Assembly (NCBI GenBank): GCA_001692895.1
Contig: KV748184.1
Coordinates: 1,240,001-1,304,000 of the forward strand
From: Cenococcum geophilum 1.58
Taxonomy: Eukaryota; Ascomycota; Dothideomycetes; Gloniales; Gloniaceae
Length of the DNA stretch: 64,000 nucleotides
Reading direction: 5' to 3'
The notes under the pieces were generated by a model, which was given only the letters and a program-made list of their open reading frames with translations, was not told the origin of the DNA and did no database searches. This document shows, one piece after another, positions 1-64,000 of the stretch; within the stretch, counting starts at the first letter, position 1; every line of letters begins with the position of its first letter. The position numbers were made by a program, and so were the translations under genes.

Positions 1-2230
1 AGATATCCATCTGCGCGTTCCACGCAGCTAATGCGACAATTACTATTCGAAGTCAAACACTCGCATCGTTCTCGCTTGATAATCGTCTTATCGTCCATCT
101 CAACAGCTGCAATAGCCAACTTCCCCTTATCACGGCTCTTCAAGAACATCACTAGAAGCGGTTTCGCCGGCTTCTCATGCAGATGAGCTTTCCCAGAGCC
201 CGTGCTGATGGTCGTAACCGACGTGACCGTGCTGCGGCTCATCGAACTCGACGTTGTCATCATGCTCGGCGTGCGCCCTTTTGACTGCGTGGAATGCAGT
301 GACGTCGTGGAGGCCGTGCTTTGATAGCTCGATTGGGTCTTCCTCATGGACGGGCTGAGAGACGACTGTGGCGTGCTTCGGCCATTATTGCCTCCGTTGG
401 TCGTTACGGAAGATCGGCTTCCCTGTCGGCTGCCTGCGCCGTCGCGGAGTCTTATGGTCTGCATTGCTGATGCTATCGACGCAATACTTTGCTGCGAGTG
501 GACTGGCATGGCCGGCATACCCAATTGATTGGCCATCTGGGCTTCGCGAAGAGTCGGGGAGCCTGTGTTTGCTGAACTGCGAACTGGTTCCGGGAGCCAC
601 AGCTGCAGCCTACCGTGCTCTTCAATTGCCATGGATTGGCTAGAGACAAAGGAGGAGATTTTGACCATGGCCTGATCGTATCTTTCATACACTTTGTACC
701 CGGTAAGCACGTGCTGCAGTCGCAGAAGGTGCTTAAGCTCTAGAAACGTGGGATTGCTTTGCATGCTTGAGTTGTTGATTAGCACTTCGAGTGCTTTCGG
801 TCTCGATGTTGGCGTGGCATAGATCGGTGTCAAGTTTACGGATTTGAGGTCGATGTCCATTTTGAACTCTTTGCGGTGGCTGGACTGGTTGTTTGCGTCT
901 TCCACGGATTCAACGAGGCGATACTTGGATGCGTCGATGCACAGCACTTTCAAGTCCTTTTTCACGGATGGAGAGGGGCTGGGCATCAGCATTGTCAAGA
1001 CCTCCTCCATATACGTTTCGTGATGCGGCGATATATACTCGGCAATATCTTCTTCCTGCCAGATTTTGTATTCATCGTCATGTCGCGGAATCGATATGTC
1101 CGGAGCGATCAGCCTCTGCAGAGAGGGCGCCGTAAACCTCTGGCACTCCATGCAAAGGTCCTCGTGAAGCTGGGTAATATATCCAGGCCATTGCGAGTAC
1201 TTATCATTGCGAGTCCGCGCTAGGTCATCGCTCTCTAAGAGCCGGTCTATAATCCATACGCACTTCAGTAGGCTAAGATACTTTGCCGGAGGTGGCGATC
1301 TGTCTCTGAGGAAATTGCCCCCTAAGAACGACTTGGTGCTATTCTCAAAGTGTGACACGAAAGCATCCGCACCCGCTTGGAGAGGAAAGTGGCCCGGGAA
1401 CCCCACTTCTGGACATGCCTTTTCCGCAGCGGCAAGGAATTTTTTTTGTATATCTTCTGGAACTCTCAGAGATATAGGAGGAACTTGGCCTTGTTCGTAT
1501 AAAGCTTGCTCAACATCGGGGATAAGCAGGCCATGGAGATGCAGCACACTTCGGTGAACGGCATCGATGCGCTCTGCCAGATCGTTGTGAATGTCCGTCA
1601 GGAGTGTCAACTCGAGCGGCTTCAGAAGAATCAATATCTTCGAGTTGTGCGATTCGAGCCTTTGCCTTAATTGATTGACCTTAGGCTGGATAACTAGATT
1701 CCACTCGATATTGTATGCAAAGTTTCGATCCATCCGAAAGTTCGAATTCTCCTCTATGAGCTTTTTACAGTCTTGGATCGTTCTGTAGTAGTCACCGATG
1801 ATCTCTCTGAGAGATGACAAGTCCCATTCCCGACGTGGGCTTCGCGGTGGCAGTCCGCGAAAGTTGCCTCCGCCGAGCCCTCTCATCGACTGCTGTTGCC
1901 ATGACGATGCTGCGTTCTCGATGACCGTTGTGATGTTTCGAAGGTTCTCTGCGAGATTTCTGATGTCATTTCCGAATTCATTGTATTGTGTATCTAGAGT
2001 GCAAATGGATGTCAGTATCCGCTAGGCCAGCCGAGCGAACATCCTAAGTTCTGGGCCGGTTTAGGTGAAGCGGTGCATGCACGATCAACATCATATCTAT
2101 GCTAATCTCTTGGAAAGGGACAAAATGAACTCCACTTACTTGCATTCAAGTCTTCTCCCCAGCCCATGCGATAAATATCCCACGCAACTTCAGCGGCACG
2201 AACGATGTCTGATGCGGAAGCAGACATCAT
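1..2230 (-). CDS. Fungal serine-rich protein with helo-like-type N-terminal region (3' end off window)
   Basis: Two exons are seen: 2230-2140 and 1993-1 (running off the left edge), joined across a 146-base intron with GTAAGT donor, CTGAC branch and CTAG acceptor. The join gives GEDLNANTQYNEFGNDIRNL, the usual opening of a class of fungal proteins related to the helo-like N-terminal domains of STAND proteins. About 694 codons are in the window. Residues 1-220 look helical and residues about 540-632 are very rich in Ser and Thr. A conserved-looking end has CEC/CRISC cysteines near residues 680-690. The start is the first of two ATG codons in tandem, because an in-frame TAG lies upstream. No NACHT or ankyrin part is visible here. 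The molecular function is unknown; a signalling or scaffold role is only an inference. Base use is ordinary and there is no RIP. Confidence 0.8.
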
Positions 2231-2656
2231 CGTATGGTCGCAAGGCTAATGCATATGACCGTTCGCCGTCCGTGTCGTCTGGTTAGGAGAAGGAACCGGA
2301 AAGCCGACAGCTTCTATCAAGCCATCATCATGTGTTTCATCTTCTGGCGTGCTACCTGTATGAAATTGTGCTTGGGCTATGTCTTTCGTCTTCGAGTGAA
2401 GTTATCACTTGGTCGTCCTCGGCCGCAAGCAGGAAAATCAGATGTATGCAGGCTTGAATGACGGCAGAGCGCCAATATGGAGCCTTGAATACGACGCTGC
2501 AGGATATCATGTACCCCCCTATTGTATTCACCAACCGGTGAATCAGCACTCCTGGATAGTCGTGCAATCTCGGAGGCTACACATTGGCGCGCGCGTCGGA
2601 TCCACATTTTTTACGAGTGCCCTCAAGGAAAGTGGCTTTAGCTCAGCCTCACGGCA
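2231..2656. other. Intergenic, no gene seen
   Basis: This is the presumed upstream region of the serine-rich gene. Short ORFs occur on both strands but none resembles a known protein or shows intron logic. I see no clear regulatory element. Confidence 0.5.
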
Positions 2657-2806
2657 TATACACCCTCCTGTCAAATCCGGTGGTTAGCGCTGCACGCCTG
2701 CACGGCCTTTTTGTAGGGGAAGTTTTGGTATTTTTGCTGTTTAAGGGAAAGTAAGGCCGTGTAGACGTGGCTGCGCTAACCACCGGAGATGACAGGAGGG
2801 TGTATA
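2657..2806. mobile_element. MITE with about 53-bp terminal inverted repeats
   Basis: The first 17 bases (TATACACCCTCCTGTCA) are perfectly inverted at the end of the element. The inverted pairing continues imperfectly for about 53 bases on each side through GGTGGTTAGCGC. The ends start and finish with TA, as expected for a TA target duplication of Tc1/mariner-type elements. The element is about 150 bp, has no coding capacity and is not RIP-mutated. The assignment to Tc1/mariner is inferred from the TA ends only. Confidence 0.75.
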
Positions 2807-2840
2807 GATTTTCGAGTCAGCCTTAAGTCAGGCTCTAGTG

Positions 2841-3491
2841 GTCCCCCTATGTACGCGCGCAACACACAGCAATTTCGCTTTGTACGCACTAGAGAATTTC
2901 AAGCTTAATCTTTTCATTAAGCTTAAAAAATTAAAGGCTTGCCTTTCTGCGGGTGCACAGCTCTTTGGACAAGCGCACAGTATCTACGCCGGATGGTGCA
3001 CTTGACTAGCGATTACCGAAATTGCTGTGTGTTGCACAGGGGGACACTGTACACTATCCTGGCACATCCGGTTGAAAGCGCGATCAAACGGCGGAGTATA
3101 TACCTTTTGAAGTATTACGCACGGCCATTTTATCGTATTTTGCCATTTTTAGGTATCCCTTAACCCGCTGCTTTGGGCGCAGTGTTATCGATAAGGCCTG
3201 GCCAATAGGAGGCTCTTGTTTCAATGTTCATGAACTGCACACTATATTCCTGTACGGCCCTGAAACTGGCCCAAGCGTTGCACCTCAGCGGGTTAAGGGA
3301 TAAATCTACGCATTTTGATTGGCGTGATCAACACGCGCTTTCAGCTTTCAACCGGGTAGTGTACAAAGGGCTGTGCACTTGCAAGCAAGGTGTGCACTTG
3401 CAAGAGGGGTAAAGTCTCTAGTTTTTTAAGCTTAATTGTAAGAGTTAAACTTGAAGTTCTCTAGTGTGCAGGAAAGCGAAATTAGGGGGAC
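2841..3491. mobile_element. Nested foldback (palindromic) element
   Basis: The element starts GTCCCCCT and ends AGGGGGAC. The outer arms pair 2871-2925 with 3427-3485 (AATTTCGCTT...CACTAGAGAA...AAGCTT). Inside, 3068-3086 pairs with 3325-3355 (CCGGTTGAAAG), and 3155-3170 pairs perfectly with 3286-3301 (ATCCCTTAACCCGCTG). A second, shorter inverted repeat uses the same left end: 2841-2876 against 3017-3044. So a 204-bp MITE-like unit sits inside a 650-bp palindrome. There is no coding potential. It is probably a non-autonomous DNA transposon or a nested insertion; no clear target duplication was found. Confidence 0.7.
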
Positions 3492-3670
3492 ATAGAAGCT
3501 CGTACAGGTTGTAAAACCAATATCTTGGTGTTGTGACTCTATTTATTCAATATATATGTCTCTTGGACCCGACCGTTCTTCCTGGTGGCTCAAGCTGTCT
3601 TCGTGTTCCATACATTCTGGACGTCTACTGTTCCCTTTAAGGCTGACCCGAGATTGCACGCGCGCAGGGG

Positions 3671-5862
3671 ATGGCATCGACATCAGATCAAACAACCACC
3701 GAGCTGCGAACTGAAACTCAGTTCCAAGATGATGCGAGCAGCATCAACTCCGCTCTGGCGGAGATATTTCCAGAGAACATCGAAAATACGTTCATCACAA
3801 AGGCCCCGGAAGAGCGATTTCGGCTTGGGTACTGGTCAGTCATCGGGCTTGTTGTAAATCGCATGATTGGTATAGGTTCTTCACCTTGGAGTTGCGATAA
3901 CAAGTGCTGATATGAATACAGGAACTGGAATCTTCAACTCACCTTCGACGATTATGCTCGGCACTCGCAGTGTTGGCATCACTCTTTTGTTTTGGCTCGC
4001 CGGTGCTCTTTACACTGTTGCAGGGACTCATCTTAGCATAGAATTCGGCCTAAACACGCCGCGATATGATTTTGAAGGAGTCGAACAAGGCATTCCTCGC
4101 AGTGGAGGCACTTTAAACTACGTATGTTCGCACCCGGTTCCCGGTTCTAATTTGGAATTCGCTAACCGAGCTCCAGCTTCAATATGTTTATGCGTGGCCT
4201 GCGTATCGTCCCAGATCCAGGACTGTCCTCCTCATAACTTGCGTCTTCGCTATGGCTTACATAGTCTTGGGCAATATGGCTGGGAATTGCCTTATCTTCG
4301 GAATCCGCATTCTAGAGGCAGCAAATGTCCCAGGCACAAACAGCGCTGTCCGAGGGATTGCCGTTGGCGCTGCAACATTCGCATGTGGAATTCATGCATT
4401 TTCCCGACGTGGTGGTATTTACTTGGGCAACGTCTTTGCAATTGTCAAGGCACTGATGCTGCTCATAATAATTATCGCCGGTATCTGTGCGTGGTCCGGA
4501 GCATTCCACACCAAAACATACGCGATCGAGAATATGACTGCCAACTATGCATTTTCATCTCCATCGACGGACTCATATGGATACGTGGAAGCGTTTCTTG
4601 CAGTTGTTTTTGCCTGGAGTGGTTTTGACCAGCCTAATTATGTAAGCTGAACCCGCTGGGTGTCTAGACAAGCGCTGATATGAACCAGGTTCTTGGGGAA
4701 ATTGGACGGCCTCGAAGAAAGTTCCCTATTGGCACGGCCATTGGAGTAGCTATTGTTTGCTTTCTTTATCTCTTGGTGAATGTAGCATATGTATGTTTTG
4801 CTACTTCAAGCCATAGTCACCAAGATTGACTCTGTTCATTGTAGATGGTAGTTGTTCCCAAGGAAGCCCAACTAAACCCGAACAATAACGTCGCCCTTCT
4901 ATTCTTCCAGCTGACATTCGGAGCTGTCTCGGATAACCCTGTCTTGCCCAATCGTATCCTGGCAGCTTTTTTGGCAATCTCCAGCTTTGGTAATATTGTC
5001 GTTATGACCTTTACTGCTGCAAGAGGTAAGCAAGCTCGTCCCATCCTGGCTGCAGATCTAGCAACCACCGAATATTAACACTCCTATAGTGAAACAGGAG
5101 ATCGCAAAAGAAGGAATATTACCCTTCGCTAAATTCTTTGGCCAGACCCGCAACTACTCTCTAGGTCGCATTTTGCTCTGGCTACAAAAGCCGTCCCACA
5201 CGTCTCTAAATAGGACGTTCCACAGACTATGGACACAACCATGGCTTGACACAAAACACCACTCACAGGAGACCCCCTTTGGTGCCTTGTTTCTCCACTG
5301 GGTGTTCACTCTTATCATGATTCTTGCAACTATTGGGCTCGGACCTTCCGATGCGTATGGAGTTCTCGTAAACCTTTACTCCTACACTATCGTCGCCATC
5401 TTTGGTTTCCTGAATGGGTTTGGTATGCTCAAGCTCCGATTCAGCAGCCGCCAGAGGTGGCGTAAGAAGTCTTCTTTCATGCCCTTCTTTAGTATTGTGA
5501 GCGCTACTATCTTTGCGATTGGAAGTGCTTACCCAATTATCGCGTCTTGGGTTCCACCTCGCGGCGCCTCCTCCCAACAAGGCACGTCCGCAGTGGCATG
5601 GTTTACCACCCCAGCTGTTGCTTGGAGTATTCTGGGATTTGGAGGTATCTGGTATCTCGGATTCTGCCTCTATGCGGCAAGAAGGGCACGGAGGGATGGT
5701 GTTGAATTTCAAGTAAAGAAGGTCCCAGAGTTCGAGCGGGATCCGCAACCAGATGGCCCGCCGGTGCAGGTTCATGAGACGGTCTTCCTTGCGTGGGTTG
5801 CGAAAGAACACACTGCTGGGGATTATGACGCTGCTAGCATTAGCTCCAGAGAGAGCTTCTAG
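3671..5862 (+). CDS. APC-family amino-acid permease (LAT / methionine-permease-like)
   Basis: Six exons: 3671-3869, 3922-4121, 4177-4641, 4689-4790, 4845-5025 and 5090-5862. The five introns are 47-64 bases with GT...AG ends. The spliced frame is exactly 640 codons (639 residues). The protein begins with a polar tail of about 50 residues. The first membrane helix carries the APC signature RMIGTGIFNSP, which is created across intron 1. About 11-12 hydrophobic segments follow, with FDQPNY|VLGEIGRPRRKFP in mid-protein. The later part has LPFAKFF, SLGRILLWLQKP and a hydrophobic block ending before a polar C-terminal tail. This order matches fungal high-affinity methionine permease-like and LAT-type transporters, which import amino acids across the plasma membrane. 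The exact substrate cannot be told from sequence. A later ATG at 5089 is not the start; it spans the intron-5 acceptor. Confidence 0.9.
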
Positions 5863-6871
5863 CGGCTCTGATGGAGAGGCTATACCGCTGTAATTAATGA
5901 GATTAATTTACTTTGTTCGAGATGGGCTACCGTATTAAGTTGCTGATCAAATTTTCTTTAATAATGCTGTATTCTATCCCTTACACCGATGATTTAGGTG
6001 TTCAAGGTTGTGGCCCGTGCGCACCAATCAAACCCCTGACCTTATAGGCGGTCAGGAGTTTTGCCAGAATATCAAGATAATATCCCTTCCCCCAGTAAAA
6101 TGGGTCCTACGGTTATCGATAAAAGCCAACCAATAAAATCAATAGGATCAAGACTCTGTTATCATACGCGTACCTTTTATTATGGTGTTCGCGCACGGCG
6201 TTCGTATCCTTGTCGGGTGTAAGCAAGCACCTAGCTTACGAAGCCAGCCCAATTGTAGCTTATCGAACAACAGAGCAATCAGAAGGATTGGAAGGATTGG
6301 GACAATCAATCTAACCGTGTGGGCACTAGAGTATCGAAGCTTAGGTGCTCGAAATTATAAGATCGGTGGACCCGACGGTCTGCCTTGCCATGTTGTTTAA
6401 AGCTTGGTCTGCGAGGCTTGACATCAAGTGATTGAGGACGGCGCGCGCTGCTGAATTCTCTCGGCCCTGGGTGAGATTCCATCGAGACACGATCGCTCCG
6501 CTCAGCACCGCCGACGTCACATTCAATCCCCTCCCCTCGCGATAGTTCAAGCTCTTGACGCATTGCGACTGGTCCCCACCTTCTGAGCAAAACATATCCG
6601 CTCACCACCACTTCTCTCCTCGTGCTTCCCAAAACAATCTTGTATATAAACAGGAAAGACCATTGCTACTTCACCGTCTCAGAATAAATTTTCGTCTGGT
6701 AGCCTCCAGGTCGTTACAGCCGTTGCTAGCTGCGGTGGACCCTGAGACGGAGTTAAGAAAACCTGTCGATAATCCTTCCAAAAATCAAGGCTCTCAGTTC
6801 CAGCAATTGTCGCACGCAACCTTTCGTTATTTTCCTACATCTTCATTTATTTTCGCTGAGCAACCGCGATC
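5863..6871. other. Intergenic between two transporter genes
   Basis: No gene was recognised. It contains a small perfect hairpin (CCTGACC/GGTCAGG near 6036-6057) and a TGACGT-type palindromic core (GACGTCA at 6513-6519) about 350 bases before the next ATG. The hairpin may be an end of transcription signal and the core may bind a bZIP/ATF factor; both are inferences. The last 250 bases are C+T rich, as is common before fungal start codons. Confidence 0.4.
6643..6650 (+). promoter_or_regulatory. TATA-like element upstream of MFS gene
   Basis: TATATAAA lies about 220 bases before the ATG of the MFS transporter gene and is followed by a C+T-rich leader. The position fits a core promoter, but this is weak evidence without transcript data. 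Confidence 0.35.
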
Positions 6872-8828
6872 ATGGACATTGTTGATAAAGACATTGAGAA
6901 AGCCGAGCTCGATGCCAGCCCGAACAGATTCCCGTCTCCAGATCAGAGAGAAGCTCTCGCGCGCACAGTAACCGTCTCGAGCTCCAGCTCCTCCGGCTCT
7001 TCCGCACCCTCGGTCACCCGACAGGAGATTGGCATGTCGAGGTTACAAACACAGCGAGACGACGTTGTAGACCTAGAACGCCATCCGACTGCCTTGAGTC
7101 GCATACAAACACAGCGGAGTCAGCATAATGCTACAGTCGGTGCAAGCTTGAAATCGAGGCAATCGAAGAAGCCACTTACTGAATTTGGAGGTGGAAAGCC
7201 GTATCCACCACCATTGCCAGCAAGAGAAGAATATGTGGTGGAATTCGACGGTGTGGATGATCCACTACATGCACAGAACTGGCCATTGAAGAGAAAACTG
7301 TTTATTGGCGTAATTCTTGGTTACACAACCTTGGTGCGCAATTTCGATACTATACCTCGGCTGACACAAGCTAATTAACAAAAGACGGCAGCATTCGGCA
7401 GTTCGATTTTCAGTGCGGCCACACGAGAAGTCGCAGTCATATTTGGTGTATCCACAGAAGTCGGCGTCCTTGGTGTGTCATTATATGTGCTTGGATTTGC
7501 TACGGGACCTATCTTATGGGCACCATTCTCGGAATTGAAAGGGCGCCGGTTACCACTCGTTCTGGGATCATTTGGATTTTCAATATTCTCTATTGCTGTG
7601 GCTGTAGGCAAAGATCTCCAGACTGTCTTAATTTGTCGATTCTGGAGTGGATTCTTTGGTGCTTGTCCATTAGCGGTATGTCTCATCCAACCTCCGGGAT
7701 TGCGGTTTTTCTGAGAATGGTGCTGACTTCTGTGATAGTGTGTTGCAGCCGTCTTCTCTGATATGTTTAACAACCGTACGCGTGGTATCGCCATCACTGT
7801 CTTCTCCATGACTGTCTTTACAGGTCCTCTCCTTGCGCCCTTCATAGGCGGCTTTATTGTAACGTCACACCTTGGCTGGCGCTGGACCGAATACATTGTC
7901 GCCATTATGGGCTTCGTTGCCTTTGGCCTCAATCTCATCTTCCTGCGCGAAACTTACCCCCCAGTCGTCCTGGTTAGCAAAGCTGAAGAGCTTCGGCGTC
8001 GAACAAAGAACTGGGGTATTCACGCAAAGCAAGAGGAAATCGAAGTTGACTTCAGGGAGCTCATAGAGAAGAATTTCTCGCGTCCACTTAGGATGTTAGT
8101 TTTGGAACCGATTGTCTTGCTACTCTCTATATATATGTCTTTCATCTATGGTCTCCTCTACCTCTTCCTAACGGCATATCCAATCGTCTTCCAACGAATC
8201 CACGGGTTCAGTCCCGGTGTCGGTGGTCTCCCATTCTTCGGCATGATAATAGGACAGCTCTCCGCAGGTCTCTTTATCGTCTTGCGACAACCTAGCTATC
8301 AGAAAAAACTAGCAGCGAACAACGATAAGCCAATTCCAGAGTGGCGGTTGCCTGAGGTCATCATTGGGGGTGTGGCCTTTTCACTCGGGTTGTTTTGGTT
8401 TGGCTGGTCTGGGTATAGAGCCGACATTCACTGGATCGTGCCGACGCTCAGCGGGTTGCTCACGGGTTTCGGCCTCCTAAGCATCTTCTTGCAGTCGCTG
8501 AACTATCTTGTCGACGCATATTTGATGGTATGTACCCCATTCATATCCATTTACGTTTATTTTGATCAACTTGCGCTAACACATTAACTAGTTCGCTGCC
8601 TCGGCTATCGCAGCAAATACCCTCCTTCGCTCCCTGTTCGGTGCCATCTTCCCCCTCTTTGCGGTCTACATGATTGACGGCATGGGCGTCCAATGGGCCG
8701 GCACGTTGCTTGGCTGCGTTGCTGCCCTGCTGGTGCCTGTGCCCGTTTGGTTCTATCTGAGAGGCGCAAAAATCAGGGAGAAGAGCAAATTTGCGCCAAC
8801 GCCAAAGCCTACTGGTTCGGCAGAATGA
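6872..8828 (+). CDS. Major facilitator superfamily transporter, DHA1-type (multidrug/polyamine-like)
   Basis: Four exons: 6872-7333, 7385-7675, 7739-8527 and 8592-8828. All introns lie between codons (phase 0) and end in AG; the first uses a GTGCGC donor. The spliced product is 592 residues. A polar N-terminal tail of about 120 residues with a Ser run leads to [14 protein letters not shown], the hallmark just before the first helix in fungal DHA1 proteins. Motif A is seen as [18 protein letters not shown]. Further landmarks are [18 protein letters not shown] across intron 2, and [13 protein letters not shown] in the second half. The tail is short and basic. About 12 membrane segments are expected. 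The family exports drugs, polyamines or other small molecules by proton antiport; the substrate is unknown. The gene is convergent with the nucleotidyltransferase-like gene to its right. Confidence 0.9.
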
Positions 8829-9256
8829 GGGAGCAGAGGAACTGCTTGTTTTGGTTATTTTAATATGCCTTGAGAAAAAAAGATGGATTGAAGTGGTGAA
8901 GAAGAGGCTTGATAAGATAAGTGCGTTACGCCTTTATACCATCGTATCTACATGTAATCACAGTTAGTTATGGATATTCCACAGATACCAATACTGAAAA
9001 TCCACGACTTTTGCCTTGTTCACAATCGTGTATCCTTTTAGGTATTGCCATGCGTAAGTAAATACAGAAAGTTGGGTATAAAAGGCTCTTATCTGGAAGT
9101 CGAAAAGAAAACTATAATATTTCTTAAACGACCGTATACCAAAGTTAACGTGCGAGACTAATAATTTTCTAAACCGTACACTAGACGATTATTATTCAAG
9201 CTAATAGGCTTGCTGAGGTAAACACTCTCACCCAGCTTAGAGGCGTTTCCTTACTT
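8829..9256. other. Intergenic between convergent genes
   Basis: This region should hold the two 3' ends of the convergent MFS and nucleotidyltransferase-like genes. It is A+T rich, with no reading frame or repeat that I can support. Confidence 0.5.
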
Positions 9257-10089
9257 CTACGTCGCAGCCCACTGACGAACAATCTGCAGCCCACCAAGTC
9301 CAACCCCAAGCAGAACCAAAGCTGCCACCGTGAAATTGGGTGTCTTTTCGGGGGGTACATCCAATTTCGCCGGCTCGCTTGTCTCTATATATGGAAACCT
9401 AGCCATAGTCATGTCTCTTATGATGCCCTCCGAGCTAGATGGCATTTTGTCCTGGATAAGCGTAATAAAGTTGTGCACGTCTTCCTGCGTACACAACCAG
9501 CGTAGCTGCGGGTCGTCTAAGAATATGCCCTTACTGACGAGAAGTCTAAGGCAGGCATTTACGTCTCTAATATCAGCCAGTATTTTTGTAACCTGATTTT
9601 GCTTCCTGCCGACAGCAGCACGGAGCTTCATTATGGCCAAGCATTCGGGCCCAGCAAATAGAACCCCAAGTCTTTTAACGCTATACCTTTTAAGAAGGAG
9701 AAATACCGCCTCTTCTGTAATGCGTCCATCAACCTCAACCGCTTCACGCCGCACGCGGGCTTTGCTTAAAGAGGCGTGTACCACCATGTTAATGGCCTCC
9801 TTCTTTGTCGTTTTCTCAGCTTGCTTGTCAATTACGGCGACTAATTCAACTTCTTGGAGAGTTTTGAGGAGTTGGGCGAAAGCATCCTCGGATAAGTATT
9901 CGATATCCACATCCTATTATAAGTCGTTAGCTGCGTTTGCTTATGCTACCATGCGGTCTAAACACTTATAGAACCTACACCTGTACTCCTATCTCTGTTC
10001 ACCGTAAATTTAATCGCTGCTCCGCCAATAACGATAAAGTTCTCAGGTGTATAACTAGTTTTACTAAATCCAATTTGCAGCGATCGCAT
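9257..10089 (-). CDS. Nucleotidyltransferase-like protein with C-terminal membrane anchor
   Basis: Two exons: 10089-9979 and 9913-9257, with a 65-base intron (GTAGGT donor, GCTAAC branch, AATAG acceptor). The product is 255 residues. Splicing joins VIGGAAIKFTVNRDRST to GDVDIEYL, giving a GG-x(n)-DxD pattern. This matches the start of the polymerase-beta/MNT nucleotidyltransferase fold (hGG followed by Asp-h-Asp for metal binding). The middle is helical. The last 25 residues hold one hydrophobic helix (VAALVLLGVGLGGLQIV) ending in WAAT, like a tail anchor. The start at 10089 is the first in-frame ATG before the GG motif. An additional upstream exon (10280-10176, donor GTAAGA) is possible but has no ATG. 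The function is inferred; the target of transfer is unknown. It lies at the edge of the repeat block. Confidence 0.6.
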
Positions 10090-10519
10090 AAATTTGTCAA
10101 GAATAAGTGAGTTCGCAATTAACTAAATTACGGCGTTACTAAGAGTTCTTAGGAGCAGATAACGGTGTCTCTTACCACATCAGTAGATAATCCTGCCACC
10201 TCAGCAAAACTTAAGAACAGTGTGGTTTTCGATGATGCGATAAGCGAGCATAAAATATCCTTTATCCAATAGAAAATGCATAAAATATCGCAATCGATAA
10301 GGATAAAAGTGCCCTGTGCGGAGCTTTTCTACCCCAACTGGGCAGACGGTTATTACAGTTCTAGCAGAATTCAGCGGATATTGCGGATATTGCGGATATT
10401 GCAGATATTGCGGATATTATAGATATTGCGGATATCGCGGATATTATAGTAGGAACAGGTAGGCATATGTAAGGTATTATAGGGTCCCTATCTACCTCTT
10501 CCCCCTAACTATATAATAG
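10090..10519. other. Gene-free stretch between NTase-like gene and hAT relic
   Basis: It contains a direct repeat of GCATAAAATATC (about 10249 and 10278) and inverted ATCCTTTATCC/GGATAAAAG elements. A 9-bp tandem repeat follows, listed separately. No gene is supported apart from the possible extra 5' exon of the neighbouring gene. Confidence 0.4.
10374..10448. repeat. 9-bp tandem repeat (GCGGATATT)
   Basis: About eight imperfect copies of GCGGATATT lie in a row. The changes are mostly GCG to ATA, GCG to GCA or TAT to TAT-C, of the RIP type. The repeat lies just outside the C-terminal end of the hAT relic, so it could be a subterminal repeat of that transposon, although the transposon end is not defined. 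Confidence 0.75.
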
Positions 10520-12806
10520 CTAAATACTTAGAGAAAAATCCCCTATCTCTCTTGTAATTCTTCTTTGATGCCAATTCTTTAAACACTCTGTTTTCTTAAG
10601 AGTTTTAGGATCTATCTGCATTCTATCCCATGATACCGTACGACGTCCTCCTGAAAAGACTCTCTCTGGGTTGTCGCTTATTGCTGGAATTAAGAGAATT
10701 TCGATTGCCATAAGCGAGAGCCGCGGCTAGCGCTTTTGTTGCTGTTCTTAAGACCACTACTAAAGCGCAGTTGTTGAAATTTTATATGGTGTCTCAGAGA
10801 TAAAGTTATTATACTTGTTCTAACTTTTTGGTCGAAACATTATGCTATTAAGATCCTCGGCGATCTTATTAAACTCATTAAGGTCTTAAGCTGGAGCTAG
10901 CTTTTTGTACGATATACTTCTGGGCGTAGAACTCCTATTCCAATATCTCTCCCAAAGCTCTTTAACGCTGTTAAGTGTAGGCTTACGCCACTCCTTCTTC
11001 TAAACCTGCTTAATATATCTCATACAACGGGCTAGATAAAGAATAAGCGCAGCGGCGTAAAGGGGTAAGTTATCTGTTTTATAGTAATACCTATTAAAGG
11101 TATTCCAGGCATTTTTAATGCGCTTGGAGAACTCCTTATTAGATATATACTCCTTTTATTATATATTAGCTAGATTAAGAAATAGAGAGGGGAGATAAAC
11201 TAACCTAGGATTTATTAAGGTGCTTAATTATAACGTCCATTGTAAAGAGCACATTCTTAAGTGTTGCTTTATGTCCCTGGCATTTTAGGGTTGCCTAATG
11301 GAATATCTAAAGAAAACTTTTTATTGTACGAAGAGCCTCCTAGTCCTTTGGACTAAGATAGTCCTTTTTAAGTGTATTAAGGTTACGCTTAGTATACGTA
11401 TTAAGGGTAAACTCTTTCTGAATTGCTACGCTAAGCATAAGATACCAGCTATTCTATCTCGTACGATTATTAAGCGGAATTCTTCTCCCTGTAAGACTTT
11501 TAAACTCCCTTGTACGACCAGCTAAGCTATAGGTGTGTACGGTAATGTTATAAAGCTTTCTAAATACGCCAAGTTTCTAAAATGTATTACTCTTTTCTTC
11601 CTCCTCTTTTAGATCTAACTCTTTTCCTTTTACCTTATCTTCTTTATACGACTTAATATTATTAAGACTAATTAAGTTTTTAAAAAGGAAAGCTTATATG
11701 GTAAGGTTTAGAATATAACCCTAACAGCGGACCCACTAGTAAACGGGATTCTATTTAATTCCCTCTTCTTAGAGAAGCTAGTTACTTATTATATAATAAA
11801 GCTTATTATTTGCAGTATGGTTATTAGATATAATAGTACCCAGCTTTTACGTAATCCTATAGTCCTTAAGCACTAGAAGGAGAGTATTCTATTGCTCGTC
11901 CCCGCTATAAGAGGCTACTGTACGGAGGCTAAGAAGAGCGTTTGTAAGCTTTTCCTAGCTATTAATAAAATGGCCGCAAATTGCGAGGAGAAGGTAATTA
12001 TTTGGAGAGGTCTAGATATTAATAGAGAGATAAATACTTATTAGTGCAGACTGCAGCCTCTTTCGTACGATATCCTTTTACGATAGCTATGAGTTATAGA
12101 TCTTTTTCCTAACTTCTAAGTGGGCTGTAGTTATATGGCCGTCTACTTTAGGATTAATTAACTGTAGAAGGACATAGAACTCCGGCTACTTAACTATCCA
12201 AAATGGTAAGTTTTGCACAACAATTAATGCAATAAGGGCCTCATCAATAACTTCTTTATTTAGGACTGCTTGGAGCACTTCTAAATCTAGCTCTTCTGTC
12301 TCATTTTGAGACGACGCTTTAAGGTAAAGATCTTTTAATTAATCCCGTATTGCTTCTTTCATACAACTGGTTTTAGGCTCAACCGTAATACTATGCTTTG
12401 ACGCTAAGTGGTTTCGGAAGTTAGAAGTCGACTGTGTAGTATACGACGGCTCTGTGCAGTGTTTACAATAGAATAAAAGACGGGCTTTTTTATTTTGTAC
12501 GGGCTTATTATTGCTTAGTGGACGGGTATGCTCCCATGTCGAAAGAGCTGAGCGACCTCTTGTATTTTTCGATTTAGAGGTATTAATAGAGTCAAGAGTT
12601 TCTGATTCCACTTCTGAAGCTATATTTTGTACGATAATAATAAAGAAGAAGGCGACTGAAAATTTATTTGGGGTATGCCAAGACTTATCGCGATAAGGCT
12701 TATCCAAAACCACACTGCTTAAGAAGACCTTGTCTACAGTCTGAATATACTCTCCAGGAAGCTTATAAAAGCTATTAAGGATTTTATTCGCTCTTTCTAT
12801 TACCAT
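10520..12806 (-). mobile_element. Decayed hAT-family transposase
   Basis: The N-terminal piece (12806-12339) reads 155 residues. It contains a BED-type zinc finger: STWEHTRP, then FYCKHC, then NFRNHLASKHSI (Cys-x2-Cys ... His-x4-His). The C-terminal piece (10711-10520) reads IPAISDNPERVFSGGRRTVS followed by W-D-R and a KxxECLKNW stretch, which is the hAT dimerisation domain. The 1.6 kb between them is full of stops on this strand. hAT transposases cut and paste DNA in the nucleus; this one cannot be made as a single protein. Base composition is more A+T rich than in the genes to the left, and stops look RIP-derived. Terminal inverted repeats and the 8-bp target duplication were not found. Confidence 0.8.
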
Positions 12807-12858
12807 AAAATAAGATCAGCACTCCTTGCAAGCTTAATTAAAAGTTAAACGGAACCAA

Positions 12859-13128
12859 TTATATACCACGCGCTGCTGCGTCTTCCCTCTTCAAGTGACC
12901 GGCATTAAAATCCTCCTTAAGCAGTGCGATGCACTTCAATATGTCGCGGATAGCTTGCTTCTCAGCGTCCAGCCGTTCTTTCTGTAGCTCCTGTCCTCTG
13001 GTGTCGTTGCCGGCGATATGATACCTTGACATCAGATTTGCTTTAACAGTCATTCGCGTAAAATCGTCCTCGAGCCGGCGAATAAATTGGGCATCTAACT
13101 CCTGACCGCGGGTGATACTAGCCTCCAT
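12859..13128 (-). CDS. Short intact ORF, unknown function, coiled-coil-like
   Basis: An 89-residue ORF starts at an ATG and is free of stops, unlike the sequence on both sides. It contains TRGQEL twice (residues about 6-11 and 43-48), each followed by a charged helix (RRLEDDFTRM and ERLDAEKQAIRDIL). This suggests a short coiled coil or an internal duplication. It lies 53 bases upstream of the hAT N-terminal piece on the same strand. It may be a second ORF of that transposon, a remnant of a host gene, or a real small gene. I do not recognise a family. Confidence 0.4.
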   Translation of the reverse strand: MEASITRGQELDAQFIRRLEDDFTRMTVKANLMSRYHIAGNDTRGQELQKERLDAEKQAIRDILKCIALLKEDFNAGHLKREDAAARGI

Positions 13129-13294
13129 AATGTTAAATTAGAGGAGAAATGTGATACAATGATAGAAGGACCAGAGTAAGCCAGTTGGGGTAACTGAAGA
13201 TAATAGTGAAAGGCTATAGAATTTCTTTCCTCCCTAGTATATATTACTTAGCTTGTGTAAATCACTTTTAGGCTTTCGCTTAGAGTCACAGCGG

Positions 13295-13316
13295 TTTTTT
13301 TTTTTTTTTTTTTTTT
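13295..13316. repeat. Poly-T tract (22 T)
   Basis: An uninterrupted run of 22 T. It could be the poly-A tail mark of a retroposed copy inserted on the minus strand, or a simple homopolymer upstream of the small ORF. No neighbouring SINE-like sequence was recognised. Confidence 0.9.
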
Positions 13317-13587
13317 CCAGTCCATTGTATGGGTCAGAGCGTTATATAGCTGCCTGCCGCTATTTCCTATTTGTCATTGCTGCCTCGACTACCGTCCATG
13401 ACTGCCTCTGCTGCCAAGCAGTCCTTACCCTAGTTTTGGGTATTAACGAAGCCAATTTAATCTACTTTCAATACAAGTCTTTCCCTATGCCCATCCCACG
13501 GCCATATGGCCTATTGCAATAATACCGAGCTTCCGCGCTCTCCTATTAGCTTTTATATACGCTTACGTAGATCTTACAATAGGTTTT

Positions 13588-13735
13588 GGGGTCAAACTGG
13601 GTTTGACCCAGCGTGGCTAATTAAGCGTCCACTCCGTAATCAATTAATTGACGGATTGCTGATCCAAAAATTAACCTATCAATCCAATCCGTCTGTGAGG
13701 TTATCCGTCTCAATCCGGATTGGATTGGATTGAAG
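13588..13735. repeat. Cluster of short inverted repeats (possible transposon end)
   Basis: Contains GGGTCAAAC-TGG-GTTTGACCC, a perfect 9-bp hairpin at 13588-13608. Further on, CAATCCAATCCG is repeated in inverted form as CGGATTGGATTGG up to about 13733. Such dense sub-terminal inverted motifs are common near hAT ends, and the hAT relic lies 800 bases to the left. The assignment is inferred only. Confidence 0.5.
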
Positions 13736-13809
13736 TCGGATAAGAGGAGTAGAGGTATATATTGGTAGCGGGTTTGGAAGTAGCTAATGATAGTATAGTT
13801 CAATATTAA

Positions 13810-14355
13810 AATAAGCTTTGGGATAAACCTAGAGGTAGTTTTATAAGCTCTAAATTAACTTATTTTAATAATAATACACGCTGTTAGAAGCTATAGTAAG
13901 AGAGACGTAGGTAGAAACCCTTCTAGCAGAGCTATTATAGATAGGTTAGCCTTATACGGGGTATCTATCACGGGGTTAATATAGTAACGGGCGTGGGGAA
14001 GGCGTAAATTTAGGCTTAGAATTAGCTAAAAGATACTTAAAACGCGTTTTATACACGCTGTTATATATTTTAAATATAATAGAATCTATATTACCGCCTT
14101 AAGTAGTAATTAAGACGGAGGAAGATAAGGGGAGGCAGTTTAAAAGGCATATTATAAAGTTTTTAGTAGGGGAGGCTTAGTACATATAATATTAATTCTA
14201 TTAATCTAACCAGATTAGAGTTAAAGCTATATATAGAAGATAATTCTAAGCTACCTCTATTATTAACTCCTTTCTTTTATTAATATTATAATAATACTAT
14301 ATTATTTTTACTTATTTTAAGCCATAGAAATTACTTTAATAATATTATAACTATA
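13810..14355. other. Gene-free RIP-mutated stretch
   Basis: No protein family could be read on either strand. The minus strand gives weak, stop-rich frames only. Confidence 0.4.
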
Positions 14356-14620
14356 CTTTTAGAGATCACGCCTACTGTAACGAGCGCTTATAGCAGGAGC
14401 TATAATGGCGTTACTAATAGGCTAGGTATATAGGTAAAACAAATAATAAGATTAACTATAAAGTATATGCTTAATAGATTTACTATAAAGAGGAAAGCTA
14501 TCTAGGTAGGGACTATAGTCCTTTAAGTACTTAACTATACCCCTAAAAAATCCTTCTTATAAGTATTATAAGTATTATATATAGGGCATATAACCTACAC
14601 ACTATGTATACTATATATAA
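14356..14620 (-). repeat. LTR-like direct repeat, left copy
   Basis: This matches 17985-18260 in the same orientation. Shared blocks include the 'taataggctaggtat-taggta' and 'atctaggtagggact' words, then the gtccttaa...ctataaaatccttctt block and a short repeated GTA-like tail. The differences are largely RIP-type. Placed 3.6 kb apart on either side of a gag relic, the two look like the LTRs of one Ty3-type element on the minus strand. The outer ends of this copy are not certain. Confidence 0.55.
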
Positions 14621-14889
14621 TATTATATAACCTTACTTATTATTATTAATTATATAGTTCTACTAGTTTAAAAAAAAGGCCGTTATAGTAGCAGAACACG
14701 CCCACTAATTATCTAATAAAGAAATAACCATCTCTAATTAAATCTACGGCACGTTATGCCCTAAAACTAACCTATATAGTATAGCCGGAAAGCCTACGCG
14801 ATATAGGAGGGTCACAGTAGACTTAAAGGGTGGACGCCGTATAGATAATTATAATACTATAATAAACCTAATAGGGGGCGACCTAATTA

Positions 14890-15800
14890 CAACAACTATA
14901 GAGCAGTAACTAAAAATAGTAGAAACTTATAGACCTTTTAAAGGACATTAAGGAAGATTTAAGGAAGAAAGAGAATAAATAGTTACACGTAGAGGTAACG
15001 TGAGTAGTATAATAGGTAGGCTAAATCGCCTAGAAACTTTAAATAAAGTATAATAAAAACTAAAACGCGGTAGAGGATAGACTTAGACATATTAAGAACG
15101 CTATAGAGTTGTAGGGAATACTAATAGTATAGGTAGTAAGGCTATTATAAGCTAATATTACTATAAGCGCCTAATTAATAACTCTTTAGTGCCTACCTAG
15201 CATATCTCCGGTTAGAGCTATAGTTAGGATTAAAATACTAAAGGTAGGAGGAACGGAACCAAAATAGATCCTTATATTAATTAAAAAATATATACTAAGA
15301 GCAGTGGCGGTAAGGGTTCTATAAAGCGGCGATATAGAGGTTATACTCCGTAACTAGTAGGTAGGGAACAGGACTATTACCTAAGAAGATACCCCTAAGT
15401 ATAAGATTATCTATTAAACTACCTAGTTAAAGTAATTAGGGCACCCCTTTATATATAAGTAGAAAGTAGACAAGGCGCTATAAATATATAACTTATCTAA
15501 AAGATTATAGAGGCTACTAAAAAGCTACTCCTAGGGATTATAATAGCTAAAATTATATAGCTTAATAGAGAACGTATAATATATATAAAAGAATTACCTA
15601 GGTTTCAAGGTCTTAAAACGCGCGGTATTTTAATAATTAGCCTACTTACCTAAAAGATATAGGCAGTACTAGCCTATAAAGAAGTAGTTATAAATAGCCT
15701 TTAATATAAAGTACGGTTATACTACTATAGAGTCTAAGTCTAATAATACTTTAGATGCTAATTGTTACGGCGACTTAGTTAATTAAGGAACTAGCACCGT
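14890..15800 (+). pseudogene. Relic resembling LINE ORF1 (gag-like, Tad type)
   Basis: In one forward frame, interrupted mainly by TAG/TAA at Gln-like positions, there is a Lys/Glu-rich coiled-coil-like start (LLKDIKEDLRKKEN). A block reading AVAVRVL followed by SGDIEVT resembles the RNA-recognition-like part of fungal non-LTR retrotransposon ORF1 proteins. No CCHC knuckles or reverse transcriptase were found downstream. The strand is opposite to the surrounding gag relic, so this would be a nested insertion. Identification is by pattern memory only and is tentative. Confidence 0.35.
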
Positions 15801-17250
15801 ATAAAGCAATGAGCGCACGCCTATATAATTGGAATGTCTATAGACCCGGATATCAAGATAAGGAGCAGAAGAAGGTCGTAGAAAGGACACGTCTATATAC
15901 ATGCGCCAAGGCGTAATCTTGGTATTAAACTCTTAATCTTTAGTCTAAATATCTTGTTTAACTAGTAAGTCTTTTAGGTCTATATATCTATCTTCTAATC
16001 TAACTGCTGTTTATATTGCAGATTCTCTAATCTATAAAGAAGCTCCTTACCTCTTACTTATGGGTGTCCTAATTCGTACTCCGAATTCTTAACCCCTTAA
16101 GCTTGCTTCCTTCTTAAGCTATACTCTAGCCTTAGTCTAACTAGGCTTTACTAGTGTCCTTATCTTATCTTAAGAGTCCTAAATCTTACTTATCTTGTCT
16201 TAAGAGTCTTATACCGTTAGGAACACTTGTCCCGAGCTTATTTATATATTCTTAAACTAAGCTACTGCTCTGCTCTATTGGTTTATGTCTATTATGGGTC
16301 CTTAAGCTTGCCTCATCTTATCTTAAGAATCTTGGTCGTCTCTTATCTCGTCTTAAGAATCTTAAGCCTTTGGCCTTTTGCCTTTATCAAGTGGTGAGCT
16401 AGCACTAGCAGTTATTTGCTTGCTTAATCGTCTCTAGATATTGCTCCTTCTGTCTTATAAAGCGATAGATACCGCATCTAATAATGTTATAATACCCGTT
16501 ACTAAACCTTGCTCTATAGCGGTCTCAGTCTTTACTTTTATTGCGTTATTAAGGTTTGGATACCCCTAGTTGGTTCCTTTACTATCCTTATCGCTATTAA
16601 TTAATAAATACTCTGACTCCATTGTTATTATTACTAATTATTATCCGTATATTACTATAATATCTTAATCTAGCTCGTAGAGTCGATCTTATTCTTTATC
16701 TAACTCTTTAGTTCCTTTAAGTCCACTTAACTCTGGCTCTTATGGCCAATAGCTTATACCATACTTAGCGTCTTTATAAATTTAGTATACGTTATTATAA
16801 TAAAACGCAAAACTTCTAATTAAACATTCTTTTGTTCCTTATAGTATACTATTGTCCCTCTATATATATATATTATATACTGCTATTAGTCTGGTTTCCC
16901 TTACTGCGTAATAACTCTAACCACTTCTATAGTCTTTAGCGAAATAACCCTGTTTTCTATAATTTATATAAGCTCTATCTTTAAACTATTGCTTTTATTA
17001 TAAAGTCCGCTTAAATATCTTCTGCTACTAAGATCCTTAGTTTAGCCTATACTCCTTAGTCCTGTAATTACTCAATCCTTAACCTTTAGGTTTCTATAGT
17101 TTCTTACTTTATCTCTTATAGGCTTCTTTAGTACCACTTAGGTCTATTAGCTCTGCGCTATACCATAGTTTCTAATTTAGCTTTAGTTATTGCGTGCTCT
17201 ACGTCTTATATAACTATAAAACTCTATCCTAGCCTCTCTTAGCCTATTCC
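15800..17250. other. Unassigned RIP-mutated stretch
   Basis: Probably the 3' part of the gag-bearing element on the minus strand. It is rich in CTTAA and TCTTA words but no domain could be read. Confidence 0.35.
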
Positions 17251-17939
17251 CTTTAAAAGATCCTATTATTAATCTTAATCGCTTAATCTATTAATTCCCT
17301 TAAGGTGTCCGCATCTTTTATTAGAATAATTGCGTCCTAGACTTTAGCCTTAAGTCCCTGTTTGTACTATACTATAAGCGCCTTATTGTTCTATTTAACC
17401 TATATAGTAAGTATTTAAAACTATATTGTGTACTTAATTGCTAAAGTTCGCTATATTAGGTCCTAAAGCTTTCTCTTTACTATAGTTGTTACTTCCGGGT
17501 CCCTAAATATCTATATTAATTATTCCGTAAATCCTACCTAGCTAGAAAATATAAATTATACCTCTTAATTAGTAGTAGTTATTTCGTTAGTCTATATTTC
17601 CGTTAAGTAGGGTTTAAACTATTTAAGTGCCCAACCTAATAGGAATAGTCCCGCGTAGGCTATCTGATCTATTATTATGGCTAACTTAGCCCCTTCTTAT
17701 ATAACTTTAAAATGCATTTACGTTAGGAATCCTTTAAGCTTTAATCTCTCCCCTAAGAATTGTTTAATTAAAGGTAACTTAACCTTTACTACTCTAATCC
17801 CATTAAGTCTTTCTTCAAGTGTTTAGTTGTTCTTATTTAACCTATTAATGATTTCCTGTAACTACCCAACCGTAACTGGTTGTGAGTTAGTATCTTATAT
17901 ACTTATATCTCCACTTAACCTTAATATGGTCGCTGCCAT
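17250..17939 (-). pseudogene. Ty3-type retrotransposon gag relic
   Basis: The frame opens with an ATG at 17939 (MAATILRLSGDIS) about 50 bases downstream of the LTR-like repeat, as expected for gag behind a 5' LTR. It reads LPLIKQFLGERLKLKGFL, then FRDPEVTT, then a segment resembling the retrotransposon gag domain (VK-NNKALIV-YKQGLKAKV-DAI), where the dashes are RIP stops. Gag would form the virus-like particle in the cytoplasm. There are about a dozen stops, so it is inactive. Confidence 0.65.
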
Positions 17940-17984
17940 TAACGGCGTTATAGTGGCTGCTTTTGGTGGTATATTATTTAACTT

Positions 17985-18426
17985 ATTAAAACCGTAACCG
18001 TGGTAGTGATTGTATAATGGAGCCTTATAGTAGGAACTACGGTGGACTTATTAATGGGCTAGGTATGTAGGTATTAAATAAAGTTAACAACGTAATAATA
18101 ACTAGTGGAGTGGTTGCCCAATAGATTAACTCTAATTATATTCTAAGAATTACTATAAGAAAGGAACTATCTAGGTAGGGACTAAGGGTCCTTAAATACA
18201 TAACCGCACTCCTATAAAATCCTTCTTGTACGTGAAGTACGTGAGGTATGTAAGACGTTCCTTATAGGCCTCACAGAGCTCATAGAGCTCGTTATGTGAC
18301 CTCGGTTACCATCCCTCGTCATATGGCTCCACGGGTTCCATCCTAGACCGTGCTTGTATCAACCAACTAGCTTCTTCCAACTCCTCTCCAAGTAGTCGTA
18401 ACATCGTACTTAAAGCGTCCGTAACA
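17985..18426 (-). repeat. LTR-like repeat, right copy (starts TGTTACGG on the minus strand)
   Basis: On the minus strand it starts TGTTACGGACG at 18426, the typical TG(TTACGG) start of fungal Ty3 LTRs, and runs to just before the gag start codon. Its inner part matches 14356-14620. The first 190 bases (18230-18426) still hold many CA/TG words and are much less mutated than the rest. The pol relic on the right stops exactly at this LTR start. Confidence 0.6.
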
Positions 18427-18429
18427 TCT

Positions 18430-21240
18430 AGTAAGTTTATTCTCCTTATAAGTATTCCTAATAAGCTCCTTAAGGGGTTTTTTCTTAGGCTTTAGGTTTA
18501 TTACTATAATAAAGTCTTTAACGCTCTGGTTTTAGGATTCGCTTAGTAGCTCTTTTAGGATAGTAGGGTTAACTTTTTTTAGTAGTAAGATAACGCGGTC
18601 TTAGTATTGTAGACGTTTGTTACCTATATCGGCAGGTGCTACGCCTAGGAGGCGGCTGAGAGTGTCTAGGATTGTGGCTTTAGTACTAGGCCTATAGGTA
18701 ATAATAAAGTTAAACTAAAAGAGGAACTTAGCCTAATGGACTTAGCGCTAGTTTAGTTATTTTATTTTTATAAAGGTCTAGAGGTTCTTATAGTCTATAA
18801 TAATTTTAAATAGCTGCTTAGTTCCTTGTAGTTTAGGGCGCTATTTTTTTAGTGCCTTAATAATTGCTAGGAGCTCCTTATTGTATATTTTATAGTTATA
18901 TTTAGGGGCTAAGTGCTTAGCGGAGAAGAATGTAACTGGCTTAAGCTTATTACTTTTATTGGCTTAGTAGAGCACCCTACCTAAAGCCTAGTTTAAGGCG
19001 TCTGTCTCTACTATAGTCTTCTTCGTGTAGTTATAATACGCTAGGACCGGTACTGTAGTAAACGCTGTTTTTAGGGTCTAGAATGCTTATACTTAATTAG
19101 GGCCCTATAACTAGTTAGTGCTCTTCTTTAGTAGCCTAGTTATGGGTTTGACTACCTTAGAATAGCCTTAGATAAATTATTGGTAAAAGTTCGCGAAGCT
19201 AAGAAACTGCTATAGTTCCTTAACTAATGTTAGGTTCTTCTATTTCTATAAGGCCTGCACCTTTTTAGAGTCTATAGTTATGCCGTTAGTAAAGATAATT
19301 AAGCTAAGGTATTTTGTTTTAGTAGCATAAAACTTAGACTTATTAATATTAATTTGGAGTCTAGCATTACTAAGTCTTTAGATAATTTCGTTTATATATT
19401 TTGTGTGCTTAGTACGTGTTTTTAAGAAAATAAGGATATTATTAAGATATATAGTGTAGTAGTTGTTAAGGGCGTTTTGTAAAATATGGTTAATATAGTT
19501 TTAAAACGTAGTGGGTGCGTTATAGAGACTAAACGGTATAACTAATATTTTATAGAGCCTAAACTGGGTGATAAATGCTATAAGCTACTTATAGCCCTCC
19601 GCAATCCGGATCCGGTTAAATATAGTAATTACGTTAAGCTTAGTAAAGTACTTAGCACTATAGAGTGCGTTAAGTGTCTTATAGATTAGTGGTAATAGGT
19701 ACTAATTCTTAATAGTAACTATATTTAGGCCTCGGTAGTTATAGTAGATTTGTATACCGCCGCTAGGTTTTGCGGTAAGGAGGAGTGGTACGGTAGCTAG
19801 TAAGGTTAATTCGCGGATAAAACCCTTATCTAGTATCTCGTTAATCCACTTTTTATATAACTAAGTTTAGCGGGTCAGAGTAGTCTATTCTTGTAATACA
19901 GGGCCTACTTTTTGGGTATAGTCTTAATTTTATAGTCCCATAGTTAGTAAAGGGGCAGCTTATTTGCGTTTTTAAAAAGGAAGTGTTTAATATATTTATA
20001 AAACTCCTTTAGTAAGCGTTATAAAATGTTTTTATGGGTTAATCCTAGTTTACCTTTTAGAAATTTTTCGATATCCGTATTAACTATCTTTTAGTATAAA
20101 GACTTAGACTTAGTCCCTAGGTTTGTTTTAAGAAAGTTATAAAAATAAAGGGGTAGCGCTTTATGGGCTTCCTCTATTATATAGTCGCCTTCTACTAGCC
20201 GGCGGAAAGACCTTTCTAATAGGTCCGGTACTTTTATTAGACCTATAAGCAGCTCCTTAAGTAGCTGTTAATATTCTTCTTATTTAACCAGTTTTACTAG
20301 CTTTGCTATATAAATTCTTATTACCTTTACGCCTTTGTGTTTATAGAACTTGGTAAAGTTAACGGCATAAGTACATTTAATATTATCTAGGTTAGGGCGT
20401 ATTTGGTTCTTTAGTGCTATAACTAGGCTAGTACGGCTTAGTCGGCCTAAGGGGGCGGAAATAAGGCGGCGGCTCTATATAGTGCGCGCGGGGGATAGGT
20501 ATAAGGTTGGGCGTTACAGGGGGGAGGTCTTAATTACTCTGGTTTTAGCCTTAGCTGTAAAGCCCTTAGCTATTATACGCGCGATCGCATATATATATAG
20601 TAAATGTCTTAAAGTTAGGTATCTTATTGGCTGACCTAGATTAAGCGGGTATATATAGGGGACTTATAGTTCTAGCGGTGTTTGTTTTTTTAGGGATAGG
20701 GTAGTAGTCTAGTCTTCTAGAATCTTTATTTTGTTTACTGCGTATATTAGCTTACTAGTGTTAGGTACCTCTTTTACTATCAGCTAATAGTATTTAAGCG
20801 TTAGTCGTGCGATACGTCCGTATAGTGCTACTCGGTTATAGTTAGGGGTGTGCTATAGAAGATAATTATAGGCATAGTAATTAGAGTTAAACTTAAGCTT
20901 TAGAACGGGGAAGTCTATTTTTAGGTTATGCTTTTTAAGCTAGGGCATTTTAAGAATTACTAGTATTAAGGGTAATAACTTCGTGACGTAGAAAAGTATA
21001 GATTCTGTATAGTAGCCGATTGTTATCTTTGCTGTAAAGTAATAGGTAATAAAGCTAGATAGGAGTCCGTTAGTAAGGCGGAGTGGTTTTAGGACTAGGA
21101 GTTTTTTTATTATAATATTATGCTTTTTTATAAGCGAGTCTTTGTCTATAAATGCTAGTATTATACTACTACTATTAATAAGGCTTACTATTTTAATAAA
21201 AACTTTTAGGAGTAGGTTGTTATAAGGGGATCTTATAGAC
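18430..21240 (-). pseudogene. Ty3-type pol relic: protease, reverse transcriptase, RNase H
   Basis: Read on the minus strand from 21240 downwards. A retropepsin-like block (AFIDKDSL, then VTKLLPL and IDFPVLKLKFN) lies at about 21.2-20.85 kb. RT follows at about 19.95-19.2 kb, with WINEILDKGFI, GGIQIYYNYRGLN and YTIYLNNILIF. The last is the YxDD box with both Asp changed to Asn by RIP (about 19434-19455). RNase H lies at about 19.08-18.78 kb (VPVLAYYNYTKKTIVETDA, then PVTFFSAKHLAP). The frame then reaches a region like the start of integrase and is cut by the LTR start at 18426, so integrase is missing. The element is dead. Confidence 0.85.
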
Positions 21241-21540
21241 AGGGGGCTATAAGGACACGATTGTGGAATAGGATAGATTAGTAAGAGAGACGAATCCTTA
21301 AGGAGGTAAGGCCTTTAGGATCGTGGAGACTATATACTACAGGCACGTGCCTTTAGTACGTAACCGGCGACTATCTAAGGGGCGTCTGGGGGTTGTCCTA
21401 AGGGCAACCCAAGGTAACCGCAATAATATCCTTTATATTGCCCCCCCCCCCTCTTGCGGTCGGCCCCTGATCGCCATTACCTTACGGTAGGGAGATTATA
21501 AGGGCTTATCCTAGAAGGGGTTCGGAGAGATATTAGTATA
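21240..21540. other. Island of low RIP with C10 run
   Basis: This stretch is clearly richer in G+C and keeps CA/TG words; it includes a run of ten C (about 21441-21450) and GGGTTGTCC/GGGCAACCC-like inverted words. It begins where the Ty3 protease frame ends. It may be a more recent insertion or a non-coding leader/LTR part of another element. I see no gene in it. Confidence 0.5.
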
Positions 21541-23760
21541 CTATTATATATTATCTATCTATCTAACCCCTACTTTAAACTCCTAAAAAACCTTAATAAG
21601 GGAAAAACGTAACTAAAGAAAAGACGTAAGGATTACCAAAAACCTACTAAAAGCCTACTGGAAGCTTACTAGTGACTACCTAGGCTAACTTAAAAAACTC
21701 TATACAACCTTACACCTAAGCCCCTATACCAGCCTACAATCAACTATAAACATTATAGGTAACCTAGTGCCCCTAACATAGCTCCGTAAAACTATTTGGT
21801 ATATAGCTTAATATATAGGGCCTTAGCTTACCATCGTCTTTTAACTATTAAAATATAATCTATAATCGTTTTATATAATCCTCTACGTCACTAACGCATT
21901 ATTCCCGTATTTGCCTTTAGGCTATTAGATGCGGTTAAGGTATTAATTAGTTAATTAAGGAGACTTATCTCCTAAAATCTAGTGTATATGCTTTTAAATC
22001 TAATAGTCCTATACTATATATTTAGCGTAGCTCTACTACCTAGTAAACAGGAGGGACACTTTATAATAGCACCTATAGCTATTATACAATTATTAAAAAC
22101 GGTTATAACATTATTCTTTAATACTGTAGTATTATTTTAGGTATAATTTAACCTATATATATCTTTAATTGACGTCTTAATTGCCTTCCCCTAGCCACAT
22201 ACTCAGTTTTTTATAAGGGAGTAATGGTTAAATAACGTATGCTTATATTTCCTTCTTTCTAAATAATGCTATTATAACGGAGTTATATTAGTAAGGTTGC
22301 GGCTATTTACTAAAAGTGTATTAGATGGTAAAGTATAAGGACATCTTTACTTATTAAGCTGCTCCTTTTCCTTAACACCTTACTTTCCCATTATCAACCT
22401 TCATCCAATTTTAGGCGTATCTTTAATATATCATTAAGATTTTCTTTTTTATTATTAATAATTCAATATACCTCTTTATTCTCCTACTAACTGCTCTTCT
22501 AAGTAGATTCTATAGCGTATCCTAGCCCTACCTTTGTATATAAAACCCCAACCTCCACTAACTTATAACTAGTGCTAGTCCTACCTAAATAATTTTACCT
22601 ATATGTCTTTAAAAGACCAGGAATCTAATAATAGGATTCTAAAGGCTTATAATAAGACGCACTGCGTTAAATCTAATACCTTTAGTCCTTATAATTAATA
22701 TATGCGTACTAAAAGCGGCAGTTACATTAAGGTAAGCTTTTCTATCCTTAATAGATTTCCATTGCTAACTTTAAGCTTTAATAGCCTAGGCCTAAGTAGC
22801 AACGTCCCTTTAATGTCCTTAACTACTATATCGCCCGGGCTCTCTCTTATTCTAGTATAAATGCTAAACAACTTAGCCAAATTTAAGACTATACTACGGC
22901 CATCTATACTGCCTATAATTCCTAGCAAGCTAGCTAGTAACGCCTAATATAAAAGCAAGGTTAGTATACTAAGGATAGGGTAAAAGATAGGGGTAATAAG
23001 AAGAAGGTTACTGTCTACTATAGAAAGAAGTTTACGTATACGCGTTAAGTTTTAAAAGAGCATAATATAATACGTTATTAGGTAGGTTACCCTTCAGGTA
23101 CCTAGCAGATAGGTAACTAATAGTTGCCATAGTAAGGTCTTAGTAGTTCTAAACTATACCAGCCAGCCAACATCTCTATTTATTCTGGGCTTAAGCGTGT
23201 CTTTATTAACTATAAGCTTACACCACAAGAGCTTTATTAGTATTAGTTTAGACCTAATATTAGTGTTAAGCGTTTAAGAGTCTCTACTCTAGCTACACCT
23301 TATTGTCCTACCCCTGTTTTTATACCTACTTATACGCCTACNAAGGGATCTAGATCCCATTCTCGTTAGCCATTACTTAGTAGCCCAATAGATACTAATC
23401 CTACTCCTAATAATAAGGCATAGTAGCTTTTCAAATTAGGCATTTATGGTTTAGACTTTTAGGATTTGTTCTTATATATAGTAGCAATTAAGGACCTTAA
23501 TTAGGTGCTTAGAAAGGCCTCATAAGGCTTTTAGAAAGGGCTTAAAAGCCCTAGGAATAATATTCCTAGTATAGATTAATAAATAGAAATGTAATTCTAG
23601 CAAAATGCCCTATTAACTCTATACTATATACGTAAAAAGGCTAAGGACCTATTCTACCTTAGGCTGTAGCTCTATCCCTATAGTTTCTAGAGCCTATCCG
23701 TTCCATATCCAATTTAACCTATTTACTCTTTTCGCGAGCTTTCTTTATAGGTCGCGGTAA
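21540..23760. other. Unassigned RIP-mutated stretch
   Basis: Forward frames with few stops occur around 22600-23340 (for example a Lys-rich YYRKKFTYTR block near 23030, then GLKRVFINYKL near 23200), so a degraded gene or gag on the plus strand is likely. No family was recognised. A short minus-strand ORF at 22928-22722 appears to be a shadow. Confidence 0.35.
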
Positions 23761-26700
23761 CACTATAGTATTAAAGCGCTTTCTATAACTTATAGATTAT
23801 AGACCTTAGTCCCAATATTCTTTTAGAATATCTTTACAATAATTAAAGTAATTCTCTAGTTCCTATATAGAGTCCTTAGCAAGCCAGCCTAGCTATTTAA
23901 CTTTAAATTAAAGCTTATTCTTAATAGACTTATAGCGTAGTGTAGCTTTAACCTTATACCACTCGCCTACCACTTTAGGGTGTTTAATTGGGCCTAGACG
24001 GAAGTTCTTTTCCAGTAGTAGTCTATACTATAGCTCTAGTAGGTTTATATAAAACAATAGATATATATAGGCCATAAATAGGGGTAGCTAAAGATAATAG
24101 GCTAGCTTACTAATTCGTTCCTTAACTTAAAAGGGACCTAAATATCTTATATTAAGCTTCTTTAATAGTTAACAGGTCTTAATATTTATTAAACATAATA
24201 GAACCTTATCGCCTACTCTAAAATACTTATCCTAGTGCTTACGGTTATACTAAAGTCTCTACTACTCTTAGGCATCTTACAGGCTCTGCTTCACATACTT
24301 CTATTACTCTTCCCATTTCTAAAGGTATCTTTATACTCTCCAGTAAATATCCTTAGACTTCCCGGTAGGATCCTATAACTAATTATACAGCCTTAGCTAG
24401 TAATTATTAGGTATACTATTAAACCCAAATAGTTAGACGCTATAGGCAATCTAGATTAGTACATACTTATATAATACGTGTTACTTTAAATTATAAGCGT
24501 ACTCTATATACGGAAGTAGCTTATACTAGTTATCTTACTAATAGTTTAAATATATTCATAAGTAAGACTCTAGTTCCTAGTTCTAGCGTTCCATTTACCC
24601 ATCCGTTTATAGATAAAAAGCTATACTATAATAGTAGTCTATCTTTAAATAAAAGCATAGATCCGACCAGTATTGGCTTATAAAGACGCTGCCCCTATTA
24701 GTAATAATAGAGTGTAGCTAATCTACTTTAAGAAAGCATTTCTCCTTAATTAGGTTAGTAAGCTCTTATACATTAATCGTCTTATTAATAAAAAGGTATT
24801 AAATATACTTTAAAAACCTATTAATAAGTACAAGGACCAAATTATATATTTATCCTTAGCCATCTTTAAATAGCGGGAGATCTATAATAAAGTCTATAGC
24901 GTAATATTGCTATAACTTACTAGCGGGGGGAACTAATTTAAGTAAACCCTATAGCTTATACCTACGGATCTTATATACTTAATACTTCTCGCAATAGCTA
25001 ATATACTCCTTTACTTCCTAATTAAGCCTTAGCCAATAGTATTTACATTAAAGTAATTCCACTATTTTTACTTAACTATAGTGGCCGCCTAGAGGATTAT
25101 TATAATTCCTTATAAGAATCTTCTATCATAGATTTGCTTCTTATAGCACCCAAACCTTACCACCTTTACGCAGTAGGCCCATCGGGTTTAGTTCCTAATA
25201 GTAGCGCCTAGCAGCTTCCTTTCCGTTACATTTCCGGTCTACTTTTACATTAAAAATAGTATAAAAAGCGTCCCTCCGTTACACCTTATAGATAAAATCT
25301 ATTAACCTTTTAGGTGGTTCCTAAATAAAAGCTATTTTGTCCCATACTACTTTAAGTATAAGACTAGATAGTACCATAAATCTTACAACTCTTTAATACG
25401 CGTATATTAGGAAGGCCGCTACAAGGTTAAAGTCCTTTAATTATTATAGGGCTCCAAGTTCTAATTACTTTATAGCTTCGCTATTAGTTTAAGGTGATAG
25501 CTTAGTAATTAGGGATAGTGTATTACTAGGTTCTAAGAATATATTAGGGACGTCCTATCTAGGTATATTTAGACCCTTATTAGTAACGGACCGGGTACTA
25601 GCCAAAACGTCAGTAAAAACCAATAGGGCTTACACCGCCTAAGACTTAGTGCATAGAGCTATAGGTACTTAAGCATCCTATACCTAGAGCTTGTTCTATA
25701 ATATAGGGAGCAAGATATTTATTATCTATTTTCCTTCTCCCGTTTTAAAGCCTTTAGCATAGTCTAGCCGTTATAACGGTCTATTAGTAGGGTTGTTTTC
25801 CCCTAGCTTATATTTAATCTTAAAATTAAACTATATAAGCTCCTTTGCCTATCTAGCTTATTAAGGTATAAGCTCCTTTATAGTTATAAAGTAGCGTAGA
25901 TTATAGTAATCTAAAAGTATACAAGTAGTATAGCTCGCGTACTCAAGGTAGTATCGCCACTATTTAAAGCAGTTAACTATAGCTAGCAGTTCCTTATCGT
26001 GGGTATAATACCTAACTTTAGGTCCCTAGAATTTTCTACTATAAAATACTACTAGTCTTTAATAGAGCTAGGTAGCGTCCAGATGCCTATTAGGTTATAG
26101 TAGGATACCAATAAAGACAAAATTTAATATATTAGTAATTATCATTAATAGCTAATCTAGGTTAAAATGCCGCAGTAATAAAGCTTCCGTAAACTTTATA
26201 TAAAGTTCCTAAAAGGCCTCCTAAACCTTTCCGGGCTATAACTATAGCTTATACCATTTAGTTAGTCCCTTCTTAGTTTTCTTCCTTACCGCCTTTAAGC
26301 TTTTTACTCCTTTTTTACTCCTTAGGTTAGGTCTTAGGAAGCTTCTATAATATAGTTAAATAGGTATTAGGTAACGTCTAAGTAGTTATAAATAAAGCGC
26401 CTATAGAAATTAGTAAAGCCTAGGAACACTTAAATATCCTAATAGCTCTCTAGCTCCGGCTACTCCTAGATTATCTACACCCATACTAGGTCTATAACTA
26501 CACCTATAGGCGTTATAATATAACCTAGAAACTCAACCTACTTAGTGTTAAAGATATACTTTAACGCCTTAGCGTAGAGGCCCTAATTATCCAAACGTTC
26601 TAGCACTTCGCGGACGTGTTACTTGTGTTAATCTTTATCTTCTAAGTAGATCAAGATATCATCTAAATAAACGACGTATATGCGGTTAACTAGTCCCCCT

Positions 26701-27960
26701 AAGGCTCTGTAAATATATAATTAGAATATTATAGGCGTATTAGCTAGCCCAAAAGGCATCACTAAATACTTAAAGTAGCTATATTAGGTCTTAAAAGCGG
26801 TCTTCTATTTATCCCCTTCTTTAATACAGAGCCTATAATAGGCGTCTTATAAATCTAACTTTGTAAAGATCTTTACCCTAAATAGTTAATCCAGCATTTT
26901 ACTAACCAGTAGTAGTAGGTAACGGTTCTTAATTATAATCTTATTAAGACCGCGATAGTCTACATATAGCCTTATAGTTCCATCTAGTTTTAGAATAAAG
27001 AGAATTAGCGCACCTAACGGCGACTTACTAGGCCAAATCTATCCCTTTTCTAGTAAGCCATTAAGGTACTCCTATAGGATCTTAAGCTCTTTACGCAAGA
27101 GGTTATAGATAGGAAGGTTTAATAGTTATTTACCTTCTTCCAGATTAATTACATAATCATACTCTAAGTTTTATAGTAGAACTTTAGCTCTCCTACCTAA
27201 AAATACCCTTAGTAAGTCCCTTAGGCCTACTAGAATATTTAACAAATTAGGATCGCGTTTATCCTTTATATTATCGTTAGGTAGGTTCTAAAGCTCCCTT
27301 AAGATACTTATAGGCAGCGTTATACGCTATAGTGGTTGCTTATACATAGTTGCCACCATATATTATACCGTTTCGTACAGTAGCTAGTAAAGGGTAGGGA
27401 AGTCCTTAACGCAGCGCTTAAGATGCCGTAGCATACTCTCCGTATATTACTTAAGCTAGAGTAACCTATAACGGTTAAAGTATCTTATAAGATCCTCAAG
27501 ATCGCTACCTCCCTATAATATCTCCGCGACCTATCCGGTAGTTCCCTATAGGGTCTCCATTATAAAGGGGTTATTACCTATACTAGGCTTTATACCCATC
27601 TTGCTATTAAACAGGGGTTAGATCTAATACTCCTTTAAGTATAAAGCGTACACTATTTTACCTAGGGCTATATTCTCTAGGATGTCCTTTAGGCTTATTA
27701 GTAATATACACCCTTCTAAATCTTTATTATTCTACTATTTAAAGGCTCTAGTCTTAAAGCGTATCTTAAGATCTACTTCTACTAGCTAAGGGTATCTAAG
27801 GATAAGGTTATAACCTACAAAGTTAGCCGCCTAGAAGGGTTACGGGCTAACCACCTTAGTACGGTTATATATATCGGCCACTAACACTATAAGCTTATAG
27901 GCACTATATAGTTTAATTTAATACTTATTTAGGAAACCTATAATAGGTTTCCGCTATCTT
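23760..27960 (-). mobile_element. Chromovirus-type Ty3 retrotransposon relic (RT, RNase H, integrase, chromodomain)
   Basis: RT shows VVYLDDILIY at about 26650-26680, with the catalytic YLDD still intact. RNase H follows (VFYSRKF near 26030, then YYTHDKELLAIVNCF). Integrase has AIDFIIDLPLFKDG (about 24870-24900), IITNRGSVFISQYW (about 24700) and TDG-MERQN-ELE (about 24580). Next come the GPY/F motif as RYLGPF (about 24126-24148) and a C-terminal chromodomain-like block (FKVK-LGWLAKDSI and CKDILKEYWD, about 23800-23960). A chromodomain at the integrase end marks chromoviruses, whose integrases are known to aim for heterochromatin. Many stops are RIP-type. LTRs were not found, and the gag part at the 27.5-28 kb end is unclear. 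Confidence 0.85.
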
Positions 27961-27989
27961 TATAATAGGATAAGTTTATACTCTTTTAC

Positions 27990-28165
27990 TCTATTAAAAA
28001 AGAAAATGGAGATCTAACTGCCGGTTTTGGAGGGTTCTGTCGCCGTTTTTGGAGGTCGCGTTACCAAAACTCCCCGCCGCCCTAAGCCTCCTGCTTGCCG
28101 GTCTAACGTTAAGCCTCTCGCTTACCGCCCTATGCCCTTGCTTTTTAATAGGTAAACTATAATCT
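27990..28165. other. GC-rich, low-RIP island just upstream of the DUF3435 relic
   Basis: About 170 bases with CpG and CpA words (GGAGGTCGCG, CCGCCGCC, GCTTACCGCC) stand out between the chromovirus relic and the DUF3435 frame. A 71-residue minus-strand ORF (28209-27994) covers it but resembles nothing known. It could be the untouched end of an element or leader DNA of the recombinase gene; neither is proven. Confidence 0.5.
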
Positions 28166-28389
28166 TCTATGTGCCTGGCGCTAAAGCTATATAACTTTAT
28201 AACTCCCACCTTTAATCCGTTTAATCCAGGCCCCGTTTCTCTTATTCTCTACCCCCCTATCTCCTTAACCCTATATTGCTCTTTAGATCCTTCCCGCTGT
28301 TATTACCCTCTAGGTCCCTCCTGCCGCCACTACCCTAAGTTCTTTTCTAGCTCCTTAGAATGCGGCGCGCTTAATTATCAGATTATAGC

Positions 28390-30900
28390 TTATTATCTAG
28401 CGTTACTAATAATAAGTATATAGACACGGATAGCGATGGTAACAGCTATAGGACAGAACCGACTATCTTTAATAGTAATGCCGATAGTAATGCCGATAGT
28501 AACGCCGACTGTAACGCCAATAGTGGTATTAACTATAACGCTAATAGCATCGCTAAATCTAACAATGCTTGCGAAGCGCCCGCTTAAGCATAGCTTTATA
28601 AGGATTAAGATTATCTACTAGAATACTACCTTAAACAGTTAGAAGAGTTTAAGGAATCCAATTTTATAATATAGGACTACGCCGATGGCAGTATAAATCT
28701 CCTTGACCGTATTAAAGATTAATAGTATTAGTAAGTAATAACCTATTCTACGGCTTTCTCTTAGGCTTAACCTAAAGCTAACTATTTCTAAATACTGCAC
28801 CTATATAAGGAAAGACCCTAAGAAAACGTACTAAGTCCTCTTGCTTCGGCTGCTTTATAGCTTTTTTAATTAGCTCTTAAATTAGAAACAAGGAAAGGGG
28901 GGTAGGAAATAGTGCGGGATAAAGCTTTCTAGCTCGCTTGGTGTATACTAGAAGTACTATCGCCTTATATATAAGAGAGCAACTAGTAGGAAAATTGCTA
29001 GCAAATTAACCCGCTAGATATATAAGGTAATTATATTTCTAGTTAACCCTTTAGCCTAGTAAAGTAAGGTAGAGCTAAAATATCTTTTCTAGGTACTTTG
29101 GAAACTAGTAAAGAAATATAGCTTAAGTAATAAGAAGTAAGAAAAGCCCGTTATAGACGCAGAGGATCTTGCCCTAGTTTTTAAGACCAACTTAGTTATA
29201 ACGAGAAAGAGATATATAGTTGGGCAATATTGGATATAAGTCCATTTCTTACTATAGCTAGGCTTTTATACTATAAGCCGACCTAAAGCTCTCCTTAATT
29301 TATACTACCGATATATAATAGTTACACTTATTTATAACCTAGAAGGCGGGCCTTATAAGATCATGCTTAAGTTTATATTCGAATTCACTAAGGAATATCT
29401 TAGCATAAAAGAAGCGTATATTTTCTTTCTACCCTATTCCTCTTACCTTATGCTTATAGAGAACTAGTAATACTTTCCCAATTCCTAAGATTATCTTCAA
29501 CCCTTTACTCATTCTTAGCCCTTACGTCTTTCTCTTAGGCCTTCTCTTTACTAACTAAGCTTTTGTACCCCCTAATCTAATGTCCGTAAAGCAGCTTAGT
29601 AAGCTATATATTAAGCCTAGGCGTAATAAGTTACCGCTGCCACTCCGTTCAGACCTAGATAATATCCCTATATTTTAGTAATTAATTAAAACCCCCTACG
29701 GCCACAAGGTCTTACTTAACAAGCCTTTACTATACTTAACTCTTTTGCCCTAGATTAAGGACCTTAGCATAATTATGGGATTTCAGCAGGTTACGCGCCT
29801 ATATAGTCTCCGTTACGGCGCAGGCAAGGCATTTAATAAGAATAGTAAGTTCTATTATATAGAGCTAGTTCTATTAAAACCTTTCTAACGCCTATACTAC
29901 CTAGGTAATATAAGTAACGCCCTTCAGAACCTAATAATGCAGTATACTAACGCTTAAACATTCCTAAAGCACTACCTTCTGTAGCATATTAGCGTAGATA
30001 TATAGGCAATCGTTTAAGGCTTAAAGCCTTAAAAAAAGTTAATAAAAGTAGTATACCAAATAAGCCAATTAATTAACCCGCGGCGGCCACAGTACCTAAT
30101 AATAGAACAATCCTTATCAGTAAACGAGAACCCGCATATTTGTTCCTTAATTAAAGTTTAAAATAAGCTAAAGCTTAGCCTTAAGCACAAAACTATAGGA
30201 AGCATAGAATACCAAAAGCTTAGCTAAGAAATTATAAATAAAAGGCAATATTAGAGAAATGCGCTATTAGAAAATATTAAAAAGAATTAGAACAATAAAT
30301 AAGCTATAATTAATATTAAGTAGCAACTTTCCGGGGTTATATTTAGCGAGGATATTAAAGCAACCTTAAAATCCAGTAATAATAGATCGGTTAAACATAA
30401 ACGCCTTATTAAAGTAATTATGACGCTACCTAGCATATTACTAAAAGATAAGATACGTAGACGCAATAATACTATTAATGCGGTTGTAGATTACTGCAAT
30501 ATTAAGGAGGGTAGAGTATACTGGCTAAGTTATTGCTAGAGATAGTTTAGGATAGATATCGCCCTTGGCCAAGTTAAGATTAAAAAAGATACTAAGATTT
30601 TAGAAGCGGCTAAAGCGCTAGAGAGGGCAAGGTTATTCTTATATAAGGAGAAAAGACTAAAAATATGCTTTATCTACCTCGGGAATAAAAAGCTCACAAT
30701 TAGTAAGCGCATATATAAGTTTTATACTCCAGCTACTGTTATAAAACATTTCTAAGGCAGTTATCTCTCTAAACTCCTATAGTAGGGTAAGATTAGATAT
30801 AACGTTTACGAAGTAACCCTTAAGCATAAAATGTATCTTTAAAACTATGCGCTTAGTATACATAGGACCTTTTCCTAGTTATTACGCGCTTATCTTATTA
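28390..30900 (+). pseudogene. DUF3435 tyrosine recombinase relic (Starship captain family)
   Basis: One forward frame is followed for 2.5 kb. An Asn/Asp/Ser-rich start has SNAD repeated (28450-28570). Next come EYYLKQLEEFKESNF and DYADGSINLLDRIKD, typical of this family, then TRKRYIVGQY, RPKALLNL, LEGGPYKIMLKFIFEF, LSPYVFLLGLLF and GFQQVTRLYSLRYGAGKAFN. After an intron at 29845-29904 (GTAAGT, CTAAC, CTAG) comes NISNALQNLIMQYTNA, a stop, then TFLKHYLL. The last two blocks are the tyrosine-recombinase core: the Arg of LRYGAGK and the Tyr of KHYL remain, while the expected His and Arg before it have become Tyr and stop. Then SLSVNENPHICSLIK follows. Captains move Starship giant transposons by site-specific recombination; this one is inactive. 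Confidence 0.8.
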
Positions 30901-31390
30901 TTCTTTACCACTTTTTATTTTACTTTAGTCTGTTATTATCTAATTCTATTATAGTATTTAATAGAATAGATATAATAACTAGGATTTTATAATTTGTCTA
31001 AGAGGGGTAATAGGTAAGGTAAGAGATAAGGGCTCCTCTTTAGCCTTACTATATAAGCCTTACGCGTTATAAAACAAACTAAAACCAATAATCATAGACT
31101 AGAAAACGCTGCCTCCTTATATTATAGCTTAGCATTTTAACTAAGCCCTATAAAGCCTTAATCTAAGCTATATTAGGTCGGCTTAACTTTTCCACACCCA
31201 ATCTTTAATCCTCGCGTTCACTCGCATCTTGCTTTCTTCCTTATACTTTTCTCCCTAGTTATTTCCTTATTATAAGACGCGCCCGATATATTCTTAACCT
31301 CCCTATATTTATTTACTATTATACCGTCCTTATATACTAGCCTCTTTAACCTCCCCTCCCTACCTACCTACCTACCCTCCCAATATAGCT
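30900..31390. other. Gene-free stretch between DUF3435 and FunK1 relics
   Basis: A+T-rich with pyrimidine-rich plus strand near 31200-31380. No frame could be identified. It should contain the 3' end of the recombinase relic and the promoter of the kinase relic. Confidence 0.4.
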
Positions 31391-33850
31391 TTTAGCGCAT
31401 TCGCTCGTAATAGCAAATCTCTCTAGATTAGAGATAATTAAAACGAACCCTATTAGGGAAGGACTAAATAGCTTTCTTAATTTATTTAACTTAACTTATT
31501 AGGATCTAGGCATCTCTAGCTCTCTAAACTTATTGCGCCAGATAAGCAATAAAGGTAATTATTAATTTATCTATTATAGGTTCTCTCTAATATATATAGG
31601 GCTTAAAAATCTTATAGTTAACCTTATCCTGGCATTACAGAACCTTCTCGCTGCTTAACTACTCCCATCTAGCGCTGGCCGCGGTACTCTTTATAGTAAC
31701 CTTCTCTAACTTCTCCCTTTAGTTAATTCTAATGACTTTTAATATTAAACGGTTCACCCCTCTCCTAAAAACAGTTATTAATCGCGAATTAGATAAGGAC
31801 GTTTAGAGTAATACTATTACCACTATAATAGAGTCCACGCCTCCCCCCTAACTGCTACTACTCTACATTTAATAAACCCCACATTTACGTAATATAAGCA
31901 GCTTCACTAACTCGTTTAAACGTAGGGAATACATAGATTATATTCTAAAGAAGGAGCTAGGCCCTTTTTATATGGGGATTCCTAGCTTTTATAAAGCATT
32001 CTTTAAGGAAGTAAAAGGTCTTAAAGAGGCAAGCGCCGCCGTTTTTAAAAAATGCAAAAAAGGGAACAATCTACTATACGCTAAGGGCGGCTAGCATAAC
32101 TGGCCTAAAAGCGCAGAGCAAGATAATGTCCTAGAGTGGTTTAGTAGCTTAATTAAATTAATTTTAGGCTTTATAGAGGAGTATAGGTCCGCCCCAAAGA
32201 TATAATAAACGCTTATTATATATACTAAGCAGCCCTTATAAGGGTCTATAGCAAAGCAAAAACTAAACATTAGTTTTATAGATAATCCAATAGCTAGCAA
32301 AAGCTTTTAATGCTATTAGTCGCATATACTTATACTAGGAGAGCTAAAAAGTAATCTAAACTCTAATATACCCTTATAGGTATAGTTTAATTTAGGGAAA
32401 TACGTAAGAGAAGTCTTCGCCACTTAAGACACTCATTACTTTGTCTTAGGCTTTACCCTTTATAGATCTATTATACGGCTATAGAAGTATAACCGGGTAG
32501 GAGGCATTATATCATCACTATTCAATATTAATAAAGACGGACTACAATTTACCTTAGCGATATTAGGATTTCTCTAGATAAAAAAGGAGCAGCTTAGGTT
32601 TAACCCTACTATTCTAACATTAGACGGCAAATAATATATTAAGGTCGTGCGCAATAATTAGACCGAGCGTCTTATCCTTAATAAATCTATAAAGCGGGTA
32701 CGCTATATTGCCGGTTAAGCAACTACTTACTAGAAAGTATACCGTAAGGGGGACACCTCTAAGATACCCCTTATTATTAAAGACTTGTAGTAGTACCTAT
32801 AGCGCAAGGAAGAAGGTAAACTACTACATAAGGTAACGGAGAAAGAAGTAGTCAACATAGCCAGGTACTATCACCACAAAACAGTTTATATGGGCGGTAA
32901 AGAAGATAACATTTACAATAACGTCCGTAAGGGGCTAGATATTATAAGAGCGACAAACTATAAGCCAGAAAACTTAATAATGCCTCTAAAACCGGCTGGA
33001 GTAAAAATTAAAAAAGGCCAAAGTTCTAGTAGAAAGAGGTTATCCAGCTATACTAACGCCCTATTACCGCCTAGTAAGCGTATATATTCGGGCTCTCCGC
33101 CTAAAGGCGGAAGGCACCCTACAACCCTAAATTAAGTATATTAATGCGTTATTACTAAAGACTACGGAAAGCCTCTTTATGAGGTAAGCTCTTAGGCTGT
33201 AATACTTACTACACTAAAGGGTAGCATTAAAAAATACGAGTCTTTATATACGCGGGCCGGTATTATCTAATATAACATTTTAATAGGCAACCTTATAATG
33301 AACGAGGAAGACAACAATCCTTCTTAGCCGGCATTCTTAATTAACTTTAATCTTGCGATTAAGGAGTAGTAAGAAGGGCCTTTAGGAGCGCGGGGCAAGA
33401 CCAGCATAAGAGCGTTTATAGCGATTAGAGTACTCCTAGGCAAAATACACTTAGCTTAGCATAATCTTAAGTTGTTCTTTTAGGTGCTATTCTAAATATG
33501 CATTCACTATAATAGACCTAATAAAAAAGGTAATATTGTTAATAGGTTTAATAAGTGGAATTCTATAGATATGGAAGAGCTAGCTAAGATAAAGAAAGGA
33601 GAAGTAGATAATAAAGGGGATTTTCTTAAGAGTGCAGACGATAACTTTTCACCGTACTATTAGCCACTAATCCCTTAGGTTAATAGATTACAGAAGGTAG
33701 TATTTCTAGGCAGTGAGAGGCAAAAGGGAAAGGATAAAAAACTTCCTTCTTAAATAAAGGAGGTGCTTTAGGAAGCAAGGAAGGATCTAAAGGTGCTAGT
33801 AGAGTAGATAGAATAATATTTTATTATCTTATACTTTTCTATATACAAGT
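31390..33850 (+). pseudogene. Fungal-type protein kinase relic (FunK1 family)
   Basis: Long forward frames cover the FunK1 layout: HILILGELKSNL, YVREVFAT, YFVLGFTLYRS, NRVGGIISS and FNINKDGLQFTLAILGFL in the N-terminal part. These are followed by VVNIARYYHHKTVYMGGKED and RKGLDIIRATNYKPE at 32850-32970. The catalytic loop reads YNILIGNLIMNEED where HCDI-x-NNL is expected (about 33262-33315), and the DFD-type motif reads LINFNLAI (about 33338-33361). Both Asp residues have become Asn, as RIP would do. After that come RAFIAIRVLLG, FWVLFWICIHYN-like and FSPYY-PLIP. These kinases form large families in fungi; their roles are poorly known. It is inactive. Confidence 0.8.
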
Positions 33851-36460
33851 GAAGTTTTATAAAGATTTAGGCGGCGAAGGCTAGGTAGCAGCCTTAGTCG
33901 AAACGTATATAAAATAGCATAGGGCGAGTAAACTGTTCTATAGTTAATATATTATTCCTACTTATTTATACGCTACTAGATATGCGATTATATTTAAGTT
34001 TACTATAAGTACACTAATCTCTAATATATAGTGAAAGCTTAGTGCATAAAATACCATAAGACCTAAAAAAGATGCCTAATAAATATGGCTGATAGATAGT
34101 TTTTTTTAGGTGATCGCAAAGAAATATAGTAAAGATACTAGCAAAAACTATAGCAAAAGCCCGGCCAGTTATTGAGATTACCATATAGTCTTACGCAGCT
34201 TAAATTTAAACGGGTTAAGTACGGCGTAACATTTAAGAATATTAGGCAGAAAATGTAGAAGGGAGGCTCTTTAAAATGGCTTTTAGAATCTAGTTTCCTT
34301 ATATAGGCATAGGCCTACTCTAGGAATACTTAGTACCTTTTATAAGCTTCATTTTTCTATAAGTAAATAAAACGTGGCCCTATATAAATTGGGGATATAG
34401 TAATTTATTAAGCCCTTCTTAACAGAAATTGTATTGTGTCGGGACCACTAGTTATTAAAACCCTAGGTTAAAAGTAATATTTTTTTAAGTATTTGCCCCT
34501 AAGTAAATAAGAACTATAAATTTATAGGCAAACACCGCCGCTTTTAAAGGCCTATACGTTAACGTCGCCTATAAAAGCACAGTTCCTATTACCGTTTTAT
34601 TTCTAGCTTTAACCACTATTCCTCTCTCGCAGCTTTATGCCGTCTATACCACCTATACTATTAGTCCTTTTCTATTCCTTCTACAGTTCTAGATATCCTT
34701 TAATAGTAAAACTATATATAAACTACACCCCTTTGTTTTAATTTAAATACTACTACTATAACATAAAAGATATTACCACGCCTTTAACTATAGCAAGCTT
34801 AAACATTCCTTCCTTATAGCGATGTATAATGCTTAAAAGGCTTTACTAAAATCCTCTACATTAGGTAAAATAGAGCCCCAACTAGCAATATAAATTAACT
34901 TATACCTTTTAGCTTAGTATACATCAGCAAGTCAGTCCTTTACAATTAACAGGATCAGGCAATTGTATTTTAGGCCACCACAGCTAATTAAGCCGCCGTT
35001 TAATAATCTATAAGGATTAACTTATAGGATCCTTATTACGGTAAGCAACTCCGGCATTTAGCTCTACGTACTACCATCACGCCAGTGCTTTCCCTGCTCG
35101 AGATAGTCATATAGTGAAAAACCTAGGTCAGTAGCGCAATTTAACTCCTAGATTAGACAGCATTATCTTCTAATCGCTTTAGCGTCTTAAGTTATACGCC
35201 TATGTCGGCGAGCGGAGCTACCCAACATATTATAAGCTGTAAGGATAAAGCCTAAGCAAAGTCTCCCTGTGGGTATAGCAATTATATAATCTAGACCTCT
35301 TAATAGCAGCACTACCGTGCAGCACAGGGAGTATTAGGGAGTAAGTACGGACAACCCGTTTCTACTATAGACTATGAAATAAAATAGCAAAGTTTAAGTA
35401 ACCCCTTAAAGCCATCCTATACCCAAAGCCGTTGGCTAAATCGCTATAATAGTGCTATAAGGCGCCGAGATAAGAATTTTCTCCTAGGTTGCGGCAGATC
35501 CTATATCTTATCGTATTAAAGCAAATAGGGTTAATAGCTAATACATTAAGGCCAGAATCCGAACTAGTCTACAAGCTAACAAGCTATAAGACAGCTAAGT
35601 TTTAGTATAACAGAGTCTCTCCAATAGCAGAGTAAGTCCTTAAAGAATCCTAAGGCAGCAGGCTCAATTAGGCAACAATAATTAAGTAGGCAGCAGACGT
35701 GTTAGTAATACAGTAATTATACCAAAGAGCTCCGCTCAATACTACTAGGCCTAACTATACGACAATAGAGTGGGCAGCAGGCGCGTCGGTTATATAGCAA
35801 TCTCTAAAGAGCCCTGCCTGCTACTATTAAGTCTAATTATACAATAATGAAGTAGGCGGCAGGCGAGTTAATCCTACAGCGGTTACACTAGAGAGCTCCG
35901 CTTGCTACTACGGACACGGCATCCTTTATTTATATATCGCCAACTTTTAGGCATATAGGCGACCTAACATATAGAGCTAGAAGCATCTATAAGACTTTAG
36001 TCACTACCTATCCGCCACTAGCGTACACCGCACAAATATTAACTTAATAGTAGATCTGCGAGCTAAAGCGCTAGGTCTAAGGGACACTTAAGCCGTATAA
36101 TAAACTACAGCATACAAAATCGAATTTAAACCCAGTATATAGCGCCTTTACCTCCATAATATTTCACTTAGATAACAAACGTCGCCACTAATATACTTAT
36201 CTCCAAAGTATAAGTGTTAGTGGCTGGAGGCTATATATACCATCTGGCAAGTCTATCTGCATTAGCGAGCCCTAAAAAGGCGATTCCAAATTATTACCCC
36301 AGACTGCGAGATATAAAGCTTCTGCTTTCACTAGCAGTTTTTAAATATTACCCCCTTATAGTGTATATCTTTTATTTACTAGAATACATTTTATACTAGA
36401 GTCTAGAACTACAAGCCCCAATTATATATTTAATACTATAGGTTAGGCCTAAGGACCCTA
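33850..36460. other. Unassigned, with a milder-mutated part and diverged repeats
   Basis: 33.85-35.0 kb is strongly mutated with no readable family. Around 35.0-35.9 kb mutation is milder and CGAGCGGAGCT-like words appear in both orientations. A 61-residue ORF at 36214-36399 has no match I recognise. Confidence 0.4.
35690..35925. repeat. Degenerate 75-85 bp tandem repeat, inverted relative to 49.33-49.79 kb
   Basis: Three imperfect units each contain a block like AGAGCTCCGCTYGCTACTA and a GGCRGCAGGCG block (near 35735, 35812 and 35898). The same words, reverse-complemented (GCGAGCGGAGCTC ... CCTACCGCC), recur at 49.33-49.79 kb. Confidence 0.6.
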
Positions 36461-38850
36461 ACCCCTACTTTGACTTATAAACTATATATTAACAACTTTA
36501 TAGAGGCCCTTATAAATATACGGAGCGAAAGTCTTAATCATCCCGCCTCTAATCCTAATAGTGAGACTAATAGTCTTAATTCACTAGAATGCAGTAGCCT
36601 AAGGACTATAGTTGGATCTAATAATAATGATCCTCCCAAAACAAAGCGAGAACTGTGGTTAAAGAAGTTCACTAAGCTTAACCCTTTAATCTATCCCAAG
36701 GAGACGACTTCACAATACCCAATAAATGCTGAGCTTCATTTATTACCCAACGCTCCATCTCCTCGCTCTTTAGTAGAGCCAATAATTATATAAGGATGTT
36801 TAACTTAGGCTAGAACCATTACCGTTAGGAATTAAATGTATAACCAGTACCTCTCGCCTATAAAAAACTATCTAACCTTATTATATAAAAGCCCTTAACC
36901 TATATTATCCCAAAAACCAATTTCCTATTTACGCGCATTATCGGGTTCCCGTTTACCCACATCTTCCTAATTATTAAGTTTACCCTAATAAATAAGATAA
37001 ACATTTATAAAAAAGGATAATAACAAACTAATTCTGTTAAGGAGCAATAACGTCTAGTAGAAGGATATTACAAAGGAATTCCCAGATCGAACCCAGGCAA
37101 GTTTATAGGTTTACTATTACGCTTAGTTAATGGAGAAGGTAAAGAAGACTAAGGATATTAAGGGGCCTAATGTATTTAATATTGAAGAGGCAATATAGTA
37201 GCAACCGTTTATAGTTATACCCTAGTATCCGCGAAACAAAATACACCTTTTTTTAACCAACTAATGCTATATCTTAATAACTTAGCTCCATTTAATCGCA
37301 GGCCTTTAGTAGAGTTATATCTCTTAGCGCTATCTAATTCCTAGCTAAAGTATTTAACTAAAGTACTCTACAAACGATAGAATACTTTAGCGGTAACTCT
37401 ACCCGCACTAGCATATTGTCCTCTTTTATATTACTATATATTTAACCGTCTAATCCCTTATATACTATATTAACAGCGTTATAAATTAGTTACTAGCTAA
37501 TAAAGCACCTCTTTTCAAGTATAGGTGTGCAGTACTAATATTCGCAGATATGTTCTTTAAGCAGGTCTAGTATTAACGTCTCCGATATAGAGAGTTGCCA
37601 ACAATAAGACATTATAGGCAAGGTAGGGAAGTGTACGGATCTTAATAAAGTCATTTCTTATATAGAACTTTTAAAAGTTCCTAAGCTATACAGCAAAAAA
37701 AGGATTAGGGTATAGGCTATTACAAAGGCTACTAGGCGACTTAAGGTGTCTAATATAAGCTAGGTAAGCGCCTAGGGTAAGCTAAATAAGCGCCTAGGGT
37801 AAGCGCCCAGGGTAAACTAGGTGAGCATTTAGCGTAAATAAGTAAGCTACCAGCTAAGTAAAAGGCAAGCTACGGCTTTATCTAGATTAAACCCAAGGCG
37901 TGTTTCTATAAGTTACACTTTTAGCTATTTAACGCATCTTTAATTAAGTTTATTATTTTACTTTAGAGATTATATTCCCGCTAACTATACTCTATTTTAT
38001 TAAAGCACCCAATAACTAGTTAACCTATTTATCTATATCATTTAGTCTCTCCTTAATCTTAAGGACCTTCTTTATTACTACCTCTATCCCACAATTATAT
38101 CGCCTAGCCGTCTACTTAAATGTTTTGTGATTAAAATTAAGAATTAATATATTATAATCTAAATCGCTAACGCTAGTTTTAATATCCTATAGTTAACACG
38201 CGAAATTTTCCAGCTCCTTTTATTCTTTATTAATTGCTTTATAATAATCAGAATGGACATACCTACTTTGCTATTACTTAGCTCTAAGTTATTAAACCTA
38301 TTTTCTAAGGTCTTCTAAGGTCTTTACTAATATCTTTTATTACTACGCAAATGCTTCTAGCCGCGCCTTATATATATATTGCCACTTTATAAGACAATCA
38401 GCTAAAGTAGCCCTAGCACCCCTCTTTAGGTACTGTTGTACGGCTTATATTATATTATAAAAAGGTTTAAAGACTTTTTTAACTTTTCTACCTTACTTTA
38501 CAGGATGCAGCTATAGCGGCTAGTTAGTTAAGTGGATTTGTTAAGATTGGACGCTAGCTTACATAGTAATATGCGACATGACTAGTAGAAGGATTATAAA
38601 AGTTCTTAATTAATATATAGCTATTAATAATAGGGCTTAGTTATTAAAAAGTGGGAAGAGTAAAAACTTATATATCTTATACATTAGCCGCTCTAATACC
38701 CCCTATAACATTTTAGGCACACTAAGTTATATCTTAACCAATTCTAGCGTCTATACACGTTATACTACAATTAACTAATTTAGCGCTGTATCTAAAGTTA
38801 AAATAAGGCCAAAAATATCTTCCACTTCCGCCTTATTATCCTTTCAGCTA
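36460..38850. other. Unassigned stretch with one longer open frame
   Basis: A 107-residue forward ORF (36470-36793) is rich in Asn, Ser and Pro and continues in poor form to about 37240 (NFLFTRIIGFPFTHIFLII). It could be part of a degraded gene; no family was recognised. A short tandem repeat at 37757-37846 is listed separately. The rest shows only stop-rich frames. Confidence 0.35.
37757..37846. repeat. Short tandem repeat (about 20 bp, AAGCGCCTAGGGTAAGCTA)
   Basis: Four to five imperfect copies of AAGCGCCTAGGGTAAGCTA occur in a row, with G-to-A and C-to-T differences between copies. Non-coding in appearance. Confidence 0.65.
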
Positions 38851-39910
38851 CCCAAACATATAGGATTAGGCACGACGGGCCCAGTAATTTAAGTAAAAAC
38901 TCGTCCTACTATACCGTTAAACCTATAATAAGAGATAAAACCCAAAAACTGTACTTTACTAAGAGAAAATAGCGGCTGCGAAGAGGTTCTATTAAGGAAG
39001 TCCTAAGCTATATCTAACTAGCGTTCTGGGTTTTATAAAGTAAGGCTAGTTAGTTACTATAAAACCGTTCCGGGCTCTATTAATTACATTATAATACAGC
39101 CAACAGCCTTTATATTAACATCCTCTAAATAAAAAGCCGCTTAAAATATACTTTCACCTATATTTGCTGCTTAACCGTTAGCTTTTTATTTTAGGATAAC
39201 CGTTAGGTACTTATTAATCTTAATTTCCCCACTCCTTAAAATTAGGAGATTTTGGCAATTTAATAAGCTATAAATAATATAAATGCTATAGATAAATAGA
39301 AGTCCTTAGATTACCTATATTTAAAATTAGAGGCTAGTTTTAAATAGAATAGCTATATTACCTCCTTACAGACTATAGCAATTTTAAACTCTGCTAATAT
39401 TCTAGAAGGGCTAGCCTAGATATCTACTAACAATACGGATAGGCACTCGTATATTAGATATACCATTTCGCCCTCTTTAAATACTTCTAGAATATTAACA
39501 ATATTAGGGTAAGGTAACTTTAAGCATTCTAAACCATTTACTGTCTTACTTATCACTCTTGTCTTAATAACCACAATAGGGAAAGTTGGCTCTATTTTAA
39601 AGGCAATAACCATAAATCCTGCCTAATCTTCTTTAAGTAATTTGCGGTAGTAGTTTTACAGACTTCCTAAAACTATAAGGGTCTCTAGTTCCTTTAATAG
39701 TAAAACAGTTTTTTTACTATCGGCGGTAGATAATAATAAAAAGAGCCCTAAATCTCTATTAACTTTAAGCGGAACATAGAACGGTATACGCTTACGCTTA
39801 TAAATATACTTTCGTTTTACAAGTATATTAGGCCGATCCTAATCCTCGTTTATAGTAGGTTTAATCATTTCAGCGTTTTTTTTATATACTAGGAATTTAG
39901 TAACCCGTCT
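38850..39910 (-). pseudogene. Protein-kinase-domain relic (not FunK1)
   Basis: On the minus strand from 39910: VLLLKELETLIVLGSL, then KIEPTFPIVVIKTRV (the VAIK-like lysine region), then LECLKLPYPNIVNILEVFKE and GEMVYLIYECLSVLLVDI (open at 39613-39416). This is the classic N-lobe and hinge of a Ser/Thr kinase. Further down are IAIVCKEV, KANG-AANIGESIF, NIKAVGCIIM-LIEPGTVL and NPER-LDIA-DFLNRTSS, like the C-lobe of kinases with a degenerate activation segment. Stops fall at Gln or Trp positions. Probably a kinase or pseudokinase gene that moved with a repeat. Confidence 0.7.
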
Positions 39911-40159
39911 TTATAAAGACATTTTTCTCTTTATTAAAAAATTATACTTTACTATAATATATATATATACTTCTTCTAAAAAAAGAATTCTTAAAATAAA
40001 ATAAATATTAGAATATTATATAAATTTAAAACAGCTCTTTTAACACTATATATAAAATATCTAAAAATATATACATTTATTTAGGGATCTAGTTAAAAGG
40101 CCATTAACGCAGTAGAGTATCTATATTATCTCCACTTTAAATAAAATAAGAGATTCGGC

Positions 40160-40397
40160 GTATCTTATAGGCTATTTCGTCGGGAATTGGATTTAAGGAC
40201 TAAGTATTTCCCCCTAGCCTATTCATATCCCCCACAAAAACCAACCCTTTTTTTATCTCCCCTATACCTCCTACACCTATCCACTTAAAACGCTCTCCAT
40301 TGGCAATAAAAAAATTATACCTAGTATTCGCTAAATCCACTAAAGTAGATTTAAATCTTAGAGACAACGCTAAGAATATATAAAGCCTGCGATTCAT
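40160..40397 (-). pseudogene. Unknown relic (MNRRLYIFLALSLRFKS...)
   Basis: A 65-residue stretch is open: RRLYIFLALSLRFKSTLVDL, then RYNFFIANGERFKWIGVGGI and KKGLVFVGDMNRLGGNT. After one stop it continues as SLNPIPDEIAYKIRRISYF. The conserved look (few substitutions, stops only at Gln-like codons) points to a real former gene. It lies between the kinase and DUF3723 relics on the same strand and may be the C-terminal part of the DUF3723 gene. The family is not known to me. Confidence 0.4.
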
Positions 40398-40959
40398 ATA
40401 AAGATATAGAATAATTAGCTTTTCCTAAATCATTTCTAAGAACGTAAAGTCATCAGGTAAGGGTATTAGGTCATTCTTACTTAAGGGTACGTTAGTAGTT
40501 GGCCTTTAACTAGCTTCTAACTTAGGGTTCATTATATTCTCCATATTACGACCTAAAGGGTTCCCTATACTAGGGCCTAAGGCTCCTAAGTTAGAGCTTA
40601 AGGGAGGCTCTAAGTTAGGGTTTAAGAGAGTACCTAGTAGCCTACTGCTTAGTCTTTAAATAAGTGGCTCTAAAGGTTTATTAGGAACCCCAAAAAAAGT
40701 ATGGAATATATCTCGCTTAATATAAAACGTTAAGGTATATTGCTTTACCTAAATAGGCTGCTAACTGTTTATATTTTTAATAAATAAATATTTCCTATTA
40801 GTAATATAGGATTGTTTAAACGGTCAACCACATCAGTATATTTTTAGCTGACGAATGGAGTCATTTATAAGAAATGGGAAACTTGTATAAGAATAGCGAC
40901 TTAGTATATCTCTAATTATTTAACAAATCCGCTGCACTTGCTAAAGTATAAGACTCAGC

Positions 40960-42540
40960 TTAAGCTTAAAGAGAGTTTTAAGGTAAGTTATGCTAAGAAA
41001 GTCTTCTACTATATTCTCTATATAATTCGCATATATTAACTAAGTAATCTTATTAAAGCTAAAGCCTAGTCTTCGTGTAAGGAATCCCAGCTGTTCCTAT
41101 AATATATCGCATAGCTTAACCTCTAGTTTAGGCTTACCAAGGTCCTTCCGGGGTATTATACTAGTAAGTTAAAAAAAGTGTTATATAGCAAAAAGCTAAA
41201 TTTACAGATAGCCGAGCCTAAAGTTTAATTCCTTTAAATTACTTTCTTCTATAGTATAAACGCTTTCTGCTATTTATATACTTATTTAGTCTTAATTTAA
41301 TCCCAGGTAGGCTTATCCTATAGCTATCCACACTATACCTTTAAATTTATTTGGCAGAAGTCTTTTAACCACCTTAGAGCACGGTTTAAGATATTTTATA
41401 TCCTCAAAAAATGTATATAGAGAAGGAATTCGTCCTAGGAAATTCTTTAGGCGCTCTAAGATTCCGCTTTATACTTAGTAAGAAATAACGGCTAAAAAGA
41501 GTTAACTATCCTTTATAAGATTTTTAATCTCTAATCTATTATGCAACAAACCTCAGGGAATAAGAAGCTTAATAAGAAAAACTATATAAGAATCTAAGAG
41601 AGGTATAAGGGCTTCATTATTATTAAGTATATATAACCATAAACTATAAATATAGTTAAGATGGTGAATGAGCTCCTACACAATATTAGTTATAAATTTT
41701 AGCCGGCTTTAATTATTATAATTACCTCATCGCATTTTAAAGTAAGGATATAATGCAAAGTGCCCAGCTAAAGTGCCAGCTAAAGCCTAATAAGTGGAAG
41801 AAGGTTATTAAATGCATCGCGGAGACGCGGCATTTTTTTAAGTAGTTTTTTAATATCCTTTTTTTTGCTTTCAGAAAGCCTAGAAAGCCATTTATTTTCT
41901 TATATAAGATCTGCGCGACGCTAAAAATATCAAAGGTATTAAAATATATCGCCGTCACAGAATAGGCGTTTATTTAAATATTCCGTTTGAAGTTCTAAGA
42001 TATAACTCAATAAAAGGCCTTTATAGATTGGTTTTAGATTACGTTATTCTATACCTTAGGTTAACTTACTATTAAGATACAACCTTATAACCTACCACTT
42101 TTTCCTTAGGGCAAGGTAAGCTTTACCTACTTTAATATAATATTAACTATATAAGCAAACCACTATAGAGTTATTATTAAGCAGTAGTTCTGGCGGCTCG
42201 CTTTAACAGTCTAAAAGACCTGCCTATATTAAGTTAGACTTACGCAGACCTTTATTAAGGGTCTCTTAACTAATTAGAGCTAATATATAGTATTCTGGCT
42301 CTAAGTAGTAGCAGCCTTCTATCTTAAAGATATTAATAAGTCGGAGAACGTTTTCCCAATTAAGGGTCTAAGCTCCTTTAACCTTCTAGTCCTTAAACTT
42401 TAGAAACAATAAGTGGATCTTTACATCCCCATAAAAGTAACTCTGTTTCTCGTTAAAGAGAGATAAGTCGCGCTCTAACTTAGAATCTATCGCCTTTAAC
42501 TTTAGCCTTTCTAGGTATATTAAAGCATTTTCTAGTTAAA
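40960..42540 (-). pseudogene. DUF3723 relic (Starship-associated family)
   Basis: From 42540 downwards the minus strand reads LENALIYLERLKLKAIDSKL, then LNWENVLRLINIFKIEGCYYL, EPEYYILALIS, then EPPELLLNNNSIVVCLYS-stop-YYIKVGKAYLALRKKW. The layout matches the DUF3723 N-terminal domain (IF-x-x-xGC, EPPEL, CLHG-x-HR-x-x-A, KWWVV). The HR positions are now Tyr/Tyr by RIP. It goes on with LFCDGDI, NKWLSRLSESKKKDIKKLL, then LGTLHYILTLKCDEVI. The function of DUF3723 is unknown, but the family is known to recur in Starship elements. The lower end is less certain. Confidence 0.7.
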
Positions 42541-42559
42541 ATAGGTTTATTTTATTTTT

Positions 42560-43200
42560 ATTACAATATATAAATAGCTTTTTTATTTTTTTATATCCGT
42601 TATATTATACTACGTACAATAACATATACCTTTAGACTAGGGGTTTACCAATCTCTAGTAAAATATTAGGTTACCAACAACTAATAGGTGGTTTAAAAAT
42701 AGTAGAAAAGACTATAAGAAATTAAGAGATCCTAACGCCTATCTATATCCTATTTATAGCTTATTTCTATCCTTTTGCTCTATAATATCTATCTACTAGG
42801 AGCCTAGTAGAAGTTACCTCCTTCTAAGGATCCTGCTGTTATTAGCCACTTTCTCACAGCTATTCCTGTCCTATCTAGAAATAGAAAAAACGCCTCTCTT
42901 CCTTTCTTTATGCAAAATAGTTTTTATAAAGAGAGAGAGGGTCCTAATTGCCTTTACATCTTCTCTCTCTCTATAAATAGCTTTTTTTGCCTTAAATACT
43001 AATATTATTAAAACTATTCTATTATAAAGCTAATATAAAGATTCCTATAAGAGTATAACGCCTAAACTTAGCTATATTTAAGTACTCTTGCGTACTTACT
43101 AAATAAAGTAACAAATTCTCTTCTACTTAATAATTATGTCTTGTAAAAACCACGCTACGTGGCTACAAGTGGCTAGATCCACTAGCTTTATAATTAATAA
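42560..43200. other. Short intergenic relic with GA/CT hairpin
   Basis: Divergent space between the DUF3723 and patatin relics. At 42921-42977, TTTATAAAGAGAGAGAG is matched by CTCTCTCTCTATAAA, a purine/pyrimidine hairpin. No gene was seen. Confidence 0.45.
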
Positions 43201-46200
43201 CACTTCTTAGCTAGGCTATATTATTTAAGCCTTACCGAACCCTACTTTACAGACACCGAGTTTACTTCTATTCCTAGGTAGAAGGAGTAAAAACATTACT
43301 TTACGGCAGCTATTTCCACACAACAACTTTAAGAGGCATAGCTCTAAGGGAGTCTTAAATATCCAAATTAACACATCTTTAACAGCGTATAATAACCCAA
43401 TCATCTTTACAGACGGCGATTTTACTAGCGCTATCCCATCTTACCTAGCGCCTACGTCCTGCTATAAAAGCACCACTTATATAGTAGCTTGGCAGCCCCC
43501 TAGCGAACAGTCAATTATTAACGCTATATTTGCTTGTATCGTACTACCTTTTATTACAGTTCTTACCGTATTTATTAATAACTTTAATTCTATTAAATAA
43601 ATTCCTACCTTTTTTAAACAATGGGCTGATATTAGCAGTTATATAGGTGTCCTCCCAAGGACCAGCCCTAGTTTAATTGTTATTTCTTTATAAAAGAATA
43701 TAATAGAAGCTAGAGCCGTTTACATAAGTGCTTATACTATAAAGATTTTCTTACAAATTGCCGCGCTTGAGATAGACGGCTCTCTATCTCCTCTGGCAGG
43801 CCATAGGCCTTTAAAGGAGGAAATACTAAGACAAGTTAACAAGATTAGATATTATTTACGGCTTAAATACCAATTATTCACTATATATTACCTCAATGCG
43901 CTCTATTAGGCAGCGCTACTATATATAGCCACAACCGCCATAGAGCCCTTTAATATCATTTAAGCAACTCAAAAGTATCACATATGCGAGGATCTTAGTA
44001 GTCACATAAAAACCATCATAAGGCTTAAAAGGGAGGGGAAGATCCTCTACGAAGACGTCACCAAGTTCATTGCATTAAGTATTTTAATAGATACATATCC
44101 TCTACAAGCGTATAGTAAAGTCACCTTCTTTATACTATTTCTTTTAACTAACTATTTTACTAGATTTTACATTAAGGCAAATTTACCGTTTACTATATTA
44201 ATTTGCATTTATTTATATGTTATTAGAAGTCTTTAATAAAAGCATAGGAGAGTATTAGAGCCGCTAAGCTAAAAAGTATATCTATAATCTTTTCGAATTA
44301 TTACAAAACATACCTTCTACAAAAGCCCGAGCTCTAGATATTCGTTTATATTAGGCCTATATTAAAACAAACAAGATATACCTATTCTATTACTTTCGAA
44401 CTCCTTAGCATATACTTAGTTACGGCCACACTATTTGCGATATCTGCATTTAAATATTTAGCGATGCAGTAATAGGAGTAGAGTATAAATACACTATTAA
44501 TGCCTGTATTCTCTGTAAAGCAGTTCTATCTACAGGCTCTCTAACTACAAAGCTAAAGCCGCCTACTTATAGTATCCGTATCCTTGGAATTAACGGTAGT
44601 AGCACAAAAGGCATAATACCTCTAGAGTTCCTCTTATAAACCCAAAATTTACTTAGGTCCTACGTTATCTAGGACTTCTTTAATATAGTTATTAGCACAA
44701 GCTTTAGTAAGTAATCTATCTATTATCCAATACGGCGCTTATAAAAATAGGCGGCCTAAAAGCCTTGCTTATATTTCTTTACAAATAAGACGTTGCCCGG
44801 TGTAGCGAAACATTTAACTAAACCCTTACGCAATTTTTTAAAAGCTAAAGGCCTACATCCAAGTCATTCCTCTTACGTTTGCGCGGTTATCTCCATATAT
44901 AGCTTTCGGACAGTCGATACGACGCTGCGGCTTTAGAAAAATACTTTAAAAATATCTTTGGGCCAACAAGACGCTTAATAGATCCGATAGCTTCGGCTTA
45001 CTTAGGTATAAAGGTGGCCGTAATAGCCACTAATATCTTAAACGCGGCACCTTTCTTATTTTCTAATTATAACCCTTCTATAGAGAAGACGAGTAGTTTA
45101 TCTAATAATAATGCTAGTGAAGTAAATAATATAACTAAGGCTTCTAGTAGGCTATAAGCACACTAAACCGAAAGAGAACGGTATTAAAGAGATTCCGTAC
45201 GTCTAGCAAGTATAAGTTAACCTTTAATAAACTAGGCTTCTTACGCTAATCACTAAATAGTACTAGGGCTACCTCTACCGCCCCGGTATATATATTTAAA
45301 GCCCTTTAATCTTCTCTTTTACTGCCTACTAATTAATTAATAAGGTTATTCCAGGCTGCAGAACTAAAATTATTCGGCGCCTTTTAAGATAGGGGATTAA
45401 AGCACAATAATCCAATAAGCCTTAGACTTTACGAGAGTCGTTGCATTTAGTTTAAAGACTGTAGGGCTAATATAGTCCTATCTTTTAGAACTGGCACTAT
45501 AGAGAGCTAGTCGCCTTAAGCTCCACATTTCAGGCATGTCCTTAACAATAGGTTTATTCCGAGACTCTATTAATTATAGCTTTCTTTTTTTAATAGCAAA
45601 AGAATATAAAGGGATCTTACTATACACTTAGACGACAATTTAAAAGCGAACTACTTTCATTTTAACATGAAGCTAGAGGAATTAATAGCCATTAATAATA
45701 CTTTAATTATAGCTAAGCTGCGGGAGATAGTACAGATACAGCCTTACGGAGCTGCGGAGCGTCAAAGATTGGTCCTATTACTCTTAGCTTTATCCTTTTT
45801 TTTAAGCTAGACTACGCCCCAAAATTTAATATAGGATTTTATAGATATAAGGGATCAATTCGCTGCCGAAACTAAATTGGCGTAATTACTAACACGATTA
45901 GTTATATATTCCCTTCGGCAATAGAATTCGTTACTAATTTAATCACTTTAGCAACCTTTAAGGGTACTTAAGGTGTTTATACCTTATGCCTAAGGTTTAA
46001 AAAACCAGTAGTGTTTTATATAAAACACCCTTCTAAAACTATTATAATGTACCTTAGAGTAGACAAAGACATTCGTATTAGAATTAGTGGGTTTCTATAA
46101 AGTATGTCCTGGTTTATTTAGCAACAACAACTTAATACTCCTTTTAGGTTCCTAATTATAGTATACCTAGGTCGGTTGCTTGCTCTCGCTATTACATAGC

Positions 46201-46350
46201 AGAGATTTCCTTAAAAAAACGTTTTAGTTCCCTAGGAGATACTACGCGGAAGCAGACACAACTTCGATAGTTATAAAAATGTCTATAGCAATTTACCCAT
46301 ATTATTTTTCTGTCTTTAAAATTTATATTTTATAAAATTATATTAAGAAT
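43200..46350 (+). pseudogene. Patatin-like phospholipase relic with RING-like N-terminal region
   Basis: N-terminal frames include LKREGKILYEDVTKFIALS, SQKVYLQSFRIITKHTFYKS-like and a zinc-finger-like segment (YGHTICDICI ... INACILCK, about 44420-44530). The patatin start follows: ILGINGSSTKGIIPLEFL, where DGGGxRG is expected (44592-44612; Asp to Asn, Gly to Ser, Arg to Lys). The nucleophile elbow reads STSFS for GTSSG (44694-44708), with the Ser kept. An intron at 44707-44760 (GTAAGT ... AAATAG) leads to GLKALLIFL. Then RYDAAALEKYFKNIFGPTRR, FLFSNYNPSIEKT, DRGLKHNNPISL (Asp of the Ser-Asp dyad kept) and HFRHVLNNRFIPRLYQSF. Such enzymes hydrolyse lipids and recur in Starships. Inactive. Confidence 0.85.
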
Positions 46351-46502
46351 AAATGTCTATTTATTTTTATAATAAATTAGGCTAAGCTATAAATAACCTT
46401 AGTAAAAATATTTTGGAGTATAGCTTACTCTAAAGCACGGCAAATTTAAGCGTAAGGAATATTTTCCCCTATTTATTAAAATCCTATAGGGGATTTAAAG
46501 CC

Positions 46503-46772
46503 ATACTCTAGAATAACCCGTGCTCTAGAATAACCCGTACTTTAAAATAACCCATACTCTAAAATAACCCGTGCTCTAAAATAACCCGTGCTCTAAAATA
46601 ACCTATACTCTAAAATAACCCATACTCTAGAATAACCTATGCTCTAGAATAACCTGTGCTCTAGAATAACCTATACTCTAAAATAACCCGTACTCTAGAA
46701 TAACCTATACTCTAAAATAACCCGTACTCTAAAATAACCCGTGCTCTAGAATAACCTATACTCTAAAAGAAG
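46503..46772. repeat. 17-bp minisatellite, about 16 copies
   Basis: Fifteen full copies plus a partial one of RTRCTCTARAATAACCY run without gaps from 46503 to about 46772. All differences between copies are G/A or C/T transitions (GTG to ATA, TCTAGA to TCTAAA, CCC to CCT), as expected if identical units were hit by RIP. It lies just after the patatin relic. Confidence 0.9.
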
Positions 46773-47403
46773 TGCTCTAGAAATATTATTCCGTTAGTAT
46801 TCGCGCTTAGCATCTAATGTATTTCTAATATAGAATTTATCCTTAAAGACAACCTTATATAGCTCTTAAATATAAGGAACTAATACCTTATAGATAGGGT
46901 CCGGAAATTAGCCCTACTAAATCCTTTCACTAATAAGTCCCCTTAATTATATCTTCCTCTAAAATCAATTATATCTAAATTATAGATAGCTTTTAGCATC
47001 GATAATAAAGATATAGATTAGTAATATAGAGCTAAGGGTATTCTTTACAGATATTTAATATACCGTCCTTTACTTTACCTGCCACTATAATAGAGAAATA
47101 CATTACTCTATACTTAGAGGTTAGTACCAAAAACTTAAATAAATAACTATATTTTACTAATAATAATTATATTTCCCAATAAATTATTAAGGGTAGTAGT
47201 AAAGTAATACTAAAGGTAAAGTAAGGGGCGGCTTTAAAGGGAAAGGACTAAAACTTATAGCAGCTGGGCCCCTAACTTTGAGTAATAATATATCTGTACT
47301 AATTTAAGACGTCGTTTTAGAACGCGGTCTTTAATCCCATAACTCTGTTCCTCTTTTAACTTATTTTTAGGATTTAGCTCTAGAGACCGCCTAATAAGTA
47401 GGG

Positions 47404-47653
47404 AAGGTTGTCTAGGGGAATTTCCATAGTATAGGATCTGTTTTTTTCGCGCCTAAGGACTACTAGGAATAACCATTCTTTAGCATTTAATATAGCTTCT
47501 AGTCTCGCTTTAGGATTAGAGGCAGAGTTTAATAATTAAGAAAGGTTATTTAGAGGAACTTCTATAATATAAGACCCGTTTTTCTTGCGCCCTAAAATAA
47601 CTAGGAATAATAGTTCTTCTAAATCGGCATTAGAATTAGAAGTGGAGTTTAAT
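47404..47653. repeat. Two-copy tandem duplication (about 130 bp)
   Basis: Unit 1 (47404-47532) and unit 2 (47542-47653) share AAGGTTRTYTAGRGGAAYTTC, the tail of CGC-rich 'cgcgcctaaggactactagg' and GAGTTTAAT at the end, with transitions and small gaps. On the minus strand they would encode a repeated peptide of about 40 residues in the possible gene above. Confidence 0.6.
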
Positions 47654-49329
47654 AGTAGTTTTCGGGTGCAGCGATTACGTATAGGGGATGACTTATATAT
47701 AGATAGGGAATAGTAAGTCCACTAAAGACGATGCTTTATAGCGCGCTTTAAGTTTAACTAACCGCTAATAGGCGTTAACAGTTATACTATATGCTTATAG
47801 ACATTATTACCCTCGCCTTTATTATCTGTGTTACTACTACCATTGTTATAGTTTTCGGCTTTAGCTAAATTATTAGTAGGATCGTGGAGAACTTAATTTA
47901 GATAGTTACTAATCTTGCTATAGGGTGGTGTAGTGTTATAGGGAGAGAAGTGCTGAAGGGAAGGGCTAGTAGGTCGCGTAGCGGAGGCCGCCTAGTCGTC
48001 AGTATAGTTATAGAGGTTAAGGATAGGACTAGGAGGAAAGGTTTTACGGAAGGGTAATTTTTATTGCTTTATAGGCCTAAGGTTCTTGGAATTATTAGAG
48101 CTATAATTAATATTTTCTAATTACTTAAGCTAATTAAGTCTTCGCTTCTTTAATGTTAATAATATACTTCTTAAGTTTATTTTCTTACGCCCACCCTTAT
48201 TAGCTAATAGGTTATCTATATTTATATTTGTTAGTCTAGGGTTATAGTAATTGCAGTCTTTATAACTTACTAGCGCCCTCCACTTTCCTAGCTCCTAAAG
48301 ACTTTTAACTAGTAACTAATATTATAGGTTCCTAACTAAGCTGCGGAGTGGTTCCATTATAACGGCCGTTAGCTAGGTTATTGCTGTCTAGCAATATAGG
48401 TCTAGTATAGCTGCGCGTAGGTATATAGAAGAGCTCTTCCAGCGCTTCCAACGAGGGTAACTTATTATTATTATCGCTACTATTATTTCTGTAATCTTTA
48501 GCTTCTAGGTCTAAGTTAGCTACGCTGTCTTTAATAACTATTAGATCCGCTGCTACTTATTAAACATACACAGATACTAGAAAATAATGGGAAAGTACTA
48601 AAATAAATTACCTTAACTGCTTCCCCTACTGCCACTCACATCGCAGATATCTTTATCCTCACTATCCCCGTTATCCTTATTATTATTCTTCTTATAATTA
48701 TATTCGGAATTTATAGACACTTTATTAGGCGGAATATCTAAATTAAGGCCTTATATAGAGCGGAGTACCTAAGAGTAGCAAAGCTTAATACGCCTTAGGA
48801 TCGTCTTTCGGGTGAAAATAAGGTCTATTAGACTTCCTCTAAAGTATACCCACGCTTGTTATTAGGGCTATAGGTTATATAATACTAGTAAGGGGCTTTT
48901 AGCTTTTCTTAAGTAGTAATATAGAAATTAATCAAACGAAATTTCTAAAGAGAAATAGTATTCGTCGCTGTTGCTTAAGGGGAATTACAGGATTTTAAAA
49001 TGCGCGCTAGTCCTACCTTCGCCGCTAGCTTTCGCCCATAGCCCAGACTTCTTAACTAGCTAAGGCATCTAATGCATGCCGTTCGCGGGGTAAAGGTCTA
49101 TAATGGCCTAGACCTACTGCCTAATTAATACCTTTAGCAAATTGCGGTTAGAACAGCGCCCCGCCTATATAGCTAGAATATTTAGCTTTAATAAGGCCGT
49201 TATATTGGTATTCCTTAATAAATGGCAGCGCTAACGTGTCTACTCTAACCTAATAGAATTAATCTTTTATATTAATTGTTAGCTAGATATAAAGCCTAAT
49301 ATATATATATATTACTAGATATCTATAAC

Positions 49330-49790
49330 GGAAGGAGATAGTATTTTTATTAGTGGCGAGCGGAGCCCCCTAATACTAACTACTCTAATACGCCTACCGC
49401 CCGTATTAAGTAATCTAGACCTACTAATAGCGAGCAGGGCTTTTACTCTAAGACGCCTACTATATACACAATTATCGAATAATTTAAGTATGCCAGTGGC
49501 TCCCTACTAACCCCTCCGCCACTAATACGCCTACCCTCCCGCATTATTAAGTAATTTAGACCTACCGGTAGCGAGCGGAGCTCTTAAATGCTAATTACTT
49601 TATTACTAGCATGCCTACCGCCTACGTAATTAAGTAACCTACTAGTGGTGAACGGGACCCTCTAATGCTAATTACTTTATTACTAGTACGTCTGCCAGCT
49701 ATACTAAGTAATTTAGACCTGCTATATAGCGAGCGAGGCTCTATTAAGTAACCTAGATATATTAGTAGTAGGCGGTATAGGATACCGCGT
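49330..49790. repeat. Degenerate 60-85 bp tandem repeat with GCGAGCGGAGC words
   Basis: About six imperfect units each carry a GCGAGCGGAGCYC-like block followed by CTAATTACTT, then a CGCCTACCGCCC-like block and TTAAGTAATCTAGACCTAC. They are reverse-complement relatives of the repeat at 35.69-35.93 kb. Non-coding in appearance. Confidence 0.65.
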
Positions 49791-50829
49791 AATACTTACC
49801 CTTCTAATGTAGACTAGCTGGCATTAATCCTTTATAGTTATATACTCCGACCTAAAAAACTAGACCTTTACCGCTTAAATGTCTTACAAGTAGTAAGGTA
49901 GCTAGATAATCCTTTACGCCTAAGCCTATAGACTATACGGCGTCCTTAAAATACCCGTTTTAATACAACTGTATAAGCAGATAGGTGTGCGTATATAGCT
50001 ACCTAAAATGCTACTCATAAGGTCTAGTTCTAATAGCCTAATAAGGTATAGCCGCTTAGACGTTTAGCTAGGTTTCTACTAAGTAATCTAGTGGCATATC
50101 CTTATAATATAGGCGGCTTTAACTATTAGCGGACGCTAAAGCTGTTAGCTCCATATAATGCATCCTAGGGGAAAAAAGCGCGCAATTAAATTATATAACG
50201 TATACTTAACCTAGTAGAGAAGGCAAGGTGAGGTGGTACGCCTATCTATCCCTACTTAGGAAGGGCACATAAATGACTATAGAGCAGTCTTAATTAGGAA
50301 TTAAAAGGAGAAAGGTAAGAGAGAAAGTAGAATTATAAGGATATATACACGCTAAGAGGATAGAGGCAGTACTAAAAGAACTTAATAAGCGTTAGAAAGT
50401 TGCTAATATTAAAAACTAAAGTTAGAAAAGGCCAAAGGAAAGGCCGTAATTAACTATATTAATTATTAGTTAAAGATATAAAATAGATACTTATATATAT
50501 ATTGGCGCTAAAGGGCGAATATATTTTAATATAACAGTAATAAGTAATAAGAAGAGGGGGAGGTGCGGTATAAGAAAAGATAAAAATAAGAAGAAAATAA
50601 GGCCTTTTAAGGTAAAAGTTGGGGGTTTTAGTAGAGCTAAGGTTTGCTAAGTTCTTATAAACTAACCGCTCCTTACTAATAAATTCTCTACTTTATAGGG
50701 GATAGCTATATATACGTGCTTTCTTTACCCCATAACCGAATTCTACTATAGGGCGTCTAATTTATAAGATAATCCTTATATAAGACAAACTTCGCGAATA
50801 TTATCTCCTCTATATTACTATCTTTTAGC

Positions 50830-53747
50830 TAACTTTTACTTCTAAAGCTATTCTTCTTTCTTAAAGGAGGCAAGTAGAAAATGACGAAATTTAGCTTAAA
50901 AGATTATTAATTAATTTCTATCTAATAATGCCAGACTAGCTAGTACTATAATTCCGCGTTAATATCTATTTTCTTTTTTATCGCTCTAATCTTTACTAGT
51001 ATTTAATTTCTTCTCTTTTTACCTATTTTTATATCTCTTTCTATCTCTATATATAATTTATTAAGCCCTCCTTTTAGCATTTCTAATATATTATCCTCTA
51101 GATATTTATATTTCCCTAAACTATTAAAAAACCCTTTTAATGTTTCTTTAGCGTCTTATAATATAATTTTAGGATCTCTATACCCTATTAATATTAGAAC
51201 TACTTTAGTACTACTATACTAGAACTTACTTAGATTTATTCTTTCCTTTTCTTTATTTTTTTTTTTCTTCTTCTTATTCTCCTTTTTTTTCTTCTCCTCT
51301 TTATTCTTTTTTTTCTTTACTTCCTTTTTTTTCTTCTTCTCCTTTTCCTTTTTTTCCTTTTCCTTCTCCTTTTCCTTCTTCTCTTTTTTCTTCTCCTTTT
51401 CCTTTCTTTCCTTTTCCTTCTTCTTCTTTTCCTTCTCCTTCTCCTTCTCCTTTTTCTTTTTCTCCTTTTCCTTATCCTTTCCTTTTTTCTTTTTTTCCTT
51501 TTCTTTCTTTCCCTTTCCTTTTTTAGCTTTCTTTCCTTTTTCTAATTCTATTAGCTTCTTATACTTTATTACTAGGGAATTTTCCTTACCCTTTATTGCT
51601 TCCCCGTCCTTATTATCTTCTTTATTATCCTTATTATCTTCTTTATTGTCCTTATTGTCCTTATTACCTAAATCATCTAAGTCATCCAAGTTATTTAAGT
51701 CGCTATCCTCTTCTTCCTCTAATAACTTATCCGACGAGGAGTTGTCCTTATTATCCCCAGAGGAGGATAAGCCTAAGTTATCCTTATTACCCTTATTATC
51801 TAAATCTAAGTCATTATCCTCTTTTTCCTCTAATAACTTATCTAATAAGGAGTTATCCCTAATGGTAGAGTTATTAGAGTCGTCCTTAGAGGAAGATAAG
51901 TTTAAGTTATCTAAGTTGTCCCTAAAGGAAGATAAGTCTAAGTTGTTTAAGTTATCTAAGTTATCCCTCTTTCTAAATTTCCTCTTACTTATCCGCTCCC
52001 CCCCCCCTACTAGTATCCATTGCTTTCTAGTATATTTTAGTATACTATTAGGCTCTAGTTACTTTACCTTTTTCTAATACCCCTCTAATTCCCTATTAAT
52101 AAGTCCTAATCTATACTTATTATATAATACAGTCCTTAGGAACTACCTTTTTATACCCTTTACCTTAATATATATAGCCGTAATTAGCATATTAGTGTAA
52201 TAGGGTGCGTTATTTTTAACTTTTAAGAAGACATAACCTTTTAGGCTCGATTCTCTGTCCACTAATACTACACCTTTAATAGCAATGCTTATAAAGGGGA
52301 TATCCTTAATATACTTCTTTATGCCTTTTATAATTAGCTTAGAGTATTTATCCTTATAGATTTACAAAATCCCCTTACTAAATCTTCCGCTTGCGATAAA
52401 TATGTACCTTTTATAACTGTTAAATATCTTTAGATGCTGGATTAAAAGCTAATAGCCGCTATAACCTACCTCCTACTAGCCCCTAAGCCACTATTATTGG
52501 CTATCTAACAAAACTTAACCTCGCTTCTTTATCACTACTAAAGGTTTAAAAGTTTTATTAATATTATCTTTAGTAGCCTTTATATAATCCTTCTTCTTCC
52601 CTTTCTTTTTCTTTACTTCCTTTTTTCCCTTTTTCCCTTTCTTCTTTTCCTTCTTCTTTTCCTTCTTCTTTTCCTTCCCCTTTTTCTTCTTCCCCTTATC
52701 TTTTTTAGCTTTTTTCTTCTTTATAGATAGGTCCGATTATAAAAACGCCTACTACTCTACCTACCATCTTTTAAGAATATTATTATTAAGAGTAAGGGTA
52801 AAAGGAAAAAAGTTTAAAAAATCCTTTCTTTATTCTCTATACTGGGCTACTAGTAATTTAGTATTAATTATATCTAGGTAGTTTTTTGCTATCCCTATAC
52901 CGAAATCATCTAGTTCTCCTTTTATTATATATATAAGTATATTTCTCAAATCCTTTAGTAATAGAAGAACTGTCCTATAATAAATAGTGCTTAAGAGTTT
53001 ATGGTAGTTATATGCTTCATTATATTTAATAGCTTCTTAATTTACTTTTCTTAGGTTATTAAAAGCTGTAGAGTTATCTTTAATAATAACTCACTAAAAA
53101 ATAGGAACTAACTTTTCATTTTAGTAGTTAGTATAAAATTCGCTAACTTAATTAGGATTAAAATCATCGTCTTTTATTTCTTAATCTCCGTCCTTATCTG
53201 TTATTAGATCTTATAATACAGTTAAGGACTCGCTATAGCTAAACCCATTATCTAGCTCTGGCCTCTTTATGCCTTTTTTTTACTATTAGGAGAATAGTTA
53301 AAGTTAATTGGACCCTTTTTAGGGGTCCAATTCTTTATTTCTTTAATATATTCACTTAGAACATTAAGTTTTTTAGTAACGTTTATAATAACTATATAAA
53401 AGTTAGTCGTATATTATATATATATTAAACTCCATACTTTAAAGAGCCTTATCGCTATTATTTACGCCACCTTACTTTAAATGTACTTCCTATACTACCT
53501 TCCGCCACGCTTATATTTTCTAAGTAGGACTTAGGTTATCGCCCTTCTTAAGTTAAATAAATTTTAGTAAACCGGCGTCGTTATTACTCTACTTAAGAAT
53601 TTTGTCAATCTTATTCTAGTGTATTTAGTTTTCTTATTTAGGTTCGGCTGGTTCTTTAGCCCTATCTCCCTTCCTCTGTTGCTTCTTCTAGAGATTATTA
53701 TTAGGGAATGGGGTCGCTTATAAAGTAGGGGGCGCGCTATTAGCCAT
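50830..53747 (-). pseudogene. Degraded long gene, Lys/Glu-rich, unknown function
   Basis: The frame opens with an ATG at 53747 (MANSAPPTL, stop, ATPFPNNNL, then KKQQRKGDRAKEPAEPK). It carries stops at Gln/Trp-like places and reads IDKILK-SNNDAGLLKFI and LKKGDNLSPT. The middle is poor. At 52730-52580 and 51689-51219 it becomes almost pure Lys/Glu: a 156-residue part is open and begins MDDLDDLGNKDNKD. After that a less biased tail reads LILIGYRDPKIIL and ILVKIRAIKKKIDINAEL down to about 50830. Whether these parts are one gene is inferred. No domain was recognised; a nuclear or nucleic-acid-binding role would be a guess. Confidence 0.4.
51238..51550. repeat. Long polypyrimidine (plus) / polypurine (minus) tract
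   Basis: Over 300 bases are almost only C and T on the plus strand, made of CTTTTCCTT- and CTTCTTTT-like words. A second, shorter one is at 52580-52730. Such tracts have few CpA sites and so cannot be mutated much by RIP, which may explain why the overlapping frame is open. They can form triplex DNA. Confidence 0.8.
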
Positions 53748-53759
53748 TTTTAATAGGTT

Positions 53760-55560
53760 AGCGCTAGTGCCTAATAATGAATTTCTAAAGATTTAAATGA
53801 AAGGAAACTACCCTTTTATATTTGCCTTAATTATATATAGTGGCATATATTTAGACTCTAGTAATTATATATAGACACTACTATATATAATTTATATCTA
53901 TTTTAGTAAATTAGGAGGGGGTACGGCCTTAAAACTAAGGTGGCGTTTTATTAAACATAGGGTAGTATTAGCCCTTTTAATCACGTCTATATAGAGGGTC
54001 TTAAATATACTTAATACGTGATTTAAATTAAATAATTTACTATCTATAGAGGTTGCCTTTATTACTCGTATTGCTAGCAGATCACTATATTATTTAAAAA
54101 CACTACATTACGGCTAGTTTTAAAGTATAAAGTAGGTAAATATAGATTTTTAAACTATCTAAAGAAATATCTTCTAAAGCCTCCTTAACCTAACTAGGAC
54201 ATTAAATCGAGTTAACTAGGATCCGAGTTAATAGGAAATCTTATATAAAGGCGAGGCATAAAATACCTAAAAGAGTCTCTTAAGCCATCTCATTATCTAG
54301 ATATTACTAAATTTGCACCCACTGTAATAAAACAACTACTTTAAGCTTAGCGATCCTCATTTATTTCCTTTTGTTCTCTAAAATAATATCCTATATTTTA
54401 AATAGCTTGTCGGATTAATTTTGTTCCTTAATATCTTAAAACATCTTTCTAAGTCGTTCGGCCGTCACGGTCGCGCGACTTAATTACTTTTAGCAATTAT
54501 TAAGCCTCCTTTCTAACTCTTTTCTAGCTTTATAGGCTTTTTATTACTCCTTATATCTCTAATTTTAAATCTAGGAAATTACTATCTAATTATAAGAAAC
54601 TTAAGTTTCCAGACTATAAATATATTATATTATCCATTGCTCTCTAATAAAGAAGTCCCTAAGAAAGTCCTAATCCGAGTGCCTATTATATATCTTACAG
54701 TACTAGCAATATCTAAGGTCCTATAATTATTAGTACTTAAGTAGTTTTTTTCTACTAGAGGCATATTACTAAGCTATAGCACTAGCTTTTATCCTTATAG
54801 TTAGTGTAATAGGTTACGTTATTTATATTTCTAGAGTATAATATAATTCTAGAATAAAGGCTTCCTATACTAGTATATAAATCAACATTTTAATTATAAA
54901 CTACTGCTAATTATAGGTTATATCCGTTTCACCACGGTATACAGGAGAGGTATAAGCATATATTACCCTAGCACAACTGCTAAGCGCTAATTGCTTACTA
55001 CTAAAAGAAAGATCTGTATATACGTGTACGTTTTTACTAAAATTACTATTAAATGCCGCCTACCTTAAAATTAAAGAGCTACCTATTCTAAAATTATATG
55101 CAGCGCTAGATAAAACCGTTTTACGCCACCCTACTATTAACGTTACTACTTTACCAACTTAGAAGGGAATGGAATAATAATATAGTTTACGCTAGATCTA
55201 GCTTATGCCTCCTTACTAAGTTAATAGCTATAGGTATATAGAACCATAGGGGTTAGGGAAAAAAAAGGTAATTCCTAGTCCTATATTCTATATTAAACCG
55301 CATAATAAGCAAAAAGTTAGAAGTCCTCTCTATAATTTACCTACCATATCGGTAGCCCCTTCTTAGTTTACTTACTTATATCTAACCTTATAGCTACTCT
55401 ACAGGCGTAAAAGGAGATCTACTATTTAAACTTTTTTAAGCTTTTAGTTCTTCCTAGGATTTCGGTTCTTCTTAGGATTTTAGTTTAGGCGTTTCTACTA
55501 TAACTTAATTACTAACTTTATTTAAGGTAAACCAGTAGTCTTTCTGTTAAAGGCCGTTAT
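53760..55560. other. Unassigned RIP-mutated stretch
   Basis: No family readable on either strand. A CpG-rich patch (CGTTCGGCCGTCACGGTCGCG) lies near 54450. Confidence 0.35.
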
Positions 55561-56960
55561 AAGCTTAAACTAAGAGAGAGGGGGTAGTATAGCCCGGAGT
55601 TTATAAAAAAGGTTTTTATTATTTAGTAACTAACCCTCTAACTAAGTAACAGCCTCTATAGTAGATAACTTTATAGGTAATAAGTTAAGAAAATAAGGGG
55701 TTAAATTACGAGCATTTTAGAGGACAGTCTTTTAAATCTACGTTTTAGATTAAATAAATATTAATTAGTAAGTTTTTAAGCTAATGCCAGAATACTAACG
55801 GAATAGTAGGTAGTAAAGAGCGGCATAGGCGCAGTAGGCAACAATAGACCATATATATCTACTAATTAGCCAGCTACTTTATATAGCTCCTAGTATAACT
55901 AGCTAAGCGCTTTACACGTATTAGCTTTTAAAGAATGATTACCAAAACTAACTCTAGAACTCGTGCCTACAGCATTACTATTTAAAGTTAATTAGGCATT
56001 TTACGCCTATAGTATCGCCGGACTCTTTATACATTACAAAACACTATAATTAATCGGGCGCTCTATAAAGTTTAACCATTAGCTAGATTACCTTAGGCGC
56101 TCCACGCTTGCCAAGCGCTAGGGTTTTTAACTTAAGGCAGTATTAACGCTAAAAAGATACCTAGCTTTATAATTACTTAAAGATAAAGAGCACCTACGCA
56201 GCAAGACTAATATCCTTTTACTTAAACTCTATTAATCCTTTTTTACGAGGCCGTATTCTACTATAACTAGCCATAACTCTCTAGCGGATAATAAATACTA
56301 GGAGAGAATTATAAATAAAATTCCAGAGATAGATTAGGGTTTTATTAAAATCAATCCTCTTAACCTTAATAATGTTTAGTTTTTAGACAACCCAGATATA
56401 GCTACGCTATAACACTCCGATATATTCCAGCAACCTTTTAGCTAGAGGGCTATGCTAAAACAGCTGTAGCCTAATTAGGGAGTTTAGAATAAGTAAAGAT
56501 ATTAGCCTAATCTAGATCTGGGCCTTATGTACATATATATTAGCCTAGAATTATCGGCCGAGACTTATATATTAATAGGTTCTAAGCCACCTAACGTCTA
56601 TATACTGGCATAAAAGCTTTAAAAAAAGTAAGTTTTAAATTATTAAGAAAAATTGCTTTACTAATATTACTTAAATAAGAGCTAATAGCTAAATAGGTAA
56701 AATTAGATAGATTGCGTCTTTATCTAAACTAATTATTAATAACAGACGGCTTAATTATCTTAATAATTACATAGCCGAGATATAAGTATAGGCATTCTCT
56801 ATTAGTATAAGAATTAGGGAATTAAAGGAGGCATTAAACAGTAGAAGTAATGGTGGTAAAGGTTAATAATTGGCTAGGTACCGAAATTTGGCACCGGATA
56901 TTTTAATAGAGTCTTAATATACAGCTTTTATAGTACTTTTAAAAACTTATTAATCCCTCG
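55560..56960 (+). pseudogene. Degraded forward gene, unknown family
   Basis: One forward frame can be followed for about 1.4 kb with stops at Gln/Arg/Trp-like positions: YSPEFIKKVFII, ITSILEDSLLNLRF, LSALHVLAFKE, LPKLTLELVPTALLFKVN, LKDKEHLRSKTNILLLKL, IPEID-GFIKINPLNLNNV and FLDNPDIATL-HSDIF. The composition is that of a soluble, Leu-rich protein. I cannot assign it. The long coherent frame argues for a former gene and not random AT-rich DNA. Confidence 0.4.
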
Positions 56961-58950
56961 TTTATATTATAAAGCCTTTTCCTAATAATAAACAGCAACT
57001 TTCCTTATTAAACGGCATTCCCGCTATAATTCTACAATTTTAACGTTTAAATTACTAAGCCCTTTATTAACTCCGTTACTCTTCTACTACTCTCTTCCAG
57101 CTTCTATATTTTATAGTTCTCTTATACCTAACCCTTAACTCCCAATTTTATAGGTTAGATATCTATAGGAATTAAATTCTTTCTAGAAACTATTAGCTTA
57201 TATTAAATAGTATTAGTAGTTTTATACCTCTACAGTTTTAGTTCTTACAGCTTTAATAGTGTTTTTAATACCCAAGTATAGATCCTAATACGCTATAATA
57301 GAATATTTACTTAGGTGTTTTTTAAAGAGGTATTATTTCTTAGGGGTTGGCTGCTATTAGTAAGGGTCGTTATCTCTAGTAATAAGCCTTACTTTATTTG
57401 GGGAAATAACTATATTAAGCTTATCTTCTGCTTACAGCCTAAGTAAATTACTTAAAATAAAAAGATGGCTAATATACTTAAATATTACGCTAATTATAAA
57501 CGGCACCGCTGTCTCCATTATGCTCTTTATATATTTTTTTTATATTTCATTTTCCTAGTAGAGTTTTAGAGAAAAGTTTACAATTATATATAACTATACT
57601 AAAATTAAAATTTCTATTTTTAGCATCTTAATTCTCTTATAACTTTTACTTTAAGTAAAAAAGTGCGCTAGAAACCTCTTTATATACCTTATATAAAACG
57701 CGATTAATACTCCCTTTAGGGTCATTTCTTCGTTAATTATAAACTTGGGTTTTTACGGTAAAATAACCGCTCTCTTTACTTTCCACTAAAATATAGCGTC
57801 TAACTTAAGTGCGGTATACGCGATACCGAATAGATATACCAGTCAACCAGTATTAGCTTTATAGAAAGTTTACTTTATCTAACTAGCTTATCTAAAGTTT
57901 ACTAAAGTAGCGGCAAGCTACAGAACTTACTTTTATTAAATGCAACCTATTATATAGGGCACGGCACAGCCAGTTTAAAGAATAGCATATTATAACGAAA
58001 AGTTATTAGGAAACAGACCCCGCTTTTCTAATACTAAACCTATAGGGTAAGCGGTAGCAATATAGGTGTGATAGTCTACACCCAATTTTCCAGCCTAGTA
58101 TTATCTTATTATTTATAGCAATGGCGACACTATACGGGCTTTATTATGGCCTTATTAATTCCTTTTAATATCTTAGTCTAGCTTAATCTTAAAATTTTTA
58201 TATCACATCTTGTAGGAATAAGTCTCTTAAGTCCGCCGAATCGTACTAGGGGTAGTCTCCGCTTCATAGGCGTAGCGGGTTTATGTGCTATAATACGGAG
58301 CTAGGCTACTAAAGACTACTAGTAGCTGCAGTAAGGTTAAACTTTGTCATTTTACGTGTAGAGGTCAGGGTATTTACATTATCCAATTATTCTACATACT
58401 ACCCCTATCTCTTTAGAAGTCAACTATTATATAAGATTTGCCTAGAGCCGCTAGGGCTAGTATATATTAGCATTGTAGAAGCTCGGCAACCTTAAAGCTA
58501 AGGAAGTAAACGCTATCCTATCTATTTAATCTAAAATCAATCTTTCCTAAAAATGGAAAAAGTCCCAGCCACTTTACACGGTAACTCTTTTATATAATCC
58601 TAACGCTAAGCAATTCAGATCCTATATCTCAGCCCTTTTATAGGCTAGCTATCGCTAGGACAATCTAGGAAATTTCACGTAACCACACCTTAATGCAGCT
58701 TCTGAGATTGAGGTATAGGGCCTATATACACTCGCTTCTCTCCCACGCCTAAGAATAATATCACGACAGTTATAGTTATAGCAAACTCTCCTAAACTCAC
58801 TTAAAGCTTTTAAACGCTTAACTTAAGTACATATAGTCCCCTTTATTATACCCCTATTAGCACTAATCTAAGCACAGTCTACCTAGCCTAAAGGGCTCTA
58901 ACTTAAGTTAATTATTATAAAGCTACAGAAAATCATCTCTTACCTTAAGT
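56960..58950. other. Unassigned RIP-mutated stretch
   Basis: Strongly mutated. Forward frames between 58000 and 58950 are partly open and may be the N-terminal part of the JmjC relic, but no motif could be named. Confidence 0.35.
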
Positions 58951-60330
58951 ATGCCAGCCTTAAACATACTAGCCTTAAGCGGAAACATAAGAGAAGTGCT
59001 AAACTTTTAGCACCTATAAAGGCTAGAAGAGATAAAGCTGGAGAAGAGCCTAATAATAAACTAAAGGAGTCTTACAAATATTAGGAGTATACGGGTTCTA
59101 GCTAATTTGACACCATTAATATAAGCCATCTTATATAAACAATTTAAACAATTATAAAAAGAGATTCAGCCTTACGGAAAATTAGCTATTTTAAAGTCTC
59201 AGTTCCGCTAGACGCGCTCTCTACTTACTTAAAATCTATAGAAGGCCAAATTATAGGGAAGCATAGTGCCCCCTTAAACTTTAATTATACGGCTTATATA
59301 ATACGGCCTTTACACACCAAGGAGGTTATAAACTATGCTATATACAACCTTATATACTAGGCGTCTTCCAATTAATAAAAAGACAAGTTTAGGATCCCAA
59401 GGATTCTTTCTTATTAACCATCTACCGCTATAAACCTATTTTGCGCTACCAAAATCCAGAACAAAACCCTTCCATACTTAATTTACCCTACCTCTACTAG
59501 CGAAAAACGGGAAACAATTAATTTAGGTAGTAAGTCACTTTTTAACTATAGGACTTAACTTAACAAGATAAAGGCAAAGATCCCTAGGATACATTCACTA
59601 TATGCATATATTAGTGGTTCTTAGAATACGCCGGCAACTATATATATAGAAGATGTTGGACTTAACTCTATAAATCTTATTTACACTAAAGCCCCTAAGT
59701 CTTGGTTAATAGTCTCCCTTAACAATGCGTGCCAGTTAGAAGATAGAATTAAGGAGGTTTTCAGCTTTTAAAAGCAAAAATCGAACTCTAAGATATAGGA
59801 GTTAGCCTACTCCTAATTCATCTAGTATATAAATCTTATACTATACAAGGAGTTGCTTAATCTCTAGCATATTCGCTACGAAATCACCTATTACTAGCCT
59901 AGGGAAATGGTTATTATATTACCGTATATATACTATTAAATTTTAAATAATAGAGTTAATATTGCTGAAGCTATTAACTTCGCACTTAAGGAGAACTGGA
60001 AACCTCCTCCTAACTATCGGTTTTATAGCAGAAAATATAGCTAGGCTCCTATTACAGAGAACAACCTTAATATTATTAGAGGCGGGCCGCCTAAGAGGTA
60101 GGTTAATTTATGCGTGGATCTACCCTTACTAATTCCTTTAGCAGCAGTAACTACCCAAAAATTAGCGCCGTTTAAGGGAATTCGACTATCTTTACCCTTA
60201 TAGAAGGAAGCGCTAACGTGGAGTATATCGCCCTATTATTATCTAAAAAGCAACGCATCTCTTTAAACCCCACTATTAATACAAATATTTTAGACGCGTT
60301 ACGTCATAATTTTTAATAATTAACGCCCCC
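58950..60330 (+). pseudogene. JmjC-domain protein relic
   Basis: The forward frame reads LGSKSLFNYRT near 59520, then IKAKIPRIHSLYAYISGS, then NTPATIYIEDVGLNSINLIY and KAPKSWLIVSLNNACQLED (59620-59760). This is the JmjC core, where the Fe(II)-binding motif His-x-Glu/Asp should lie; the His is now Tyr (59643-59645). Further on, EMVIILPYIYY-ILN and NIAEAINFALKENWKPP (about 59900-60005) match the second iron-binding His region of KDM4-like enzymes, also with Tyr for His. Next is CVDLPLLIPLAAV. Such proteins demethylate histones using 2-oxoglutarate. Dead through RIP. Confidence 0.75.
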
Positions 60331-61149
60331 TATTCCAATTCTGTTCTCCCAATTTAATAATATAGTTATTACTTCCGGCCTTCCTCTTCTATCTATTATA
60401 CAGACAATACAGCTAATATTTAACTGTATAACTGCGCGTATTATTATTAATTTATTATAAGAATCTTAGAGTAAGAGCGAATTAGTTAATTCTGCCGATA
60501 GTAAGGTTAAGGATATTTATTGCATCCGCGCCTATATTTAAGATATAAGGTAGGCTAAAAGCAGAATACACAAAGGCGTCATATAAAGGTAAATTAGTTA
60601 AGTTAAATTGCGGGAAAGCTTCGACTCCTATATCTAAGCTAAATCAGCTATCTTTTTAAAAAGGCGCAAAAAGAGCCAGCCGCGAAATAATGTCGTTCCT
60701 GGTAAAAAAGCCTAGGACTATATTTAAAATGACCTAATGCTTAAGTTATTTAATAGAGATTAGAAAATTCTAAGAGGCACTAGAGATTCTACCGTTAGGA
60801 TGTTTAAGTATAACCTTAAGGTTAGCGCAATTCTTAAATTGTTCTGCTCCGTCTATAGTATTTAAATTTTATCTTTCCTCCCATCTATAGACGCAGAGCC
60901 CCGGCTTCGGTTTCTAAAAGTAAGTAATTACCTATAGTTAAAAGATCTTACTAAAGCAATCATGCTATTAGAGTAAGTCCTTAACTAATATCCATCTTAA
61001 GAAGCTAACTAGCTTAAGATATAATATAATAATAAAACGATAAGCACAATTCTTTATTAAGTAGCTTTTACTTCTCTAACCTAACCTTAAACAATTAGCT
61101 GAAATTAATAGCAATTTACTTAGTAGTAATATATTTTTAAATAAAAGTA

Positions 61150-61510
61150 TATATCCTTTTATAGTGTAAAACAAGATTAGTAAATAAATTGCCACCTTAG
61201 CTATAGAGTAAGAACTACTCGATACTTTTTTCAGCTTTTTCCGTAGTAATTAAGGTAGTATTGCTATTCTATATAACTTAGGAGAAGCGTCTCTTCCAAT
61301 TTATTCTACCCTCTTATAACGTTGCCACCATAGTTAGATACTACTTAGCGCTCTAGACTTCGGCACACCTAACGCGCCTTTAGTAAAACCTAAGAGCCTC
61401 CCTTATATTTAGTAGCCCACTTTTATAAACCCAGGTATCCTTCCAAACCACCTTATATTTACATCCTATCTTAGTTATTCTTTCCCCTACAATATCGTCG
61501 ATCTCCTATT
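61150..61510 (-). pseudogene. Chromodomain-like relic
   Basis: From 61505 the minus strand reads EIDDIVGERITKIGCKYKVV followed by W-K-D-T-W-V-Y, then GLLNIREALRFY. This is the chromodomain layout: a short strand pair with KYxVxWK, then TW and a C-terminal helix. It continues as RRVRCAEV-SAK-YLTMVATL with few stops. It is not part of the retroelement chromodomain at 23.9 kb. It lies opposite in strand to, and about 0.8 kb after, the JmjC relic. A second reading on the plus strand is also fairly open, so confidence is moderate. Confidence 0.5.
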
Positions 61511-63338
61511 TATCGTTTAAGATTATTTTATTAATTTAGTTATATATCGCCTGGGAACCCTACAGATAGGAATTTAAATAGCATCGCTTTATCTAATTAG
61601 CGGCGGAGCTGTTATACTCGCCATTATCTTTATTATGCGGATCGCAGGGGTTTGGATATAGACTAGTTAGTTTATTTATCTCACTTAGCTGGTATACACT
61701 CTTATCGTCCAAGTCTTCTAGAGTAATTTTGCCGCTTTAAACATCCAAAACGGCCTTATTGTCGTTAACCTGAGAAATACACATTCTAGATATTTTAGGG
61801 TAGGAGCTTTTTAGGAGATAATCCTGGATAATATTTCTTAACGAAGTATTTAACAAAAAGTAGATAGAAAGAGGGTTAGAGGACATTTAGCGCTTATAGA
61901 GTTCTTATCTAGCTTTCCAATTTTAGAGCTAAGCTAGCTAATATATATAAATGCTAAGAAAAAACATATAAGTAGGGCGTCTAAAGATCAAAAGCTTAAT
62001 CCTTAAGATAATTTTAGCATTCCTATATATATATCTCTAGCCATTATTTTTAGAACTCGAGACTATATTTAATAAAAATTTTCTCCCTAAATTATAAAAA
62101 TTAAAATAGCCCTTATACCCTAAACTTAACACTAAATATATATATACTTCTCTTTTTTATTTTACGCGCGGTTATAGCAGTATACTATTAATCTCTAGAA
62201 GTAATTGCTAAGTAGGTAGATTACAGTTACTATAGAAATCTAGTCCTAATAAATTACAATGTTAATTAGTCTCTCTTAATTAAAGTTAGGGCGGATACAC
62301 TAGTAACTACGCCTAAAGGAGGCAAGCTTAAAGTAAACGTCGAGCTTAGCGTTAAGATTATCGCGACTATATCTCCTACTATAACTTCCTTATCGCCAAT
62401 CCATACTATCTAAGTTAGTGCTTAGGGAGATCTAATATTTTCCCTAAATTAAATATCCGCGCCCGTCGGAGACATTATCTACTTTTAGTTTCTTAAACTA
62501 AACCATACCGTGTTATAATCCTCACTTAAGAATCCGTGCACACCCAACGGGATTTTTAATACTGACTTTCTCTATTTTAACTCTAAGAACCGTATAGATA
62601 ATATTATTTCCTTTTTTATCCAATATATAAGTCCATAATGGTTTTTCTGCAAATAAACGCTACTAGTTTCACATTGCCACGCTAGTATAGTCTTTACTAT
62701 TAACCCCGGGCCAAATATAGAAGAATTCCTTTATAATACTTGTCTGCTATAGTTTACCTTATAGACAAGCAATATTATCGAACAGTTAACTACAAAACCA
62801 AATGCTAGGAGTAGCTATTAGTAAGGAGGAATTACTAGCACTAGCCCAGTTAAGATAGCTAAAAGTTATTAGACACTAATATTATTTTCTATAAACCTAA
62901 CTAACCTTAAAGGGAGTCATTAGATAGGAACGGGCGACGCTAGCATCCCTAATAGTACTATCTTTTAACCTACCCTTTAGCCCCAGCCCTTAACTTAACC
63001 AGTAAATAATAGGGGAATTTCTCTTCCACCTTTTACTAGTCTTTTTATGTTATTAACTCTCGCTTTTATTTAGTAGTTTAGTGGGAATTTTATATTCTTA
63101 TTTATATAGTCTAGTAAATAGAAGTCTTATCTATTTTCTTAGCCTATTATATTATACTTTTCTAGTAGCCTTATAAATCTTATCTAAAGCATTAATAATC
63201 TATAAGTTCGCTAATCTAATCTCCTAAACTCTCTTATAACCTCTTTCTAAGTTAACTTCCTTCTTACTCTTAAATTAAAAAGAAGAAAGTCCTGCCGATT
63301 TATTACACAATTTTAGAGCATCATGTATTTATAAGGGG
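61510..63338. other. Unassigned RIP-mutated stretch
   Basis: No family was named. A chromodomain-gene upstream part on the minus strand (to about 61700) and partly open forward frames at 62.4-63.0 kb are present. Confidence 0.35.
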
Positions 63339-64000
63339 ATGGCATAGTCCGAGGCTAACAAGTTAGGTTCTCCAAATGGGGCTAATAAGCGTTTAACAGT
63401 TAATAAGACTTAAATAGTGGTTTAGAATAAAGATAAGTTTAGAAAAAGTTTAAGATATAACTAAGGTGTAGAAGAGGATTATAGTATCTCTTTTTCTAAG
63501 TAGATCAAGGAGGCGGAGCTTAAAGAGATAGTAGGATAAGTAATAGAGGTAAAATTATTATAATTTTAGTAAAGTATAGATAGGAATTACACAACTTTTA
63601 CTACTTTTAACTACAGTTTAAAACGTCTAACGTCTCAGAATAAAAATAAACTTAGTTAACTCTATATATATATAATAATAAAAATAAAATATAGGGCATA
63701 TATATACGTCCTTAAAAGACTTTAACTTAAAGATGTGCATTATTATAATATTTTTATCTAATCTAAATCATACCATCTAGAGGACTTTTAGGAAGATGTA
63801 TAATTAGATTCGGAAAATTAGAGGAGTAGATAACGCTATAGAATATTCTAAGCCACCACCTACTTACAGGTACTATTTTCTCCCCCTTTAACTTATATTA
63901 TGGACTAATATATAACAGTAGCTATATAACCCTTAATAGGCTTAATAGTGGCGCATTAAGGCGTATATTTAGAACTACCGCTATTAATAAAAAAGATAAA
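63339..64000 (+). pseudogene. Degraded gene of unknown family, runs off the right edge
   Basis: An ATG at 63339 opens a single forward frame of 220 codons to the window end with no frameshift; all stops fit Gln or Trp codons changed by RIP. It reads SEANKLGSPNGANKRLTVNK, then VEEDYSISFSK, IKEAELKEIVG, YTTFTTFNYSLKRLTS, YRAYIYVLKRL, LKDVHYYNIFI, SKSYHLEDF and VLFSPFNLYYGLIY. The charged, helical style suggests a large soluble protein. I do not recognise it. It could be cargo of the same decayed element as the other gene relics. Confidence 0.45.

Follow-up and report, generated by a model that had tools for sequence, protein, structure and literature searches.

The window, the whole stretch of 64,000 nucleotides analysed here, is positions 1240001–1304000 of contig C9 (KV748184.1) of Cenococcum geophilum, and was searched against the 177,193,698 bases of the genome in 162 contigs. 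Its first nine 1-kb bins are of normal composition; by 14 kb the DNA is AT-rich and carries a RIP signature, which continues to the window end. The features described below are, in window positions:

24034–27983, minus strand: high-copy repeat with Gypsy retrotransposon domains at 24.0–27.0 kb (RVT_1, RNaseH, H2C2, Tf2-1 SH3), part of the target and not of the element
27984–27989, plus strand: TTTTAC, target-derived repeat at the 5′ edge, after which element-specific sequence begins (occupied versus uninterrupted target copies)
27984–64000, plus strand: very probably the 5′ 36 kb of a Starship-type element (single colinear BLAST block to C52 and C5)
28390–30890, plus strand: captain relic, DUF3435 tyrosine recombinase with a C2H2-like end and stops (PF11917, homologues, alignment, stop counts, a relative’s model)
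32299–33501, plus strand: Pkinase_fungal (PF17667) relic (Pfam E 8.5e-74)
40689–42313, minus strand: DUF3723 (PF12520) relic in two pieces (Pfam)
42624–42972: dispersed repeat of ~350 bp between the DUF3723 and patatin-like relics (at least 27 other loci, 82–88% identity)
43229–46350, plus strand: patatin-like phospholipase relic (one homologue; right limit from the earlier reading)
46430–46837: 17-bp minisatellite of about 16 units directly after the patatin-like relic, a repeat found inside the element
59616–59981, plus strand: JmjC domain relic (Pfam E 6e-8; nearest solved structures RPH1 and KDM4)

The captain relic gives two plus-strand Pfam matches to DUF3435 (PF11917), at 29,162–29,440 (E 8.9e-12) and at 29,904–30,494 (the best stretch; E 1.7e-70 for the frame), where a sequence-only reading of this DNA had placed a DUF3435 recombinase (28.4–30.9 kb, plus strand). 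It has 17 homologues, the best at 45%, and in their alignment a tyrosine replaces the histidine of the relatives’ QHAD motif. Past alignment column 300, the C. geophilum protein P0012 and the window captain agree at 210 of the 286 residues compared (73%), while seven other captain relatives are 37–48% identical to the window captain in the same region. A search of the captain profile against solved structures by sequence gave no match. The model of the nearest captain relative, which is of low confidence (pLDDT 61.7, pTM 0.44), resembles Cre and XerH and thus a Cre/Xer-like fold, and from this model the captain is predicted to have a tyrosine-recombinase fold. The 212–418 DUF3435 match is interrupted by stops in all seven copies of the element. 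Genome-wide there are at least 165 DUF3435 matches; the best-scoring match pair marks a possibly intact DUF3435 gene at G000:C49:752543–753905, whose first match is interrupted by a single stop and whose second is free of stops.

The cargo relics named in the sequence-only reading fared differently. The Pkinase_fungal match at 32,299–33,501 bears out kinase relics between the captain and DUF3723, and the DUF3723 gene read at 41–42.5 kb on the minus strand is matched there by PF12520 in two minus-strand pieces, 42,313–41,720 (E 6.9e-30) and 41,678–40,689 (E 2.4e-50). For the patatin-like relic the evidence is divided: a homologue from Mytilinidion resinicola that carries PF01734 (P0018) is 43% identical over 86% of the 346 residues used, the match covering residues 75–420 of the frame, whereas no patatin Pfam match was obtained in the window or in two other copies (three frames each). 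The later part of this frame contains what we take to be the patatin motif. The JmjC gene proposed to follow the patatin-like relic is matched at 59,616–59,981, and also in two other copies; the chromodomain proposed to accompany it was not found in the window element by a Pfam scan with incomplete frame coverage. The scan took in 28.2–37.4 and 43.0–46.6 kb on the plus strand only, 37.4–43.2 kb on the minus strand only, and 57.6–64 kb on the minus strand in one of three frames, with ~51.6–52.7 kb outside it; beyond the window it covered the segments L013 and L023, not L014, L022 or L024. In the scanned frames there was likewise no Pfam match to a ferric reductase or NLR, in a scan both incomplete and weakened by RIP. 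L013, a part of the element beyond the window, gave matches to kinases and weak ones to F-box and SRF-type domains, and L023 gave no Pfam match. A 279-codon stop-free frame, Lys/Glu-rich and of low complexity, lies amid stop-ridden DNA at 51222–52058 on the minus strand. The kinase block (31042–33930) was found at 29 other loci among the matches listed (38 of 387 candidates scored), 8 of which have a 3′-end-like match 10–29 kb downstream on the same strand, as if modules were shared between elements.

Comparison by BLAST of the window and the next 40 kb with 80 kb each from the C52 and C5 loci enabled the extent of the element to be defined. Window positions 27,983–76,129 form one block with C52 (48,276 columns, 90.6% identity) and one with the C5 copy (48,256 columns, 91.2% identity), and the block between C52 and C5 extends over 63,785 columns (90.9%) up to a common 3′ end at 63.7 kb; outside these colinear blocks only shorter repeats are common to the compared loci. 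Because the captain, kinase, DUF3723, patatin-like and JmjC relics lie inside one colinear block, they form one unit of ~63.7 kb. That the DUF3435, DUF3723 and patatin-like relics belong to one element, as had been proposed, is borne out by the recurrence of this block at loci with other flanks; the relics share it, and do not sit in separate elements with their own ends. The captain lies on the plus strand ~400 bp inside the 5′ edge at 27,984, and so does stand at one end, pointing inward. The proposed left limit, 28,390, has to be moved ~400 bp further left to this edge. On the other side the window copy continues to C9:1316129, 12,129 bases beyond the window end, other copies being ~63.7 kb long. 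Of the two element ends that were to be looked for, the left is thus at 27,984, and to the right of 64 kb homology stops at C9:1316129 without a 3′ end. We hold with high confidence that this element is a Starship-type transposon of ~63.7 kb, one copy of which is represented in the window by its 5′ part.

The same captain also occurs in other settings. Other ARRANGEMENTS with the same captain were met at all eight of the additional captain loci sampled, where the DNA behind the captain departs from the 64-kb element, in six cases at ~31,031 in a TAAGG-like repeat and in two at ~31,222. Two continuations can be told apart by eye among the ~31,031 loci, one present at four of them and one at two. 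Such departures, the presence of the kinase block at at least 29 other loci and the at least 165 DUF3435 matches in the genome would all agree with a piling up of separate repeats, namely a DUF3435 element standing alone and genes of the DUF3723 and patatin-like kinds, in an AT-rich repeat graveyard, and captains are outnumbered by solo DUF3435 genes (PMC12134995, excerpts). However, the order and spacing of the relics recur over 48–64 kb at differently flanked loci and one whole copy, C5b, has an empty site, which makes a chance pile-up extremely unlikely and favors a single transposon.

Copies in the genome were sought with a 5′-end query of 517 bases (best 40 of 78 candidates scored) and a 3′-end query of 601 bases (best 40 of 146 candidates scored), so that copy counts are lower bounds. 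Seven of the 40 listed 5′ hits have a 3′ hit at most 100 kb downstream on the same strand. Six loci besides the window carry the 5′ end, the DUF3723–patatin block, a 58-kb block and the 3′ end in this order: two on C5 (283,487, plus strand, spanning 69.8 kb; 2,098,852, minus strand, 63.7 kb) and one each on C52 (63.7 kb), C6 (72.9 kb), C31 (90.2 kb) and C45 (69.5 kb). The 3′-end match covers 599–601 of 601 bases in five of the six, and 411 of 601 in C45, where the edge is not anchored. Of these four markers, the window copy retains the first two, the 5′ end and the DUF3723–patatin block; the 58-kb block and the 3′ end are not among the matches listed near the point where its homology stops. 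The element is thus present at at least seven loci of one genome with different flanks, and further partial copies occur on C9, C11, C15 and C17. A candidate full copy on C19 was rejected, its ends being 95 kb apart, the two inner markers absent and the two flanks, by eye, not a matching pair. Minus-strand matches to the 3′ end and the 58-kb block on C9 had suggested an inversion of ~0.86–0.89 Mb that split the window copy; this was ruled out by C9:2203171–2202043, which matches 75,001–76,129 and runs through the break. Since the minus-strand site overlaps the window copy and passes its break point, it is another copy. From C9:1316130 on (L014 from base 2130) follows ~3.5 kb of GC-richer sequence (0.43–0.54 per kb bin).

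All 16 of the element 5′ ends that were read begin at element positions 1–3. The sequence TTAC stands at 13 of the 14 correctly anchored 5′ edges (of 16 read; anchoring judged by eye), the exception being C5b with TTCC, and at 7 of 7 anchored 3′ edges (8 read), all with TTTTTTACTAA(A/G)T. TTTTAC is present at both edges of C52, C6 and C31, while the 5′ edges of C5b (TTTTCC) and C5a (ATTTAC) are inexact. In all seven anchored 3′ flanks TTAC is followed by TAA(A/G)T, which looks like target sequence, because uninterrupted target copies read CTTTTA(C/T)(T/C)AAAT at the edge. This reading was obtained at the 5′ edge of the window copy, where the target repeat (27,384–27,986; best 40 of 441 candidates scored) is interrupted: five target-repeat copies were fetched, two of which print in the other orientation at the edge spot, and the three uninterrupted copies displayed read so there. 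The form TTAC(N7)A, judged by eye, fits four of the seven anchored 3′ flanks and not the other three. The best terminal inverted repeat in C52 agrees at 15 of 18 bases, as good as or poorer than 227 of 20,000 random pairs, and that in C5b is equaled by 2,354 of 20,000; this imperfect repeat is not convincing.

The edges and flanks also bear on whether the copies arose by segmental duplication of one dead region and not by transposition. The colinearity of the copies and their near identity apart from RIP are compatible with such duplication, but similarity begins and ends at the same places with TTAC-type edges, and other copies of the target repeats run through the target sites without a break. 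Among the 16 outer 5′ flanks (~235 bases each), the only pair alike is that of C3 and C25, and none is common to full-length copies. The left and right flanks of the complete copy C5b adjoin in an uninterrupted paralogue on C52, that is, in an empty site. Segmental duplication is accordingly most improbable, and transposition of a discrete element best accounts for the copies. Separately, on C3 (L047, C3:4543310–4543650, bases 188–256) a 5′ end lies directly behind ~70 bases of 3′-end sequence (85% identity), a head-to-tail junction that looks as if one element had taken another’s edge as its target.

The repeated unit, 63.7 kb with cargo, is above the 15-kb size criterion for Starships and is unlike a small Crypton, which at a few kb comprises only a recombinase. 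The naming of the captain’s relatives as C2H2 finger proteins speaks for a tyrosine-recombinase element of another kind, such as a large Crypton. However, PF11917 is the family to which captains belong, and the element resembles Starships in size, cargo and edges (PMC12506042 and PMC12134995, excerpts), so that a non-Starship element seems very unlikely. The element is real, now inactive and of Starship type; its copy number is unusual and its record of RIP exceptionally clean.

The sequence-only reading had described the relics as RIP-mutated, and the indices bear this out throughout 28–64 kb, in each of the 36 1-kb bins: TpA/ApT is 1.37–2.05 and (CA+TG)/(AC+GT) 0.29–0.78, compared with 0.48–0.92 and 1.22–1.42 in the first nine bins of the window. 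Three copies compared pairwise over 48.1 kb differ by 4,367 transitions and 11 transversions, 4,036 and 19, and 4,274 and 12, respectively, and a fourth copy by 619–654 transitions and 0 transversions over ~8.5 kb. Rates of C>T change are 0.20 at CpA, 0.13 at CpG, 0.036 at CpT and 0.026 at CpC; of the C/G sites common to the other two copies, 8.9% are mutated in C9, 5.7% in C52 and 10.0% in C5b, in line with RIP having struck each copy separately. Since thousands of transitions, commonest at CpA, accompany 11–19 transversions, RIP struck copies that were almost identical. The element is dead but young, and the term “fossil” applied to it earlier is apt for the first property and not for the second, given how few transversions (11–19 per pair) stand beside the more than 4,000 transitions. 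An old fossil that had undergone ordinary mutational decay in silent chromatin would share the many stops in the frames and the AT-richness over ~50 kb; ordinary decay would, however, have left many more transversions than were counted, and great age is exceedingly improbable for copies that RIP mutated while they were young.

In the mechanism that we propose, the captain tyrosine recombinase would have placed the element at sites resembling ~TTTTACTAA(A/G)T, partly inside other repeats, and copy number may have risen within a short time. RIP, acting on duplicated DNA, would then have mutated the copies, introducing stops into captain and cargo and ending movement, with the DUF3723, patatin-like, kinase and JmjC genes as probable passengers. 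Captain-driven transposition by a cut-and-paste route is taken from the Starship literature and not from this analysis (PMC12134995, excerpts).

The window element shares with Starships the inward-pointing 5′ captain, a size of ~64 kb, DUF3723 and patatin-like passengers, short edge repeats and a TTAC-type target; a captain as first gene and DUF3723 and patatin-like accessory genes are typical of Starships (PMC12506042, excerpts), in which captain and accessory genes are sought (PMC12134995, excerpts). Unlike typical Starships, one ship occupies seven loci of one genome, all seven captains have stops, and the incomplete scan of the window element gave no ferric reductase or NLR match. RIP-killed Starships are already known: Prometheus of Paecilomyces variotii and Spiromastigoides was likewise immobilized by heavy RIP, there linked to a second copy (PMC11623301, excerpts), whereas the many near-identical copies in one assembly here make it possible to measure both the RIP spectrum and how young the copies are. 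More than one locus per genome is likewise found for Sanctuary of Bipolaris sorokiniana (PMC12506042, excerpts), and more than one related ship per genome, with Starship proliferation, in Gaeumannomyces type B, a gene-poor, heavily RIP-mutated Starship being described from a lineage other than the proliferating one (PMC11905480, excerpts); in contrast, the present case has at least seven loci of one ship, RIP-mutated. The predicted target of the Phoenix-family Janus of Aspergillus fumigatus contains TTACTA, as here, the likeness being one of target sequence; Janus cargo is noted for a chromatin-modification domain, and the window element has JmjC and no chromodomain found (PMC12153272, excerpts). 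In Verticillium, most repeats inside Starship regions are without a RIP signature (PMC12289983, excerpts). In the excerpts of the literature naming both, no Starship is reported from Cenococcum geophilum, and a partial survey, outside which the founding Starship papers lie, contained no burst of this size in one genome.

A seven-locus Starship with stop-interrupted captains is a natural record of the limit on multiplication and of capture by genome defense, and with transversions almost lacking, RIP can be quantified with hardly any contribution from other mutation. A tentative wider reading, possible though short of probable, is that one captain lineage acted as a high-copy transposon (at least seven near-identical 64-kb ships plus other arrangements) and helped to bloat the 177-Mb genome, and that RIP, with a probable sexual phase, was very recently active in a fungus without a known spore-producing stage. 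Very recent RIP activity is argued from the copies having had almost no transversions between them when hit. RIP marks the sexual cycle in Neurospora, where this is established; in Zymoseptoria, mutation at CpA is described outside sex too, so that the link between RIP and sex is not strict. Recent RIP in Cenococcum geophilum is relevant to the question of sex in this widespread ectomycorrhizal fungus, for which spore-producing structures are not known while polymorphism and a mating-type locus suggest sexual reproduction (PMC5023957, excerpts).

Several features of the window lie to the left of the element. An intact host gene at 3–2021 on the minus strand has its best named match in Zopfia rhizophila (89% identical), compared with 40% for Glonium stellatum and 43% for Lepidopterella palustris, which is odd for a Cenococcum host, the latter two being close relatives of C. 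geophilum (PMC5023957, excerpts). An open frame at 12339–12815 on the minus strand is by eye BED zinc finger-like, perhaps part of a hAT transposon remnant at 10.5–12.8 kb. The stretches 14498–14564 and 18167–18233 form a repeat pair, 3.67 kb apart and 79% identical, and the sequence at 15.9–18.4 kb recurs near two other copies of the element.
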